Shown: positions 1 to 53,708 of the stretch, piece after piece
How the letters are laid out: every line of letters begins with the position of its first letter
Numbering within the stretch: position 1 is the stretch's first letter
Translations under genes and position numbers: made by a program
Origin: Leisingera daeponensis
GTDB taxonomy: Bacteria; Pseudomonadota; Alphaproteobacteria; Rhodobacterales; Rhodobacteraceae
Direction of reading: 5' to 3'
DNA: 53,708 nucleotides
Assembly (NCBI RefSeq): GCF_019801465.1
Contig: NZ_JAHVJA010000018.1
Span: 1 to 53,708, forward strand
Notes under the pieces: generated by a model
The model's database searches: none
The model's input: the letters and a program-made list of their open reading frames with translations, nothing else
What the model was told of the DNA's origin: nothing

Positions 1-123
1 GAAGGACTGGCGGCGGGTTGCGACACGATACGACAGATGCCCAAAAGTCTTCCTGTCAGCAATCGCGCTTGCAGCCCTCGTTATCTACTGGCTTTGAAAC
101 TCAATGAGTCCAGAGCCTAGCGC
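1..123 (+). mobile_element. Right end of an IS5-family insertion sequence (partial)
   Basis: These 123 bases recur exactly, in inverted orientation, at the other end of the window (53586-53708). They hold the last 31 codons of a transposase followed by about 26 bases of IS terminus. The match ends abruptly after the CGC at 121-123, where the two unique flanks begin. The rest of the element would lie to the left of position 1. Contig ends of this kind are usual where an assembler meets a multi-copy IS. The exact tip of the terminal inverted repeat and the target duplication cannot be fixed because only one end of the element is present. Confidence 0.8.
2..97 (+). CDS. IS5-family transposase, C-terminal end only (partial)
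   Basis: The reading frame encodes KDWRRVATRYDRC followed by PKVFLSAIALAALVIYWL and a stop. This is the characteristic last segment of IS5-family (IS427-like) DDE transposases. It contains the conserved RYDRCP motif that lies downstream of the catalytic glutamate. Only 31 codons are present because the window starts inside the gene. An identical copy is present in reverse at the far end of the window. The tail is intact, but whether the full transposase is active cannot be seen. Confidence 0.8.
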   Translation, partial: KDWRRVATRYDRCPKVFLSAIALAALVIYWL

Positions 124-441
124 TGTTGGAATGCAGATTTGTGACAAAATATGCGAAGCATTATCACTGCTAGCCGACATTTGTTGATACCGCAGCATTC
201 GGTAAAATGGGCTCATGCCGCAAGTTCGCCGCGCTAGGCGTGAATGACCGATCCCCGGGACCAGGGCCGTTCACCTGGCCGGGCTTGGACTGACAGTGAG
301 CGGGACGAAGAGTCAATTCGCTGCGACTGCTCCAATGGCCGCTTCGATGATTTTTCACTGCGAACGACAGTCCATTTCGGCCCGTCATGCATTTTGGGTT
401 GGCCAACACCACGGTGAAACTCAGAATTGTCCAGATCACGC
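124..441. other. Spacer between IS end and the sigma-factor unit
   Basis: I see no convincing gene here. Short open frames on both strands lack ribosome binding sites and protein-like composition. The region ends at the proposed sigma-factor-dependent promoter at 442-469. Confidence 0.5.
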
Positions 442-469
442 TGAAACTATCCAGCAGTTCCTTTCGTGG
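442..469 (+). promoter_or_regulatory. Candidate ECF-sigma promoter, copy 1
   Basis: TGAAAC at 442-447 is followed after exactly 17 bases by CGTGG at 465-469. The same two boxes with the same 17-base spacing occur at 2751-2778, before the fasciclin gene. ECF promoters commonly have a -35 box containing AAC and a -10 box starting CGT. The location, 58 bases before the DUF4394 start codon, fits. The assignment to the sigma factor encoded at 1510-2052 is inferred from position and from the two-copy match. Confidence 0.5.
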
Positions 470-527
470 TTGAGGACAGAACGCATCCAAATACGTGCGC
501 GCTGATACCAAATTGAAAGGAAGAACG

Positions 528-1379
528 ATGAAAATCCAAGCTCTTGTGACGTCCATGATTGCCCTTGCAGCCAGCCCGGCATTTGCTGCAGGTCACGCAG
601 CAGTTTCCGGCTATGCACTGGCAGATGATGGCGCAACGCTCGTTGTGATGAGCGATGTGAATGCCCCTAGCGACGTGATGACCTATAGCTTGGCATCACC
701 CCTGAAGGCGATTGCCTGGCGTCCGGTGACTGGCGAACTGCTAGGCTTCTCTGACGGCATGATTGCGACAATTGATCCGATGTCGGGTGAGATGACCGAT
801 CTGGGAGCCACGTTCATGGATGACGCGATGATCGGCGACGGCAAGATGGTTGCGTTTGATTTCAACAACAAAATTGACGCTGTGCGCGCAGTCACATCGG
901 CGGGAGACAACCTTGTCTATTTCCCTGATGGCTTCGGTGACAATGATGAGCGCGCCGGTTCCGTGCGCCGATTCACCGATCTAGCTTATGCTGACGATGA
1001 CCCCATGGCAGGCACAACGCCGATGATCTTCGCCAATGCGTATACCAACGCCATAAACGGCGAGACGGCTGGCTCGACGTTCCAATATGCGCTTGATGCT
1101 GCAACCGACACGCTGGTGAGCTTGGCCAATAATGCCGGTACATTGGAAACCATTGGCAAAATCACCGTTGACGGTGCACCTGTCGATTTGGCCCCGATGG
1201 GTGGCTTCGACATCGTTTCGGCCAAAGAAGGTGAGGACATGGCGCTTGCAATCCTTCAGATGGAAGGTGCTGCGTCGGCTGGGCTTTACGAGATTGACCT
1301 CGAAACAGGCGCGGCCACGATGAAAGCCGATCTTGGAATGGGTGGCATTACGGGCTTCGCGGCGTCGCTCGGGATGTAA
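528..1379 (+). CDS. Exported DUF4394 domain protein
   Basis: This 283-residue protein begins with a Sec-type signal peptide (residues 1-20, cleavage near AFA-AGH). It continues as a beta-rich repetitive sequence typical of DUF4394 proteins, which are predicted beta-propeller-like exported proteins of unknown role. Motifs such as WRPVTGELLGF, ITVDGAPVDLAPMGGFDI and GLYEIDLETGAA recur in this family. The start at 528 is chosen because it follows a GAAAGGAAGA ribosome site and gives the signal peptide; the frame is open further upstream. It precedes an ECF sigma/anti-sigma pair and has a promoter-like motif at 442-469 shared with the fasciclin gene. It is therefore probably part of the sigma-factor regulon. 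No enzymatic residues are apparent. Confidence 0.8.
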   Translation: MKIQALVTSMIALAASPAFAAGHAAVSGYALADDGATLVVMSDVNAPSDVMTYSLASPLKAIAWRPVTGELLGFSDGMIATIDPMSGEMTDLGATFMDDAMIGDGKMVAFDFNNKIDAVRAVTSAGDNLVYFPDGFGDNDERAGSVRRFTDLAYADDDPMAGTTPMIFANAYTNAINGETAGSTFQYALDAATDTLVSLANNAGTLETIGKITVDGAPVDLAPMGGFDIVSAKEGEDMALAILQMEGAASAGLYEIDLETGAATMKADLGMGGITGFAASLGM

Positions 1380-1509
1380 TCCGTGACGATTGGGTTGTGA
1401 GTTGATTGGTACCAATTCAGGGTGGTCCCAGCGGCAAGAGCTTGCCGTTTGGGGCCATTTCTGTCAGTCAGGCAAGGAAAAGAAGCTATTTGAACGGCTT
1501 AGGACACGA

Positions 1510-2052
1510 ATGACGGACCGCAGGGACATTGAAGAGCTGATCAGCAAGGTCGCCCTTGGCGACCGGGCTGCACTGGCCGCTCTCTACGATGCCACAAGCG
1601 GGAAACTATTCAGTGTGTGCCTGCGTGTTTTGAAGAGCAGGGCCGAAGCGGAGGATGCACTGCAGGACGTGTATCTTCGCATTTGGGCCAAGGCTGACCG
1701 ATATGCGGTGACAGGTCATTCTCCGATGACCTGGCTCATAACCGTTGCAAGAAATCTGTCGATTGACCGGCTACGGGCTAGAAGGGCCAATCACGTGGAC
1801 CTCGACAGCGTTGGTGAGCTTATTGAGAAGCGACCGGGGCCTGAAGCTGCAAGTATTGCTGAGTCAGAACAGCGCCGGATCACTGCCTGTTTTGAAGAAC
1901 TGCCGTCCGACCGGGCCGATGCCGTGCGTGCCGCCTATCTGGACGGCGCAACCTACCAAGCGCTAGCGGACCGTTTTGATGTACCGCTGAACACGATGCG
2001 AACCTGGCTGCGCCGCAGCCTGATATCTTTGAAGGAGTGCCTTTCGCGATGA
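1510..2052 (+). CDS. ECF-family RNA polymerase sigma factor
   Basis: This 180-residue protein has the two-domain layout of ECF sigma factors. Region 2 lies at about residues 15-85 (DVYLRIWAKADRY, then SPMTWLITVARNLSIDRLR). Region 4 lies at about 120-175 (helix-turn-helix TYQALADRFDVPLNTMRTWLRRSLISLK). The ATG at 1510 gives the usual family length; an in-frame start at 1390 would add 40 residues unlike the family. Its stop codon overlaps the start of the next gene (ATGA), so it is translationally coupled to its presumed membrane anti-sigma factor. Targets are probably the flanking exported DUF4394, fasciclin and MsrB genes, judged by context and by the shared TGAAAC-N17-CGTGG motif. The inducing stress is unknown; MsrB nearby hints at oxidative damage. 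Confidence 0.88.
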   Translation: MTDRRDIEELISKVALGDRAALAALYDATSGKLFSVCLRVLKSRAEAEDALQDVYLRIWAKADRYAVTGHSPMTWLITVARNLSIDRLRARRANHVDLDSVGELIEKRPGPEAASIAESEQRRITACFEELPSDRADAVRAAYLDGATYQALADRFDVPLNTMRTWLRRSLISLKECLSR

Positions 2053-2753
2053 GCGACCGCCAGGACATACCGGAAGACGAGGCGCTGGCCGCCGAATACG
2101 TCTTGCGCTTGCTGGACGCGGACGCGGAACGGGCGTTTGAAGCACGGCTTCAAGTGGAGGCTGACCTTCGCGAGCTTGTGCTGTTTTGGGAGGCGGAGTT
2201 CGCCGCTTTGACGTCTGATCTGTCAGACAAGGTTCCTTCACCTTCGGTCAGATCAAAACTGATCGCCGAATTGAATGGCGAGGAAGCCCGCCCGAGACGC
2301 GGATGGGCTTGGAACTGGTTGGCCTTCCCCACATTGGCCGTTGTTGCTGTTGCTGCGTTCCTTGCCTTCAGCCCGATGCTGCGCGGCCCGGCCTTTGATC
2401 CAACGCTCCACGCCACACTGATCTCAGAAGACGGTGCGGTGCATATCGAGGCGGGCTATGCGCCCAACGGAAACCTTTTCAAAGTTATTCCCAAGCAAGG
2501 TGCGCCAGCGACAGGCCGGGATTTTGAGCTTTGGGTGATCGGCGCGAATGCTGATGCGCCCGTGTCCCTGGGTGTGATCCCGGCGGATCAGGAAAGCTTG
2601 TTCGAGATCACTCCCGAGATTGCAGCCTTGATTGACGGTGGAGTATTAGCCGTTTCGGATGAACCCGAAGGCGGCTCGCCCACCGGTGCGCCTACAGGGG
2701 CCGTATTGGCGACTGACGAATTCTTTGACGCCGATTTATTTCAGGCGGGCTGA
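2049..2753 (+). CDS. Membrane anti-sigma factor (RskA-like)
   Basis: A 234-residue protein with an N-terminal cytoplasmic domain (residues 1-85, EDEALAAEYVLRLLDADAERAFEARL, typical of RskA-type sigma-binding domains). A single membrane helix follows at about 89-110, then a periplasmic C-terminal RskA domain (FELWVIGANADAPVSLGVIP). It lacks the HxxxCxxC zinc motif of ZAS anti-sigma factors. The start overlaps the sigma gene stop, and a GAAGGAG ribosome site lies just upstream. It should sequester the ECF sigma factor at the membrane until a signal, probably by regulated proteolysis as in the RskA family, releases it. The stop codon TGA at 2751 is also the first part of the promoter-like motif for the next gene. 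Confidence 0.85.
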   Translation: MSDRQDIPEDEALAAEYVLRLLDADAERAFEARLQVEADLRELVLFWEAEFAALTSDLSDKVPSPSVRSKLIAELNGEEARPRRGWAWNWLAFPTLAVVAVAAFLAFSPMLRGPAFDPTLHATLISEDGAVHIEAGYAPNGNLFKVIPKQGAPATGRDFELWVIGANADAPVSLGVIPADQESLFEITPEIAALIDGGVLAVSDEPEGGSPTGAPTGAVLATDEFFDADLFQAG

Positions 2754-2778
2754 AACTCTTCCACACATCGTGCCGTGG
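2751..2778 (+). promoter_or_regulatory. Candidate ECF-sigma promoter, copy 2
   Basis: TGAAAC at 2751-2756, 17 bases, then CGTGG at 2774-2778, 46 bases before the fasciclin start. It matches the boxes and spacing at 442-469, and further short blocks (TCCA in the spacer) also agree. The -35 box overlaps the stop codon of the anti-sigma gene. Confidence 0.5.
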
Positions 2779-2824
2779 CTCTCGTAACCGCAAAAGATCG
2801 CGGGCAACCCCGAGAGGAGAAAAT

Positions 2825-3376
2825 ATGAATATCATATCCAGTCTGGCCACCGCAGCCGCAGCGCTGACAATCGCAACTGCTGCCTATGCAGAGAACCCCA
2901 TGGTTGGCGGCGCGCCCATGTTCGAAACCAAGAACATCGTCGAAAATGCGGTGAACTCGGCAGACCACACCACGCTCGTCGCCGCTGTTCAGGCTGCAGG
3001 CCTGGTCGAGACGCTGCAAGGCCCAGGCCCCTTTACAGTCTTTGCCCCCGTGAACGATGCCTTTGCCGCCTTGCCTGCAGGAACCGTGGAAACGCTCCTG
3101 AAGCCTGAAAACAAGGACATGCTCGTCAAAGTGCTGACCGCGCATGTCGTTGCTGGTGATTGGTCCGCCGCAGAGATCGCACGTCAGGCCCGCGCTTCGT
3201 CCGATGGCTTCTATCACTTTAACGCTGTATCGGGCGATGCCCTTTCGGCGCAGGTGAAGGGCAAGAATGTCTACATCTACGACGAAAACGGCAATGCTGG
3301 CCATGTGACCATCGCCGATGTCGATCAGTCGAACGGCGTGATCCACGTTGTCGATACGGTTCTTGTACCGAAGTAA
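2825..3376 (+). CDS. Exported fasciclin (FAS1) domain protein
   Basis: A 183-residue protein with a signal peptide (residues 1-22, AYA cleavage) and one FAS1 domain covering about residues 37-182. The FAS1 landmarks are visible: FTVFAPVNDAFAALP (H1 region), LVKVLTAHVVAG, and the closing ADVDQSNGVIHVVDTVLVP (H2 region). A GAGAGGAGAA ribosome site precedes the ATG. FAS1 proteins mediate adhesion or matrix interactions outside the cytoplasm; the precise role here is unknown. It lies downstream of the sigma/anti-sigma pair and has its own copy of the proposed sigma promoter. Fasciclin genes next to ECF sigma/RskA-type modules are a recurring arrangement in proteobacteria. Confidence 0.88.
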   Translation: MNIISSLATAAAALTIATAAYAENPMVGGAPMFETKNIVENAVNSADHTTLVAAVQAAGLVETLQGPGPFTVFAPVNDAFAALPAGTVETLLKPENKDMLVKVLTAHVVAGDWSAAEIARQARASSDGFYHFNAVSGDALSAQVKGKNVYIYDENGNAGHVTIADVDQSNGVIHVVDTVLVPK

Positions 3377-3379
3377 GTC

Positions 3380-3411
3380 GAGCAGGCCGGCATGGATGGG
3401 CCAGCCTGCTC
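3380..3411 (+). terminator. Hairpin after the fasciclin gene
   Basis: GAGCAGGC at 3380-3387 pairs with GCCTGCTC at 3404-3411 around a 16-base loop, and is followed by only three T residues. It could be a weak terminator or attenuator between the fasciclin gene and msrB. Confidence 0.4.
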
Positions 3412-3451
3412 TTTGGCTGGCTCATCCAAACACTATTCGAACAGGTGCCAC

Positions 3452-3919
3452 ATGAACCGCAGAACTTTGCTCATGATGACCGGCGCAGCCTTACTGGCCC
3501 GGCCCCTTCAAGCCGCGACATGCGGATTTGAGATTTGCCGCAGTGAATCCGAATGGTGGGAGCGCTTGAACGAGAGAGAGTACCTCGTCTTGCGCCAGGA
3601 AGAGACCGAACGCCCTTATACCAGTCCGTTGAATGATGAGTATCGGGCTGGCACCTACCGCTGCCGGGGATGCGATCTGCCAGTCTACGACGCAGACGCG
3701 AAGTACGATAGTGGCACCGGTTGGCCCAGCTTTTTTGAAAGCCTGCCGAATGCTGTTGGCACAAAAGAAGATCGCAAATTCATCTTCTTGGTTCGGACCG
3801 AGGTCCACTGCCGTCGCTGCGGTGGTCATCTGGGTCATATTTTCGATGACGGGCCAGAGCCGACTGGCAAACGCCATTGCCTGAATGGTCTAAGCCTGGC
3901 TTTCGTCCCCGCCGCATGA
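3452..3919 (+). CDS. msrB: Exported peptide-methionine (R)-S-oxide reductase
   Basis: A 155-residue MsrB that reduces the R epimer of methionine sulfoxide in proteins. The zinc ligands are C71, C74, C120 and C123 (CRGC and CRRC), and the catalytic cysteine is C143 in RHCLNGLSL, matching the family RxCxN motif. The N-terminus MNRRTLLMMTGAALLA looks like a twin-arginine or lipoprotein-free export signal, so the enzyme probably works in the periplasm. The ATG at 3452 is preferred to an in-frame start 60 bases upstream because it gives this signal. It lies at the end of the sigma-factor unit and overlaps the start of a doxX-like gene (ATGA), consistent with a periplasmic oxidative-damage repair function. 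Confidence 0.88.
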   Translation: MNRRTLLMMTGAALLARPLQAATCGFEICRSESEWWERLNEREYLVLRQEETERPYTSPLNDEYRAGTYRCRGCDLPVYDADAKYDSGTGWPSFFESLPNAVGTKEDRKFIFLVRTEVHCRRCGGHLGHIFDDGPEPTGKRHCLNGLSLAFVPAA

Positions 3920-4269
3920 GCAATAGAATTGAATGGGCTGCTGGGCGATATCTTCTGGCCATCTTGTTTGTTGAGGGCGCAGTCCAGAAAGCCGTTGACC
4001 CAGGACCTGCGCAATCCCTTCTGGCAGGATGTGGCTTGCCGGAATGCTCGTCTGGCCTGCGCTGGCATTCAACTTTCTGGCTGCGGGGCTTTTGATTGCG
4101 GGCGGGTTCCTGAAACCGGTTGGCCGGGCACTAGCCTTGTACTGCATTGTGACCAGCGTTTTTTAATTTCGTGCCGTCCGACCCGTGGCAAAGGTCGATC
4201 ATGATCAAGAACTGGGAGATTGCGGGTGGATACCTGATCCTCGCCGCCTCATCAGACCAAAAGACATAG
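3916..4269 (+). pseudogene. DoxX-family membrane protein, two frameshifts
   Basis: The start overlaps the msrB stop. The first frame reads a DoxX-like start (AAGRYLLAILFVEGAVQKAVD) to about 4028. The sequence then continues one base out of frame from 4029 as MWLAGMLVWPALAFNF and LIAGGFLKPVGRALALYCI, hitting TAA after a run of six T. It resumes in the original frame with FNFVPSDPWQRSIMIKNWEIAGGYLILAAS to the TAG at 4269. One base deleted near 4029 and one added in the T6 run near 4165 would explain it. The product would be a small four-helix membrane protein. Either the gene is dead or there are two sequencing errors; the compensating shifts leave both ends in one frame. Confidence 0.7.
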
Positions 4270-4554
4270 TCCTCCTACGGAACCTTTCGGCCCCTCAGGT
4301 GATCGTTATTGGCCGCAGGTTTAAGAGCAGACGTTGGAGCGCGGTGCAGCATCGGTATCTCTGGGCTCACTGCCGCCATGCGGCGTTGCGGCGCTGAGAA
4401 GCAAGCACCAGCCTGTTACAGGGGCACAGTGATCGGCGCCAGTCAGCCCAAAGCTGCCATCGGTGGAACAGTCCCTTTTCGTTGGTGGAAGTCGATGATG
4501 TGTGGCTAAATAGTGCCGTTCAGCCAAACAGAAACTCTCTACAGGTGTACCTTT
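4270..4554. other. Gene-free spacer with degenerate repeat remnants
   Basis: No gene is supported. It carries one copy of a 51-base repeat (4365-4415) and a 16-base block at 4445-4460 (AGCCCAAAGCTGCCAT) that recurs exactly at 6120-6135. Confidence 0.5.
4365..4415. repeat. Dispersed intergenic repeat, type A copy 1
   Basis: The 51 bases align without gaps to 48905-48955, sharing about 39 positions, including CTCACTG, CGCCATGCGGCG and ACCAGCCTG. Both copies are in spacers without genes. Confidence 0.45.
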
Positions 4555-4908
4555 ATGACTGTCGGATATTTCGGCCTGCCAACTTCATTCAGAGAGTACA
4601 GCTCGGCACCAAGCTTAGAAAAACCCTGCTTTTCGAGCGCTATTTTCGCTCTTGCCAAGGAGCTACCCGATGCTCAGGTGAGGCGGGAAAAGATTGAGAA
4701 TGACCCTCGCCTCAAAGAGTATGTTTTCCCCCACGGCGACACTAAGGTGGTGCGATTACAAACCCAAAGTCTGGTTGCATGGTGGACCTGGCGAGCAAAT
4801 AGTACTGACCCAATCACAGCAGACCAAGAACTAGAGAATTTCATTGAAAAATATCGAAGAGAATCAAAGCCGAATAAAGACACTGTGGGTGTACGGGCCC
4901 AAGAGTGA
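4555..4908 (+). CDS. Unknown protein, probable N-terminal part of the HEPN gene
   Basis: A 117-residue open frame with an AGGTG ribosome site 8 bases before the ATG. I do not recognise a domain; it is soluble and charged, rich in short helices. Its last codons overlap the start of the downstream HEPN frame by 65 bases. Removing one G from the GGG near 4890 would join the two frames smoothly (the sequence around GTV then reads VYGPKSDETV) into one protein of about 401 residues. The downstream frame would otherwise need a TTG start with no clear ribosome site. I therefore think these are one gene split by a one-base insertion, but a coupled two-gene pair remains possible. Confidence 0.5.
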   Translation: MTVGYFGLPTSFREYSSAPSLEKPCFSSAIFALAKELPDAQVRREKIENDPRLKEYVFPHGDTKVVRLQTQSLVAWWTWRANSTDPITADQELENFIEKYRRESKPNKDTVGVRAQE

Positions 4909-5761
4909 TGAAACAGTTTCACTCACAGAGGCAGTGAAATTAACTCCGCTTGCGGATATGCCAATTTCACACGAGAAGCTCAATTTTTCCGAACTTCGGC
5001 CATTGGATTTTGGGTACCGACTTAAACCAACTGCTGCGCTGACCTGCGATTGCATGGACAACATCGCAGACAGAATGCGTTGCAGACACGAAATTGGAGA
5101 GGCAACTGAGAAGCTTGGGGACATAGCCGCCATCATTAATTGTTTGAATGGCTGCATCTGTGTCCCAGCGTTTTCAACTTCATATGCGCCTGAGCATGTG
5201 CCGCCAGGCCACTTTGGTGGTGGCGGAGGACAATACTGGACTGAACAGGCCGTACCTCGATCAACCTGTGAGCTGTCAGGGGGGGGTAATTCAGAGCTGA
5301 TTAGAGAGTTAAGCGAGAAATTCTCGCTTCTTCCTCCGAAATACAAACTTCAATTCCGGGCATCGCTTGAGCGTTTTGCTCAGGCTAAGGCAACACAAGA
5401 CGGAAGAAAGATGGCTCTCGATCTGGGGATTTCTCTCGAAATGTTGCTGCTTTTCACGGAAAATAAGAAGGAACGCCCTGATCAACTCTCTCTAACATTT
5501 CGTATTAGAGGGGCATGGCTTGTGGGAGTGGGACTGGAGGACAGAAAAAAAGTCTACTCTGCGCTCGGCACCATTTACAGCCACCGAAGCCAAGTAGCTC
5601 ACAACGGAGAAATTGACTACCAAGGCCTCGATCATACTCAAATCAGTGATCAGCGGAAGGTTCACTTGGAAGTGGCGGAACGTATCTTCCAAAAGTTGAT
5701 CTTGGTCAGTTGCATTCCTGACTGGAAAGAAATCATTCTGGGCGGCTCTCTTCCCGAATGA
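4844..5761 (+). CDS. HEPN-domain protein (Apea-like), probably frameshifted
   Basis: This frame gives up to 305 residues from a TTG start. The C-terminal half (about residues 165-290) resembles Apea-like HEPN domains. It shows a long helical segment with LRIRGAWLVG-type text (FRIRGAWLVGVGLEDRKKV) followed by IYSHRSQVAHNG, which carries the R-x4-H HEPN ribonuclease motif (RSQVAH). HEPN proteins with this motif are typically RNases in toxin or antiphage roles. A glycine-rich stretch (HFGGGGGQYW) lies in the middle. The GC content is visibly lower than in neighbouring operons, which suggests acquisition by transfer. It stands alone between repeat-rich spacers, so context gives no partner antitoxin. 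Confidence 0.6.
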   Translation: MKNIEENQSRIKTLWVYGPKSDETVSLTEAVKLTPLADMPISHEKLNFSELRPLDFGYRLKPTAALTCDCMDNIADRMRCRHEIGEATEKLGDIAAIINCLNGCICVPAFSTSYAPEHVPPGHFGGGGGQYWTEQAVPRSTCELSGGGNSELIRELSEKFSLLPPKYKLQFRASLERFAQAKATQDGRKMALDLGISLEMLLLFTENKKERPDQLSLTFRIRGAWLVGVGLEDRKKVYSALGTIYSHRSQVAHNGEIDYQGLDHTQISDQRKVHLEVAERIFQKLILVSCIPDWKEIILGGSLPE

Positions 5762-6412
5762 GGCATAAATTTTGGCCACATGCAAAGCCTGTCCAGTTAG
5801 AACCAGCAGCCGCGGCGGCAACGGATGTTTTCCTGTAAGGGCCGGTCAGGTTCCGAAGGGCGCCCATAGTTCGCAACTTTGCAGTGGCAGCTTTCTGCGC
5901 CCCGCCGACCTTCGAGCGGGGTGCAGCATCATCCTAGTCAACTGTGCAGCCCTGAAGGTCCGCTCTCGGGAAATCTGCCTGGACCCTTTGCGCTTGCAGC
6001 GAGGGCGTCGCCGCGCATCGTGCAAACGTCCAAATTGGGCTGCCTGCGGTCAGCTGTGACAGCGACGGTAACCGTCCAGGCCGGTGATGACACCGCTGCG
6101 CCGCCGCAAGGCCGCTCCGAGCCCAAAGCTGCCATTGCTGCTCTGCAAGGATGCCGCAGGTGACTAGGGCCTTTCGCAGCCCGGAACGGACATGGTGCGA
6201 GACGACGAAGTAGGCAAAAGCGGACACACGCGCTACGCTGCTTGGAATGCAGAGATGCGGACTTTGCTAACTTTTGCTGATGCGGCTACAGCTGGCGCAG
6301 AAAACTTTTGCACACGCGGCAAGCTTTTCGCAGTGTTCTGGCCCATGTCACAAGACTGAGCAATCAGTCCCAGCCTGACATTCTGATGTCGAACCGCCAT
6401 TTCAGAAAAGCT
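5762..6412. other. 650-base gene-free spacer
   Basis: Open frames here lack starts with ribosome sites and overlap one another. The sequence contains the second copy of AGCCCAAAGCTGCCAT (6120-6135) and other GC-rich fragments resembling the spacers at 4.4, 7.7 and 14.8 kb. I see nothing else. Confidence 0.5.
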
Positions 6413-7531
6413 TCATTCTTCAGCGTTATGAGCGCGGTTGGATGTTTTACGCCACAAGCGGTTTCCAATCAGCAGCCACCCAAAAATTGATAGCGCAACG
6501 CTCAAATACTTGAGCGTTGCAAACATGAAATTGGTTGAAAACCCACTTCTTGATTTCTCGTCAGTCTGAGTCCAGATGATGTACTCCTTCTTCCACCATG
6601 GCCGACGCAGGTTTTCCAGATGACTAAAACTGCGATCATCTGAAAGGAGCTCGTTATCTTCCTTCCGCCGCCGCGGGTACAACCCGGTATACAAGTCCAC
6701 CTCGACCTCAGCAGAATAAGAGAAGTCAGATACTCTTATTCCAACTCCATTAATCGGCTGGTATCCTCCCATGCCGCCCGGATACTTAATGGTCTCATAG
6801 AGGTAGTTGGGAAGGTACTTTCCTGTCATTTCGTAGAAACACTCTTCTGGTCGCTCCGTCTCCTTGCACGCCGCAAATTCAGAAAGAAGCAGCTCGATAT
6901 CTTGTGTGGTCAGAAATAGACCGTCGTCGGTCTGCGTTTTCTCCCACCAACCTATCGGGATTGCGACCTTCGCATTAAAAATCTTAGTGACGCCAGGCTG
7001 GAGCGTCTGAGGTAGTGCAAAGTCTTTGGACAGTAGTTCGCTGGGGTCGCCGCGAAAACTGTGTATACTCCTATCTTCAAGACCTCTTGCCAGATCAATT
7101 CTTTTCGAAAAATAAAAAGTCGGCTCGACGGTGTCTATTGTTGCAGTAACGTTTCCACCGTTTTTGACGGCGCATCTTGCCGATATGAGTACATATCTAT
7201 CAGCAACTGAAAAATCGTCAGTTCGGTCACACCGGAGCAATAGTTCGAGTTCATCGCTGTCTCGCATGAATGAGATCAGTGTGAGAATTGCCATTGATGT
7301 CGAAAGGATCGCCCCGTACAAGCCAAGCGGCTCTTTTGTCTGCCAAACTGTTCGGGAAAAGCTACCCGCTCTTTTTAATGCGATACAGATCGCGCCCGTT
7401 AGCCATGATGATGCGCGGCGAAATCCGAAAAAAAGGCCCATTGCCCAGATAGCCAAGTTAAATGGGAAGGCAAATTTAAATAGTGCGGATCCGGAGAAAA
7501 GAACGTAGGCCTCAACCAGTGTATTGCTCAT
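6413..7531 (-). CDS. Unknown membrane protein
   Basis: A 372-residue protein that I do not recognise. It has hydrophobic helices near residues 8-38 and 70-88 and a C-terminal helix at about 340-358 (FATLKYLSVALSIFGWLLIG). Between them lies a long, probably extracytoplasmic region containing cysteines (LLLRCDRTDD, ISARCAVKNGG, AACKETERPEECFYE) that could form disulfides. The gene is more AT-rich than the catabolic operons downstream. It sits alone between repeat-bearing spacers. Position next to a HEPN gene could hint at a defence-related cargo pair, but they are on opposite strands and 650 bases apart, so I give no function. Confidence 0.7.
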   Translation of the reverse strand: MSNTLVEAYVLFSGSALFKFAFPFNLAIWAMGLFFGFRRASSWLTGAICIALKRAGSFSRTVWQTKEPLGLYGAILSTSMAILTLISFMRDSDELELLLRCDRTDDFSVADRYVLISARCAVKNGGNVTATIDTVEPTFYFSKRIDLARGLEDRSIHSFRGDPSELLSKDFALPQTLQPGVTKIFNAKVAIPIGWWEKTQTDDGLFLTTQDIELLLSEFAACKETERPEECFYEMTGKYLPNYLYETIKYPGGMGGYQPINGVGIRVSDFSYSAEVEVDLYTGLYPRRRKEDNELLSDDRSFSHLENLRRPWWKKEYIIWTQTDEKSRSGFSTNFMFATLKYLSVALSIFGWLLIGNRLWRKTSNRAHNAEE

Positions 7532-7985
7532 TCTGAAATTCCACTCAGTTACGCAATTGAGGCACTCACGACCTAGTTCTTGACGATAGGTTTTGCTGCT
7601 TGGCCTTCACTGCACTCTACACGAATGGCCGCTGTCGGGAAGCAGCCCACACTTTTCAATCTCCGCTCCCTGCACATGGGCGTTACTCGGTCCTGCCCAG
7701 GTTGCATGTGCGGCGAAGGGCGGCTTCGTCCTGCAACTTTTCCCATGCCGGGTGTCTTCGCAAAGGTCCGCTTTTACCAAAAGGGGTATTGGGCATCATG
7801 TCCGCTTCGGGCTGGCTTGAGCCGATCACGATTAGCGAGGAACGCTGTCGCGCCGGGCAGCTTGGTGCTGCGTTGCCGCAAGGCAGCATAGAGCCCACAG
7901 TTCCAAATGCCGCAGACAAAACGAATGGCCGGTTTCTTGCGCAAGTTCGTTTCGAAACAACTGAAACCGAAACGGCTGATCCTGA
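7532..7985. other. 450-base gene-free spacer with repeats
   Basis: No gene is supported. It contains a type B repeat at 7701-7725 and a related block near 7757-7775 (CTTCGCAAAGGTCCGCTTTT). Confidence 0.5.
7701..7725. repeat. Dispersed intergenic repeat, type B
   Basis: The core TGCATGTGCGGCGAA followed by GGGCGGCT recurs with one or two changes at 14919-14943, and more loosely at 14792-14816, 48728-48752 and 53042-53060. All are in spacers. Confidence 0.45.
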
Positions 7986-8658
7986 CTACAAGCTTAATAT
8001 TGATCTCAATTGTGCAGCTGACACTGCACTTGCCGGTTTGTCCAGAACCGCCGTTCCCGCGTCCAGGCCAAGGTACCAGGAGGAAATGCTGGTCAGAAAG
8101 GTCAAGTTCTGTTCGCACAATAGAACACCGGCCCCTGCGGTCGCACGTTCCTTCAGACATTCGGCCATGTGGTCGATGTTTTCCGGTTGGACGCCCTCGG
8201 ACGGCTCATCAAGGACGACAATGTTGGTGTCCTCGATCATGGCTCGGACAAAGGCGAGGATTTTTCGTTCACCGCCCGACATGGTGCCTGCTGGTTGGTC
8301 CAGCCGCTCGGCCAGTCGTGGGAACCTATCGAAGTATCTATCCGGCTTCTCCTGGACATTCCCGAGGGTCAGGTTTTCCCTGACCGTCAGATCATCGAAC
8401 ACCATGGATGTCTGCGGCATGTAGCCTATGACGGTCATGAGGCGGGAGGCCCCTTACCGAACGACCATCGAGCCGGATGTCACCGTGAGCCGGGGGAATC
8501 CCACCCTGCACCAGGCGGGCAAGGGTGGTTTTGCCGACACCGTTTCTGCCGAAAACACCGAGAACATGGCCAGCCTCGATACGGGCGGACACATCGAACA
8601 GGACGTTGGTGTCGCGATATCCGCCTGTCAGGTTATTGATTTCCAGAAGCACGGTCAT
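7986..8658 (-). pseudogene. ABC transporter ATP-binding protein LivF-like, frameshifted
   Basis: The ATG overlaps the stop of the upstream fused gene. The first frame carries the Walker A motif GRNGVGKTT, and reads to about 8433 (RLDGRSVRGLPPHDR). The sequence continues in another frame from about 8429 as IGYMPQTSMVFDDLTVREN, with the signature MSGGERK and Walker B IVVLDEPSEG, to the stop at 7986. The joined product would be about 224 residues, the LivF size. It would energise uptake together with the fused LivG domain. The break is a single indel at CCGTCATAGG. If real, the importer would depend on the remaining ATPase domain or be inactive. Confidence 0.8.
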
Positions 8659-10400
8659 TTTGTTCCTCCGGCATAGACGGCCTGAACCTCCGGGTTGCTT
8701 CGCACTTTGTCGAATGTGTCGAAGGCAAGGACCCGGCCCAAATGCAGGACGAGAACCTTGTCGGAGATCGCCTCGACGATGCTCATGTCGTGTTCGATGA
8801 CGATGACGAGCCCGCCAGTTTCCGCCTGGTAGTCCCGCACCAGGTCAGTCATCAGGGCTGTTTCATCCGGTGATAGTCCCGCACATGGCTCGTCCAGCAG
8901 CAGTACCGGCGGTTCGGCGGCGATGGTCATGGCGTATTCCAGGAATTGGCGGTGTCCCTGGGGCAGATGTTCGACCGGTTGGACCAATTCTTCCCGGAGT
9001 GGAACTGAAGCGTGTTCCAGAAGGCTCGACAGGGGTTTCGACCGCCATTGATAGGTTGAAGGCCGGAAGAAATCGACCAGCTTCGCACGGTTCGCCATCA
9101 TGGCTATCGACAGGTTCTCGGACACGCTCATGGAGAAGAACACTGAAGGCACTTGCAGCTTGCGACCGATTCCGCTGCCGAGGGCCTTGTGGGGTGATCT
9201 GGAATCGATGCGGGCATCGCCAAGCGAGATGCGTCCAGAGGTCAGGTGAAGGTTGCCGGTGATGGTGTTCAGGGCACTTGTTTTTCCTGCCCCGTTCGGC
9301 CCGATCACACTGATGATGCCGTTGGCGGGGGTCTCAAAAGACACACCGTTCAGGATGCGTACCACACCGATGCTGAGGTGAACGTTGTTGAACTTGAGCG
9401 GAGCATTGGTAACGACGCTCTTGGATTTCGGAGCCGCCATTGCCGGTTGCGGTCCCGTGGTCCTCACTGGCCTGAACCGTCGGTAGGCAGTTTCCAGCAG
9501 TTCCGCGATCCCGCCGGGGGCTTTAAGCACGACAAGAATAAAGGCAACGGCCATCAGGAGTTCCCAATAGGGGAAGCTGTCGCGAAACTCGGCGGAGGCC
9601 CAGCCGACGATCACCGCCCCGATCAGGGGCCCGAGCACATGGAAGCGGCCTCCGACCGCAGCGAGGATCACCATCTCGGCAGAGAGGGCAAATCCCGTCG
9701 ATGTTGGTGTCACGATGCCCTGATGCGAGGCGAACAGCCCCCCGGCCAATGCGGCGATGACGGCAGAGAAGGCAAACACCGCACCTTTGATGGCGTAGGT
9801 CGGGAAGCCCATCAATTGCAGGCGCGGTTCATTATCGGCAACCGCCCTGGCGATCAGGTTCACCGGAAGTCGGTTCAGGATGAACAAGAGCAAGCTTACT
9901 GCGACCGTGGCCGCAACAATGACGTAGTAGAACCCGCCAAACGGATCGAGATTGCCGAGACTCGAAAACCGGCTCATGCCGTTGAAGCCACCGGTCAGGT
10001 TGGTTGCCGTTCCGGCGATCTGTTCGGCGATCATAACCAACGCCAGCGTAATCAGTGAGAAATAGGGCCCGCTTTCGTCGCGTCCCCGGAAGATCAGCGC
10101 GGCCAGGGTGAAGGCAAACACAGCCATTGCAACCAACACACCAGCAGCAAGGATCAAGTCCAGAACCAGGCCACTTTCGGCCCGAAGGGTGATCGCCGCG
10201 ATATATGCAGCGATGCCGAAGAACAAGGCCTGACCCAGCGGCAGTACCCCGGTCTTGCCCCAGAGAAAACCGATCCCCTGGGCTGCGATGCCGTAGATCA
10301 GGTAGAGCCCGATCTGGTAGGCTATGAAATCCCCGAAAAGTTCCGGTATCAGAAGTAGGACCGCCAGAAGCAGACTAACGGGAAGAAGAACGGATGCCAT
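8655..10400 (-). CDS. Fused LivM-type permease and LivG-type ATPase
   Basis: A 581-residue fusion. Residues 1 to about 310 form a LivM-like permease with eight or more membrane helices and the segment FLWGKTGVLPLGQALFFG. After a linker, residues from about 335 form a LivG-type ATPase with Walker A GPNGAGKTS, a signature written LPQGHRQFLE and Walker B VLLLDEPCAG, then the switch histidine in IVIEHDMS. LivM and LivG are usually separate genes; fusions occur in some amide/urea-type importers. The gene overlaps livH upstream by 26 bases and livF downstream by 4. Together with the binding protein and LivH it should make an inner-membrane importer for an amide or branched amino-acid-like substrate, matching the amidase encoded in the same operon. 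Confidence 0.88.
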   Translation of the reverse strand: MASVLLPVSLLLAVLLLIPELFGDFIAYQIGLYLIYGIAAQGIGFLWGKTGVLPLGQALFFGIAAYIAAITLRAESGLVLDLILAAGVLVAMAVFAFTLAALIFRGRDESGPYFSLITLALVMIAEQIAGTATNLTGGFNGMSRFSSLGNLDPFGGFYYVIVAATVAVSLLLFILNRLPVNLIARAVADNEPRLQLMGFPTYAIKGAVFAFSAVIAALAGGLFASHQGIVTPTSTGFALSAEMVILAAVGGRFHVLGPLIGAVIVGWASAEFRDSFPYWELLMAVAFILVVLKAPGGIAELLETAYRRFRPVRTTGPQPAMAAPKSKSVVTNAPLKFNNVHLSIGVVRILNGVSFETPANGIISVIGPNGAGKTSALNTITGNLHLTSGRISLGDARIDSRSPHKALGSGIGRKLQVPSVFFSMSVSENLSIAMMANRAKLVDFFRPSTYQWRSKPLSSLLEHASVPLREELVQPVEHLPQGHRQFLEYAMTIAAEPPVLLLDEPCAGLSPDETALMTDLVRDYQAETGGLVIVIEHDMSIVEAISDKVLVLHLGRVLAFDTFDKVRSNPEVQAVYAGGTK

Positions 10401-11223
10401 CGGGTTTCAGCCAGAGAAAGAGAATGGAAAGGGTCAGGACAGCCAGATAGCCATAGGTCTGGCTGGCGACGGCCCCAAGGACAGATTGTGTTCCCGCGAT
10501 GATTCCGGCCCCGATGCCAAGCCCTTCGAGGCTGCCAAGGCCACCTACGACCAGGGCGAAGAACGAGCGGATCAGGTAGTCGAGCCCCATCATCGGTTCG
10601 ATGCGGATGGTTGGGGCGAGGATCAACCCGGCCAAACCAGCAGTGCAGCAACCGAAGACGAAAGCTCCAGCGGACAGACGGGCGGTGTTTATGCCGACGG
10701 CTTCGGCCAAGTCGGGGTTGCCGACCATTGCCTTGATCCGGGTGGCTACCTTGGACCGTGCGTTCCACCAGTAGAGGGCAGCAAATCCAATGCTGATGCC
10801 GATGATGACGGCGATGCGATAGGCGGGGTAGTCGGCTCCGAGAACGCTGATCGTGCCGCTGATTGGTGGGCTGACAGATTGATAGCCGCGTCCGAAGATC
10901 AGCTCCACCGCCTCACGCAGCAGAATGGCAATGCCCCAGGTAGCCAGAAGGCTGTCGAACATCCGGCCATAGAGGTGGCGGATGATCGTGCGCTCAAGTG
11001 CAAAGGCAACCAGCGCCACAGTCAATAGGCACACAGGAACCTGCAACCAGCCGGGCAGGCCCATTGATGATGTGATGACCGGGGCATAGGCCCCGATCAT
11101 CACAAATTCCCCATGCGCCATATTCATGATCCGAAGCTTGCCAAACACGATGGCAAGCCCTAGGGCGACCAGTGCTAGGGTGCTGATCTGCCAGGCGAGG
11201 TTAAGGAAAAGAACTGACGACAT
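10375..11223 (-). CDS. LivH-type ABC transporter permease
   Basis: A 282-residue polytopic membrane protein with the LivH signature ALGLAIVFGKLRIMNMAHGEF near the N-terminus and GLAGLILAPTIRIEPMMG-type text in the second half. I place the start at 11223, ten bases after the binding-protein stop. An in-frame ATG 28 codons upstream would add an arginine-rich leader unlike the family. It forms the membrane channel with the LivM part of the next gene. Confidence 0.85.
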   Translation of the reverse strand: MSSVLFLNLAWQISTLALVALGLAIVFGKLRIMNMAHGEFVMIGAYAPVITSSMGLPGWLQVPVCLLTVALVAFALERTIIRHLYGRMFDSLLATWGIAILLREAVELIFGRGYQSVSPPISGTISVLGADYPAYRIAVIIGISIGFAALYWWNARSKVATRIKAMVGNPDLAEAVGINTARLSAGAFVFGCCTAGLAGLILAPTIRIEPMMGLDYLIRSFFALVVGGLGSLEGLGIGAGIIAGTQSVLGAVASQTYGYLAVLTLSILFLWLKPDGIRSSSR

Positions 11224-11233
11224 GGGAGGGAGG

Positions 11234-12382
11234 TCAGTTAGCGCAGGCTTCGGACGACGCCACGCCCTCGAACGACGCGACGATGTTGAACGCGCCACCG
11301 CTTCCATCGGCCAGATAGATCGTCTGTGCCATATGACGACCGGTCAGCGTGTTGTCGCCCCGCGGTGTGCTCCATGTGGTGCCCTCTGCGGCGGCATCCA
11401 TGGCGGCGACATCAAGGCTACCTGCCTTGTTGGCCAGAGCAGCCAGCAGCATCAGACCCTCATAAGCTGATTGTCCGAGACCGTTCAGGGCTGGCGCATC
11501 CGTACCGTAGGCTTCGGCGTAATCTGTCGCAAAAGACGCCGCAGCTTCAGACTCGATGGAGGAAAAATAGCCTGAAGATGAATACAGACGGTTGGCGTTG
11601 TCTGCACCGATTCCGGCAAGGGTGTTCTCTTCGATTAGGGTACCCAGACGAATTGCTTGTTCATCCAGACCAAAGCCTGCGAAGCTGACGTTGAAACCCA
11701 CGGAACCACCACCCACAAGGGTAATCAGCACCGCGTCGGCTCCGCTTTCCTTGATGCGTTGCAGCGACGAGTCAAACTCGCTGACGGTGAACGGCACATA
11801 TTCCTCGCCCACGACCTCACCGCCTGCATCGGCGATATAGGTTTTGGCTAGGGCGTTGGTGTCGCGAGGCCAGTTGTAGTCATGGCCGATCAGATACCAC
11901 TTCGAAACACCTTCGGTTTCTGTCAGGTGGGGGATGACCGGGGCAAGCTGCTGACTGGGGGTCTCACCAGTGATGTAGAGCCCGTCCGCACAGGAATTGC
12001 CCTCGTAGACCGGCGTGTAGACATACGGAACCTGCCCGCCAAACCGCCCGATCAGGGCTTCACGCACCGCCGAGTCATGCAGGCCAACAAAAGCTTGGGC
12101 CCCTTCCCCTTTCCACAACCGCAATGCGGCCTGAGCGGCCTCTGCCGGAGGCACACCGACATCGGCAAAAACCAGTTCGATCTGTTCGCCGTTGATGCCG
12201 CCGCTGGCATTTATCTTCTTTGCGGCTAGTGTGGCCGAGTTCCGCGTGGATGGCCCGAAGAGACCAGCAGGACCGGAATCCGGTACCAGCACACCGATCT
12301 TGATGTCGGCGGTAGCGGATACTGTTCCGAGAGCCAGGGCCACAGCGGCACTGGCCAAGAGTTTCGTCGTTGATTTCGACAT
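11234..12382 (-). CDS. Periplasmic binding protein of an amide/branched-chain-type ABC importer
   Basis: A 382-residue exported protein with a signal peptide (residues 1-25, SATA-D). It has the type I periplasmic fold text IKIGVLVPDSGPAGLFGPSTRNSATLAA, typical of the AmiC/UrtA/FmdD branch rather than LivK. Features such as LIGHDYNWPRD and GFGLDEQAIRLGTLIEEN fit that branch. It lies between the amidase and permease genes, so its ligand is probably an amide that the amidase hydrolyses after uptake. The specific ligand cannot be told from sequence. Confidence 0.85.
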   Translation of the reverse strand: MSKSTTKLLASAAVALALGTVSATADIKIGVLVPDSGPAGLFGPSTRNSATLAAKKINASGGINGEQIELVFADVGVPPAEAAQAALRLWKGEGAQAFVGLHDSAVREALIGRFGGQVPYVYTPVYEGNSCADGLYITGETPSQQLAPVIPHLTETEGVSKWYLIGHDYNWPRDTNALAKTYIADAGGEVVGEEYVPFTVSEFDSSLQRIKESGADAVLITLVGGGSVGFNVSFAGFGLDEQAIRLGTLIEENTLAGIGADNANRLYSSSGYFSSIESEAAASFATDYAEAYGTDAPALNGLGQSAYEGLMLLAALANKAGSLDVAAMDAAAEGTTWSTPRGDNTLTGRHMAQTIYLADGSGGAFNIVASFEGVASSEACAN

Positions 12383-12410
12383 GAGTTCCTCCCTTTATTG
12401 AAAGAGGCGT

Positions 12411-13793
12411 CTATTGCGCCATTGCTTTTTCTGCGGCCCGTGCCAGGGCCAGCAGCGACCGGTCTTTCCCGGGCATGGCATCGAACTCGATACCGACCGG
12501 AAGGCCCGAAGAAATGGGGCACGGAAGTGAAATGCCGGGGGCAGCGACATTCGACCCCAAGTCGGTATTGCGGATGTAGGTCGGGAAGGTCGGAACCTGT
12601 TCTCCGTTCAGGCTGACGGTCACGTCTTCGCCGATGGGTCTTGCAGGCAGGGGCGTCGTCGGGAAGACAATCGCGTCCAGCCTATATTCTTCGAAAACCT
12701 GACCGTAAATCTGACGCATTGCCGGGCGATGTTCGTCCATCGCCGCCCTATAGGCTGCCTCCGGCATCGCCTCGTCCCCTAGCTGGCTGCTGATGGCTCC
12801 GGCCACATCCGGTGAGCCTATGCCTGCAACGAGTGTTTCAAAGGAAATGTCCGGAGCGTGTTCCGTCAGATAGGCCGGAAGATCACGCATGACCTCGTAG
12901 AGCACGACCGGGAAACTGAAGGCTTCGTTATGCGGCCAGATCGGTTCTAAGCTGACATCTACCAGCTTGGCTCCTGCGGCTGACAGGGTAGAGAGTTGCG
13001 CCTCGACCGCCCGGGCGACGACGGGATCAAGGTTGTCGTAGAACATCAGCCGGGGAACACCCAGCGTGACATTGCCCATCTCGACATCTGCGAGTTCGGT
13101 GTTGTCGCCCGACAGTACGGTGTCCAAGAGGGCGATATCCCGAACACTGCGGGCCAATGGCCCCACTGTATCGCGGGTGTGCGAGATCGGAACAACCCCA
13201 TCGCCGTCATAGCGACCGGTGGTCGGACGGAAACCGGTCACCCCACAAAGGGCCGCTGGGATACGGCAGGACCCGCCGGTATCCGTGCCCAAACCTGCGG
13301 GGAATATCCCGGCGGCAATGGCGGCTGCGGTGCCACCCGATGACCCACCGGGGATCATGGTTGGGTTGCTCGGGTTGCGCACGGCTCCGGTGACCGCGTT
13401 GTTCGACGTGATGCCTAAAGCCAGTTCATGCATTCCGGCCTTGGCCCCGATGAACCCACCTGCCTGATTGATCCGCTGGACGACACCAGCATCCGTTGCC
13501 GGGGTATGATCCAGGAGAGCCTTTGTGCCGCCTGAAGTCGGGTAATTCGTGGTGTTGATGTTGTCCTTGGCCACGACCGGCAGGCCCGCCAGTGCCGCCC
13601 CCGGATGGGCCTCAAAGGCTTCGACTGCCGCCTGAACCACGTGTTGCGCATCAAAACTTTGAAGCGTGTTCAGGTCCGCATGTTTTACGGCCCGATCTGC
13701 CAAGGCTTCGGCATATTCAGCCGCAGAAACCGACCCATCCCTGATTGCAGTAACCGTGGCGACCGCATCCAAACGCTCCAAATCCAGCGACAT
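12411..13793 (-). CDS. Amidase-signature family hydrolase
   Basis: A 460-residue cytoplasmic enzyme with an intact Ser-cisSer-Lys triad. K76 lies in VVAKDN, cis-S151 in PGGSSGG, and the nucleophile S175 in TDTGGSCRIPA. The 24-residue spacing of the two serines equals that in fatty acid amide hydrolase. It hydrolyses a carboxamide to acid and ammonia. It is 29 bases upstream of the binding protein gene and is downstream of a LuxR regulator, suggesting an inducible amide-utilisation operon. It could be an indoleacetamide hydrolase-like enzyme or another aliphatic or aryl amidase; substrate cannot be assigned. Confidence 0.88.
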   Translation of the reverse strand: MSLDLERLDAVATVTAIRDGSVSAAEYAEALADRAVKHADLNTLQSFDAQHVVQAAVEAFEAHPGAALAGLPVVAKDNINTTNYPTSGGTKALLDHTPATDAGVVQRINQAGGFIGAKAGMHELALGITSNNAVTGAVRNPSNPTMIPGGSSGGTAAAIAAGIFPAGLGTDTGGSCRIPAALCGVTGFRPTTGRYDGDGVVPISHTRDTVGPLARSVRDIALLDTVLSGDNTELADVEMGNVTLGVPRLMFYDNLDPVVARAVEAQLSTLSAAGAKLVDVSLEPIWPHNEAFSFPVVLYEVMRDLPAYLTEHAPDISFETLVAGIGSPDVAGAISSQLGDEAMPEAAYRAAMDEHRPAMRQIYGQVFEEYRLDAIVFPTTPLPARPIGEDVTVSLNGEQVPTFPTYIRNTDLGSNVAAPGISLPCPISSGLPVGIEFDAMPGKDRSLLALARAAEKAMAQ

Positions 13794-13852
13794 CCTTGCC
13801 TCCCTGATGATTGGGAAAGAGGATAGAAACTGGTAGGATCAGTTGCCTATCA

Positions 13853-14611
13853 TCACAAATGATGATTTTTCTCGGCCAGAAATTGGGCCAGTTGGGTGCG
13901 TCTGTTCAACCCAGATTTCCGGAAGATGGACGCGATATGGGAGCGCAGCGTCGGCTTGGAGAAGCCGAGCTTACCGCAAATCTCATCGTCGGTGAGGCCA
14001 GTTACCAAGAGGTCAGCCACTTCGGCTTCCCGAACCGTGAACCCCAGATCATCGGCAATTTGGGCGAACCTCAGTGAGGGCAACTGCTCGACTGTACTCC
14101 TCGCCCGGATCAGGGCATTGACCAGGCTCGGCCCCACTGCATCTACGATCTGGGCATCCCAGGGCGTGAAGTCCTCGCGGTTCGCCCCACGCCAAATGCG
14201 CAGATCGCCGATATTGTCCCCCCGGTCATAAGCGAAGTAGTTCATGCCGTAGCAAAGCCCGTCCTGTTTCAGGAAATCATTGAAGAACTCAGTCTTGACC
14301 AGACGGTCATGCCGCATCACCTCGCTTACCGGCGTCGCCTTCTTTCGTTTTTGCAGGGTGGGTGTGATCGGGTCGTGAAACTGGAAGTAGCTCTCATATC
14401 GGCGCAGGTTGTCGTCGGTCATGTTGATCTGGACACAGGACACAAATTCCTGCGCATCATCATCCCAGACGTAGGACGCGAAATAATCGGCCTTGAGAAG
14501 ATCAAGCATCTTCTGACCCACACGCCGACGGACCTCGGAATGGTCAAATTCTCCACTCAGGTCGCGCATGATCGAAAAGATCAGATCAGCTTCTTCGTCG
14601 GTTAGGTTCAT
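13853..14611 (-). CDS. LuxR-type transcriptional regulator
   Basis: A 252-residue protein. The N-terminal 170 residues form a sensor of GAF-like character (YFASYVWDDDAQEFVS, RIWRGANREDFTPWDAQIVD). The last 65 residues form a GerE-type helix-turn-helix (LGFTVREAEVADLLVTGLTDDEICGKL, SKPTLRSHIASIFRKSG). It lacks an obvious acyl-homoserine-lactone pocket signature. It is the first gene of the amidase/ABC operon, in the same direction and 59 bases upstream, and is the likely regulator of amide use. Confidence 0.82.
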   Translation of the reverse strand: MNLTDEEADLIFSIMRDLSGEFDHSEVRRRVGQKMLDLLKADYFASYVWDDDAQEFVSCVQINMTDDNLRRYESYFQFHDPITPTLQKRKKATPVSEVMRHDRLVKTEFFNDFLKQDGLCYGMNYFAYDRGDNIGDLRIWRGANREDFTPWDAQIVDAVGPSLVNALIRARSTVEQLPSLRFAQIADDLGFTVREAEVADLLVTGLTDDEICGKLGFSKPTLRSHIASIFRKSGLNRRTQLAQFLAEKNHHL

Positions 14612-14918
14612 GGTCAGCTTTCCGATTGAAAGTCGTCACCATTGTCTCCACAACATAGTTCGTGGGCAAGAGGGGCTGTTCTATTGGTGAAATACAAAGG
14701 TTTTACGGCGAGCATGCCGAAAGCAGACTTCTGAGCGTCAAATGCATAGGTACGGAAAGCCCCGCATCCCTTACGTTCGATGATGGTTGGTGGCTGCACC
14801 TGCGGCGAAGGTCTGCTCCTTTCATGCTCGTGCAGCATGAAATCGCCGCCCAGTTCGCCGAAACCAAGACTTTGCAAAAGTCACTATCTGCGCATTGCGG
14901 CCATCAGGCACGGACCAG

Positions 14919-14943
14919 GCTGCATGTGCGGCGAACGGCGGCT
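14919..14943. repeat. Dispersed intergenic repeat, type B copy
   Basis: GCTGCATGTGCGGCGAA then CGGCGGCT, nearly identical to 7701-7725. A looser copy is at 14792-14816. Confidence 0.45.
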
Positions 14944-15027
14944 CTTTCCGCATTTTCCAGTTCGAACAACTTGCAGAGAAGGGCTACTCCTCCATTTCAA
15001 CAATGCTAAATTGTCAGAGTGTATTTT

Positions 15028-15058
15028 TTCGGGGCAAACTAGGGTTCGCCCCGAAAAT
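15028..15058 (-). terminator. Hairpin downstream of the symporter gene
   Basis: TTTTCGGGGC at about 15028-15037 pairs with GCCCCGAAAA at about 15049-15058 around an 11-base loop. It lies 25 bases beyond the symporter stop and, read on the minus strand, ends in a short T run, as expected for a rho-independent terminator. It may work in both directions. Confidence 0.6.
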
Positions 15059-15082
15059 AGAAGTGTCGCGCCTGGTGAGGCT

Positions 15083-16549
15083 TCAGACCACTGCGGCCGC
15101 TTCTTCGGCTGCCGGAACAGTTTTAGCCCGCTTCTCGGCTGTGGGGAGATCTTCCCAGTAGACCGCGCGGGGACACTCTTGGGGCGAGTGCCGCGTCATC
15201 GTGCTGACAACCACCAGCACGATTAGGCAGGTCAGCATGCCGGGGATCACCGGGTCGATGCCAGTCCCCACCAAAGGCCAGATAACCGTCACCACAATGG
15301 CCGAGAGCATGGACGACGCGCATCCTTTCGACGTTGCCCGACGCCAGAACATCACCGCTAGGAAGGGGATCACGAGCGTGGTCGCCGAAATCCGGAGTGC
15401 CCATTGATAGGCGCTGATGATGTCGGTCATCAGGAAGGCCACCAGGAGGGACAGAACAGAGATGATCACCACGCTCAACCGCGCAGCTCTCATCTTCTCG
15501 GCCTCAGTTGCCTGCGGCTTGAACAAACGGCGATACAAGTCCTCCGCGAGGTTGGAACTGCCTTGCAGAATAAAAGAGTCAGCGCCAGTCATCAGGGCCG
15601 ACAGCAGGCCGACGACCACGATCCCGCCGAGTGCCGGCGGCAGCAATTCCACCGTCAGGTAGGAAAAGATCAAGTCGGGGCGCATGCCCTGGGGCACGAA
15701 TTGCACTGCGCTGAGACCAATCAGATATGGCAATAGCGCGATAACCGTGAAGATGGCGAAGCCCGTCAGGCCCGCGCGGATTGCGATGCCTTCGGTGCGC
15801 GAGGCGAAGATCCGCTGCCAGATGGACTGCCAGACGAGATAGAACGGGCCGACGGTTAAGGCGAACACAAGCACTTCAGTCACACCATCCGGGCCAAAGG
15901 GGCTGAGATGTCCTGCATCGGAATTTGCGATGATGGCGCTAGGCCCGCCGGCGAAGCGGATTGCCGCAAAGAACAGCAGCACGATGCCAACAATGACGAT
16001 GACGCTCTGCAATGCATCCGTAACGATGGTCGCGACAAGGCCGCCGAGGATAGTGAAGCCGAGAATCAGTGCGAAGCTCAGCAGGATCGCCCCTTCATGG
16101 GGAATGCCGAAGACCATGGTGAATAGCGTACCCATTCCCACTATTTGCAGCGCCGCCGTGGGAACGGAGTAGACAAAGGCAGAAAAGATTGACGGGATCA
16201 GCCCAACCCTTGCCCCAAAGCGCTCGGCAAATAGGTCGGCCAGCGTATAAAGACGCTGCCGCCGCAGGGGCTTGCTGAAAAAGTAGATTAGAATCATGCT
16301 GAAAATGGTCGCGGGCAACGCAAATTTGACGAAACCCGAGATGCCGACGGAATAGCCCATGCCCACCCAGCCGATGAAGACGGCAGCGCCCGCACAGGTG
16401 CTGATGATGGTTCCGGTGATGGACCAGAAACCCATGTTCCAATTTGCGATCAGGTACTCGTCCGAACTCTTCACCTTGAAGAAGTAGTAAAATCCGATTG
16501 CGAACATCACCGCGAAATACGCGATGGTGTATGTCAGGTACCAGGCCAA
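15083..16549 (-). CDS. Sodium/solute symporter (SSS family)
   Basis: A protein of 488 residues (from TTG at 16549) with 13 or so membrane helices. It has SSS family features: FKVKSSDEYLIANWNMGFW near the N-terminus, the GADSFILQGSSNLAEDLYRRLF segment, and WALRISATTLVIPFLAVMFWR. The TTG follows AAAGGGAGAG and gives the usual start just before helix 1 (AWYLTYTIAYF). An ATG 69 bases upstream would add a charged leader unlike the family. The gene is 80 bases after the CobW-type gene and belongs to the same operon as the amidohydrolase, so it probably imports that enzyme's substrate. Confidence 0.85.
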   Translation of the reverse strand: MAWYLTYTIAYFAVMFAIGFYYFFKVKSSDEYLIANWNMGFWSITGTIISTCAGAAVFIGWVGMGYSVGISGFVKFALPATIFSMILIYFFSKPLRRQRLYTLADLFAERFGARVGLIPSIFSAFVYSVPTAALQIVGMGTLFTMVFGIPHEGAILLSFALILGFTILGGLVATIVTDALQSVIVIVGIVLLFFAAIRFAGGPSAIIANSDAGHLSPFGPDGVTEVLVFALTVGPFYLVWQSIWQRIFASRTEGIAIRAGLTGFAIFTVIALLPYLIGLSAVQFVPQGMRPDLIFSYLTVELLPPALGGIVVVGLLSALMTGADSFILQGSSNLAEDLYRRLFKPQATEAEKMRAARLSVVIISVLSLLVAFLMTDIISAYQWALRISATTLVIPFLAVMFWRRATSKGCASSMLSAIVVTVIWPLVGTGIDPVIPGMLTCLIVLVVVSTMTRHSPQECPRAVYWEDLPTAEKRAKTVPAAEEAAAVV

Positions 16550-16629
16550 TGCTCTCTCTCCCTTTTTGCTGTCGAGCGTTGCCGTGCGGTGGCTTCTTTG
16601 GGTCTCCTCCCTTACCACCGCGCGTCATG

Positions 16630-17571
16630 TCATATCGTCCCTGACCGTGCCGGCTGGGGATCGGATGTAACGTGTTCGGATTGAAACCGGCGCAGCGCGG
16701 CGTCATCGGTACCGATCAGCACCAGACGCACCGCGGGTCCAGGACCCGGGTCATTCGGCGGCTTGCAAACCGTGATCTCGCCGCCTGCCAGTTGCACCAG
16801 TGACGGAGCGTCCTCGGACGCAAAGCGGACAAAGCCCTTGGCCCGGTGCAGCGACAGTGCGGCAGCACGCAGCCTGTCAAGGAAGCCTTCGCGCTCCGGC
16901 GCGTCGTCCTGGAGCACAGTTGCACGGCTGAACAGGTCAGCGTGAGCGTCGCCCGGCAGGGTGCTGACCGTCATGTCCACGTGGGGAGCGTCCATCGCAT
17001 TGAGGAAGGCCTTGCCCATCGAGTAGTGGATCGCGCTGGACGGGTTGGTCAGCATCACCCGCGCGCGGGCCTTGCGGGACTGCTCGTCGGGCTTCCTGTC
17101 GGATCGCGAAAGGTATGCCACATCCGCGCCCTCGATCTGCCGTCGCACCACACCGCCGATGCGGTCGTCCTGCAGCCTTTGCCCCAGGGTGAACGGATCG
17201 ACCACGACCACCACGGAGCGGCAGTCCAGATCCGGCTCGGCCCGGGCGAAAGCTGTCAGTCGCGCAGGCTCCGCCACTCCGCTTGCCTCAATCACCAGCC
17301 GGTCCGCCGCTTCGCGCAAAGACAAGGCGCGCTCGAAAGCGTCGAACATTCCCCCGGCCATCGAGCAACAGATGCACCCGTTACTGAGCTGAATCGTGTC
17401 GGCGGACCGAGCGGAGACCAGCGCCGCGTCCACCGCAATGTCCCCGAAGTCATTGACCATCACGATGATGCGCTCTTTGCTCTCCGTCAGCAGGCGGTTC
17501 AGAAGTGTGGTCTTGCCGGCGCCCAGGTAGCCGCAGATCACGTTGACCGGAAGTGGGGCCCGGGCGCTCAA
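16630..17571 (-). CDS. CobW/COG0523-type G3E GTPase
   Basis: A 313-residue G3E GTPase. Walker A GYLGAGKTT is at residues 14-22, the metal-binding CxCC motif (C66-I-C68-C69) follows, and IEASGVAEPARL carries the switch region. The usual NKxD guanine-specificity motif is replaced by LSRSDRKPD. The C-terminal CobW_C domain (AKGFVRFASEDAPSLVQLAGG) is present. Family members insert or deliver metals to enzymes. The start is a TTG overlapping the stop of the metal-dependent amidohydrolase gene, so the two are translationally coupled. I infer a dedicated metallochaperone for that amidohydrolase. Confidence 0.85.
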   Translation of the reverse strand: MSARAPLPVNVICGYLGAGKTTLLNRLLTESKERIIVMVNDFGDIAVDAALVSARSADTIQLSNGCICCSMAGGMFDAFERALSLREAADRLVIEASGVAEPARLTAFARAEPDLDCRSVVVVVDPFTLGQRLQDDRIGGVVRRQIEGADVAYLSRSDRKPDEQSRKARARVMLTNPSSAIHYSMGKAFLNAMDAPHVDMTVSTLPGDAHADLFSRATVLQDDAPEREGFLDRLRAAALSLHRAKGFVRFASEDAPSLVQLAGGEITVCKPPNDPGPGPAVRLVLIGTDDAALRRFQSEHVTSDPQPARSGTI

Positions 17572-19202
17572 AACGACCCCGCTTCGATGGCCCGGCCGCC
17601 CGAAACGGTGCCCCAGACGCCAACGTCCTTCAGCGCCTCGCCTCCCATTTCGTAGGGGTCATCTTCCAGCACCGCGAAATCCGCACGCTTGCCGACCTCG
17701 ATGGAGCCGACCTCCCCATCCAGCTTGAGCGTAAAAGCCGCGCCGAGCGTGATCGCGTGCAGCGCCTCGTCAAGCGTGATGCGCTCTGCAGCACCAAGAC
17801 GGCGCCCGCTGTCAGTCAGCCGGTTGACCGCGCACCAGGCCGTGAAGAGCGGTCCCAGCGGCGTCACCGGTGCGTCGGAGTGGATCGCCAGCGGCAAGCC
17901 CAGATCCAGCGCGCTACGGCAGGGGTTCATGCGGTTGGCTCGCTCAGGGCCCATGGTGATGTCGTGATGCTTGTCGCCGAAGTAATACAGGTGATTGGCG
18001 AAAAAGTTCACGCAGCAACCCAGCGCTGCCGCCCGCCGCAATTGCGCCTGGTCCGCCATCTGGCAATGCTGAAGTGTATGCCGGTGATCGGGCAGGTATT
18101 GCTCCGATAGTGCCGCCTCGAGGGCTTCGATGGCCGCAAGGCTGGCGGCATCGCCGTTAACGTGGATATGCATCTGGATGCCGGCGCGATTCAGGTAGGT
18201 CGCCATAGTTCTCAGTGCGTCCGGTGCAATGTTCCAGATACCCTGCGCCGTACCACGGTAGTACCCGGGCGTTTTCATCTGCGCCGTGAAACCTTGGATC
18301 GATCCGTCGGTGACGATCTTGACCCCACCCAGACGCAGCCGGTCCGTCGACCTTGCAGCAAGCACCTTTGCCCGATCGGTCAGCTGAGCCGTTGGCATCG
18401 ACATCGCCGACAGCATCGGTACTAAGCGTAGCGGAAAGCCTTCCTCGCCGGTGACACTCCGCAATTCGTCCACCGCGTCGTCACCTAGTTCGTTCAACAG
18501 ATCGGTAGAGGTAGTCACCCCTGTCCGGCAAGCCGATCGCGCAAAGTTCCAAATTGCATCGCGCCCGCCGGTCAACTGGCGGAAGCTGGTACCGATACGC
18601 CGCATCACCGGGAACATCGCGCCCATTTCGTGCAATTCGCCGTGCAGCGACCCGTCCGTGTTACGGATCACCCCGGGCAGATCGGTGCCGCAGCCGTAAC
18701 CGGCCAGATCCATTGCAACCGAGTTCGCGGTGATCAAATGCATATTCGAATGGAATACGATGACCGGACGCTCCTGCGATACCTGATCGAGATGCTGCCG
18801 CGTCAGACGCTCGCCCGGAACGAAGAGCGGATCGAACCCCCAACCGACCACCGGTCCGTCCGGCGCCACCGAAGCGCATTCTTGCAATCGTGAAATCAGG
18901 GCCTCGGTGGTGCCCACACCCGGCCAATGGTGTCCATCCGGCGCGATGCGGCCAAAGTGTCCAAGATAGGTGTACTCCCAGATCGACCCTTCCATTAGAT
19001 GTGCATGCCCCTCGACGAAGCCCGGCATCAGCACCTTGTCCGCAAAACGGTCGTCCCGCACCGTGTCGGTCCAATGGCTCATGTCGTTCGGAGTGCCTAC
19101 CCCGAGAATGGTACCATCAACCGACACGGCGACATGGGTGGCCACGGGCCGCGTCGGGTCCATCGTAATGATGCGGCGGGCTGAGTATACGGTCGTGGGC
19201 AT
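17568..19202 (-). CDS. YtcJ-like metal-dependent amidohydrolase
   Basis: A 544-residue enzyme of the amidohydrolase_3 group. The metal motif H66-x-H68 is in MPGFVEGHAHLMEG, VKIVTDGSIQG is the central strand, and MQIHVNGDAA-like text (IQMHIHVNGDAA), HTLQHCQ and AIHSDAPVTPL supply the later ligands and the catalytic aspartate. The closing segment GSIEVGKRADFAVLEDDP is the composite beta domain. It hydrolyses an amide or related C-N bond; the substrate is unknown. It is the first gene of an operon with the CobW GTPase and the SSS symporter, and is divergent from a LysR regulator 103 bases away. Confidence 0.87.
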   Translation of the reverse strand: MPTTVYSARRIITMDPTRPVATHVAVSVDGTILGVGTPNDMSHWTDTVRDDRFADKVLMPGFVEGHAHLMEGSIWEYTYLGHFGRIAPDGHHWPGVGTTEALISRLQECASVAPDGPVVGWGFDPLFVPGERLTRQHLDQVSQERPVIVFHSNMHLITANSVAMDLAGYGCGTDLPGVIRNTDGSLHGELHEMGAMFPVMRRIGTSFRQLTGGRDAIWNFARSACRTGVTTSTDLLNELGDDAVDELRSVTGEEGFPLRLVPMLSAMSMPTAQLTDRAKVLAARSTDRLRLGGVKIVTDGSIQGFTAQMKTPGYYRGTAQGIWNIAPDALRTMATYLNRAGIQMHIHVNGDAASLAAIEALEAALSEQYLPDHRHTLQHCQMADQAQLRRAAALGCCVNFFANHLYYFGDKHHDITMGPERANRMNPCRSALDLGLPLAIHSDAPVTPLGPLFTAWCAVNRLTDSGRRLGAAERITLDEALHAITLGAAFTLKLDGEVGSIEVGKRADFAVLEDDPYEMGGEALKDVGVWGTVSGGRAIEAGSF

Positions 19203-19305
19203 TTGTCTCTCCGGTCATGCTAGCTTGGAGAGAAGATACACGTGACAACTTCCTTTCTAAAATGTATTGTCGTGCGGTTATTCCTCCGAAATGATGAGGG
19301 AGAGG

Positions 19306-20241
19306 ATGCACTACACTCTAAAACACTTGCACTACGTCGAGGCCGCCGAACGCCACCAGTCAATCACTCATGCGGCCAACGCCCTTACTGTTTCGCCCTC
19401 CTCGATAGCGGCCGCCATCGACTATCTGGAAGGCCAGTCAGGCCAGCCACTGTTTGAGCGCACTCCGTCTCGTGGCATCCGCGCAACGCAGTTCGGACGG
19501 ACCTTCATCGATGAGGTTCGCTCTCTACTTGCCGCGCAGGCCCGCTTTGACATGCGCGTCTCCGAATTGAACACCGTTCTCGGCGGCACTGCCCGCATTG
19601 CTTGTTTCACACCGCTGGCACCGATCCTATTGCCCACCATCCTCAAGGATGTCCGGGCGCGTTTCAAAAACCTCAAAATCGAAATCATGGACGTCTCGAC
19701 CAATGAGATCCCGCAGGTGATCGACAGTGGCGAGGCTGACTTCGCCCTTTGCTACGGTATGCTGGACACGTCGAAGTACAGTTTTATTCCGTTTTTCCGC
19801 GCTCCACCCCACGTTGCCCTGTCGGTTGATCACCCCCTCGCGGCGGGCCGGTTCGTGACGCTGGACCAGCTTGAGCCCGAGCCTTTGGTGGTGCTGGAAC
19901 TCGAGTTTTCCAAACAATATCTCTTGGGCCTGTTCGAGTCGCGGGGGCTGAAACCAAACGTAATTTTTTCTGCCCGATCCACCGACATGATACGTGCCAT
20001 GGTTGCCGCTGGGATGGGCTACGCAATTTTTAATATCCGCCCAATGACGAAACAGACTTATGCCATCGGCGACGTAGCAGAATTGCCCCTGGCCGGAGAC
20101 CACGAATGCCCGAGCGTTGGCGTCTTGGTCAGGCGCGGCGTGGCCCTGCAACCGGTCTGCGACGCGATCATCAATGCGTGCCAGTTACAGGCAATGAACG
20201 GGGCCTTCGACGGGGCCTTAATCCAACCTCATGTTCAGTAA
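19306..20241 (+). CDS. LysR-family transcriptional regulator
   Basis: A 311-residue LysR protein from the ATG at 19306. The N-terminal helix-turn-helix reads LHYVEAAERHQSITHAANALTVSPSSIAAAIDYLE, and the effector-binding domain follows from about residue 90 (GTARIACFTPLAPILLPTI). GAGGGAG lies 4 bases before this ATG; earlier in-frame ATGs at 19291 and 19294 are alternatives. It is transcribed away from the amidohydrolase operon, the classical arrangement for a LysR activator of its divergent target. Confidence 0.86.
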   Translation: MHYTLKHLHYVEAAERHQSITHAANALTVSPSSIAAAIDYLEGQSGQPLFERTPSRGIRATQFGRTFIDEVRSLLAAQARFDMRVSELNTVLGGTARIACFTPLAPILLPTILKDVRARFKNLKIEIMDVSTNEIPQVIDSGEADFALCYGMLDTSKYSFIPFFRAPPHVALSVDHPLAAGRFVTLDQLEPEPLVVLELEFSKQYLLGLFESRGLKPNVIFSARSTDMIRAMVAAGMGYAIFNIRPMTKQTYAIGDVAELPLAGDHECPSVGVLVRRGVALQPVCDAIINACQLQAMNGAFDGALIQPHVQ

Positions 20242-20302
20242 GATTTTAGGGTTGAATCGGCTTTGACGATGGGTTGGGTAGCCCCTCCTGACGGCACTTG
20301 TG

Positions 20303-20541
20303 TCAGAATGATCCGGACGGGATCAGGAACTGCGCCGCATCGCGCAGTTCCGGTGCCCTCTCGATACGCCCGTAACAGGCGGCGCAGGCGTTGCTGCGCG
20401 CAACGCGAGCCGCTCCCGCAGCAACGCCTGGGGCACGTCGCCCCTGCTGAGCACAAGATGCAGATGCCCCAGCGCCGCGCCTGATAAAAACGCCACATCT
20501 TCCGGGGTTTCCGGGCAGCGGCCGGTGACCCAGCCCGGCAT
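20303..20541 (-). pseudogene. DUF1403 protein remnant, frameshifted and truncated
   Basis: The first frame, from about 20541, reads MPGWVTGRCPETPEDVAFL then SGAALGHLHLVLSRGDVPQ and ALLRERLALRAA, as in DUF1403 proteins. The following family text (ACxxxxGRxERAxELRDA) is found one base out of frame as ACAACYGRIERAPELRDAAQFL, ending at a stop at 20303. The remaining two thirds of the family is absent. The N-terminus may extend a little upstream. DUF1403 genes are commonly divergent from a plasmid tyrosine recombinase in Rhodobacteraceae, exactly as here. The frameshift lies within an arm of the perfect inverted repeat at 20385-20430. Confidence 0.7.
20385..20430. repeat. Perfect 14-bp inverted repeat inside the DUF1403 remnant
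   Basis: CAGGCGTTGCTGCG at 20385-20398 and its exact complement CGCAGCAACGCCTG at 20417-20430 flank 18 bases. The frameshift of the gene falls inside the first arm (second arm on the coding strand). Confidence 0.85.
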
Positions 20542-20751
20542 CGGGGGTAACGTGGTTGGGTCGTGCGGGGGCTCGGGCCGGGCATAGGTCAGGCAACAGA
20601 CCGTAGCGGGCCGCGGCGCTTTTGACTACAATATTATGTGAAAACCGCCGCGCTCTCCTGTTTCTGGTAATGTCCAATAACCTTGATTTATCGGACATTA
20701 TGGCGATACGCTGTTGCACAGCCTCAGGAATAAAGAATTTGCGGAGAGAAG

Positions 20752-21867
20752 ATGGCGCCGGAACGCGAGAAATCCACTTCAGCACCCTCCGACACACCAG
20801 ACGATGCTCCGGTCGACGAGAGAGATCAAGCGTCCAGCAAGACCATCTCCCTGCCCGCCCACGTCGCCGGCTCCGGCACACTTGACCGGTTGGTCGATAC
20901 CGCCCGGGGCTATGCGGAGGCTTCGGCGGCCGAGAACACGCACAAGGCCTATGCCGCCGACTGGAAGCATTTCGCCCGCTGGTGCCGACTGAAAGGCACC
21001 GATCCGCTGCCCCCGTCGCCGCAGATGATCGGGCTCTACGTTGCGGACCTGGCCACCCCAGCCGGGAAGATCCCATCGGCGTTGGCAGATCGGCCCCTTT
21101 CAGTCTCCACCATCGAGCGGCGCCTCTCCGGACTTTCCTGGAACTACGCGCAGCGCGGTTTCACTTTCGACCGGAAGGACCGCCACATCGCCACGGTGCT
21201 GGCCGGTATCCGGCGCAAACATGCCCGCCCGCCGGTACAGAAGGAAGCGATCCTGCCCGAGGACATCTTGGCCATGGTGGCCACCCTTCCTTTCGACCTG
21301 CGCGGCCTGCGGGATCGCGCGATCCTGCTCCTGGGCTATGCCGGGGGCCTGCGCCGAAGTGAAATCGTCAGTCTCGACGTGCACAAGGACGACACACCGG
21401 ATTCCCGCGGTTGGGTCGAAATCTTCGACAAGGGTGCCCTGCTCACGCTGAACGCCAAGACCGGCTGGCGCGAGGTCGAGATCGGGCGCGGCTCCGGAGA
21501 GCAGTCCTGCCCGGTGCGTGCCCTGGAACAATGGCTGCACTTCGCACGCATCGATTTCGGGCCGGTCTTCGTGCGGTGCTCGCGCGATGGCAAGCGCGCG
21601 CTTGAAACTCGCCTCGGCGACAAACATGTCGCGCGGCTTGTGAAGCAAACCGTACTCGATGCCGGCATCCGCGCCGAGCTGCCCGACAAGGACCGCCTTG
21701 CACTCTTTTCGGGGCACAGCCTGCGCGCCGGTCTGGCCTCATCCGCCGAAGTCGATGAGCGATACGTCCAAAAGCATCTCGGCCACGCCTCTGCCGAGAT
21801 GACCCGGCGCTACCAGCGCCGCCGCGACCGGTTCCGGGTCAACCTGACGAAAGCGGCAGGGCTCTGA
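20752..21867 (+). CDS. Tyrosine recombinase / site-specific integrase
   Basis: A 371-residue recombinase with an N-terminal SAM-like core-binding domain (about residues 45-150, ENTHKAYAADWKHFARWC) and a C-terminal catalytic domain. The catalytic arginine is in AGGLRRSEIVSLD, the HxxR pair in SGHSLRAGLA, the second histidine in QKHLGHAS and the tyrosine nucleophile in MTRRYQRR. The N-terminal 40 residues are low-complexity and probably flexible. Such recombinases beside DUF1403 genes on Rhodobacteraceae plasmids probably resolve multimers or move cassettes; no att site is visible. All catalytic residues are retained. Confidence 0.88.
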   Translation: MAPEREKSTSAPSDTPDDAPVDERDQASSKTISLPAHVAGSGTLDRLVDTARGYAEASAAENTHKAYAADWKHFARWCRLKGTDPLPPSPQMIGLYVADLATPAGKIPSALADRPLSVSTIERRLSGLSWNYAQRGFTFDRKDRHIATVLAGIRRKHARPPVQKEAILPEDILAMVATLPFDLRGLRDRAILLLGYAGGLRRSEIVSLDVHKDDTPDSRGWVEIFDKGALLTLNAKTGWREVEIGRGSGEQSCPVRALEQWLHFARIDFGPVFVRCSRDGKRALETRLGDKHVARLVKQTVLDAGIRAELPDKDRLALFSGHSLRAGLASSAEVDERYVQKHLGHASAEMTRRYQRRRDRFRVNLTKAAGL

Positions 21868-22617
21868 ATTCCAGCCTGCGGAGCCGCCGTAATGAAGCGC
21901 TAAGGTAGAATGGCGGTGTTCAAGTTTCATGAAATCCGTAACTAAACGCGACACCGGCTGGAAACCATGCATGAGTGCACCCCGCGTGGCCGGTCGAAAT
22001 GGTCCGCCTCGTAGGCGAAAATGCTGCTGGACCGGGCCAAGACCAGGGGCCTGTTAAGCTAGGCCGTTTTCGAATTGCAAACCTCACCGCAGCGCACAGC
22101 TGACCATGCGGTAAGCGACGCGCGGCACTGCTTCGTGCGGTTTTGCATAGCAATATCATGAACGGGAAACGCGGCAGAGCATTTCGTAGCTGATTCCCGT
22201 ACCCTTCCAGAATCAAAACTGCAGCACAAAGCCATCTCCTTTGTCGCTCGGATGCCATGTGCCTATGTGCGCCTGCGTTACAACACCGGCTTGGATGTGT
22301 TTTGGCGTTTCAATGTGTTTATGCGTCAGGGGGAAACTATCCACAGGAACGATGTGGGAAGTTGTTTATGTTGTTTTTCAGCAACTTACAGTAATGCACC
22401 CCAAATCCCTTAACGGTTCACCTTCAATAACGGGTCCATCTGTGGAGCAAAAAGCACAACCTAAACCTGCTGTTTTTCCTTGAGTTTGCTCCCCTGCCCC
22501 TGCATAGCTTGTAACGAGATAACGTCAGAAAGGTCTCAGCTTCCGTTTCTACACCGTTCGTTTTGATCACAACGGCAAGTAACGGAAGTCAGAAAGACCA
22601 TAGAACGGGCAGTAAAT
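21868..22617. other. 750-base region upstream of repABC
   Basis: No gene is supported. It becomes AT-rich towards repA and ends with a strong interrupted dyad (22540-22588) that probably controls the repABC promoter. Confidence 0.5.
22540..22588. promoter_or_regulatory. Two-step dyad upstream of repA, probable operator
   Basis: CTTCCGTT (22540-22547) pairs with AACGGAAG (22581-22588), and inside it CCGTT (22554-22558) pairs with AACGG (22571-22575). The centre is TTTTGATCA. The dyad ends 29 bases before the repA start. RepA, helped by RepB, autorepresses repABC operons at such palindromes, so this is a probable binding site; that is inferred from position. Confidence 0.5.
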
Positions 22618-23820
22618 ATGGACGCAGTATTGCACAGCAAGCTTCGTACCGACGCCGATAGGCTATCGGAAGCGCTCGACGCAATGTCGAAGCTGTTCCT
22701 CGCACCAAAGGAACAGAAGCAGCTCAGGACATTCACTTCATCAGAAGTTGCTCAGCTCCTTCGCGTGAGCGATGGATACCTACGTAAGTCGCATTTCGAC
22801 AGGAAAATTCCCGAGGTCGAACAAGGCCCAGGTAACAAGCGCTCATATACGGCCGAGGACATCCTGGAGATCCGTAAAATTCTGGCGCAGAACGCCAAGG
22901 ATCCTCTCCAGTTCCTGCCAGGCCGCCGTGAAGACGATAAGCTTCAGATCTGGTCTACGGTCAACTTTAAGGGAGGCAGTTCCAAGACCACCACCTCTGT
23001 TCACTTGTCGCAGCGACTTGCGTTGAGGGGGTATCGGGTTCTGGCTATTGATGCTGATCCGCAGGCGTCTCTTACAACCTTCTTCGGATACCAGCCCGAA
23101 ATTGACTTCCGCCACGGCGGAACTCTGTATGATGCCATCCGCTATAATGACGGCGAAACCAACCGCGTCCCGATCACGGAAGTTCTTAGGAAGTCGTACT
23201 TCCCGAACTTGGATCTAGTCCCGGGCGGCATCATGTTGTCCGAGTTCGAGACTGAAACCCCTACCGCCCTCAGCCGCGGGGAGCAGCCGGTTTTCTTCAA
23301 CCGGATTCGTGATTCACTGCGCCAGCTGGAAGATGACTATGACATCGTCATAATCGACTGCCCGCCGCAGCTCGGCTACCTAACCATGTCGGCGGTCTGC
23401 GCGTCGACCTCCCTGTTGATGACCATCATCCCGGAACGGGTGGACCTTGCGTCCGCAAGCCAGTTCCTGAACATGGCATCTGGCGTCCTTGAGGTTCTCC
23501 ATTCCAATGGCGGCATCGGCGCCTATGACAACTTCACATATCTGCTGACCCGCTTCGATACCTCGATTAGCGCCCAGCAGGATCTCGCGGAATGGATCAG
23601 GGAGATCCTGGGGGACAGCGTGATCCCGACACCTTTTGTTAAGTCCTCTGCCGTCAGCGACGCCGGACTTGGGCAGAAGACCGTCTTCGAGGTCGACCTA
23701 AGCGGTTCAAAAAACAGGAAAACATACGATCGCGCCATCGAATCCATAAATGGCATTGCCGACGATATCGAGCGCAAGATCCAGGCATCCTGGGGGCGGG
23801 AGGTAGACGATGAAGCGTGA
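22618..23820 (+). CDS. repA: Plasmid partitioning ATPase RepA
   Basis: A 400-residue RepA of the repABC type. The N-terminal part holds a MerR-like helix-turn-helix (TSSEVAQLLRVSDGYLRK, residues about 40-60). The ParA ATPase follows, with deviant Walker A FKGGSSKTTTSVHL near residue 118 and Walker B DYDIVIIDCPPQLG. RepA binds its own promoter to repress the operon and, as an ATPase, drives segregation with RepB on parS sites. It overlaps repB by 11 bases. Length and domain order match intact family members. Confidence 0.93.
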   Translation: MDAVLHSKLRTDADRLSEALDAMSKLFLAPKEQKQLRTFTSSEVAQLLRVSDGYLRKSHFDRKIPEVEQGPGNKRSYTAEDILEIRKILAQNAKDPLQFLPGRREDDKLQIWSTVNFKGGSSKTTTSVHLSQRLALRGYRVLAIDADPQASLTTFFGYQPEIDFRHGGTLYDAIRYNDGETNRVPITEVLRKSYFPNLDLVPGGIMLSEFETETPTALSRGEQPVFFNRIRDSLRQLEDDYDIVIIDCPPQLGYLTMSAVCASTSLLMTIIPERVDLASASQFLNMASGVLEVLHSNGGIGAYDNFTYLLTRFDTSISAQQDLAEWIREILGDSVIPTPFVKSSAVSDAGLGQKTVFEVDLSGSKNRKTYDRAIESINGIADDIERKIQASWGREVDDEA

Positions 23821-24784
23821 CCTGCTCGCTAAGAGTCTCCAAAAAATGGCGGAAAAGAAGCCGGAGGCCCCTACCCCTTCAGTTGCGGCCGCGCCATCAA
23901 AAGAGGGCGCGCCTAAATCGTTGTTAAACATGTCTGATGTCTTGACGCAGGTTGCTTCTCAGGCGGCCCAAGATGTTGATGTATCCGACATTGCTGATTC
24001 CGAAATTTCGGACCGGTTCGACGTTACGGTTGGACTGGACCCCCTTGTTGAATCAATCCGCAACTCCGGCCAAGAACTTCCTGTTATGCTCCGGTTCCGC
24101 CGGGGCGAAGGACCGCGCTATGAGGTTGTTTATGGACGACGCCGCATTGCTGCATGCCGTAGGCTAGGAATTAGGGTCCGCGCACTTATCAAAGAGATGA
24201 ACCTGCGTGAGGCCCTTGTCTCGCAGGCACTTGAAAACTCAGCCCGCCTAGAGCGCAGCTTCATTGAACAGGCGGTCTTTGCAACGGAGCTCGAAAAGGC
24301 AGAGTTTTCACGCACTGAGATCTGTGAAGCACTCGCAGTTGATAAGGGCACGCTCAGCCGCCTGTTGTCGATCGTGCGAGACATCCCGGCAGGTGTAGTT
24401 AACCGCATTGGTGCCGCTCATGATGTCGGCAGGCGCCCCTGGATGGAACTTCGGCGCTTGGCGCTGCTTGAGTGCGCGCCTTCAGAGGATAAGATGATAG
24501 CGCTGATACCGGATGAAGCCGAAGGGGCTCCAGCCAGGGTAAACAAGCTCATCGAAGCATTGCAGGAGATTGAACGACGTGCCACTGCGCCGACGCGGGC
24601 CGCTAAGTCCGAAAGCCCCCCTGCCCCGGCTCCGACGCAGCTCCCGGGCTCTCAGGTGAAATACCAGGTAGGCAAGGGAAAACTGACAATCCAGGTCGGC
24701 GGAAAGCAGGAGGAAGAATTCATTGAATTCGTCAAAAGCAACTTGTCGGCCCTATACGAGACCTGGTCAAAGAAGGGTTCGTGA
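23810..24784 (+). CDS. repB: Plasmid partitioning protein RepB
   Basis: A 324-residue ParB-family protein. The ParB/Srx N-terminal domain reads DPLVESIRNSGQELPVMLRF and YEVVYGRRRIAACRRLG (boxes I and II). The helix-turn-helix follows (SRTEICEALAVDKGTLSRLLSIV). The C-terminal region should dimerise. RepB binds parS palindromes; candidate sites with GTTGGCCATGGCCAAC are found downstream of repC and in the gap after repB. It is translated with repA (11-base overlap). Confidence 0.92.
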   Translation: MKRDLLAKSLQKMAEKKPEAPTPSVAAAPSKEGAPKSLLNMSDVLTQVASQAAQDVDVSDIADSEISDRFDVTVGLDPLVESIRNSGQELPVMLRFRRGEGPRYEVVYGRRRIAACRRLGIRVRALIKEMNLREALVSQALENSARLERSFIEQAVFATELEKAEFSRTEICEALAVDKGTLSRLLSIVRDIPAGVVNRIGAAHDVGRRPWMELRRLALLECAPSEDKMIALIPDEAEGAPARVNKLIEALQEIERRATAPTRAAKSESPPAPAPTQLPGSQVKYQVGKGKLTIQVGGKQEEEFIEFVKSNLSALYETWSKKGS

Positions 24785-24788
24785 TCGG

Positions 24789-24819
24789 GTGTTGGCCAGG
24801 GTTTTCGCTTGGCCAACAC
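24789..24819. repeat. Split parS-like inverted repeat after repB
   Basis: GTGTTGGCCA (24789-24798) and TGGCCAACAC (24810-24819) flank an 11-base spacer. The arms equal the two halves of the GTTGGCCATGGCCAAC palindrome found elsewhere, pulled apart. It begins five bases after the repB stop and could also fold as a hairpin in the transcript. Confidence 0.6.
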
Positions 24820-24842
24820 ATGTAAGTCATTGATTTCATTAA

Positions 24843-24858
24843 GTTGTCCATGGCCAAC
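24843..24858. promoter_or_regulatory. parS-like palindrome, one mismatch
   Basis: GTTGTCCATGGCCAAC differs at one base from the perfect 16-bp palindrome at 27121 and 27243. A RepB binding site is inferred. Confidence 0.55.
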
Positions 24859-25047
24859 CCCATGGTGAGTTGAGCAGCAGAAGCAAAAACACAAAGGAGG
24901 CAGACACTTAAGCAAAAAGAAACCCCCCGAAAGCGGTAAGGCTTTACAGAGGGTCCCTGTAACTTAGACACTTACTTGGTACCCCGAAAACTGAACCACT
25001 GCAACACCGATTTCGGTGAACGGTACCTTTTTGCCGTCTGAAAAGGC

Positions 25048-26202
25048 ATGAAAACCATCACATCCGCGGCATGCAGTGCCGGGGCACAGGTGAGCTGTGT
25101 CCAAACTGAACACGCAGGCTTCCGGCCGGTACTGCGCAGAGATCTCATGCGCGCACTGCGCAAGTGCCGCAGCAAAATCGGACTCACAACAGGCGATGTT
25201 CTTGTTGTTGATACTTTGCTGAGTTTTCTGCCCTGCCGGGACACCAAAACTGGCGCTGAGCTCCCGGTAGATCCAAGCTTCATTCTCGTGATCTATGCTT
25301 CGAACCAGACCATTTGCGGCCGCGCAAACAATATGTGCGAGCGAGTCTTGCGCCGACATGTTTCAAAGCTGGTGAAACTCGGCCTTCTGCGTCGACGTGA
25401 TAGCGCGACCAGGAAGCGTTTTCCTATCAAATCGAACGGCAAAGTCTGCGCGGCCTACGGGCTGGATCTTACCCCCCTCCTGTTGGCCGCGGACAACATT
25501 GTCCAGATGGCCGCCGACATTGAGCTAGAAGAGGAAGAAATCCGCGGATTGCGCGCCCAGGCACTGACACTGCGCGCCGATCTGCTGAAGGCTGCACATA
25601 CACTGAACGATGAGATTCTGGAGTATGTGACCCAAGCAAAAACCATCCTTCGCCGGTCAACTTTGAAGCTGAGAGAAGTCAAATCACTGCTGACCCGGCT
25701 CAAGGAAATCTCCGAAGTTCAGGATGTTTCCCGCAACCTGAACCCCACCGAGCATCCATGCACTGGGGAAATCAAAGCCAACAAACCGCGTACAGCCCAT
25801 GACCGCAAGCATGTGGAATCCGCGAAAGAGTCCGCCGGGAACGGTCAAAATGTCCGCCAAGTAGAGTCACAAAAAACAGATACATTAAAAATCTCGGAGA
25901 GAAGCGAAGCATCGCTTCTGGAACTGTGGAATGATTGCAGAGAAATCGCGGAGCTCTTCCCTAAGCCACCAAAGAGCCATCAGGATCTGGAAACCATCGT
26001 GCAGACAATGGCGAACTATGTTGGGATTGGCTGGGAATGCCTAGCGAAAACCCAGGCGAGGCTCGGGCTCAGCGAACTATTGAGATCTTTGAACTATATC
26101 GCTGAAAATGCGATGCGCATCGAACGCCCGGAAGCATACCTTATCAGCCTTGCAGGTCATAATCGCTCTATCGCGTACGGCAGCATTAGGAAACCGTTGT
26201 AA
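25048..26202 (+). CDS. repC: Replication initiator RepC
   Basis: A 384-residue RepC, the replication initiator of repABC plasmids. The N-terminal DNA-binding domain contains FRPVLRRDLMRALRKCRSKIGLTTGDVLVVDTLLSFLPCRD and a winged helix (VLRRHVSKLVKLGLLRRRDSATRKRF). A coiled-coil-like middle (residues about 150-235) precedes the conserved C-terminal region (AYLISLAGHNRSIAYGSIRKPL). The origin in this family lies within repC itself. The N-terminal start resembles other RepC proteins in length. Expression is normally limited by the antisense RNA from the preceding gap. Confidence 0.9.
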   Translation: MKTITSAACSAGAQVSCVQTEHAGFRPVLRRDLMRALRKCRSKIGLTTGDVLVVDTLLSFLPCRDTKTGAELPVDPSFILVIYASNQTICGRANNMCERVLRRHVSKLVKLGLLRRRDSATRKRFPIKSNGKVCAAYGLDLTPLLLAADNIVQMAADIELEEEEIRGLRAQALTLRADLLKAAHTLNDEILEYVTQAKTILRRSTLKLREVKSLLTRLKEISEVQDVSRNLNPTEHPCTGEIKANKPRTAHDRKHVESAKESAGNGQNVRQVESQKTDTLKISERSEASLLELWNDCREIAELFPKPPKSHQDLETIVQTMANYVGIGWECLAKTQARLGLSELLRSLNYIAENAMRIERPEAYLISLAGHNRSIAYGSIRKPL

Positions 26203-26273
26203 TGCGCAATTGGAGGCCTAATCCCATTCCTAATAAGGCTTGGCGCCTTAGCCCCCAACAGATGCGCAAGGGT

Positions 26274-26289
26274 GTTGGCCTCAGCCAAC
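26274..26289. promoter_or_regulatory. parS-like palindrome, degenerate centre
   Basis: GTTGGCCTCAGCCAAC keeps both arms (GTTGGC and GCCAAC) of the perfect site and differs at three central bases. It is 72 bases after repC. Confidence 0.5.
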
Positions 26290-26865
26290 GTTCTCTTCGC
26301 AAGCCTGCCTTCTGCCCATCTGCCTGCAGGACGCTTTGCACAATGAGGGTATGCCTGCGCCTTCAAGGCTTTTTAGATAGCCGCCCTGCCCTAGTGCGCT
26401 GCGGTAAACGCCATTCCCGCACTCTGCAAACGGCGCCAACCATCGCGCGGGATCGTTGTGTCGGCTATGGTCAGCTCTTTCCAAAGGCAGCTTTCGCGCC
26501 CGGCGCTATTCGCTGCATTGAAATGAGTTTGAAGCTATAGATCTCGACCAGCCGATCCCGTCATGAGACGTTATCGCCAGGCTATATCTGGAACTCCGTA
26601 ATCTTGTTGCTTGCTTGATTTGCCATAGCGAGGCACGTGATAACCCCACAGTTCGGGATTGGATCAGCCACAAGCGGAAATGCTGACTGTGCTGGACCGC
26701 GCAGCATTTGCAGATGCGAGCACTTTTTCAAGCGATCAGTCTGGCAGCTTCCACCTCTTGCTCGGAGCTACCCTTTATCGACAGCCAGATACGCTCAGCT
26801 ACTCGCTCAAGGCGTATGGCTCCCATCCGGCTTGAGAATAATATTCGCGGGATGGTCTCTCAGAA

Positions 26866-26881
26866 GTTGGCTATGACCAAC
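26866..26881. promoter_or_regulatory. parS-like palindrome, two mismatches
   Basis: GTTGGCTATGACCAAC matches the perfect site at 14 of 16 bases. Confidence 0.45.
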
Positions 26882-27120
26882 AGCTGGTCGAACCAAGCTG
26901 AGTTCAAGATTCACGTTTGGCTTATGACAAGGATTGATCCTGAGGCCGCCGAAAGGGCTTACTTAAATGTTGGCCATCTCATGGGCAATGTTTGTCAGAG
27001 TTTTAGCCAAACGCAGAGATATGAGCTGGTCCTGGAAATGGCCTGCGGGCTCCGATAGCGGTCATTCGATCGTCATTTCGGTTGAGATTAGTCGCACTAG
27101 CGGAGGTCCTAAAATCAGAA

Positions 27121-27136
27121 GTTGGCCATGGCCAAC
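27121..27136. promoter_or_regulatory. parS-like perfect palindrome
   Basis: GTTGGCCATGGCCAAC is a perfect 16-bp palindrome, extended to 20 bp by flanking AA/TT (27119-27138). It fits the general GTT-N10-AAC form of repABC parS sites. Confidence 0.7.
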
Positions 27137-27242
27137 TTGCACAGAAGCTCTCGTTGTACTTGGTTTCGGTGAATTCATCACCGGCATAGCAGAACGCGGA
27201 TCAGGCGTGTGCCGTGGGCAGGGCTGACCACAAGAACACGGA

Positions 27243-27258
27243 GTTGGCCATGGCCAAC
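27243..27258. promoter_or_regulatory. parS-like perfect palindrome
   Basis: A second exact GTTGGCCATGGCCAAC, extended to 20 bp by GA/TC (27241-27260), 122 bases from the other. Confidence 0.7.
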
Positions 27259-28183
27259 TCTCTGGGGTGAACGAGTTGTGGCAATGTGCCGACGCGATTC
27301 AAGGCGCTCCGGAAGCCAGGACTCTTGACCTGCGCTTTATCGCGCTGCTGAAATCCCAACGAAATCTGTTGCAGAACCGTTGGCCATTTGACGGTGGTCA
27401 AATCCTCCGTAGTGTTGCACTCGGTTTTCGAAGAACCCCGATTGCAGTTCTTTGCCTTGCAGTATCCTTGGGCCTCGGCCGCTCAGTCTGACTCGAAGAC
27501 AACCACGTTCCTTGCAGAAATTCGCCCAAATCCTGAACAGCCATTGAGGTGGTAGATCTTCGACTTCCGGTTTCCTCGAATAGGACTGGCAGCCTCCGAG
27601 CTGAACTGGTAGCTGCCTGCCGCTGACGAGCCAGGCGCAGCGGGGACCGTAGCGTCCGGGAAGGTCCATTTTGCTTCCGTATCGATGCGCATCCAGACTT
27701 CAGTATGATCAGAGATTGATCTGTGGGCCGATTTATGCGTGGCGCCAAGCTCCGCCTAAAAGTCGAAGTTGCCGGATGCGCCGACCAGAGCAGGGGTTCC
27801 GGTCGGCGCCAAAGTGTTGTCTCAGAGATTTGCATACCGGCCGTCAGCCGGAGACGAACCGTGTTGCATGAATAGAGCTTTGGCCATACTTGCCCTTTCA
27901 CCGGTTCATTGTGCGACACGCTCATAGGCCGCACGACCGAGGCGAGTCATGGGGGTGAGGGCTTTGGCAGCGATCCGGGTTTCGGTTGTCTGGGTCTCCA
28001 TCTTGCAGCTGCGTAGGTCAGGTTCGATGACGTCCTTTTAGCATCCGATCTTAGCCTCGCTGCGTGATCTCTGGCTGCAACCGGTGGCCTTCCGCTAGGC
28101 CAGCTACGCCGGTAAACTTCTTCCTGCTACACGGCCGGCCGCAGGGAGAAGTTCAATCGAATCCTTAAAAGTAGCCTCTTGAA

Positions 28184-28206
28184 ATGTACGTCAATCTGAT
28201 GTACAT
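28184..28206. promoter_or_regulatory. Candidate operator of the toxin-antitoxin operon
   Basis: ATGTAC (28184-28189) and GTACAT (28201-28206) form an inverted repeat with an 11-base spacer, 27 bases before the antitoxin start. Antitoxins of this class repress their own promoter at such repeats; the assignment is by position. Confidence 0.5.
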
Positions 28207-28232
28207 GTTGATCCACGTGACAGGAGGCGGCT

Positions 28233-28541
28233 ATGCTTGGTTTCCACGACACCACACGCGCCATAGATGAGCGCAACGAAGCCCGGATGAACTTCCGGAC
28301 CAAGCCGCGTATTAAAAACGCGATCCAGCAGGCTGCGGCCCTGTCCGGTGTGGACGATTCTGTCTTCACGATGAATGCAGCTTATCAGGCTGCCCTGGCA
28401 ACGATTTCGGCTCATGAGCGCACTGTGTTGCAGCCGGTCGATCATGAAGCATTTTTCACGGCTCTGGATGCGCCTGCAGCGCCCACTGAAGAATTGGCTG
28501 CGGCTTTCCGCAGGCACAGACAAACCGTTACCTCAAAATAA
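28233..28541 (+). CDS. DUF1778 antitoxin (TacA-type)
   Basis: A 102-residue DUF1778 protein with an N-terminal ribbon-helix-helix region (ARMNFRTKPRIKNAIQQAAALSGVDDSVF) and an acidic/aromatic C-terminal tail (LDAPAAPTEELAAAFRR) that wraps the toxin in this family. The start has AGGAGGC five bases upstream. The stop overlaps the toxin start (TAATG). It neutralises the GNAT toxin and represses the operon. Confidence 0.88.
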   Translation: MLGFHDTTRAIDERNEARMNFRTKPRIKNAIQQAAALSGVDDSVFTMNAAYQAALATISAHERTVLQPVDHEAFFTALDAPAAPTEELAAAFRRHRQTVTSK

Positions 28542-29086
28542 TGGCTCCCACAGAGTCCGCTGGCAGCGTCATCGAGCCGTTCGACCCTTCCAAGCACGAT
28601 CGAACGGCCTTTTCTTGCGGCGTGGAGCAAGTTGACAATTACTTCCGGAAGACCGCGAACAAACTCGCCAAGGCGGACAATGTCCGGCTTTTTGTCATGT
28701 CCGCGAGTGACGGCAGCGTGATTGGCTTTTACGCCCTCAATGCGCATGCAGTGCACTATGGAGATCTGCCTTCGAAATTTGCCCGTACCCGGCCTGCACA
28801 CGGCAACATTCCGGCGGCCTATATCTCGATGATCGGCCGTGATCAGAATTTCCGGGGCGGGGGCTATGGGGGGGATCTCCTCGTCGATGCGCTGCGCCGG
28901 ATTGCCGCTGCAGCTGATGCTATCGGTGTGGCAATCGTCATGCTTGACGTTCTTGACTGCGGGAATCCTGACCGGGTTGCGCGGCGCAAGGCGCTTTATG
29001 AAAGCTATGGGTTTCAGTCGCTGTCCTCGAACCCGTTGCGGATGTTCTTGCCTGTAAGTGTCGTTCGTAAACTGATCGCGGAATAA
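28541..29086 (+). CDS. GNAT acetyltransferase toxin (TacT-type)
   Basis: A 181-residue GNAT-fold protein. DRTAFSCGVEQVDNYFRKTANK at the start, VIGFYALNAHAV (core strands), RDQNFRGGGYGGDLLVDALRR (acetyl-CoA pyrophosphate loop, variant of QxxGxG/A) and KALYESYGFQSL near the C-terminus all fit TacT-like toxins. These acetylate the amino group of charged tRNA and stop translation. It is coupled to the DUF1778 antitoxin by a one-base overlap and probably stabilises the plasmid. Confidence 0.88.
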   Translation: MAPTESAGSVIEPFDPSKHDRTAFSCGVEQVDNYFRKTANKLAKADNVRLFVMSASDGSVIGFYALNAHAVHYGDLPSKFARTRPAHGNIPAAYISMIGRDQNFRGGGYGGDLLVDALRRIAAAADAIGVAIVMLDVLDCGNPDRVARRKALYESYGFQSLSSNPLRMFLPVSVVRKLIAE

Positions 29087-29699
29087 TGGACCCAAGTTCG
29101 CCAGTGCCCTCACTGCGCGGCCGGCTTCGAGAAACACCTCACCACGACGGCCTCCTGTTCCCGACGGTCTGCTTGGCTACGAAGTCCTTTTAGTGGAGCT
29201 ACTCGCCGGGCAGCGCACAGAGATTTTTTTGGGCGAGCTATTCGGGGCGTGCGAGATGTTTAGAAGGTGGGCGGTTGACGGCCACCACCTCGTCTGGGCG
29301 TCGGACGTCACTTTGAAATAGAAGAAATCCGCGCGGCGTGCGCGGATTGCATGGTCCAGGCGACAGGGCAGGGGATCGGCGGGCTTCGCCCGCTCACCCC
29401 AGCCCCGGCATTTTTCATTTAGCTTTGTCCGCCCGCATCCTGGGCCAGGCCGGTCAAGGGGCAAGCGCCGCGCATTGCGCGGCGGCTCCTGGAGGCCCGT
29501 GTCCTCGGCTATGCCTGCGGGCCGCGCCAGCCTCCATCCGCCCCCGTGACAGTCCCGGCCCAGGCCGCCGGCAGGGCTTCGCCCTCCCCGCTCTGCCAGC
29601 CGAAAGACACGGGGTCTTTCAGCAGTCAGTGCAGAGAGGCCGCGCCCATTGGCGGAAGGAGGGCACCAAGCCCCAACGCCCCATCAAAAGGAGGCCGAA
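29087..29699. other. 610-base GC-rich spacer
   Basis: No gene is supported. A hairpin at 29327-29347 (ATCCGCGC / GCGCGGAT, 5-base loop) lies in the middle. A very GC-rich stretch from 29440 to 29620 follows before the DUF3768 gene. Confidence 0.45.
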
Positions 29700-30149
29700 A
29701 TGGCACAATATCAATGCAATACCTGCGGCGCAGAGGCTGAACAGGAGCAAGGTGCAGCGGAATGCTGTCCGCTTTGCGCAGCGGGGAACGTCGTTAACCC
29801 GAAACTGCAGGCGGCTGAAACCGCCAAGGCAAACGATGCTTTCCGGGCCCAGGCACCTCTTGGCGGGCATCCGGTTTATCAGGGCCGCGTTGTGGCCACC
29901 CGGGGTGTTTCCGCCGAGGGGCCGGAGTTTGTCACCCGCGCGCTTCTTGAAACCGCTGCTTTTGATAATTTCACCGAGGACAACGATCCCTACGGAGATC
30001 ACTCCATGGGTGCAGTTCAGGTCTTCGGCAAGATCGTGTGGTGGAAACTTGACCTGTATGACGCGGATTACCGTTACGGGGCAGATGAACCGCTGGACCA
30101 CAAGAACACCCGCCGCGTTCTGACGCTGCTTTTGCCAAGCGAATATTGA
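29700..30149 (+). CDS. DUF3768 protein with N-terminal zinc ribbon
   Basis: A 149-residue protein. The first 30 residues carry two cysteine pairs (CNTC and CCPLC) resembling a small zinc ribbon. The rest matches DUF3768 (NDAFR at the start, DNFTEDNDPYGDHSMGAVQVFG, VVWWKLDLYD-like strand, RVLTLLLPSEY at the end). DUF3768 proteins are common small plasmid-borne proteins of unknown function in Alphaproteobacteria. The ATG at 29700 follows AAAGGAGG; the longer in-frame start at 29649 is less likely. Confidence 0.82.
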   Translation: MAQYQCNTCGAEAEQEQGAAECCPLCAAGNVVNPKLQAAETAKANDAFRAQAPLGGHPVYQGRVVATRGVSAEGPEFVTRALLETAAFDNFTEDNDPYGDHSMGAVQVFGKIVWWKLDLYDADYRYGADEPLDHKNTRRVLTLLLPSEY

Positions 30150-30155
30150 CACCGG

Positions 30156-30175
30156 CGCGGCCCTTCGGGGCCGCG
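30156..30175 (+). terminator. UUCG hairpin after DUF3768
   Basis: CGCGGCCC-TTCG-GGGCCGCG, an eight-pair stem with a UUCG tetraloop, starts six bases after the stop codon. There is no T run after it, so termination efficiency is uncertain. Confidence 0.6.
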
Positions 30176-30207
30176 ATCCGGCTGGTTTGTCACGCGACGG
30201 GAAGGAG

Positions 30208-30327
30208 GTGAGAACTATCAGAAAGTTTTTGAAACACACCCGGATCGATGAGGCTTGGGCGTTTCTCAGGAAGGGCGGTATCTTTGGCGTCGGCCGCCGC
30301 TTCCTGATCCAGCACAGAACAGTATGA
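30208..30327 (+). CDS. Possible small basic protein
   Basis: A 39-codon frame from GTG (within AAGGAGGTG) encoding a basic, protein-like sequence (IRKFLKHTRIDEAWAFL). The start is doubtful because the GTG lies inside the Shine-Dalgarno itself; the real start may be a nearby rare codon. Low confidence. Confidence 0.25.
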   Translation: MRTIRKFLKHTRIDEAWAFLRKGGIFGVGRRFLIQHRTV

Positions 30328-30698
30328 GCTCTCACGCTTCCGGCGCATCAATTGCAGGAAGGTTCAGGAATACCCAATAAGCCAAGCAGCGAAAGCACGG
30401 AGGCAAGAGTGCTACCCGCACCCGCTTGCGAATTCTGCGGCCATCTCAGCGATGCAGCGCCTGCCACCGGTTTCATCCATTGCCTGAACTCGTGAAGGGT
30501 GACATCAGAAAGGAGAGTTTGTTTGGCGGTTCACAAGCAAACAGTGCGCTGCCGTGCAGCGGGCAATGGTAACCGAAAGATCACTTGCTAGGGAAAGCCA
30601 AAGGCAGCGGCGGTTTCAGCCAAAGAGCATCGACCAGTTACGGGCCGCTCTGCGCCGGTGGGGCAGGGGGCAAATAAGATCAGGACAGGAACTTATTT
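30328..30698. other. 370-base spacer
   Basis: I see no well-supported gene. An open frame from about 30569 runs into the next gene out of frame and is judged to be a shadow. Confidence 0.4.
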
Positions 30699-31229
30699 AT
30701 GAAGAAGAACATCCACCGCGTTTGGCGGGCGGCACAGCTCTATATAGGGTTTCACCGCGACCCGTCCGGACGGAAGCGCGATACTGCGAAAGTGTGGCCG
30801 CCGAAGAATGCAAACGCCACCCTGCATTCCGACCCGGAGGAGCAGGAAGCATTTGTGGTCCTCAAAGCTGCGGATCCAAAAGACCCGAGAGACGTTCAGA
30901 TCAAGCTGCGCCCGGACCACATCGTGCTGCGCCGCGATCCCGGCGCGGGTTGGGAAGGCATCGTGATTGAGGAAACCGGTCTGTCCGTTCAGGTCAATGG
31001 GACGTGGATCCGCATCCGAGCGGATGGATCTGTTTCCCGCGAAGCCGAAGGGGATACAACCTACCTGGAAGCAGATGGCGCAGTTCTGAAGAAAACGAAG
31101 TTTGCCGAGGCGATGGTGTCAGGTGACGGGGTAGAGCTGACCCGCAGAACAGATTCAACGATTGCCGCAATCCGGCACGATGGGGTGATTGCAAAAAACC
31201 GCGATCCCGGGCAGATTTCAAAGGACTAG
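30699..31229 (+). CDS. Unknown plasmid protein
   Basis: A 176-residue hypothetical protein. The central part is beta-rich with short periodic strands (KLRPDHIVLRRDPGAGWEGIVIEETGLSVQVNGTWIRIRADGSVSRE), like surface-attached or phage-tail beta-prism proteins. The N-terminus is basic. No signal peptide or membrane helix is seen. It is followed by a strong terminator and lies between DUF3768 and parAB. I assign no function. Confidence 0.65.
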   Translation: MKKNIHRVWRAAQLYIGFHRDPSGRKRDTAKVWPPKNANATLHSDPEEQEAFVVLKAADPKDPRDVQIKLRPDHIVLRRDPGAGWEGIVIEETGLSVQVNGTWIRIRADGSVSREAEGDTTYLEADGAVLKKTKFAEAMVSGDGVELTRRTDSTIAAIRHDGVIAKNRDPGQISKD

Positions 31230-31265
31230 TCTCCCCTGGTTTCCTTGCGGTGGAAGGAAGCACCT

Positions 31266-31292
31266 GGCCCTGCAGATGCAGGGCCTTTTTTT
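31266..31292 (+). terminator. Rho-independent terminator
   Basis: GGCCCTGC-AGAT-GCAGGGCC followed by seven T residues, 36 bases after the preceding gene. It is a textbook terminator. Confidence 0.9.
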
Positions 31293-31727
31293 GGCCGGTT
31301 CAACAGATGGCCGCACCGCCGCTTGAAGCGGAGGCGGCAAAGGAGCGATTTGAACCGAGCTGCTCTGCGTCTTTTGAAACTGCAGGCGGTAACTTGCTTT
31401 CGGGATTGATGTCCTGAGCGGCGGAAGGTACCACAACCTCCGGTGGTGGTGGCGCGCAAGGGCAGGGGCTTTCATGAGAGAATATCTTTTCGTGAACCTT
31501 TCTGATGCATCCCGTAACCCATTTTGTTCGTCTTGTTTTTTCCAACCACCGCTGCCCCGGAGCTTGTGTCCGGTTCTCCCTGATGAGGGTCCGGCGAACG
31601 GAACAAGATGTATTCAAATATTACAGCCGCACCCGATGTGATTGCTGAAGCCCCGAAGAATCTGCCCGTTGCCTTTTTGGGCCAGGGCTCCTCAGGGGTG
31701 CGGGAGTGCGCGAGGAAGGACTGAATA
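31293..31727. other. 435-base spacer before parA
   Basis: Overlapping minus-strand frames exist but have neither ribosome sites nor recognisable sequence. The parAB promoter should lie here. Confidence 0.4.
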
Positions 31728-32468
31728 TTGAAAACCATAGTCATAACAAACAACAAGGGCGGCACCGGCAAGACGACTGTCGCCACACAGCTGGCCTATT
31801 CTTTAATGCTAACGGGATATTCCACGGTGGCGGTTGACTTGGACAGCCAGTGCAATCTCACGACGGCGCTGCCACGTCAGCGCGTGGCCGGCAATGCACT
31901 CGACCTGGTGGAGGCGGGGGAGCCGCCTGAGTTCACGGCCGCCCCTGGTGAACTTGTGCTGATCGAGGGGCATGCCGACATGCCGGTCGTCCGTGACGAC
32001 GCCATATTGCGCAACACGGCCGGAGCGCTGCAGGCGCTGAAAGGGGCGGACTTCTGTATCATCGACACACCGCCGACCTACAGCGCAACCGTCTATGGGG
32101 CGATGCTGGCAGCCGACTACATTCTTGCGCCCATTGAACTGAAGCGGTTTTCCGTGGACGGGATCAAGACCGTGCTGAAAGCTCTGGTCGAAGTCCGGGA
32201 GATCAACCCGGATGTGAAGTTCCTGGGCCTGCTGCCGTCCCGTTTTGACGCGGTGAAGGAGATGGAGCGCGAGTCCCTGCGGGTCATGGCGGCGGAGTTC
32301 CCCCAGCTCATCATTCCGCATGCGATCCGGAACCGGACTGCTTACGAAAAAGCCGAGGCGGAAGGCATGCCAGTCAGCGAGGTTTCAACCAGAAGCGGGC
32401 GGGAGGCTGCGGCCGAGTTTCAGGCCTTCTTTGAATGGTTCCTTGAAAATGTGGAGGCTGGCACATGA
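31728..32468 (+). CDS. parA: ParA-family ATPase (second partition system)
   Basis: A 246-residue ParA of the short, chromosomal/soj-like type, without the N-terminal helix-turn-helix domain of RepA. Deviant Walker A NKGGTGKTTVATQLA is at residues 9-23, and FCIIDTPPTYSATVYGAML follows. Start is TTG after GAGGAAGGA. The gene overlaps parB by four bases. It is independent of the repABC partition genes and should act on its own parS palindromes found downstream of parB. Confidence 0.87.
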   Translation: MKTIVITNNKGGTGKTTVATQLAYSLMLTGYSTVAVDLDSQCNLTTALPRQRVAGNALDLVEAGEPPEFTAAPGELVLIEGHADMPVVRDDAILRNTAGALQALKGADFCIIDTPPTYSATVYGAMLAADYILAPIELKRFSVDGIKTVLKALVEVREINPDVKFLGLLPSRFDAVKEMERESLRVMAAEFPQLIIPHAIRNRTAYEKAEAEGMPVSEVSTRSGREAAAEFQAFFEWFLENVEAGT

Positions 32469-33526
32469 GCGGCGGCGGTTCCAACTCCCGGGTCAACAGG
32501 TCCATGCTGTCTTCTCTGAAGGAGGCAGGAGCCCTCAATGACCTGATGCGAATGCCCCGGACAGCAGGGCAGGGGAGCCCACGTGATATCCCCATCGACT
32601 TAATCGAACCGGATCCGGAGCAGCCGCGCAAACATTTTGACGAGGAAAAACTGGCGTCCCTGGCGGACAGCATCAGCGTGCAAGGCGTCCTGCAGCCAAT
32701 CACCGTCCAGCCGCTCAATGGCGACGGCAGGCATTTGATCATCATGGGGGAGCGGCGCTACCGCGCCGCGAAACGGGCAGGCCTGCAGTCGATCCCGGCC
32801 ATAGAACGGGAAATGACCGAGGAGCTGCGCATGGCGCAGCTGACAGAGAATGTGCAGCGCGATGGCCTCACCACTTTTGAAATCGCCAATGCCGTGTCAG
32901 CCATGCGCGAAGCGGGCAAGTCCCGGGGCGAGATCGCCAGCGCGCTAGGGTGGGGAGAAAGCGAAGTCTCACGGTTTGCGGCTGTCCTTGGCATGCCTGT
33001 ACTGCTGCAGCAACTGGCGGAAAAAGATGTCCCGGTCCGGGCTTTGTCCGACCTCTATGCGCTTTGGAAGAAGAACCCCGACGAGGTGGAGGAATTTGTG
33101 CAAACTTCCGACGCGGGGGATGTTTCTCGGGTGACTGTCGCGAGACTGCGTTCCAGATTGACGCAAGACGCTACAGATGCTGCCAGGGGTCCCCGCACCG
33201 CGGAAGACGCAGCAGGCGGGTGCAGCGATCAAACGCAGTCCGTTGAAATGCAAACCGGCGGTGACACGGCTGCCGGGCAGACTGCATCCTTGGACCATGG
33301 CGGAACCGTCAAAGCACCGGAGGTGAAAAGCGTGGGTGGCACCCAGAATGTTCAGGCGGGCAGGGGGGCTGCCATCATCTGCAGGCACGGCGGAGCTACT
33401 GGCCGACTTCTGACGGACCAGCTTGCCTCCAACTCGAAATCCATCCTGGTGAGTTTTGAAAACGGGAGCCGGGTGGAGGAGGTCCTGTTGTCGGAGCTGG
33501 AACTGATCGAGGTCGTCGCGCTGTAG
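32465..33526 (+). CDS. parB: ParB-family protein (second partition system)
   Basis: A 353-residue ParB. The ParB/Srx domain reads IDLIEPDPEQPRKHFDEEKLASLADSI and IMGERRYRAAKRAGL, with the helix-turn-helix following (SRGEIASALGWGESEVSRFAAVLG). The C-terminal 130 residues (from about 225) are low-complexity and then end in a small domain (GRLLTDQLASNSKSILVSFENGS). It is longer than many plasmid ParBs. Its likely centromere is the three-copy GTGGTCC-g-GGACCAC palindrome at 33662-34062. Confidence 0.87.
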   Translation: MSGGGSNSRVNRSMLSSLKEAGALNDLMRMPRTAGQGSPRDIPIDLIEPDPEQPRKHFDEEKLASLADSISVQGVLQPITVQPLNGDGRHLIIMGERRYRAAKRAGLQSIPAIEREMTEELRMAQLTENVQRDGLTTFEIANAVSAMREAGKSRGEIASALGWGESEVSRFAAVLGMPVLLQQLAEKDVPVRALSDLYALWKKNPDEVEEFVQTSDAGDVSRVTVARLRSRLTQDATDAARGPRTAEDAAGGCSDQTQSVEMQTGGDTAAGQTASLDHGGTVKAPEVKSVGGTQNVQAGRGAAIICRHGGATGRLLTDQLASNSKSILVSFENGSRVEEVLLSELELIEVVAL

Positions 33527-33661
33527 AAGCTCAGGCATGTCTTTCCCGGAAGCGGGCCGCTTGTGTGTATGCCAGGCGGTTTGACCGGGCACGAAGGCCG
33601 CTGCAGATCCAGGCATTGAGCAACGCGCTGCCCGGAGGGTGGCGCGTTTTCAGTTTTGGAT

Positions 33662-33680
33662 ATGTGGTCCGGGACCACAT
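33662..33680. promoter_or_regulatory. parS-like palindrome 1 of the second ParAB
   Basis: ATGTGGTCCGGGACCACAT: nine-base arms around a central G, perfect. It lies 136 bases after parB. Confidence 0.65.
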
Positions 33681-33924
33681 TGTCAGGACCTGCGGGGCAA
33701 TCAGCTTTGACCATTCGCCATTTCTGCCAGTTGCGGAGGCGGCAGCCAGGGTTTCCCTCTTCGTGCTACTGGCTGCACTGCGGGGGCGGCGGACCGCATT
33801 TGAGTATCCCGCCGGGGTCCGGGGGCCCAAACTTTTCCAACGCCGCAGCTGAATTCTTTGGAATGCCCCGGATGGCCGGAGTGAAGTGGCCTGGCCACCC
33901 CACCTTGGTTCCGGTGCCAAACAC

Positions 33925-33939
33925 GTGGTCCGGGACCGC
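33925..33939. promoter_or_regulatory. parS-like palindrome 2 of the second ParAB
   Basis: GTGGTCC-g-GGACCGC, one mismatch in the right arm relative to the other two. Confidence 0.55.
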
Positions 33940-33984
33940 ATTTCCTTGGCGGGAGCACCCAGCGGATAGCTCGACGCCGGAAGC

Positions 33985-34011
33985 ACCTCACCGCCCGCAG
34001 GGCGGTGAGGT
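33985..34011. other. Strong hairpin before mobC, candidate oriT element
   Basis: ACCTCACCGCCC and GGGCGGTGAGGT form a perfect 12-bp stem with a GCA loop. No T run follows. Being between the parS copies and immediately upstream of mobC and the relaxase, it is a candidate part of the origin of transfer. It might instead terminate parAB. Nic site not identifiable. Confidence 0.4.
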
Positions 34012-34045
34012 TAAGCCTGACCCTGACCGGGGGTGCCACGCATAG

Positions 34046-34062
34046 TGTGGTCCGGGACCACA
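34046..34062. promoter_or_regulatory. parS-like palindrome 3 of the second ParAB
   Basis: TGTGGTCC-g-GGACCACA, perfect; 69 bases before the mobC start. Confidence 0.65.
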
Positions 34063-34130
34063 AATCCGCTTTCCTATAGGGCTAATGCAGGATAGGCGTA
34101 TCGCCAGCAAGTACATTACCATGGATAGAA

Positions 34131-34694
34131 ATGCCGACACAAAAGAAAGCCGCGATGGCCTATTTGCCCCCAGACCGCCATGCCCGGCTTGCAGCCGTTG
34201 CAGAGGCCAAGGGGCAAACAGTTTCGGCCTTTCTGGGTCAGCTCATCGATATCGTTCTGGGAGAAGAGGAGGGCCCGGCAGGGCCTCCACAGCCGTCCTC
34301 GCGGTCCCGCCGCGAGGGCAAGGTCACCGTCCGCCTGGCCTCTGATGCCCGTGAAGCGCTGTCCGAGGAAGCAGTGCGGGCCGGGGTGACACCGTCTACC
34401 TTGGCGGCCAATCTGCTGACCGCGCGGTTTCGCGCAGCCCCTCAGCCGACGGCGCGCGACCGCCGCCGTTTCATGTCAGGTCTGCGGCAGATACATGGCC
34501 TGGCCACAAACGTGAACCAGATCGCCTATGCGATGAATCGCGGGGTCTTCACCGGGGACAGCTACGCCCCGGCCCGGAAGGAAGTGGTGCAACTGCGCGG
34601 AGAGGTGGCGGAGCTGCGGCAGCAAGTGCGTGACTTCGCCAGGGGCCGGCTTGCGTTTCAGCTTGGCCTCGAGGAAGAGGAGCTGGCGGATTGA
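34131..34694 (+). CDS. MobC-like relaxosome accessory protein
   Basis: A 187-residue protein with two ribbon-helix-helix-like segments (AYLPPDRHARLAAVAEAKGQTVSAFLGQL and VTVRLASDAREALSEEAVRAGVTPSTLAANLL). A MobC-like middle (LRQIHGLATNVNQIAYAMNRG) and a coiled-coil end (VVQLRGEVAELRQQVRDF) follow. It should bind oriT and help the relaxase. The stop overlaps the relaxase TTG start. The ATG at 34131 gives the ribbon-helix-helix start; no strong ribosome site is seen. Confidence 0.8.
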   Translation: MPTQKKAAMAYLPPDRHARLAAVAEAKGQTVSAFLGQLIDIVLGEEEGPAGPPQPSSRSRREGKVTVRLASDAREALSEEAVRAGVTPSTLAANLLTARFRAAPQPTARDRRRFMSGLRQIHGLATNVNQIAYAMNRGVFTGDSYAPARKEVVQLRGEVAELRQQVRDFARGRLAFQLGLEEEELAD

Positions 34695-35902
34695 GCGACT
34701 TCAAGGACACCTACGGGTTTCAGGATTGCTGGCCGCCCCGGAAGGGCCGCTTGGTGCGGAATGCGGCCTCCGGTTTTTTTGTTGCAGAGACTGAAAGGCG
34801 CAGCAACCCTCAGCAGTCCAAGGCGAGCGTGAAAGCAAACCAGGTGACGTTACCTGCCCGTGGCGGGCAAACGATTTCTGCAGCTGACAAAGCGCGCCTG
34901 GCGCGGGTGGTCAAAGGCACGCCGGAGGTCATGGTGAAGGTGACCAAGCCAGCCAAATCCGACAAGCACGGGAACCCGATCAAGGTCACGCGCGGAACTG
35001 AGGCGAGGCGTGTTGCGGAGCACATCAATTACATCAGCCGGAACGGCAAGCTCGAGGTGGAGACGTCCGATGTCGGGGTGCTGAAAGGCAGGCAGGCCAC
35101 CGCGGAGCTCTACCGGGACTGGATCGAGAAGCATGACGATGCGCGGGCCGCCGGCATGGCGTCGGACCGCACAAGGATCACCACCAGCATACTTTTTTCA
35201 ATGCCGGGCAATACAAATGCCAGCGGTGTGAAGGATGCGGTGCGGGCGCTGGCGGAACAGGAATTCGGCGGCCGTCACGACTACGCTATGGCGCTCCACA
35301 CGGACACCCCGCATCCGCATGTGCACCTGACGGTGCGTACGGTTGGGCATGATGGCGTGAAACTCAACTTGCGGAAAGCTGATTTGCAGCATCTGCGCGA
35401 TACCTTTGCGGAGAAACTGCGCCAGCGCGGCATCGAGGCGGAATCCACCCCGCGGCATGCCCGGGGCAAGACCCGTCGGGGCGAAAGCACTCCTGTCTAC
35501 AAGATCCGCCAGCGCGGCGGGGAACTCTATATTGATGCGAAAAAGCGCAATGAGGTGCGCCGGGATCTCGAGCGCAACAATGGCGTGCTTCCAACCCATG
35601 CTTGGGACGCGGCAATTGCTGACCACCGGAACAGGGTCATGCGGACCTATACGGGCGCGGCCCGGATACTGTCGCAATCCGATGATCCCGCGGACCGGGA
35701 CTTGGCAAAGGAGACCGGGCGATTTACCGCCCGGCTAACGGAGGTCGTTACCCAGCGGGCAGAGATCGCAAGAGCATTGGAGGCGGTGCCGTCGCCTGGC
35801 CGCATTGGCGATACAACCGGAGCCCGCGGGACGGTGCAATACCCGGAGCCAGCGCGCGGGGAAGAAGACCGCTCGCGGCCGGGCAGGGGACGTGAACGGT
35901 AA
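34691..35902 (+). CDS. Relaxase / mobilisation nuclease (MobA/VirD2-type)
   Basis: A 403-residue relaxase. A candidate catalytic tyrosine Y114 lies in EHINYISRNGK, and the metal-binding histidines H203, H208, H210 and H212 are in LHTDTPHPHVHLTVR, the family HxDxxHxH-type motif. It nicks oriT and pilots the strand. The C-terminal 60 residues are low-complexity. The start TTG overlaps the mobC stop, so the two are coupled. No type IV secretion genes are in this window, so the plasmid looks mobilisable but not self-transmissible from this segment. A short hairpin follows the stop. Confidence 0.87.
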   Translation: MSDFKDTYGFQDCWPPRKGRLVRNAASGFFVAETERRSNPQQSKASVKANQVTLPARGGQTISAADKARLARVVKGTPEVMVKVTKPAKSDKHGNPIKVTRGTEARRVAEHINYISRNGKLEVETSDVGVLKGRQATAELYRDWIEKHDDARAAGMASDRTRITTSILFSMPGNTNASGVKDAVRALAEQEFGGRHDYAMALHTDTPHPHVHLTVRTVGHDGVKLNLRKADLQHLRDTFAEKLRQRGIEAESTPRHARGKTRRGESTPVYKIRQRGGELYIDAKKRNEVRRDLERNNGVLPTHAWDAAIADHRNRVMRTYTGAARILSQSDDPADRDLAKETGRFTARLTEVVTQRAEIARALEAVPSPGRIGDTTGARGTVQYPEPARGEEDRSRPGRGRER

Positions 35903-35922
35903 AGCCCCGCAGGAAAGGGGCT
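35903..35922 (+). terminator. Short hairpin after the relaxase gene
   Basis: AGCCCC and GGGGCT around an eight-base loop, directly after the stop; no T run. Confidence 0.4.
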
Positions 35923-36170
35923 GAAATTGTGCGCAGGGGTACAGCCGGATCAGTCACTCTAAGAAAACGGCTTACAGCCTTTGTGATGGCGGAGAACCAA
36001 TAGTCTCGGCGATGGCGGCTGTCCGTCCTTTCCAGTCCATCCGCTAAGCATTTCTGACACACACACCGGCCTTTCAATGTCGGGAGATTGATGGGCGACA
36101 TGACGGGACTTTGCCGTCATTGCCTTTCGCAGTTGTCTATTAATGCGAGGAAAGGAGCCACCCAAAGCAG

Positions 36171-36329
36171 GTTAGAACAGTCGGCATCGATCTGGCCAAG
36201 AACGTTTTTCAGGTTCATGGGATTGCAGAGAATGGAGACGCTATTTTCAATTGCACGATCAGATGCCTGTAACTTCTGGCCTTCTTTGAAGATGATGTGA
36301 TCCCCGGCAACATCTTCGAAGCTTGTTAG
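36171..36329 (+). mobile_element. IS110-family transposase N-terminal remnant
   Basis: In one frame the DNA reads RTVGIDLAKNVFQVHGIAEN, the conserved N-terminus of IS110-family transposases with the first catalytic aspartate (GIDLAK). It then has GDAIFNCTIRCL, a stop, LLAFFEDD and FEAC, followed by another stop. Only about 50 codons remain, with two stops, so it is dead. It abuts the 3' end of the MFS gene and marks an old junction between the mobilisation region and the catabolic region. Confidence 0.75.
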
Positions 36330-37588
36330 AGTTTTCCGCGAAGAACCCCTGGCAGGAAGAGGAACTGATCCGGAACCGTTTGCGGTTCACATGGCAGACT
36401 TGGCCCCATAGCCGCCGGATAGCGTTCCGGGGCGAAGCGGCTGATTAGAATGGCGGCGGCGGCGAGCCAGCCAAGGTGCATGATCCAGCCGCCGGCAAAA
36501 CTTCCCGTGGCCTCGTGTATGCGCGCCACGATGAAAGGCGGGGTCGCGGCAAGGACAAACCCGCCACCCTGCATGAGCGCGGCAAGCGAACCGGCTTGAG
36601 CGGGGTCGGGAAGGTGATCGAGCGCAACGATGAGGCAGAGCGCGAAGCTTCCGGCCAGCCCGACGCCGCAGATCGCCACCCAGAACATCGGAAGCACGGA
36701 CGGCGCGGCGACCAGCCCGGCGAAACCGGTGGCCTGCATGGCGATGCAGGCCCACAGCCAGGGGCGACGGTCGGCTTGGCTCCGGGCGAGCAGCGGCAGG
36801 ATGACCGCGCCGAAGCCTTGGCTTACTGCCATGATCGAGATCAGGGTACCGCTACCGCCGCCGCTCCAGCCCTGCGCCTGGTAGTAGGGCGCAAGCCACG
36901 CAATCATCGACGAATATCCGCCGTTGATGAGGCCGAACACGGCCATCAGTACCCAGGTTCTACGCCGGCCAAGAAGCTGCGCGACCAGGCCCCGATCCGG
37001 TCGAAGGACCCGCGTTTCAGACAGGATCCCGGCCGCCGCCACCAGGGCAAGCAGCACGGGCAGCGACAGAATGGCGAGCGCCGCGGTCCAAGACTGTCCG
37101 CCCTCGACCAGCGCCGGGGTCAGTTGCGCCCCCAATGCGCCACCTGTCATGATCATCGCCGAATAGAGCCCGGTCATCGCCGCCACGTTTGCGGCGAACT
37201 TCTCCTTGATCAGCCCCGGAACCACCGACTGGATGAACGCTGCGCCTGCACCGCACAGGATGGCCGTCAGGATCAGGACCGACCCGCTTGCCGCAAAAAA
37301 TCTGAAAGAAATTCCCAGGAAAAGCAGGCCAAGCGCCACCAACAGCCCGCGGCGCGTGCCGATCATGGCCTGGATCGGTGGCGATGCGAAGGCCCCGATC
37401 CCCATCAGCAGCATCGGCAGCAGGGTCAGCAGCGACAGCGCCCCGTATCCCAGACCGGTATCCTTGGCAATCTGTGGCAAGATCGGACCCGGCGCGGCCA
37501 GGAAGGGCCGCAGGTTGAGCGCGATCACCACGATCAGGAATACCAGCGCGATCCGCCGCGACGCGGGCGCATTCATCATACCTGCCAT
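36326..37588 (-). CDS. MFS transporter (CynX/NimT-like)
   Basis: A 420-residue transporter with 12 membrane helices of the CynX/NimT branch. It opens with VIALNLRPFLAAPGPILPQI, the hallmark NLRPxxxxxGP motif, and has QRRPWLW-like cytosolic loop text (SQADRRPWLWAC). The last 25 residues (after the last helix) run into the IS110 remnant and may be an extension read-through from the junction. Co-transcribed with a nucleobase-type deaminase gene (9-base gap), it probably carries its substrate or product. Relatives move cyanate, nitroimidazoles or related small N-compounds. Confidence 0.85.
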   Translation of the reverse strand: MAGMMNAPASRRIALVFLIVVIALNLRPFLAAPGPILPQIAKDTGLGYGALSLLTLLPMLLMGIGAFASPPIQAMIGTRRGLLVALGLLFLGISFRFFAASGSVLILTAILCGAGAAFIQSVVPGLIKEKFAANVAAMTGLYSAMIMTGGALGAQLTPALVEGGQSWTAALAILSLPVLLALVAAAGILSETRVLRPDRGLVAQLLGRRRTWVLMAVFGLINGGYSSMIAWLAPYYQAQGWSGGGSGTLISIMAVSQGFGAVILPLLARSQADRRPWLWACIAMQATGFAGLVAAPSVLPMFWVAICGVGLAGSFALCLIVALDHLPDPAQAGSLAALMQGGGFVLAATPPFIVARIHEATGSFAGGWIMHLGWLAAAAILISRFAPERYPAAMGPSLPCEPQTVPDQFLFLPGVLRGKL

Positions 37589-37597
37589 GTTTCGCTC

Positions 37598-38071
37598 CTA
37601 ACTGCCTTCCGTCGAGCGCGCCGCCCACGACCGGTAGATACCGGGTGTCGCTGCGTCCTCAGGCTCGAAATAGCGTATCACCGCCCAGTCCTGGTCTTCG
37701 AGCGGTTGCGACAGCTCTGCGGCGGCCGCGGCCGAGGACAGACCATAGGGCGCGCCGTTCTCGTTGGTATAGCCGATGACGATCTCGGCGATCCCGGCGT
37801 TGCGCATCGCGGCGAGGCACATCGGGCAGGGCTGGCCGCTGGCGTAGACAGTGCAACCGTCGAGACAGGGGGTCGCCAGCGCCGCGCCGGCTTCACGCAA
37901 CGCCACCAGTTCCGCATGCGCGGTTGGATCGTTGTCGGCCTCCATCCGGTTCACCGCCCGCGCGACGACCTTGCCGTCCTTGACCAGCACGGCACCGAAG
38001 GGCTGGCCGCCATTGGCGACATTCTCGCGGTCGAGCGCGATCGCTTCATCCATGAAAGCCTTGTCAGTCAT
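37598..38071 (-). CDS. Nucleobase/nucleoside deaminase (CDA superfamily)
   Basis: A 157-residue zinc deaminase. H52-A-E54 (DPTAHAELVAL) supplies one zinc ligand and the proton shuttle; C82 and C85 in ASGQPCPMCLAAM supply the others. Size and text match guanine deaminase/GuaD-like and tRNA-adenosine-deaminase-like enzymes; the chromosomal TadA role is unlikely for a plasmid copy in a transport operon. It probably deaminates a purine or pyrimidine base or a related N-heterocycle. Its start overlaps the ankyrin gene stop. Confidence 0.85.
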   Translation of the reverse strand: MTDKAFMDEAIALDRENVANGGQPFGAVLVKDGKVVARAVNRMEADNDPTAHAELVALREAGAALATPCLDGCTVYASGQPCPMCLAAMRNAGIAEIVIGYTNENGAPYGLSSAAAAAELSQPLEDQDWAVIRYFEPEDAATPGIYRSWAARSTEGS

Positions 38072-38745
38072 CGTGCATCTGCCTCCTCAAGTATCCTCGC
38101 GATTTCGGGATAGCCGCGCTGACGGGCATGTTGCAGCGCTGTCACTCCGTCATTATCGGCCAGGTTCACATCGGCACCTGCCTCGACCAGCAGCCTGACG
38201 ATCTCGACGTGGCGCCTTCCGCCATCCCCGAGGATCACCGCTTCGAGCAGAGCCGTCCAGCCCAGCTTGTTCACGTGGTCGATATTGGTGCCAGCTTCGA
38301 TCAGCACCCGCACTGTCTCCACATGGCCGCGTTCCGCCGCCGGGATCAGCGCGGTGCCGCCATAGCGGTTGGTGCTCGCCAGGTCGGCGCCGTGTGCCAG
38401 CGTCATCTTCAGGATCTCCAGATGCCCACGAGCACCGGCATAGAGGTAAGGGCTGTCCTCGATATCGTCCTTTGCATTCACGTCGGCACCGGCCTCGATC
38501 AGCAGGCGGGCAGTTTCGATCCGGTTTGCGTGGGTTGCGGCCATCAGAGCTGTGCGCCCGCGTTCGTCCTGAGCGTCAAGTTCTGCATCGCTGGCGATCA
38601 TCTCTGATACGGCTTCTGTGTCACCGCTTTCGGCCGCGGAGATCAACAAAGTGTCGGCATGGGCGGCCGGAACGAAGGGCTCGGTCATTGTCATGCATCC
38701 TGTAAGTGAAATGAGTGCGAAAAGAGTCGGCAAGCGGCCTGGCAT
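38068..38745 (-). CDS. Ankyrin-repeat lipoprotein
   Basis: A 225-residue protein. It has a lipoprotein signal with lipobox SLTGC (C17), followed by five to six ankyrin repeats (GRTALMAATHANRIETARLLIEAGADVNAKD and similar) to the C-terminus. Ankyrin repeats mediate protein contacts, so it may anchor a partner at the periplasmic membrane face, perhaps the Tat-exported amidohydrolase regulated alongside. It is the first gene of the ankyrin-deaminase-MFS operon. A motif 50 bases upstream (38794-38815) is shared with the amidohydrolase promoter region. Confidence 0.85.
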   Translation of the reverse strand: MPGRLPTLFALISLTGCMTMTEPFVPAAHADTLLISAAESGDTEAVSEMIASDAELDAQDERGRTALMAATHANRIETARLLIEAGADVNAKDDIEDSPYLYAGARGHLEILKMTLAHGADLASTNRYGGTALIPAAERGHVETVRVLIEAGTNIDHVNKLGWTALLEAVILGDGGRRHVEIVRLLVEAGADVNLADNDGVTALQHARQRGYPEIARILEEADAR

Positions 38746-38793
38746 GGGAACCTCCTGAGTTGCCTCTCCAGATAGTAGACAAACTCATCATCT

Positions 38794-38815
38794 TGAAATT
38801 AAATGTTCAGATGGA
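38794..38815 (-). promoter_or_regulatory. Shared regulatory motif, copy 1
   Basis: TGAAATTAAATGTTCAGATGGA (written without spaces it is 22 bases, key core ATTAAATGTT then GATGGA) is nearly the same as 41224-41246. Both lie about 50-55 bases upstream of a minus-strand operon start in the same orientation. The copy here overlaps the LysR start codon, allowing autoregulation. Confidence 0.6.
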
Positions 38816-39671
38816 GAGCAGTGAAAAATCAAATAGATTGTTCAACACCGATCTGTTGCGCAGTTTCGTCGCGGTGATTGACGCGCGCAGCTTCACCGCT
38901 GCATCGCGGCACCTGAATTCGACACAGTCGACGACCAGCCAGAAGATCATGCGGCTGGAGGAGGCAGCGGGCGTGCGTCTTGTGGATCGCGGGCGCGATG
39001 GCATCACCCCTACCGAAGCAGGCGCGCGACTGCTGGGTTACGCCAGGCGCATACTTGCCCTCAACGATGAGGCCGCCGCGGTTATGTCGGGCGCGGCGCG
39101 GGCCATTACCCTGCGCTTGGGCCTGCCTGAGGATTTCGCTTCGGGGCGGGTGACACGGGCGCTTGCTGATTTCATCCGGCAGCATCCCAACACGAAACTG
39201 GAAGTTACCAGCGGTCTGAGCCGCGATCTCAACCGCGCCTATCTGCAGGGAGAGCTGGATCTCGTTTTGGTCAAGCAGCATCGCGGTGAGGCACGCGGTG
39301 CGATGCATTGGCCCGAACCGTTGGCGTGGTTCCAGGGTGCGGGTCATGCGCTGGACGAATGTGACCCGCTGCCGCTGGTCGCTTTTCCTTCGAATGGGCT
39401 GTACCGCACCCAGATGACCGCCGCGCTCGATAGTGCCGGCCGCCGGTGGCGCCTGGTCTATACCAGTTCCAGCCTTGCCGGTCTGCTGAGCGCAATTGAC
39501 GCCGGGCTCGGGATCAGCCTGCTGCCAAGACGGGTGGTCGGGCTCGGTTTGGATGAAATTCCGAGCTTGCCAAACGTCGATGCCATGGAAATCGCGATAC
39601 ATCAGGCAGACCCGAATACCCCATTCGTCTCCGAGATCGTTCAGATACTTGCGGATGCGGTTGGGAAATAG
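38811..39671 (+). CDS. LysR-family transcriptional regulator
   Basis: A 286-residue LysR regulator from the ATG at 38811. The helix-turn-helix reads LLRSFVAVIDARSFTAASRHLNSTQSTTSQKIMRLEE, with the substrate-binding fold after residue 80. An in-frame start at 38715 would add 32 residues overlapping the divergent ankyrin gene. It probably controls both the ankyrin/deaminase/MFS operon and the downstream amidohydrolase, given the motif shared by their promoter regions. Confidence 0.84.
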   Translation: MESSEKSNRLFNTDLLRSFVAVIDARSFTAASRHLNSTQSTTSQKIMRLEEAAGVRLVDRGRDGITPTEAGARLLGYARRILALNDEAAAVMSGAARAITLRLGLPEDFASGRVTRALADFIRQHPNTKLEVTSGLSRDLNRAYLQGELDLVLVKQHRGEARGAMHWPEPLAWFQGAGHALDECDPLPLVAFPSNGLYRTQMTAALDSAGRRWRLVYTSSSLAGLLSAIDAGLGISLLPRRVVGLGLDEIPSLPNVDAMEIAIHQADPNTPFVSEIVQILADAVGK

Positions 39672-39795
39672 CGGCCTTGATGATGGGAAGGCCGATCCAC
39701 CCTGTGAATATCTCCCGACAAAAGGAAATCGGGCAACAAGGTCAGCCCGAGGGAAATACGCAGATCGGCAGCCTGTGTCCGATCTGCGCGATTGT

Positions 39796-41169
39796 TCAGG
39801 CCTGTGTGACCTCTCCGAAGACCAGTTTCCCGGCGTGGAAGGTGGCGGTTCTCGGCGAACGCCGCGCTACCGCTTCGGCCGAACAACTGCTGTCGGCTAG
39901 TGCGAAGGCCGCTACGTCGCCCGCTTTCGGCCAGGCTTGTTCTCCGCTCTCGCTCAGTGGAAGAACGTCACCGGTCGCGATGCTCATCGAACGGGTCAGG
40001 CCGAACTCGTCGCGGTCGCCATATAGCTGCGCACAGAGATTGGCCTTCTCCAGCATGTCGCCGGTGCCGAAGGGCGACCAATGGTCGATGACGCTGTCGG
40101 TGCCCGACATCAGCGTGACACCTTTCTCACGCAGGCGCGGCAACGGCATGGTCAAACCGCCTATCGGCACGGTCGAAATCACTGTGACGCCGAGCGCGGC
40201 CATCCGTTCGGCCAGTGGGTCGAGCTCCGCCTCCGACAGAGTTCCCAAGGCAAAGGCATGGCTGAGGGTCAGCCGATCTTTCAATTCGGAGGTCCGTTCG
40301 ACGGTATCGACCATGTAGTTGATTGCGGCGACGCCTTCCGGGGTGGTTTCATGGATATGGATGTCGATTGGCTTGTCGTGATCCATTGCGATCTGGAACA
40401 TAGCATCCAGCGATTGCTGCATGGCGCCGTCTACATTGGTCGGATCCAGACCGCCGACAAAATGCGCTCCTGCCTGCATGGCTTCGCGCATCAGCCCGTC
40501 GACCTTTGAATGCAGAAGACCATGCTGGGGGAACGCGACGATCTCGCAGTCGAAGCGGCCGCGATAGTTCTCCAGCGCCATCTGAAGATGTTCGAGGCTT
40601 TTCAGTCCACTGACCGGGTCGATATTGCAATGGCTGCGTGCGGTCGTGGTGCCCTGCGAGAGCAGCAGCTCGATCAGCGCCTCGGCACGCTGTTGCGAAG
40701 TGGGCAACAGCTTGGGCAGGAGTTCTTCTTCCCGCGCGATCATATCCATGATCGTCTTGCCCTTGCGCGGCAGCGGCGCTTGCCACGGACCGCCATAGTA
40801 GGTCTTGTCCAGATGGATGTGCATATCCCGGAAGGCCGGAAGGACAAGCCGGCCCCCGGCGGAATAGCGCGGAACCGCCGACGTCAGGGCGGCACCGTCG
40901 TCGAGAATCGCAACGATCCGGCCATCGCGAATCTCCAGTGTCTTTGTGGCCGTAATGGTGGCGACGACGATATCGTTTTCGCGCTGGAAGCCTTGCTCAA
41001 GCAGCGCATCCGTTAGATAATAGTGGCTCTCGGCAATCGAGGACGTTATCGCATCAGCCTCGGTTGTCTGCGCCGGCGCGGCACCGCCGGTAAGACCTGC
41101 CGACACCGCCACAAGCCCCCCGGTTCCACAAAGAAACTGCCGCCGACTTGGTGCTGTTCTCGCATTCAT
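39796..41169 (-). CDS. Tat-exported cytosine-deaminase-like amidohydrolase
   Basis: A 457-residue amidohydrolase of the CodA-like group. The twin-arginine signal SRRQFL is at residues 8-13 followed by a hydrophobic stretch with an A-x-A site, so the folded metalloenzyme should reach the periplasm. Metal and catalytic motifs include FRDMHIHLDK, FPQHGL, IDIHIHE, LTLSHAFALG and LMSGTDSV. It is likely to act on a cyclic amidine or amide; N-heterocycle substrates would fit the adjacent deaminase and transporter. Periplasmic location is unusual because CodA itself is cytosolic. It ends just beyond the LysR gene (convergent). Confidence 0.85.
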   Translation of the reverse strand: MNARTAPSRRQFLCGTGGLVAVSAGLTGGAAPAQTTEADAITSSIAESHYYLTDALLEQGFQRENDIVVATITATKTLEIRDGRIVAILDDGAALTSAVPRYSAGGRLVLPAFRDMHIHLDKTYYGGPWQAPLPRKGKTIMDMIAREEELLPKLLPTSQQRAEALIELLLSQGTTTARSHCNIDPVSGLKSLEHLQMALENYRGRFDCEIVAFPQHGLLHSKVDGLMREAMQAGAHFVGGLDPTNVDGAMQQSLDAMFQIAMDHDKPIDIHIHETTPEGVAAINYMVDTVERTSELKDRLTLSHAFALGTLSEAELDPLAERMAALGVTVISTVPIGGLTMPLPRLREKGVTLMSGTDSVIDHWSPFGTGDMLEKANLCAQLYGDRDEFGLTRSMSIATGDVLPLSESGEQAWPKAGDVAAFALADSSCSAEAVARRSPRTATFHAGKLVFGEVTQA

Positions 41170-41223
41170 CTCGATCTCCTCCCGATCAGGTTTGGCGGCA
41201 AGTTAGTGGAGATGCCCAGCAGC

Positions 41224-41246
41224 TGAAAATTAAATGTTTGGATGGA
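41224..41246 (-). promoter_or_regulatory. Shared regulatory motif, copy 2
   Basis: TGAAAATTAAATGTTTGGAT then GGA: matches 38794-38815 with one extra A and two substitutions. It lies 55 bases upstream of the amidohydrolase start, in the same relation as copy 1 to the ankyrin gene. Confidence 0.6.
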
Positions 41247-41489
41247 TATCATTTGAGTTTTGGATGCCAGCCCGTCGGGGCGCACACTTCGGTGGTTGAA
41301 CACACTGTCGCTGGACTTGATCAACAATTTTAGGCTGAGCGAATCCACTGAGCCGCTATTGACAGATTGCTGAACATAATTGTGAAATTTAAGATTGCGG
41401 TGGATAACCGGGTCCGGCTCAGCTGCCTCACCTGCTGTTCGCGGTTCTCTGCCCCTCGCAATCTCTGCTGGAGGTTCAAGTTCGAGGGC

Positions 41490-41675
41490 ATCGCCATGCA
41501 GCAGGCCGGGCGCCTGTTCTGTGTCATTCAGCAGAGCAAGATGCGAAAATCAACCTCTGGCATCGTGCTGTCGCGCGGGGATTTCGGCAATGCCACAACG
41601 CTGGACGGGCTGATCCTTGGGACAGAGCCGGAAACCGGCAACGAAATAACCACCTATCAGACGATCTGGCGGTAA
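41490..41675 (+). pseudogene. Possible C-terminal remnant of an ornithine cyclodeaminase-like gene
   Basis: The frame ends with LDGLILGTEPETGNEITTYQ and TIW, resembling the C-terminal region (G..PGR...EIT.YQ..G) of the ornithine cyclodeaminase/mu-crystallin family. Preceding codons (MQQAGRLFCVIQQSKM) weakly fit the segment before it. There is no start or N-terminal domain. Low confidence; it may be coincidental. Confidence 0.3.
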
Positions 41676-41730
41676 CTTGGCAAGCCCGCGGGCCAGGAGG
41701 CCGCGCTCAATCGCTGCGGGGTAAGTCCCG

Positions 41731-41900
41731 CTATTCGCGCAGCAGTGCGTTGAAGATATCGGACTGAACCAGCCTGCCAATGATGTCGCGGCCATTGGAC
41801 ACGACGTACTCTCCGCCGTCGTACAGCTGCGCCCGTATCAGGTCCTTTACCGTAGTGCCTGGTTCGCGCACTCGCTCGCCGGAGGGGACGCTCAGCTTCC
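41731..41900 (-). pseudogene. C-terminal CBS-domain remnant of a betaine/choline ABC ATPase
   Basis: The last 50 or so codons (TTVKDLIRAQLYDGGEYVVS, NGRDIIGRLVQSDIFNALLRE) resemble the closing CBS domain of ProV/ChoV-type ATP-binding proteins. The ATPase domain is missing. It lies directly after the BetI-like regulator, where betaine or choline transport genes are expected, so it looks like the relic of a deleted transport operon. Confidence 0.4.
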
Positions 41901-41915
41901 AAACGACCCCATTGG

Positions 41916-42521
41916 TTAGGTTAACACAACATCCTCCAGCGAAGAGCTGGGAAGCACCGCTGCGAGGTGGTCGTAGGCAAGCCGCAGCGCCATCCTGGAA
42001 GTAAGGGATTTGTCCCCCAGCGCCAGCCGGACCCAAAACCCATCAATCAGCGCAGAAAGCGTCAGTGCGATTTTCTGGGCCTCTACTTCCGATACGAGCG
42101 GTCTCAACCCGGACAAAAGGTTCGAGTGCATGCGGGCGTGAATAATCGTCTGGAGGCGTGCAAGCCGCGGCGCCTTGGGGGCTTCGGCGCAGAGAGACAG
42201 CCAGGCATTGCCATTCGGCGGCGAGAAGAATTCTTCGCTCAAATTGGCTTCGACTACCGCCCATACGCGCTGAAACGGAGAGACCGCCGTGTTCAGCCGC
42301 TTCACCACCGCAAGGCGCAGATTCGCATTGCCTTCGCGCATAGCTTCCTCGAACAGCTCCTGTTTGTTGCGAAAGTAATGCAACACAATGCTTTTCGATG
42401 CTCCGGCTTCCTTTGCAACCTTTTCCAGCGTCGTCGCCGAAGCGCCTTCCCGCTGCATCACAGCAAAGGCCGCCTGCCGGAGTTCACTGCGCCGGATATC
42501 ACTGATCTTGCTGAGTGCCAT
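41916..42521 (-). CDS. betI: BetI-like TetR-family regulator
   Basis: A 201-residue TetR-family protein closest to BetI, the repressor of choline-to-betaine genes. The N-terminal helix-turn-helix reads ATTLEKVAKEAGASKSIVLHYFRNKQELFEEAM. The C-terminal text (WLSLCAEAPKAPRLARLQTIIHARMHSNLLSGLRPL) is BetI-like. No betA or betB is in the window, so here the regulator is orphaned or controls the divergent exported hydrolase 108 bases away. Confidence 0.8.
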   Translation of the reverse strand: MALSKISDIRRSELRQAAFAVMQREGASATTLEKVAKEAGASKSIVLHYFRNKQELFEEAMREGNANLRLAVVKRLNTAVSPFQRVWAVVEANLSEEFFSPPNGNAWLSLCAEAPKAPRLARLQTIIHARMHSNLLSGLRPLVSEVEAQKIALTLSALIDGFWVRLALGDKSLTSRMALRLAYDHLAAVLPSSSLEDVVLT

Positions 42522-42629
42522 GCGATCCTCTCCTCAGCTTCTTATTGACAAACTGCAAGGAAGGTTCAAGTGTTGACCCGCCGGTCAGCAATCAGACCAA
42601 TTGAACAATTTGCATGGAGGAGGAAAACC

Positions 42630-43520
42630 ATGATCAGAAAACTAGCTCCGCTCGGCGCAGCTCTGGGCCTGCTTCTGAGCGCGTCGAACCTGTGGGCGGA
42701 AGACATCCCGGTGCCAAGCCAGGCGGAATGGGCTGGCGCAAAGAAGACGGTGAACCTGCCGAACGGCGTCACAATGGCCTATTCGGAAATGGGCGATACA
42801 GAAGGCGATCCGCTTGTCTTGATACACGGTTACTCGGACAACAGCCGCAGCTGGTCGCTCCTCGCGCCCTATCTGACGGAGCGCCATATCTACGCGATCG
42901 ACCTGCGCGGCCACGGCAAGTCCAGCGCGCCGGAATGCTGCTACGCCTATACTGACCTGGCATATGACGTGCATCTATTCCTTAAGGCGCTGGACATCGG
43001 GAAAGCCGATATCGTGGGCCATTCCCTCGGGTCACTCACGACTCAGCTGTTGTCGGCCCAACATCCTGAGCAGGTGAAAAAGGCCGTCTTGCTTTCTTCG
43101 ACCGTCGAGACGGGCAGCGGGCCGGGCAGTTGGCTGTGGGACAACATCATTCCGCTTCAGCCGCCGATCGACCCGAACGGCCAGTTCATGATGGACTGGT
43201 ACTGGAACCCCAATCCCGTGGACGAGGATTTTATCAGCGCAGAAAGAGCTGAAAGCGCGGCCATGCCGATCCATGTCTGGAGAGGTGTGCTTTGGGGGAC
43301 AGCACTCGGAAGTCTTTCCGCCTTCACCGGCCTCGTTGAAGCGCCCATGCTGATTGTCTGGGGAGATCAGGACCAGCTGTTTGATGCGGCGCACCAGGAG
43401 AAGCTGAAACAGGCCTATCCAAACGCTCGTTTCGAAACTTTCGAAGGGGCAGGGCACAATATGTTCTGGGAAATGCCGGAACAGGCCGCTGCGGCCATAT
43501 CCGATTTCCTGGATAGCTGA
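42630..43520 (+). CDS. Exported alpha/beta hydrolase
   Basis: A 296-residue hydrolase with a signal peptide (residues 1-23, LWA-ED). Oxyanion HGYSDN is at 66-71, nucleophile S132 in GHSLGS, acid in VWGDQDQLF and histidine in EGAGHNMFW. The ATG at 42630 follows GGAGGAGGAAAA; the in-frame start 60 bases upstream would spoil the signal. It could be an esterase, haloperoxidase-like or epoxide-hydrolase-like enzyme of the periplasm. It is divergent from the BetI-like regulator, which may control it. Confidence 0.85.
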   Translation: MIRKLAPLGAALGLLLSASNLWAEDIPVPSQAEWAGAKKTVNLPNGVTMAYSEMGDTEGDPLVLIHGYSDNSRSWSLLAPYLTERHIYAIDLRGHGKSSAPECCYAYTDLAYDVHLFLKALDIGKADIVGHSLGSLTTQLLSAQHPEQVKKAVLLSSTVETGSGPGSWLWDNIIPLQPPIDPNGQFMMDWYWNPNPVDEDFISAERAESAAMPIHVWRGVLWGTALGSLSAFTGLVEAPMLIVWGDQDQLFDAAHQEKLKQAYPNARFETFEGAGHNMFWEMPEQAAAAISDFLDS

Positions 43521-43836
43521 GAGGCAGAGCCTGCAGCAAAGCAGCAAAGCAGTTTGCTGCAGGCAATCAAACGGACTGTTCCGCAGTTTTGCGCTACGGT
43601 CGTTCAAACCCGGTTACTGCGCAAAATCGTCACTTTGGCTGTCCATGGCAGTATTTGCGGCGAATGTCACCTTTGACGGGTGCCGTCGCAGCATCAGCAT
43701 TGATGGCGAAGGTCCGGTTAGGGCCGTTGCTTTCTATTAGCCGATATGTTGCGTGGCGGCTGAACGCCGCCACCGCACGTTCCTTTTCTGAAACTTCAAG
43801 GGTTTCGATGGTTGGTGAACCCAACGTTTAGGATCA
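43521..43836. other. 315-base spacer
   Basis: No gene is supported. A block near 43697-43725 (GATGGCGAAGGTCCGGTTA) is a loose relative of the type B repeat. The two genes at its sides converge. Confidence 0.4.
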
Positions 43837-44160
43837 TCAGATCTCAAGATCCTCAATAGACTTGCCAGCTTTCAATGCTTCGTGAACCCAAGCCGGTTTC
43901 CGCCCGCGGCCGGTCCATGTCTGGGATGCGTCATTTGGATTGGCGTATTTGGCGGGTGCCTTTGTGCCGGACTTGCGGCTCTTGCCGCCATGAAGTGCAA
44001 TCACATCTTCGAAGGACACACCGTGTTTGTCTGCGATGGCCAGCATTTCGGAATAGGCGTTTTGCTTGGCCTCTTTCTCCACCTCCACTTTGCGGGCTTC
44101 GATATCCTTTGCCAGCGCTTCCAGTTCAGCGGCATTCAGCCCGGTCAGATCAATTGCCAT
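43837..44160 (-). CDS. H-NS-family nucleoid protein
   Basis: A 107-residue H-NS family protein. An N-terminal helical oligomerisation region (LNAAELEALAKDIEARKVEVEKEAKQNAYSEMLAIADKHG) is joined by a basic linker (GGKSRKSGTKAPAK) to the C-terminal DNA-binding core YANPNDASQTWTGRGRKPAWV. It binds AT-rich curved DNA. Plasmid H-NS proteins typically silence acquired genes and lower the cost of carriage. It lies downstream of, and in the same direction as, the amide-hydrolase operon, separated by 287 bases and an inverted repeat. Confidence 0.9.
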   Translation of the reverse strand: MAIDLTGLNAAELEALAKDIEARKVEVEKEAKQNAYSEMLAIADKHGVSFEDVIALHGGKSRKSGTKAPAKYANPNDASQTWTGRGRKPAWVHEALKAGKSIEDLEI

Positions 44161-44342
44161 GTATCACCTGTGGTTTTGGTTTTTCATGGTCAAAGCAGAT
44201 AAGCGCGCTCCGTGCAAGAATTTAACCTGTGCAGTGCTGAATTGCATTGAGCACTGCATTGCGCATTTTCGGGTCTTTGGGTTCTCCAGCTTGAAAATCG
44301 TCCTCGAATCTTTTCGCCGTCAGAAGCAGCGGCCAGTTTTTA

Positions 44343-44373
44343 TGCGGCTATGTAAATTAGGAGCATAGCCGCA
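44343..44373. terminator. Inverted repeat after the amide-hydrolase operon
   Basis: TGCGGCTATG (44343-44352) pairs with CATAGCCGCA (44364-44373) around an 11-base loop. It lies about 75 bases beyond the operon stop. There is no T run on either side, so it may be a weak terminator or a binding site. Confidence 0.45.
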
Positions 44374-44446
44374 CAATTTCTTAACTCGGGCTCCGGCGAA
44401 CCCTATTCGTTCCACCGGCAAGAAGTGGCCTTGCCGCGGCGCTGCC

Positions 44447-45325
44447 TCAATTCGCTGGCAAAATTGCCCGGCGCAGGCGGGTGAACGGGCGCTCTGGCGT
44501 CTTGCTCAGATAGTAGCTGCTGAGAGTGGTGACCGGTGCCATGGAGAGGGCAAAACAGGCGCCCTGTTTCAGCTGATCCGAAAACCATGGCGCCTCATAT
44601 TGCGGGGTCGTCGACCAGCTTTCGCGGATCGCAGCGTTCTGCATGTTGACGATATTGGTGAAGGCCGAAGCCGGATCATCCGGGGTTTTGCGGTAGCTGA
44701 GGGCGATGGAGGAGAGTTCCACCAATTCGGCATGGGTGAACGGCAGCGCCGCGTTGCGGATCTCGACCGGCGGGTACTCCTGACGGCGCATGATGCAGTA
44801 AACGGTCTGCCCGCCGCAGGTCGGATCACGGTCGGTGAGTTCGAGAGCATAGGGCTGGTTTGAGACTACTATGCCACCCGCCGCGCCGATGCTGATGCCG
44901 AAATCGCCGCGGTTGTTGTCACGCGGGCTGCCCTCAAGCAGGTACAGGTCCGCTGCCGCCAGCGTGCTGCCAAAGCCTTCGACAGAGGCCTTGAGTTGGG
45001 CGGCGTTCTGCCTTGCGGTTTCATTGTCGGGCGGGTTGGCACCCTGGGCATAAATTTGAATGCTGTCGTAGTTTTCCGCCGTCACAACCGCGAAAAAGGC
45101 CTTGATGCAATCGGGGCTGTCCAGATGTGCCAGCGTGGCTGAGATCTCCTCGCCTTTCTGCGCAACAACGATGGTGATGATGCAGGAGGTTGCACTGTCC
45201 GAATACAGGGTCAGCCCGGGAACCAGCGCAGATTTCAGGTAGTTGCCTTGATCGACAAATCGGAAATCTCCATCGGGTTTCGGGACGGGCGGGTTGCTGT
45301 TGCGGTCTATGGTGACAGGTATCAT
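44447..45325 (-). CDS. NTAN1/CheD-like amidohydrolase (putative deamidase)
   Basis: A 292-residue protein. Residues 41-75 read SDSATSCIITIVV and ISATLAHLDSPD, closely paralleling the active site of eukaryotic protein N-terminal asparagine amidohydrolase (SDDATTCHIVV and the downstream TH.D element). C48 would be the nucleophile and H67 (with D69) the base; CheD/CNF-type deamidases use a similar Cys-His pair. The text after residue 85 (IQIYAQGANPPDNETARQNAAQLKASVEGF) also follows the NTAN1 order. No signal peptide. Its ATG overlaps the stop of the C45-like gene. I infer side-chain amide hydrolysis, possibly of Asn or Gln; this is remote homology recognised by eye. Confidence 0.65.
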   Translation of the reverse strand: MIPVTIDRNSNPPVPKPDGDFRFVDQGNYLKSALVPGLTLYSDSATSCIITIVVAQKGEEISATLAHLDSPDCIKAFFAVVTAENYDSIQIYAQGANPPDNETARQNAAQLKASVEGFGSTLAAADLYLLEGSPRDNNRGDFGISIGAAGGIVVSNQPYALELTDRDPTCGGQTVYCIMRRQEYPPVEIRNAALPFTHAELVELSSIALSYRKTPDDPASAFTNIVNMQNAAIRESWSTTPQYEAPWFSDQLKQGACFALSMAPVTTLSSYYLSKTPERPFTRLRRAILPAN

Positions 45326-46146
45326 GCGGCGGCCCCCTCATAGGTTTGCAGCGGATTGGTCAGCGGGTTGCCGTTGACCTGGTACTCGCAGACCGGTGCC
45401 AGGCTGGGGTTTGCTGAGAACAGTGCCGTGGCTTGGGTCTGGAATTCCTCGTTCGGATAGTCGGTTTCGCGGCAGATCGAGAGTTCGCACCGGCCATAGT
45501 ACTGATCGGTCAGCACCGACATGATCCCGGCATGGGTCGGGTCCTGCTGAAGCAGCAGCTCAGCCCGGGATAGCCGCAGATAGGTCGAGTGGTTGGCCGG
45601 GTAGTGGATTGCTTCCGGCTGAATGCGGAAATGGTTGGTTGAGACGAAATGCCCGGCGTGGCGGACGATCCGGCGCACCGGCGCGTGCAGGAAGGGGCGG
45701 GGCATGTATTCGAGGAAGATCGAAACGGGCTGGGTTTGCGCCTCGTCTGCCCATCCTGTCAGCAGGCTGATATCGGGCGCCGGAAAAGCGGTTCCGCTGC
45801 CCATGTCCTGGTAGAACCCGGCCAGGAAGTCTGCGGCGGCGCTGGCGGTGGTGAAGCTGGAGATGCTCTTCTCATAAGCCGCGAACAGGGCGTCGGTCTG
45901 CGCATCGGTGACGTAGTAATTAGCGGACGTGGTATAGGCATCAGCGGCCACAAAGGACACGCCCGAACTGTTGCTGCCTGCCCAGAGCCGCCCGCTGCCG
46001 TCTCCCCGAGTCAGGGCGGTGTAGCTGACAACGCCGCTACTGCCCGTCCTGGTCTGCGGCTCGTTGAATTCGGTGACTGGGATCAGGTCGCATTGCTTGA
46101 AGGTATGGATGGTCTGGCCGTCAAAAACGGTTCCAATGGTACACAT
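45322..46146 (-). CDS. Ntn hydrolase, peptidase C45-like
   Basis: A 274-residue protein that starts Met-Cys-Thr, so removal of Met would expose C2 as the N-terminal nucleophile. Features of C45/acyl-CoA:6-APA-acyltransferase-like Ntn hydrolases are present: GSNSSGVSFVAADAY (N59 region), HFVSTNHFR (N171), HSTYLRLSRAELLL (the S-x-x-R-x-x-R/L helix) and LSICRETDYPNEEFQTQATALF (the SICR strand followed by the TxA turn). Such enzymes hydrolyse amide bonds of peptides or acyl-amides and sometimes mature peptide products. It has no signal peptide. It is downstream of the papain-like gene by 32 bases and coupled to the next gene by an ATGA overlap. Confidence 0.7.
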   Translation of the reverse strand: MCTIGTVFDGQTIHTFKQCDLIPVTEFNEPQTRTGSSGVVSYTALTRGDGSGRLWAGSNSSGVSFVAADAYTTSANYYVTDAQTDALFAAYEKSISSFTTASAAADFLAGFYQDMGSGTAFPAPDISLLTGWADEAQTQPVSIFLEYMPRPFLHAPVRRIVRHAGHFVSTNHFRIQPEAIHYPANHSTYLRLSRAELLLQQDPTHAGIMSVLTDQYYGRCELSICRETDYPNEEFQTQATALFSANPSLAPVCEYQVNGNPLTNPLQTYEGAAA

Positions 46147-46178
46147 GGAAAAATCTCTCGCTGAATTTCCGGGAGGGT

Positions 46179-46916
46179 TCAGATGATGTTCACGGATCCA
46201 TCGGGCACGAACATGTAGCAGTAAAAGCCGTAGGTCACGGCGTATTCATTGAAGTCCTTACCTGTGCCGCTGGTCTGGATTGGCCCCTGGTTGACCCGCC
46301 AGTTGGCGCTTGCCGGATCGGTGATAGGTTTGCCGGCAAAGTCGAAGTTCGTCACCTGATCGCCGCCATCCTTTTGCGACCAGGACATCGGTGAAAGGCT
46401 GTCGCAGCGCGCCCAGTGGTAGTCCCCAGGCCAGTTGGCCTCCGGATCTCCGCCGATGGCGTTTTCCGGCGGCGAAAACATCAGGGCAACGTAATGACCG
46501 CCCGTGCCGACGGTGGCCGCATGCTCTTTGATATCGGCCAGCGTGGTGCCGACATAGACCAGCCCGTCGCTGATGGCATTGTCACGCACATGCTCCGCGC
46601 TGAAGTTTTCCGAGAGCGTAGGCGCGCCGCTGGCGCGGCCAGGTTGTGGGAAGGAGTTCGAGGCGATGTTGCAGCCATAGGCGTAGCAGTTGTTGTTGGG
46701 CTGATACTTTGCCGACATGAAGGACCCTTGGCAGTCGCCTGCCGGGTCATAGCCGGTATTGGTGTCGCGGACGGTAGCGGCATATTGCGGAACGCTGCCC
46801 CAGGCGGTCGCGACGTAGTTCGGTGCGATCAACGCTCCGTCAGGCGCCTCCTCCCTAGTGAAGTGGCGAAGATCACCTTCGGCCACGCGGCCGCTGAATT
46901 TGAATGCAGGCGTCAT
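46179..46916 (-). CDS. Possible papain-like cysteine hydrolase
   Basis: A 245-residue protein of a family I know only as uncharacterised. NNNCYAYGCNIASNSFPQPG (residues 74-93) has a cysteine at a helix start as in papain-like folds. GTGGHYVALMFSPP (H141) and DYHWARCDSLSPMSWSQKDG, with a following GDQVTNFDFAGKPITDP, resemble the His/Asn side of such folds. The pattern C77 ... H141 (or H167) ... D/N would be a plausible catalytic set, but I infer this from shape only. No signal peptide. Start at 46916 follows GGGAG; a longer frame to 47018 overlaps the asparaginase gene and is unlikely. Confidence 0.5.
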   Translation of the reverse strand: MTPAFKFSGRVAEGDLRHFTREEAPDGALIAPNYVATAWGSVPQYAATVRDTNTGYDPAGDCQGSFMSAKYQPNNNCYAYGCNIASNSFPQPGRASGAPTLSENFSAEHVRDNAISDGLVYVGTTLADIKEHAATVGTGGHYVALMFSPPENAIGGDPEANWPGDYHWARCDSLSPMSWSQKDGGDQVTNFDFAGKPITDPASANWRVNQGPIQTSGTGKDFNEYAVTYGFYCYMFVPDGSVNII

Positions 46917-46938
46917 GATATTCTCCCGGGTTTTGAGA

Positions 46939-48519
46939 TCAGTTTTGCGAGTAGAGCGTGGCGGAGAGCGTCTGGCCGGAGTAGTTGTAGACGCTGAGCG
47001 TGAGGTTGCCGCTGCCATAGGAACCGGAGATCATCAGCACGGATGAGGCACCGCCGCTGACACCGGTGTCAGTGGCCCAGATGGGTTCGTTGCCGGCGCT
47101 GCGCAGCACCAGGTTGCCGTCATTCTGCATGAAAAGGCTGCCGGGGTGGCCTGCGGCCTGGCTTCCGAAGGGTCCCCACAGGAAAGTCCCGTCGCTGGCG
47201 CTAAGGACTGGGCCGGAGACCGGATCATTGCTGAGTGTGGCGCTGCCATCCAGCGCCATGATTGACTGGCCGGCCAGCAGCTGACTGTTGGTGCGGCTGT
47301 CCAGACGGCTGACGTTTTGTATTTCGCCAAACAGGTTGAGCTGGATGAGGTCTTTGACCTGATCCGGTGTCCAGCTGTTGCCGACTGCAGCGGATTGCAG
47401 GATCATGGTCTTGGTAAAGGCCGCCATCGGCGTCATGTCCGAGGCGCTGAGCGCCCCCACACCGGGCAGCCAGGCGCCCGAGGCATAGGCCGAGTCATTA
47501 ACCGTTCCGGCAATCACCTGGGTGCTGTCGACAATTACGACACCTGCGTCATTGGCGGCCTTCAGAGCGGCGTAGACCGCGCCTTCTGGAGCGTTATCCG
47601 GGTTGCCGGAGGGGAAATTGCCTTCACCATAGGATTCCAGCACCAGGCCTTTCAGGCCCGTGCCCACCGCCGCAGTGATCAGGTTGGCGATGAGGGCGGT
47701 GCTGCTGGTTGTGCTGTAGGCGGCAGGAAAGGCGTTGAACTGCATCACCGGGAAATCATCGATGGCACCGGAGATGGCGGTCAGCTGTGCCTGCGCCGCG
47801 GCCAAGGCGGTGGCGTTGTCCAGGCTGACGCTGGTGCTGACCGGATCCGGCAGCATCCGGTCGGGATATTGGGTCAGCCGGATGCCGTATTGCGCCAGCG
47901 GCGGGTAATTGGGCGAGTTGAACGCCACGAACTCGCTGGCATTCACTTTCAGCACCCGGTCGCCGCGGTAGAGGCAGCTGTCAAAAAAGACCCCGACTTC
48001 GGGAATGCCGAGCCGTGCGCAGGCCACCGCACCGCAGAAATTCTGAAAGGCATCGGTGTTGAAGTTCAGAGTCAGGCTCGAAGCGTCACCTGGTGTGGTT
48101 TCGGCAAACATCGGCACTTGCGAACCGGTGATGATGACCGGCTTGGACAACAGGGCGGTACCAAACCCCTGGGCGTCGAAGACATTCAGCAGAAACGGCA
48201 ATGCGGAGCCGGTGAAATCCATCGAGTCGGTGCCATGCAGAATGACGAAGCCATCATAATCTGCGTAGTTGTCGAGGATGTAGCCTGCCATCAGGCACCA
48301 GTCGCTTGGCTGCAGATTGGTGCTGTCGAGTGTCCCGGTCGTGCTCTCCGGAAAGACCAGATCGGTCTCGTAAACAAGGGTGGTGTCAGAGAACTCTTCT
48401 GCCAGGATCGGGTCGAGGATTATCTGCGATGCAGCGGCGAAATCCGCAGCTGACATGGGGGCTAGCGGATCGCCGACACAGCTGATGGTGCCGCCCGTGT
48501 TAATGATGCAAATCTTCAT
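46939..48519 (-). CDS. L-asparaginase fused to a bulb-type lectin domain
   Basis: A 526-residue two-domain protein. Residues 1 to about 380 are a type I/II L-asparaginase. All four catalytic residues of the E. coli enzyme have counterparts: T11 (NTGGTI), T97-D98 (LHGTDSM) and K191 (YRGDRVLKVNASEF). Residues from about 435 contain a B-lectin (bulb-type mannose-binding) repeat, with the signature MQNDGNLVLRSAGNEPIWATDTG. The start at 48519 has TTGAGG upstream and begins directly at the first strand; there is no signal peptide, so the enzyme would be cytosolic unless exported otherwise. It is the first gene of the four-gene operon. Fusion of this enzyme with a lectin is unusual. Confidence 0.85.
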   Translation of the reverse strand: MKICIINTGGTISCVGDPLAPMSAADFAAASQIILDPILAEEFSDTTLVYETDLVFPESTTGTLDSTNLQPSDWCLMAGYILDNYADYDGFVILHGTDSMDFTGSALPFLLNVFDAQGFGTALLSKPVIITGSQVPMFAETTPGDASSLTLNFNTDAFQNFCGAVACARLGIPEVGVFFDSCLYRGDRVLKVNASEFVAFNSPNYPPLAQYGIRLTQYPDRMLPDPVSTSVSLDNATALAAAQAQLTAISGAIDDFPVMQFNAFPAAYSTTSSTALIANLITAAVGTGLKGLVLESYGEGNFPSGNPDNAPEGAVYAALKAANDAGVVIVDSTQVIAGTVNDSAYASGAWLPGVGALSASDMTPMAAFTKTMILQSAAVGNSWTPDQVKDLIQLNLFGEIQNVSRLDSRTNSQLLAGQSIMALDGSATLSNDPVSGPVLSASDGTFLWGPFGSQAAGHPGSLFMQNDGNLVLRSAGNEPIWATDTGVSGGASSVLMISGSYGSGNLTLSVYNYSGQTLSATLYSQN

Positions 48520-48727
48520 GACCTCAATCCCCGCAAAATGCACCCTAAAGACGATTCTTGTGTAGAGACACACCCAGTAGGTGCATCTCTTGCCAGGCCT
48601 CACAATCGAATTGAGGTTCGGTTTTTAATCAACGTGGTTTGCGAGTGCTGAAGGCGCAATAATCAGGCCTGTCGATTGCCACTACTTTCCCCTTCCTGCT
48701 CAAAGGACCCATGCCCGGGAGTGGAGG

Positions 48728-48752
48728 CTGCGGGTGCAGCGAAAGTCCGCTT
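48728..48752. repeat. Dispersed intergenic repeat, type B copy
   Basis: CTGCGGGTGCAGCGAA then AGTCCGCTT, related to 53042-53060 (CGCAGCGAAGGTCCGCTTT) and, less closely, to the copies at 7.7 and 14.9 kb. Confidence 0.4.
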
Positions 48753-48904
48753 GGTCCGGCGACTTATGAATTCGGGTGACAGATCTCGCTGCAGCATGCT
48801 TGAACGGCTGGTTTTCACGCCGCGCAGCAGCGCCGCAATAGATGCAGTTGCTGCGATTTCGCTGCTGCGAGCGCGCGCAGAGAAAAATCCAAGGTTCAGG
48901 TTTG

Positions 48905-48955
48905 GCTCACTGTCGCCATGCGGCGGTACAGTACCAAAAAACCAGTACCAGCCTG
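48905..48955. repeat. Dispersed intergenic repeat, type A copy 2
   Basis: Aligns base for base over 51 positions with 4365-4415 at about 76% identity. Confidence 0.45.
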
Positions 48956-49277
48956 CCCTAGGCCAGTTGTGATCAGCTCAAGACAACCCAAATGCCACAT
49001 TCGTACTAGGCGCAGTGAATGCTCCGCTGCGAGTGCGAAGTATTTGGGCCATTTTCCCGAAAGCGGCCATCCTGAAGGCGGTGTCAGCCCCGGCTGATCC
49101 TGCGGACCGCAAGGTCCGCCGAACCGGCGTGACCGGCCCGCAGTTGCCGTTAAGCGATCCGCAAACTAATGTCCGCTCTACGTCCTCCAAGATGCAACGA
49201 GCGCAATGCCTTTGCTTGTCATGGAACCTTGGTCAAGCTATCGCTGAAACGGAACCATCCCGATTTTTGAGTATTAG

Positions 49278-52200
49278 ATGCAGTACATTCCCAATGGTCC
49301 AGACATTCCAGAAGCCCTATTAGAAGCTCATGAAGATGGGAAAGTAGTTTTCTTCTGCGGTGCAGGAATATCCTACCCCGCAAAACTGCCAAACTTCGGC
49401 GGTTTGGTAAAAGCTGTATACGACGAACTTGGGGTGACGCACAATGGCGCCGAAGTCGAAGCGCTAAAAGCATACAAGTATGATACCACCCTTGGCTTAT
49501 TAGAGCGGAGGCTGCCCAACGGGCGTTTGAGAGTGCGTGAAGCTATTGCAAACGCGCTTCGACCAAATTTAGCTGGGAAGAAATCGACGCAGACACATGA
49601 GGCGCTCCTTCGGCTTAGCAAGACACGCTCCGGTGCCACGCGGCTCATTACAACGAACTTTGATCGGGTTTTTGAAGAAGTCATAGAGACGAAAAAAACC
49701 AATACACCAACCCACGCGGCCCCGCTGTTACCAGTTCCAAAGAACAGGTGGGATGGGTTGATCTACCTTCATGGCCTTTTGGACGGCACGGGTTCCGAAG
49801 CGAACCTAAACAGTCTCGTTGCCACAAGTGGCGACTTTGGCTTGGCGTACCTCATTGAAAGATGGGCTGCGCGCTTTGTGTCTGAACTATTTCGCAACTA
49901 TACAGTCTGTTTTGTTGGGTACAGTATCAACGATCCCATTCTCCGCTACATGATGGACGCTTTGGCAGCCGATAGCATGATGGGTGAAAATACCCACGTC
50001 GCATATGCGTTTGGAAACTATACACCAAGCAAAAGGATCAAACCGAATCCGAGTGGGCAGCCAAAAACGTAGTTCCCATACTCTATAAAAACCGCAGCCA
50101 TCACTATTATCTGCACGAAACGCTCCATGCATGGGCCAACAGCTATCGAGATGGCATCAATGGCAAGTCGGCCATTGTGGCACGTCATGCACACCACAAA
50201 CCAAGTGGAAGCACACTACAGGATGATTTCGTGAAGCGGATGATTTGGGCGCTAAGCGATCCAACGGGGTTGCCCGCGAAGCACTTTTCTCAACTCGATC
50301 CTGTTCCTCCAATCGAATGGTTGGAGGAGTTCTCCAAACCGAGATTTGGCATTGATGATCTTCCCCGATTTGGTGTGCCAAGGAGTGATCTCTTCAACAC
50401 AAGTCTTAACCCGGAATTAAAATTCAGCCTTCTTTCCAGACCTGCCCCATCCCATCTGGCTCCTCGAATGTCGCTCGTTGACCTCAATGCTGGGCATGGT
50501 TCCGATTGGGACAAGGCAATGGAGGCGCTGGCGAAGTGGTTGGCAAGACACCTGGAGCAAACCGAAGCACTTTTCTGGGTTGTAGGGCAAGGTGGCAATC
50601 TAAGTCCCCGTTTCGAATTGCACCTGAAAAAGCTTTAGAGGATTCAAACCACCTTAACCCGACCATGCGAAAGCTATGGGAATTTGTCGTTTCAGGGTAC
50701 GCCCGATCACGCCACAACAATGGCAGCCTCTACGGGTGGGAAAAGCGCTTCAAGACACACGGAGACACTCCTGTTGTAAGGCAGGAATTCAAAGATGCAC
50801 TGCGCCCTTCACTTAAGATTTCTCGCCCATATTCTTTGAGAACAGATCATTCCGCCGATACGAGCGAAAGGATTTCATCGATTGCCAACGTTGAAGTCGC
50901 ACTGGCATCCGATCACGTTCATTCGGCATATGAGAGCATTCAGAAAACTGAGCAATTCGAAGGCTTTCTTGCAAATATTTTGACCGACATATCAGAGCTG
51001 TTGTCAGAAACGCTGTCGCTTATGTGCGAAGCTGAGATTTCATCCGAGCTTGTAGACTACAGCTACATACAACTCCCGTCGATCTCAGACCATGACCAGA
51101 ACAAGGACTACAACGACTGGACACTCTTGGTGACCCTGTGTCGCGACGCTTGGTTGGCGACCGTAGATCGCAACAGAGAAAACGCAAAAGCTATGCTAAC
51201 AATCTGGGAGAGTTCCAAGCATCCCGTTTTTCGAAGGCTGGTCTTTTTCGCGTTGGCGCAGAGGCCGGACCTCGTTTCGTTTGACACATCGATGTCGTGG
51301 CTATTGGCAGACGAGAGGCATTGGCTTTGGTCGACCTCGACAATGCGAGAGGTTATGCGCTTGCTGGTTTCATTCGGTCCGGTTTTGGCTGCTGATCATA
51401 TGCGGAGGCTCCAGGAGGCAGTACTCGAAGGACCTCCTCGGGCGCGATTCAGAGATGACATTAGCGATGATGAGTTTAAACGTTTTTCAGATCGAATGCG
51501 TTGGTTGAGATTGAAAAAGCTCCTTTCAAATGGCGGAGCTGCAACGGAAAACGCGGATACTTTCATCGCATCGGTGGAAGAACGCTATCCCGAATGGCAA
51601 TTGGCGCCCGATGACCGTGATGAATTCCCAATGTGGAGCTCTAACGGTGAAGAGCAACCGATTGAACAATCACCCAAACAAGTAAAGAATCTGGTTGAGT
51701 GGCTTCGGAACAAGCCTTCGTCTGAAAGTGTCTTTTCTGGTGATAATTGGTCTGAGAGGTGTCGCGATGACTTTAGGCGATCATTCTTTGCTTTGAGGAA
51801 ATTGGCAAGCGAAGGGGTGTGGCTCCCGCAACGTTGGGCTGAGGCCTTATACGCGTGGTCTAGTGACGAGCTTCGAGACCGTTCATGGAAGCATGTTTCT
51901 TCCGTTATTATGAGCATGCCCGAGGAATACTTTGCTGATGCTTTGCATGCGATCGCCTGGTGGGTAAGTCGGATATCAAAAAACGTTGGGGAACATGAAG
52001 AGGCGTTCTTCGCTCTTGTTGATCGAATAATAAAAACCGGTGCTGAAACCGTCGAAGCTTCCGACGATATTTCGCTCAATCACGCCATAAATCATCCAGT
52101 TGGCCATGCCGCTAGTTCACTCTTGAACTGGTGGTTCTCAACAGAACTGGAAGATGATCAGGGGCTCCCAGATGAGCTGAAGGGTCGATTTGCGGAGATG

Positions 52201-53013
52201 AGCAATGCAGATAGTCAGCCGCTTCGGATAGGCTCGGTTATTCTCGCGCAACAAATCATCCCGTTACTGCGTGTGGATGAGGATTGGACCAAACAGCATT
52301 TGATACCAGCGTTTGAATGGGATGCGGACGTCACAAAAGCCGCTGCGATGTGGGACAGTTTTTTGCATGCCCCAAGAATCTACCTACCACTGCTTGAACT
52401 ACTAAAATCGCCATTTTTGGCCGTTCCCGACCACATTGGTGTTCTGGAAGAACAGTGCATGAAGCAATATACGAGGTTCTTAACCTACATTGCCTTAGGC
52501 GAAACTTCGGTTTTTAGCTCCAAGGAACTTCGAGACGTATTTTCCAACCTTCCTGCCAAGTATCTTAACACTGTAGCAGAGACACTGTTCCGAGCCTTGC
52601 AGGGTGCAGGGGAACAACAAGAAGAATACCTAAAGAACCGGGTCATACCATTTGTGAAAAACTTTTGGCCCAGTAAGCCCGAAGCACGCACTGAGATAAC
52701 TTTCCGGTACTTCGCGCAGATGGCCGCGGTATCTCGAAAGGGCTTTCAAGACGCGTTCACTTGTTTCAAAAATCACCTAGGACAGACAACGGATTTTAAC
52801 TACCTGCTTCATCTCCTAGAAGATGGTGAACTGGCCGCTGACCATCCCAGTGAAATACTAGCGCTACTGAGCGCCACAATCCCTGCAGATGTTCCCTATT
52901 TGCATGGCAGGTTGGGTCCTTTGTTGGCCATTATCCAGGGAGCCAATCCTGCTCTCTCAAATGACCCAAACTTCATTCGGCTCACTGTCCTGTCGCAGCA
53001 ACACGAAAACTAG
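49278..53013 (+). pseudogene. Dsr1-like antiphage sirtuin, two frameshifts
   Basis: Three frames together cover about 1245 codons, the size of defence-associated sirtuin Dsr1. Frame one (49278-50072) is the SIR2 domain: VVFFCGAGISYP, LITTNFDRVFEE (NAD-binding and catalytic Asn), DGLIYLHGLLDG (catalytic His) and CFVGYSINDPILRY. The text continues one frame away from about 50036 (QTESEWAAKNVVPILYKN) to 50638, and again from about 50630 (KALEDSNHLNPTMRKLWEF) to 53013 as a long helical sensor region. Adding one A to the A4 at 50031-50034 and one to the A5 at 50627-50631 restores a single frame. Dsr1 proteins deplete NAD+ on phage infection. The gene is AT-rich compared with its neighbours, consistent with acquisition. 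The breaks may be true slippage or homopolymer errors. Confidence 0.8.
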
Positions 53014-53284
53014 GGCGCAAGAAAGCGGACATTAGGAGCGGTCGCAGCGAAGGTCCGCTTTCCGCCCTTACTGCATGCGAACCAGCCGTGGATCTGCGGC
53101 GGGCCGGAGGTCTGCTTCGGCCTGGCTTGAGCCGATCAAGACTGGCCTTGGGCAGGCTGGTTGTGACTAAATTCGCCCAAACCAGCACTATCGGCGCTAT
53201 TCTAGGCAACCGCGCCAACCTTCTATCCATACGTCGCAAGCTGTGTTCCGAGAACCTGCCAAATTACTGGTCGGTGACACGACA
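53014..53284. other. 270-base spacer with repeat
   Basis: Contains a type B repeat at 53042-53060 and a block resembling 7804-7835 (CGGCCTGGCTTGAGCCGATCA compared with CGGGCTGGCTTGAGCCGATCA). No gene seen. Confidence 0.45.
53042..53060. repeat. Dispersed intergenic repeat, type B copy
   Basis: CGCAGCGAAGGTCCGCTTT. A neighbouring 20-base block around 53118-53138 (TGGCTTGAGCCGATCA) recurs exactly near 7812-7827, so this spacer and that at 7.7-7.8 kb share at least two elements in the same order. Confidence 0.45.
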
Positions 53285-53605
53285 TCAAAACTCTGCTGAA
53301 TAAATAGTGATTGGGTCAATGCTCGTGGCCGTAAAGCATATTTTTTCCGTTTGCCCGGACAGAGACCGCGCAACCAAAGATCCGTACCCGTAGGCCTCAA
53401 CTTTGGTGAACCCGAAGGCTGTAAACTTGCTACCCCTTGGTTTGCCCCATATGAAAACGCCTGTACCAAGCTCGTAGGCGACTTCGTGGTCTGAAACTAT
53501 TGTGTATTCTATGCGAGCTGCAACATGCCATCCCAACTCAACCCAATCTGCTCCAACTTTTGAGCATTCATATCCACGTGCGAGCGCGCTAGGCTCTGGA
53601 CTCAT
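53285..53605 (-). CDS. Unknown protein, 5' end interrupted by the IS
   Basis: A 106-residue frame whose first seven codons (MSPEPSA) come from the IS terminus (53586-53605) and whose remainder is unique DNA. The native gene presumably began further upstream and was cut by the insertion. The remaining protein (WHVAARIEYTIVSDHEVAYELGTGVFIWGKPRG) is beta-rich and not recognised. Without the IS-provided ATG no other start in the IS-free part gives a sizeable product. Confidence 0.45.
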   Translation of the reverse strand: MSPEPSALARGYECSKVGADWVELGWHVAARIEYTIVSDHEVAYELGTGVFIWGKPRGSKFTAFGFTKVEAYGYGSLVARSLSGQTEKICFTATSIDPITIYSAEF

Positions 53606-53708
53606 TGAGTTTCAAAGCCAGTAGATAACGAGGGCTGCAAGCGCGATTGCTGACAGGAAGACTTTTGGGCATCTGTCGTATCGTGTCGCAACCCGCCGCC
53701 AGTCCTTC
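53586..53708 (-). mobile_element. Right end of an IS5-family insertion sequence (partial, inverted copy)
   Basis: Exact reverse complement of positions 1-123. The transposase tail is encoded on the minus strand from the window end. The transposase 3' ends of the two copies both face inwards, so the intact elements would flank the window in opposite orientations. Confidence 0.8.
53612..53707 (-). CDS. IS5-family transposase, C-terminal end only (partial)
   Basis: The same 31 C-terminal residues as at 2-97, ending LAALVIYWL and stop. The rest of the gene lies beyond the window. Confidence 0.8.
   Translation of the reverse strand, partial: KDWRRVATRYDRCPKVFLSAIALAALVIYWL

What the first reader, a model, noticed from the sequence alone, without database searches (positions are those of the whole stretch)
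44447..48519. Operon of four structurally unrelated amide hydrolases
Four adjacent minus-strand genes, with gaps of 22 and 32 bases and one ATGA overlap, encode an asparaginase-lectin fusion, a possible papain-like cysteine hydrolase, an Ntn C45-like hydrolase and an NTAN1/CheD-like deamidase. Each uses a different catalytic chemistry (Thr-Lys, Cys-His, N-terminal Cys, Cys-His of another fold) on amide bonds. None has a signal peptide. I know no pathway that needs this combination. Possible roles, all inference: stepwise dismantling of an Asn/Gln-rich peptide or storage polymer, maturation of a peptide product, or deamidation of a foreign protein target with the lectin giving recognition. No biosynthetic or precursor gene is visible nearby.
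Basis: partly seen in the sequence, partly recalled or inferred. Interest (0 to 1): 0.85.

Follow-up and report, generated by a model that had tools for sequence, protein, structure and literature searches.

The report
Mobile four-enzyme asparagine-targeting gene cassette
Scattered bacteria share a portable set of four unrelated amide-cutting enzymes, one of which resembles the human enzyme that converts asparagine at protein ends, so the set probably dismantles an asparagine-bearing peptide that is still unidentified.

The parts
46939..48519 (-). Gene A: type I asparaginase with C-terminal lectin-like domain (526 aa)
   Evidence: PF00710 E 6.9e-35, PF17763 E 1e-19; L-asparaginase I chains in PDB E 1.8e-38; T97, D98, K191 conserved in 12 of 12 covering rows, T11 invariant in 9 of 9; the only PF00710 match in its genome
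46939..47289 (-). Lectin-like tail of A (about residues 411-526; limits approximate)
   Evidence: agglutinin 1jpc E 2.9e-6; B_lectin 14.6 bits, under cut-off; Q-x-D-x-N-x-V kept 13 of 13, final Tyr 10 of 13 and Arg in 3, the window among them
46179..46916 (-). Gene B: unnamed protein, probable papain-like cysteine hydrolase (245 aa)
45322..46146 (-). Gene C: Ntn-fold cysteine amidase starting Met-Cys (274 aa)
44447..45325 (-). Gene D: NTAN1-like N-terminal asparagine amidohydrolase (292 aa)
   Evidence: PF14736 over cut-off; human NTAN1 6a0e profile E 9.5e-7; triad and Asn-recognition residues conserved
45322..45325 (-). ATGA overlap of C stop and D start (possible translational coupling)
   Evidence: sequence; the C-D junction also overlaps in L003, L004, L006

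Best explanation
A horizontally moving two-module cassette (C-D and A-B) whose cytoplasmic enzymes together dismantle or inactivate an asparagine-bearing, probably N-capped, peptide. C, an Ntn amidase of the N-acyl-amide type, removes the cap and frees an N-terminal Asn; D, an NTAN1-type enzyme, binds that free amine through Glu244 and deamidates the Asn to Asp; B, a papain-like enzyme, cuts the peptide; A deamidates Asn released from it, its lectin tail perhaps tethering it to a mannose-bearing part or partner. Shown here: gene linkage, co-divergence, the predicted fold of C and (weakly) B, families of A and D, conservation of D's catalytic and recognition residues. Inferred: every substrate, the order of steps, the cap, the lectin's ligand, the cytoplasmic place and the purpose (detoxification or use of the peptide).
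For: Homologues of all four genes in 13 of 13 D-bearing records examined, about 9 distinct at 90% identity; orders A-B-C-D, C-D-A-B and D-C-A-B, and the pairs on separate contigs in Stappia, so linkage is not mere shared ancestry of one string. Pair distances: C-D r 0.966, A-B 0.928, across pairs 0.80-0.86 (13 related rows, some partial, no significance test). D aligns with human NTAN1 at Q51, S69, T73, T74, C75, H92, S254, T255, E260 as Q26, S42, T46, S47, C48, H67, S238, T239, E244 (numbering counted by hand), conserved in 117-120 of 120 rows except T239 (Thr 98, Ser 22); in human NTAN1 C75A, H92A, E260A, T73A, T74A and T255A lost activity and Glu260 salt-bridges the N-terminal amine (PMC7022378, passages and section 3.4). 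C's nearest folds include NAAA, acid ceramidase, IPN acyltransferase and bile salt hydrolase; that these act on N-acyl amides is established knowledge of those families.
Against: No substrate, cap or precursor gene was found. C lies without D on 8 of 9 Vibrio plasmids that hold C (two of the eight neighbourhoods read, one of them a C fragment); the chromosomes of these hosts were not searched, and a D protein named V. coralliilyticus exists. B occurs without A in one 1.6 Mb genome, with no C or D on its 8.9 kb contig. So parts can act alone. B's fold is weakly supported. The lectin match is under Pfam's cut-off and its motif loses Tyr in the window. No transporter comes constantly with the set, so how a foreign peptide would enter is unexplained. 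The four were not shown to act on one molecule.
Confidence: 0.4

Rival explanations
1. A bacterial tertiary N-degron step: D turns N-terminal Asn of cleaved proteins into Asp, the host's Bpt adds Leu, and ClpS/ClpAP degrades them; the cassette thereby extends or rewires the host's protein turnover, with B and C making the new N-termini.
For: D keeps the Nt-Asn recognition residues. The Bpt-type family PF04377 and ClpS PF02617 are in 11 of 11 searched carrier genomes, one of 12 asked for (L005) not being held and two handles (G261, G404) looking like one assembly. Bpt leucylates N-terminal Asp (PMC3692480, passages); [quoted passage not shown]
Against: PF04377 is in 121 of 190 sampled Pseudomonadota, and in the own-family genomes listed there, so its presence is no link. 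Asparaginase and lectin have no part in such a pathway. Protein turnover genes are seldom so patchy and mobile (general knowledge).
Confidence: 0.17
2. Nitrogen or carbon scavenging from N-glycosylated material: the lectin holds mannose-rich glycopeptides and the amidases release Asn, ammonia and sugar-bearing amine.
For: Asn-directed enzymes with a mannose-lectin-like tail in one set; some hosts come from animals (a bryozoan isolate; oyster larvae, coral and sea urchin for C-bearing Vibrio).
Against: No signal peptides seen by eye; no glycosidase or transporter recurs beside the set in the flanks looked at; lectin motif altered in the roseobacter copies.
Confidence: 0.12
3. A conflict system: the set deamidates or cleaves a phage, rival or host protein, or destroys a peptide antibiotic as a resistance cassette.
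For: Rare, mobile, plasmid-borne in two cases; in the window it lies beside a Dsr1 (SIR2) defence homologue on a contig with repABC and relaxase genes.
Against: No PADLOC match for A-D at E up to 1; no match in 50,697 phage records for C and D nor relatives in the IMG/VR scans for A-D; of ten flanking genes of other loci scanned by Pfam one (HipA in L009) is of toxin-antitoxin kind (those were not scanned with PADLOC).
Confidence: 0.15
4. A chance cluster of four unrelated hydrolases.
For: The four belong to unrelated families, and C and B can occur apart.
Against: Joint presence in 13 of 13 D-bearing records in distant hosts, with reshuffled order.
Confidence: 0.03

Closest known systems
Human NTAN1 (N-terminal asparagine amidohydrolase, PDB 6a0e)
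   Same: Detectable homology (E 9.5e-7), same catalytic Ser-Cys-His and same Nt-Asn recognition residues incl. Glu260
   Different: Bacterial, within a four-gene set; no activity shown; [quoted passage not shown]
Ntn amidases: CV2077 (3gvz), NAAA, acid ceramidase, IPN acyltransferase, bile salt hydrolase
   Different: Sequence identity 7-18%; no propeptide; substrate unknown
E. coli-type L-asparaginase I (AnsA)
   Same: Both asparaginase domains, catalytic Thr, Thr-Asp and Lys positions conserved (which residues are catalytic is recalled)
   Different: Extra lectin-like tail; 174.4 bits against the NCBIfam asparaginase equivalog cut-off of 376
Staphopain and other papain-like cysteine hydrolases
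   Same: Weak structural likeness of B, aligned from residue 72, just before Cys77
Arg/Leu N-degron pathways
   Same: D would supply the Nt-Asn amidase step; PF04377 and ClpS present in carriers
   Different: No bacterial tertiary step is described in the passages read; the other three enzymes have no place there

Membership tests
NTAN1 (D) | Homology to NTAN1 / PF14736 | tested here: met
   PF14736 24.9 bits against 24; profile to 6a0e E 9.5e-7; most of the 120 listed proteins carry PF14736 precomputed
NTAN1 (D) | Catalytic Cys-His-Ser | tested here: met
   C48 118 of 118, H67 119 of 119, S42 117 of 118 ungapped rows
NTAN1 (D) | C-terminal Nt-Asn recognition element with amine-binding Glu | tested here: met
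   S238 120, T/S239 120, E244 119 of 120; aligned with human 254, 255, 260 (a weak second segment of 6.2 bits)
NTAN1 (D) | Predicted fold and enzymatic activity | not tested
Ntn cholylglycine hydrolase / AAT superfamily (C) | alpha-beta-beta-alpha Ntn fold | tested here: met
Ntn cholylglycine hydrolase / AAT superfamily (C) | N-terminal Cys nucleophile | tested here: met
   Met1-Cys2 in 13 of 13 rows; that it is the nucleophile is inferred from the fold alignment
C45 autoproteolytic proenzymes (C) | Propeptide before the catalytic Cys; NCBIfam model | tested here: not met
   Cys is residue 2; 32.3 bits against cut-off 85
Papain-like cysteine hydrolase (B) | Papain-like fold | tested here: inconclusive
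Papain-like cysteine hydrolase (B) | Invariant Cys and His | tested here: met
   C77, H141, H167 in 87 of 87; by eye H141 seems missing in one distant relative printed (L029)
Type I asparaginase (A) | Both domains and catalytic residues | tested here: met
Monocot-mannose (B_lectin) lectin (A tail) | Family score and Q-x-D-x-N-x-V-x-Y | tested here: inconclusive
   14.6 bits against 32.4; PDB agglutinin E 2.9e-6; Tyr kept in 10 of 13; motif recalled
Known anti-phage defence system | PADLOC model match | tested here: not met
   0 families for A-D at E up to 1
Bacterial N-degron pathway | Asp transferase (PF04377) and ClpS in the host | tested here: met
   11 of 11 each, but PF04377 background 121 of 190; no background was measured for ClpS
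Bacterial N-degron pathway | Asn-ended proteins made short-lived | not testable with these tools
   needs a reporter assay

The most novel reading that the evidence does not exclude
Bacteria own a mobile, four-enzyme Asn-processing system containing a functional Nt-Asn amidase, which adds the missing tertiary tier to the bacterial N-degron pathway or destroys a still unknown class of N-capped Asn peptides.
Probability: 0.35. Interest if true: 0.85.

Novelty: categorically new. Interest (0 to 1): 0.64.

Why it matters
The enzyme families are known, but I found no described system that combines them: ten searches of the held paper library listed none (some listings were capped at 8-15 of up to 398 papers, and the library misses most subscription journals). 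If D works as its residues say, bacteria have an N-terminal asparagine amidase of the eukaryotic type, which makes a bacterial tertiary N-degron directly testable and bears on NTAN1's origin. If instead the set clears an Asn-bearing peptide, it points to an unrecognised natural product or signal.

Full report
WHAT IS THERE. Its tail resembles mannose-binding agglutinins (1jpc E 2.9e-6) but misses Pfam's cut-off, and the last Tyr of the sugar motif (motif recalled) is Arg in the window and two other rows of 13.

D is the strongest result. A profile of 12 D proteins finds, in the PDB at E up to 1, only human NTAN1 entries (E 9.5e-7 and 4.2e-5). Counting along the printed alignment, human S69, C75, H92 (triad) and Q51, T73, T74, S254, T255, E260 fall on D's S42, C48, H67, Q26, T46, S47, S238, T239, E244. 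In the NTAN1 paper (PMC7022378; abstract, passages and section 3.4 seen) C75A and H92A were dead, E260A, T73A, T74A and T255A lost activity, S69A and S254A were slower, and Glu260 binds the N-terminal amine; the result for Q51A I did not see. Over 120 aligned D sequences (the query and 119 of the 233 relatives found) these positions are all but fixed. The C-terminal segment of the match is weak by itself (6.2 bits), but it is conserved as S-[TS]-T-P-x-x-E. D therefore most probably acts on a free N-terminal Asn. I did not fold D.

IS IT A SYSTEM. Starting from D, one scan of named genomes gave 10 loci: nine hold homologues of all four genes within the fetched stretch, and the tenth, Stappia, holds C-D there and A-B, divergently arranged, on another contig. 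A Vibrio plasmid and one more genome of the family of G261 (G261 holds the same sequence as the Pseudomonas locus L009) also hold all four. With the window, 13 of 13; a further match, L036, is the same as L008 and is not counted. The 13 are not independent: at 90% identity they fall into about 9 groups, three roseobacters and three pseudomonads being near-copies. Two records look damaged: in L003 gene A lacks about its first 206 residues, and in L002 gene C reads in two frames. Order is A-B-C-D in roseobacters, C-D-A-B in Pseudomonas, Marinomonas, Atopomonas and Vibrio, D-C-A-B in Pseudoalteromonas. Pairwise distances correlate 0.966 for C-D, 0.928 for A-B and 0.80-0.86 between the pairs; these are 13 related rows without a test of significance. 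I read this as two two-gene modules that travel together.

Looked at from the other genes the tie is looser. Nine Vibrio plasmid records hold C, only one of them D or B; of the eight without D I read two neighbourhoods, one with C alone and one with a C fragment. Their chromosomes were not searched, and a D protein named V. coralliilyticus is in the protein collection. One 1.6 Mb genome has B but no A, and no C or D on its 8.9 kb contig. Strong B matches: own genome and one other in 398 Pseudomonadota, own only in 337 of the class, two in 321 of G261's class; these calls also had 1, 1 and 3 weak partial ones. D: 3 of 218 in G261's family, own only of 218 in the own family. So the set is rare and patchy. 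Neighbours differ between clades: a PAS/sigma-54 regulator, glycine cleavage T, an MFS protein, HipA, conjugation genes, an integrase-like piece; in the roseobacters an H-NS gene follows D.

HOW IT MAY WORK. D's amine-binding Glu suggests a free N-terminal Asn; C belongs to a fold whose known members cleave N-acyl amides; C and D are the closest-linked pair and overlap. The simplest joint reading is that C removes an acyl cap from an Asn-ended peptide and D turns the exposed Asn into Asp. B and A, the other pair, would cut the peptide and deamidate Asn set free. That the four share one substrate, that there is a cap, and what the peptide is are inferences. With no signal peptides seen by eye, the work is likely cytoplasmic.

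The main rival is protein turnover. In V. vulnificus Bpt makes N-terminal Asp destabilising (PMC3692480, passages), and the prokaryotic N-end rule is described as having no tertiary residues (PMC2988409, passage). D in a Bpt host would create one. All 11 carriers searched have PF04377 and ClpS, but PF04377 is in 121 of 190 sampled Pseudomonadota, so this shows only that the route is open.

VERDICT. Its chemistry points at asparagine; its substrate remains to be found.

Noticed in passing
window 49278-50072 and 50506-53013, + strand: Two open frames match the N- and C-terminal parts of Dsr1, a SIR2 defence protein (E 4.9e-118 and 1e-184), in a stretch of lower GC, about 0.50. Whether this is a broken gene, a split gene or a sequencing fault was not settled.
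   Followed up: partly
window 22618-26202, 31728-33526, 34691-35902: RepA-, RepB- and RepC-like genes, a second ParA/ParB pair and a MobA/VirD2 relaxase domain: the 53.7 kb contig is probably a mobilisable repABC plasmid.
   Followed up: partly
window 43837-44160, - strand: H-NS family gene downstream of D, also downstream in L002 and L003; no match to it in the other loci of that tblastn.
   Followed up: partly
window 11234-13793 and 17568-19202, - strand: An amidase (PF01425) beside a periplasmic substrate-binding protein, and an Amidohydro_3 enzyme: further amide-hydrolysis genes on the same contig; no tie to the cassette was tested.
   Followed up: no
L018, L027, L028, L029, L030: Distant relatives of B share NNCYNY-, QPG- and DYHWYR-like stretches in varying degree, sometimes in larger proteins: a wider unnamed family, perhaps of cysteine hydrolases.
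   Followed up: partly
L016, L017: Vibrio coralliilyticus plasmids keep gene C without D, A, B, or as a fragment, beside an ABC substrate-binding protein gene as in L012: cassette decay or an independent role for C.
   Followed up: partly
L002:7197-8001 and L003:1-700: Gene C reads in two frames in L002, and gene A lacks its front part in L003, where unrelated sequence stands instead; real damage or assembly faults unknown.
   Followed up: partly
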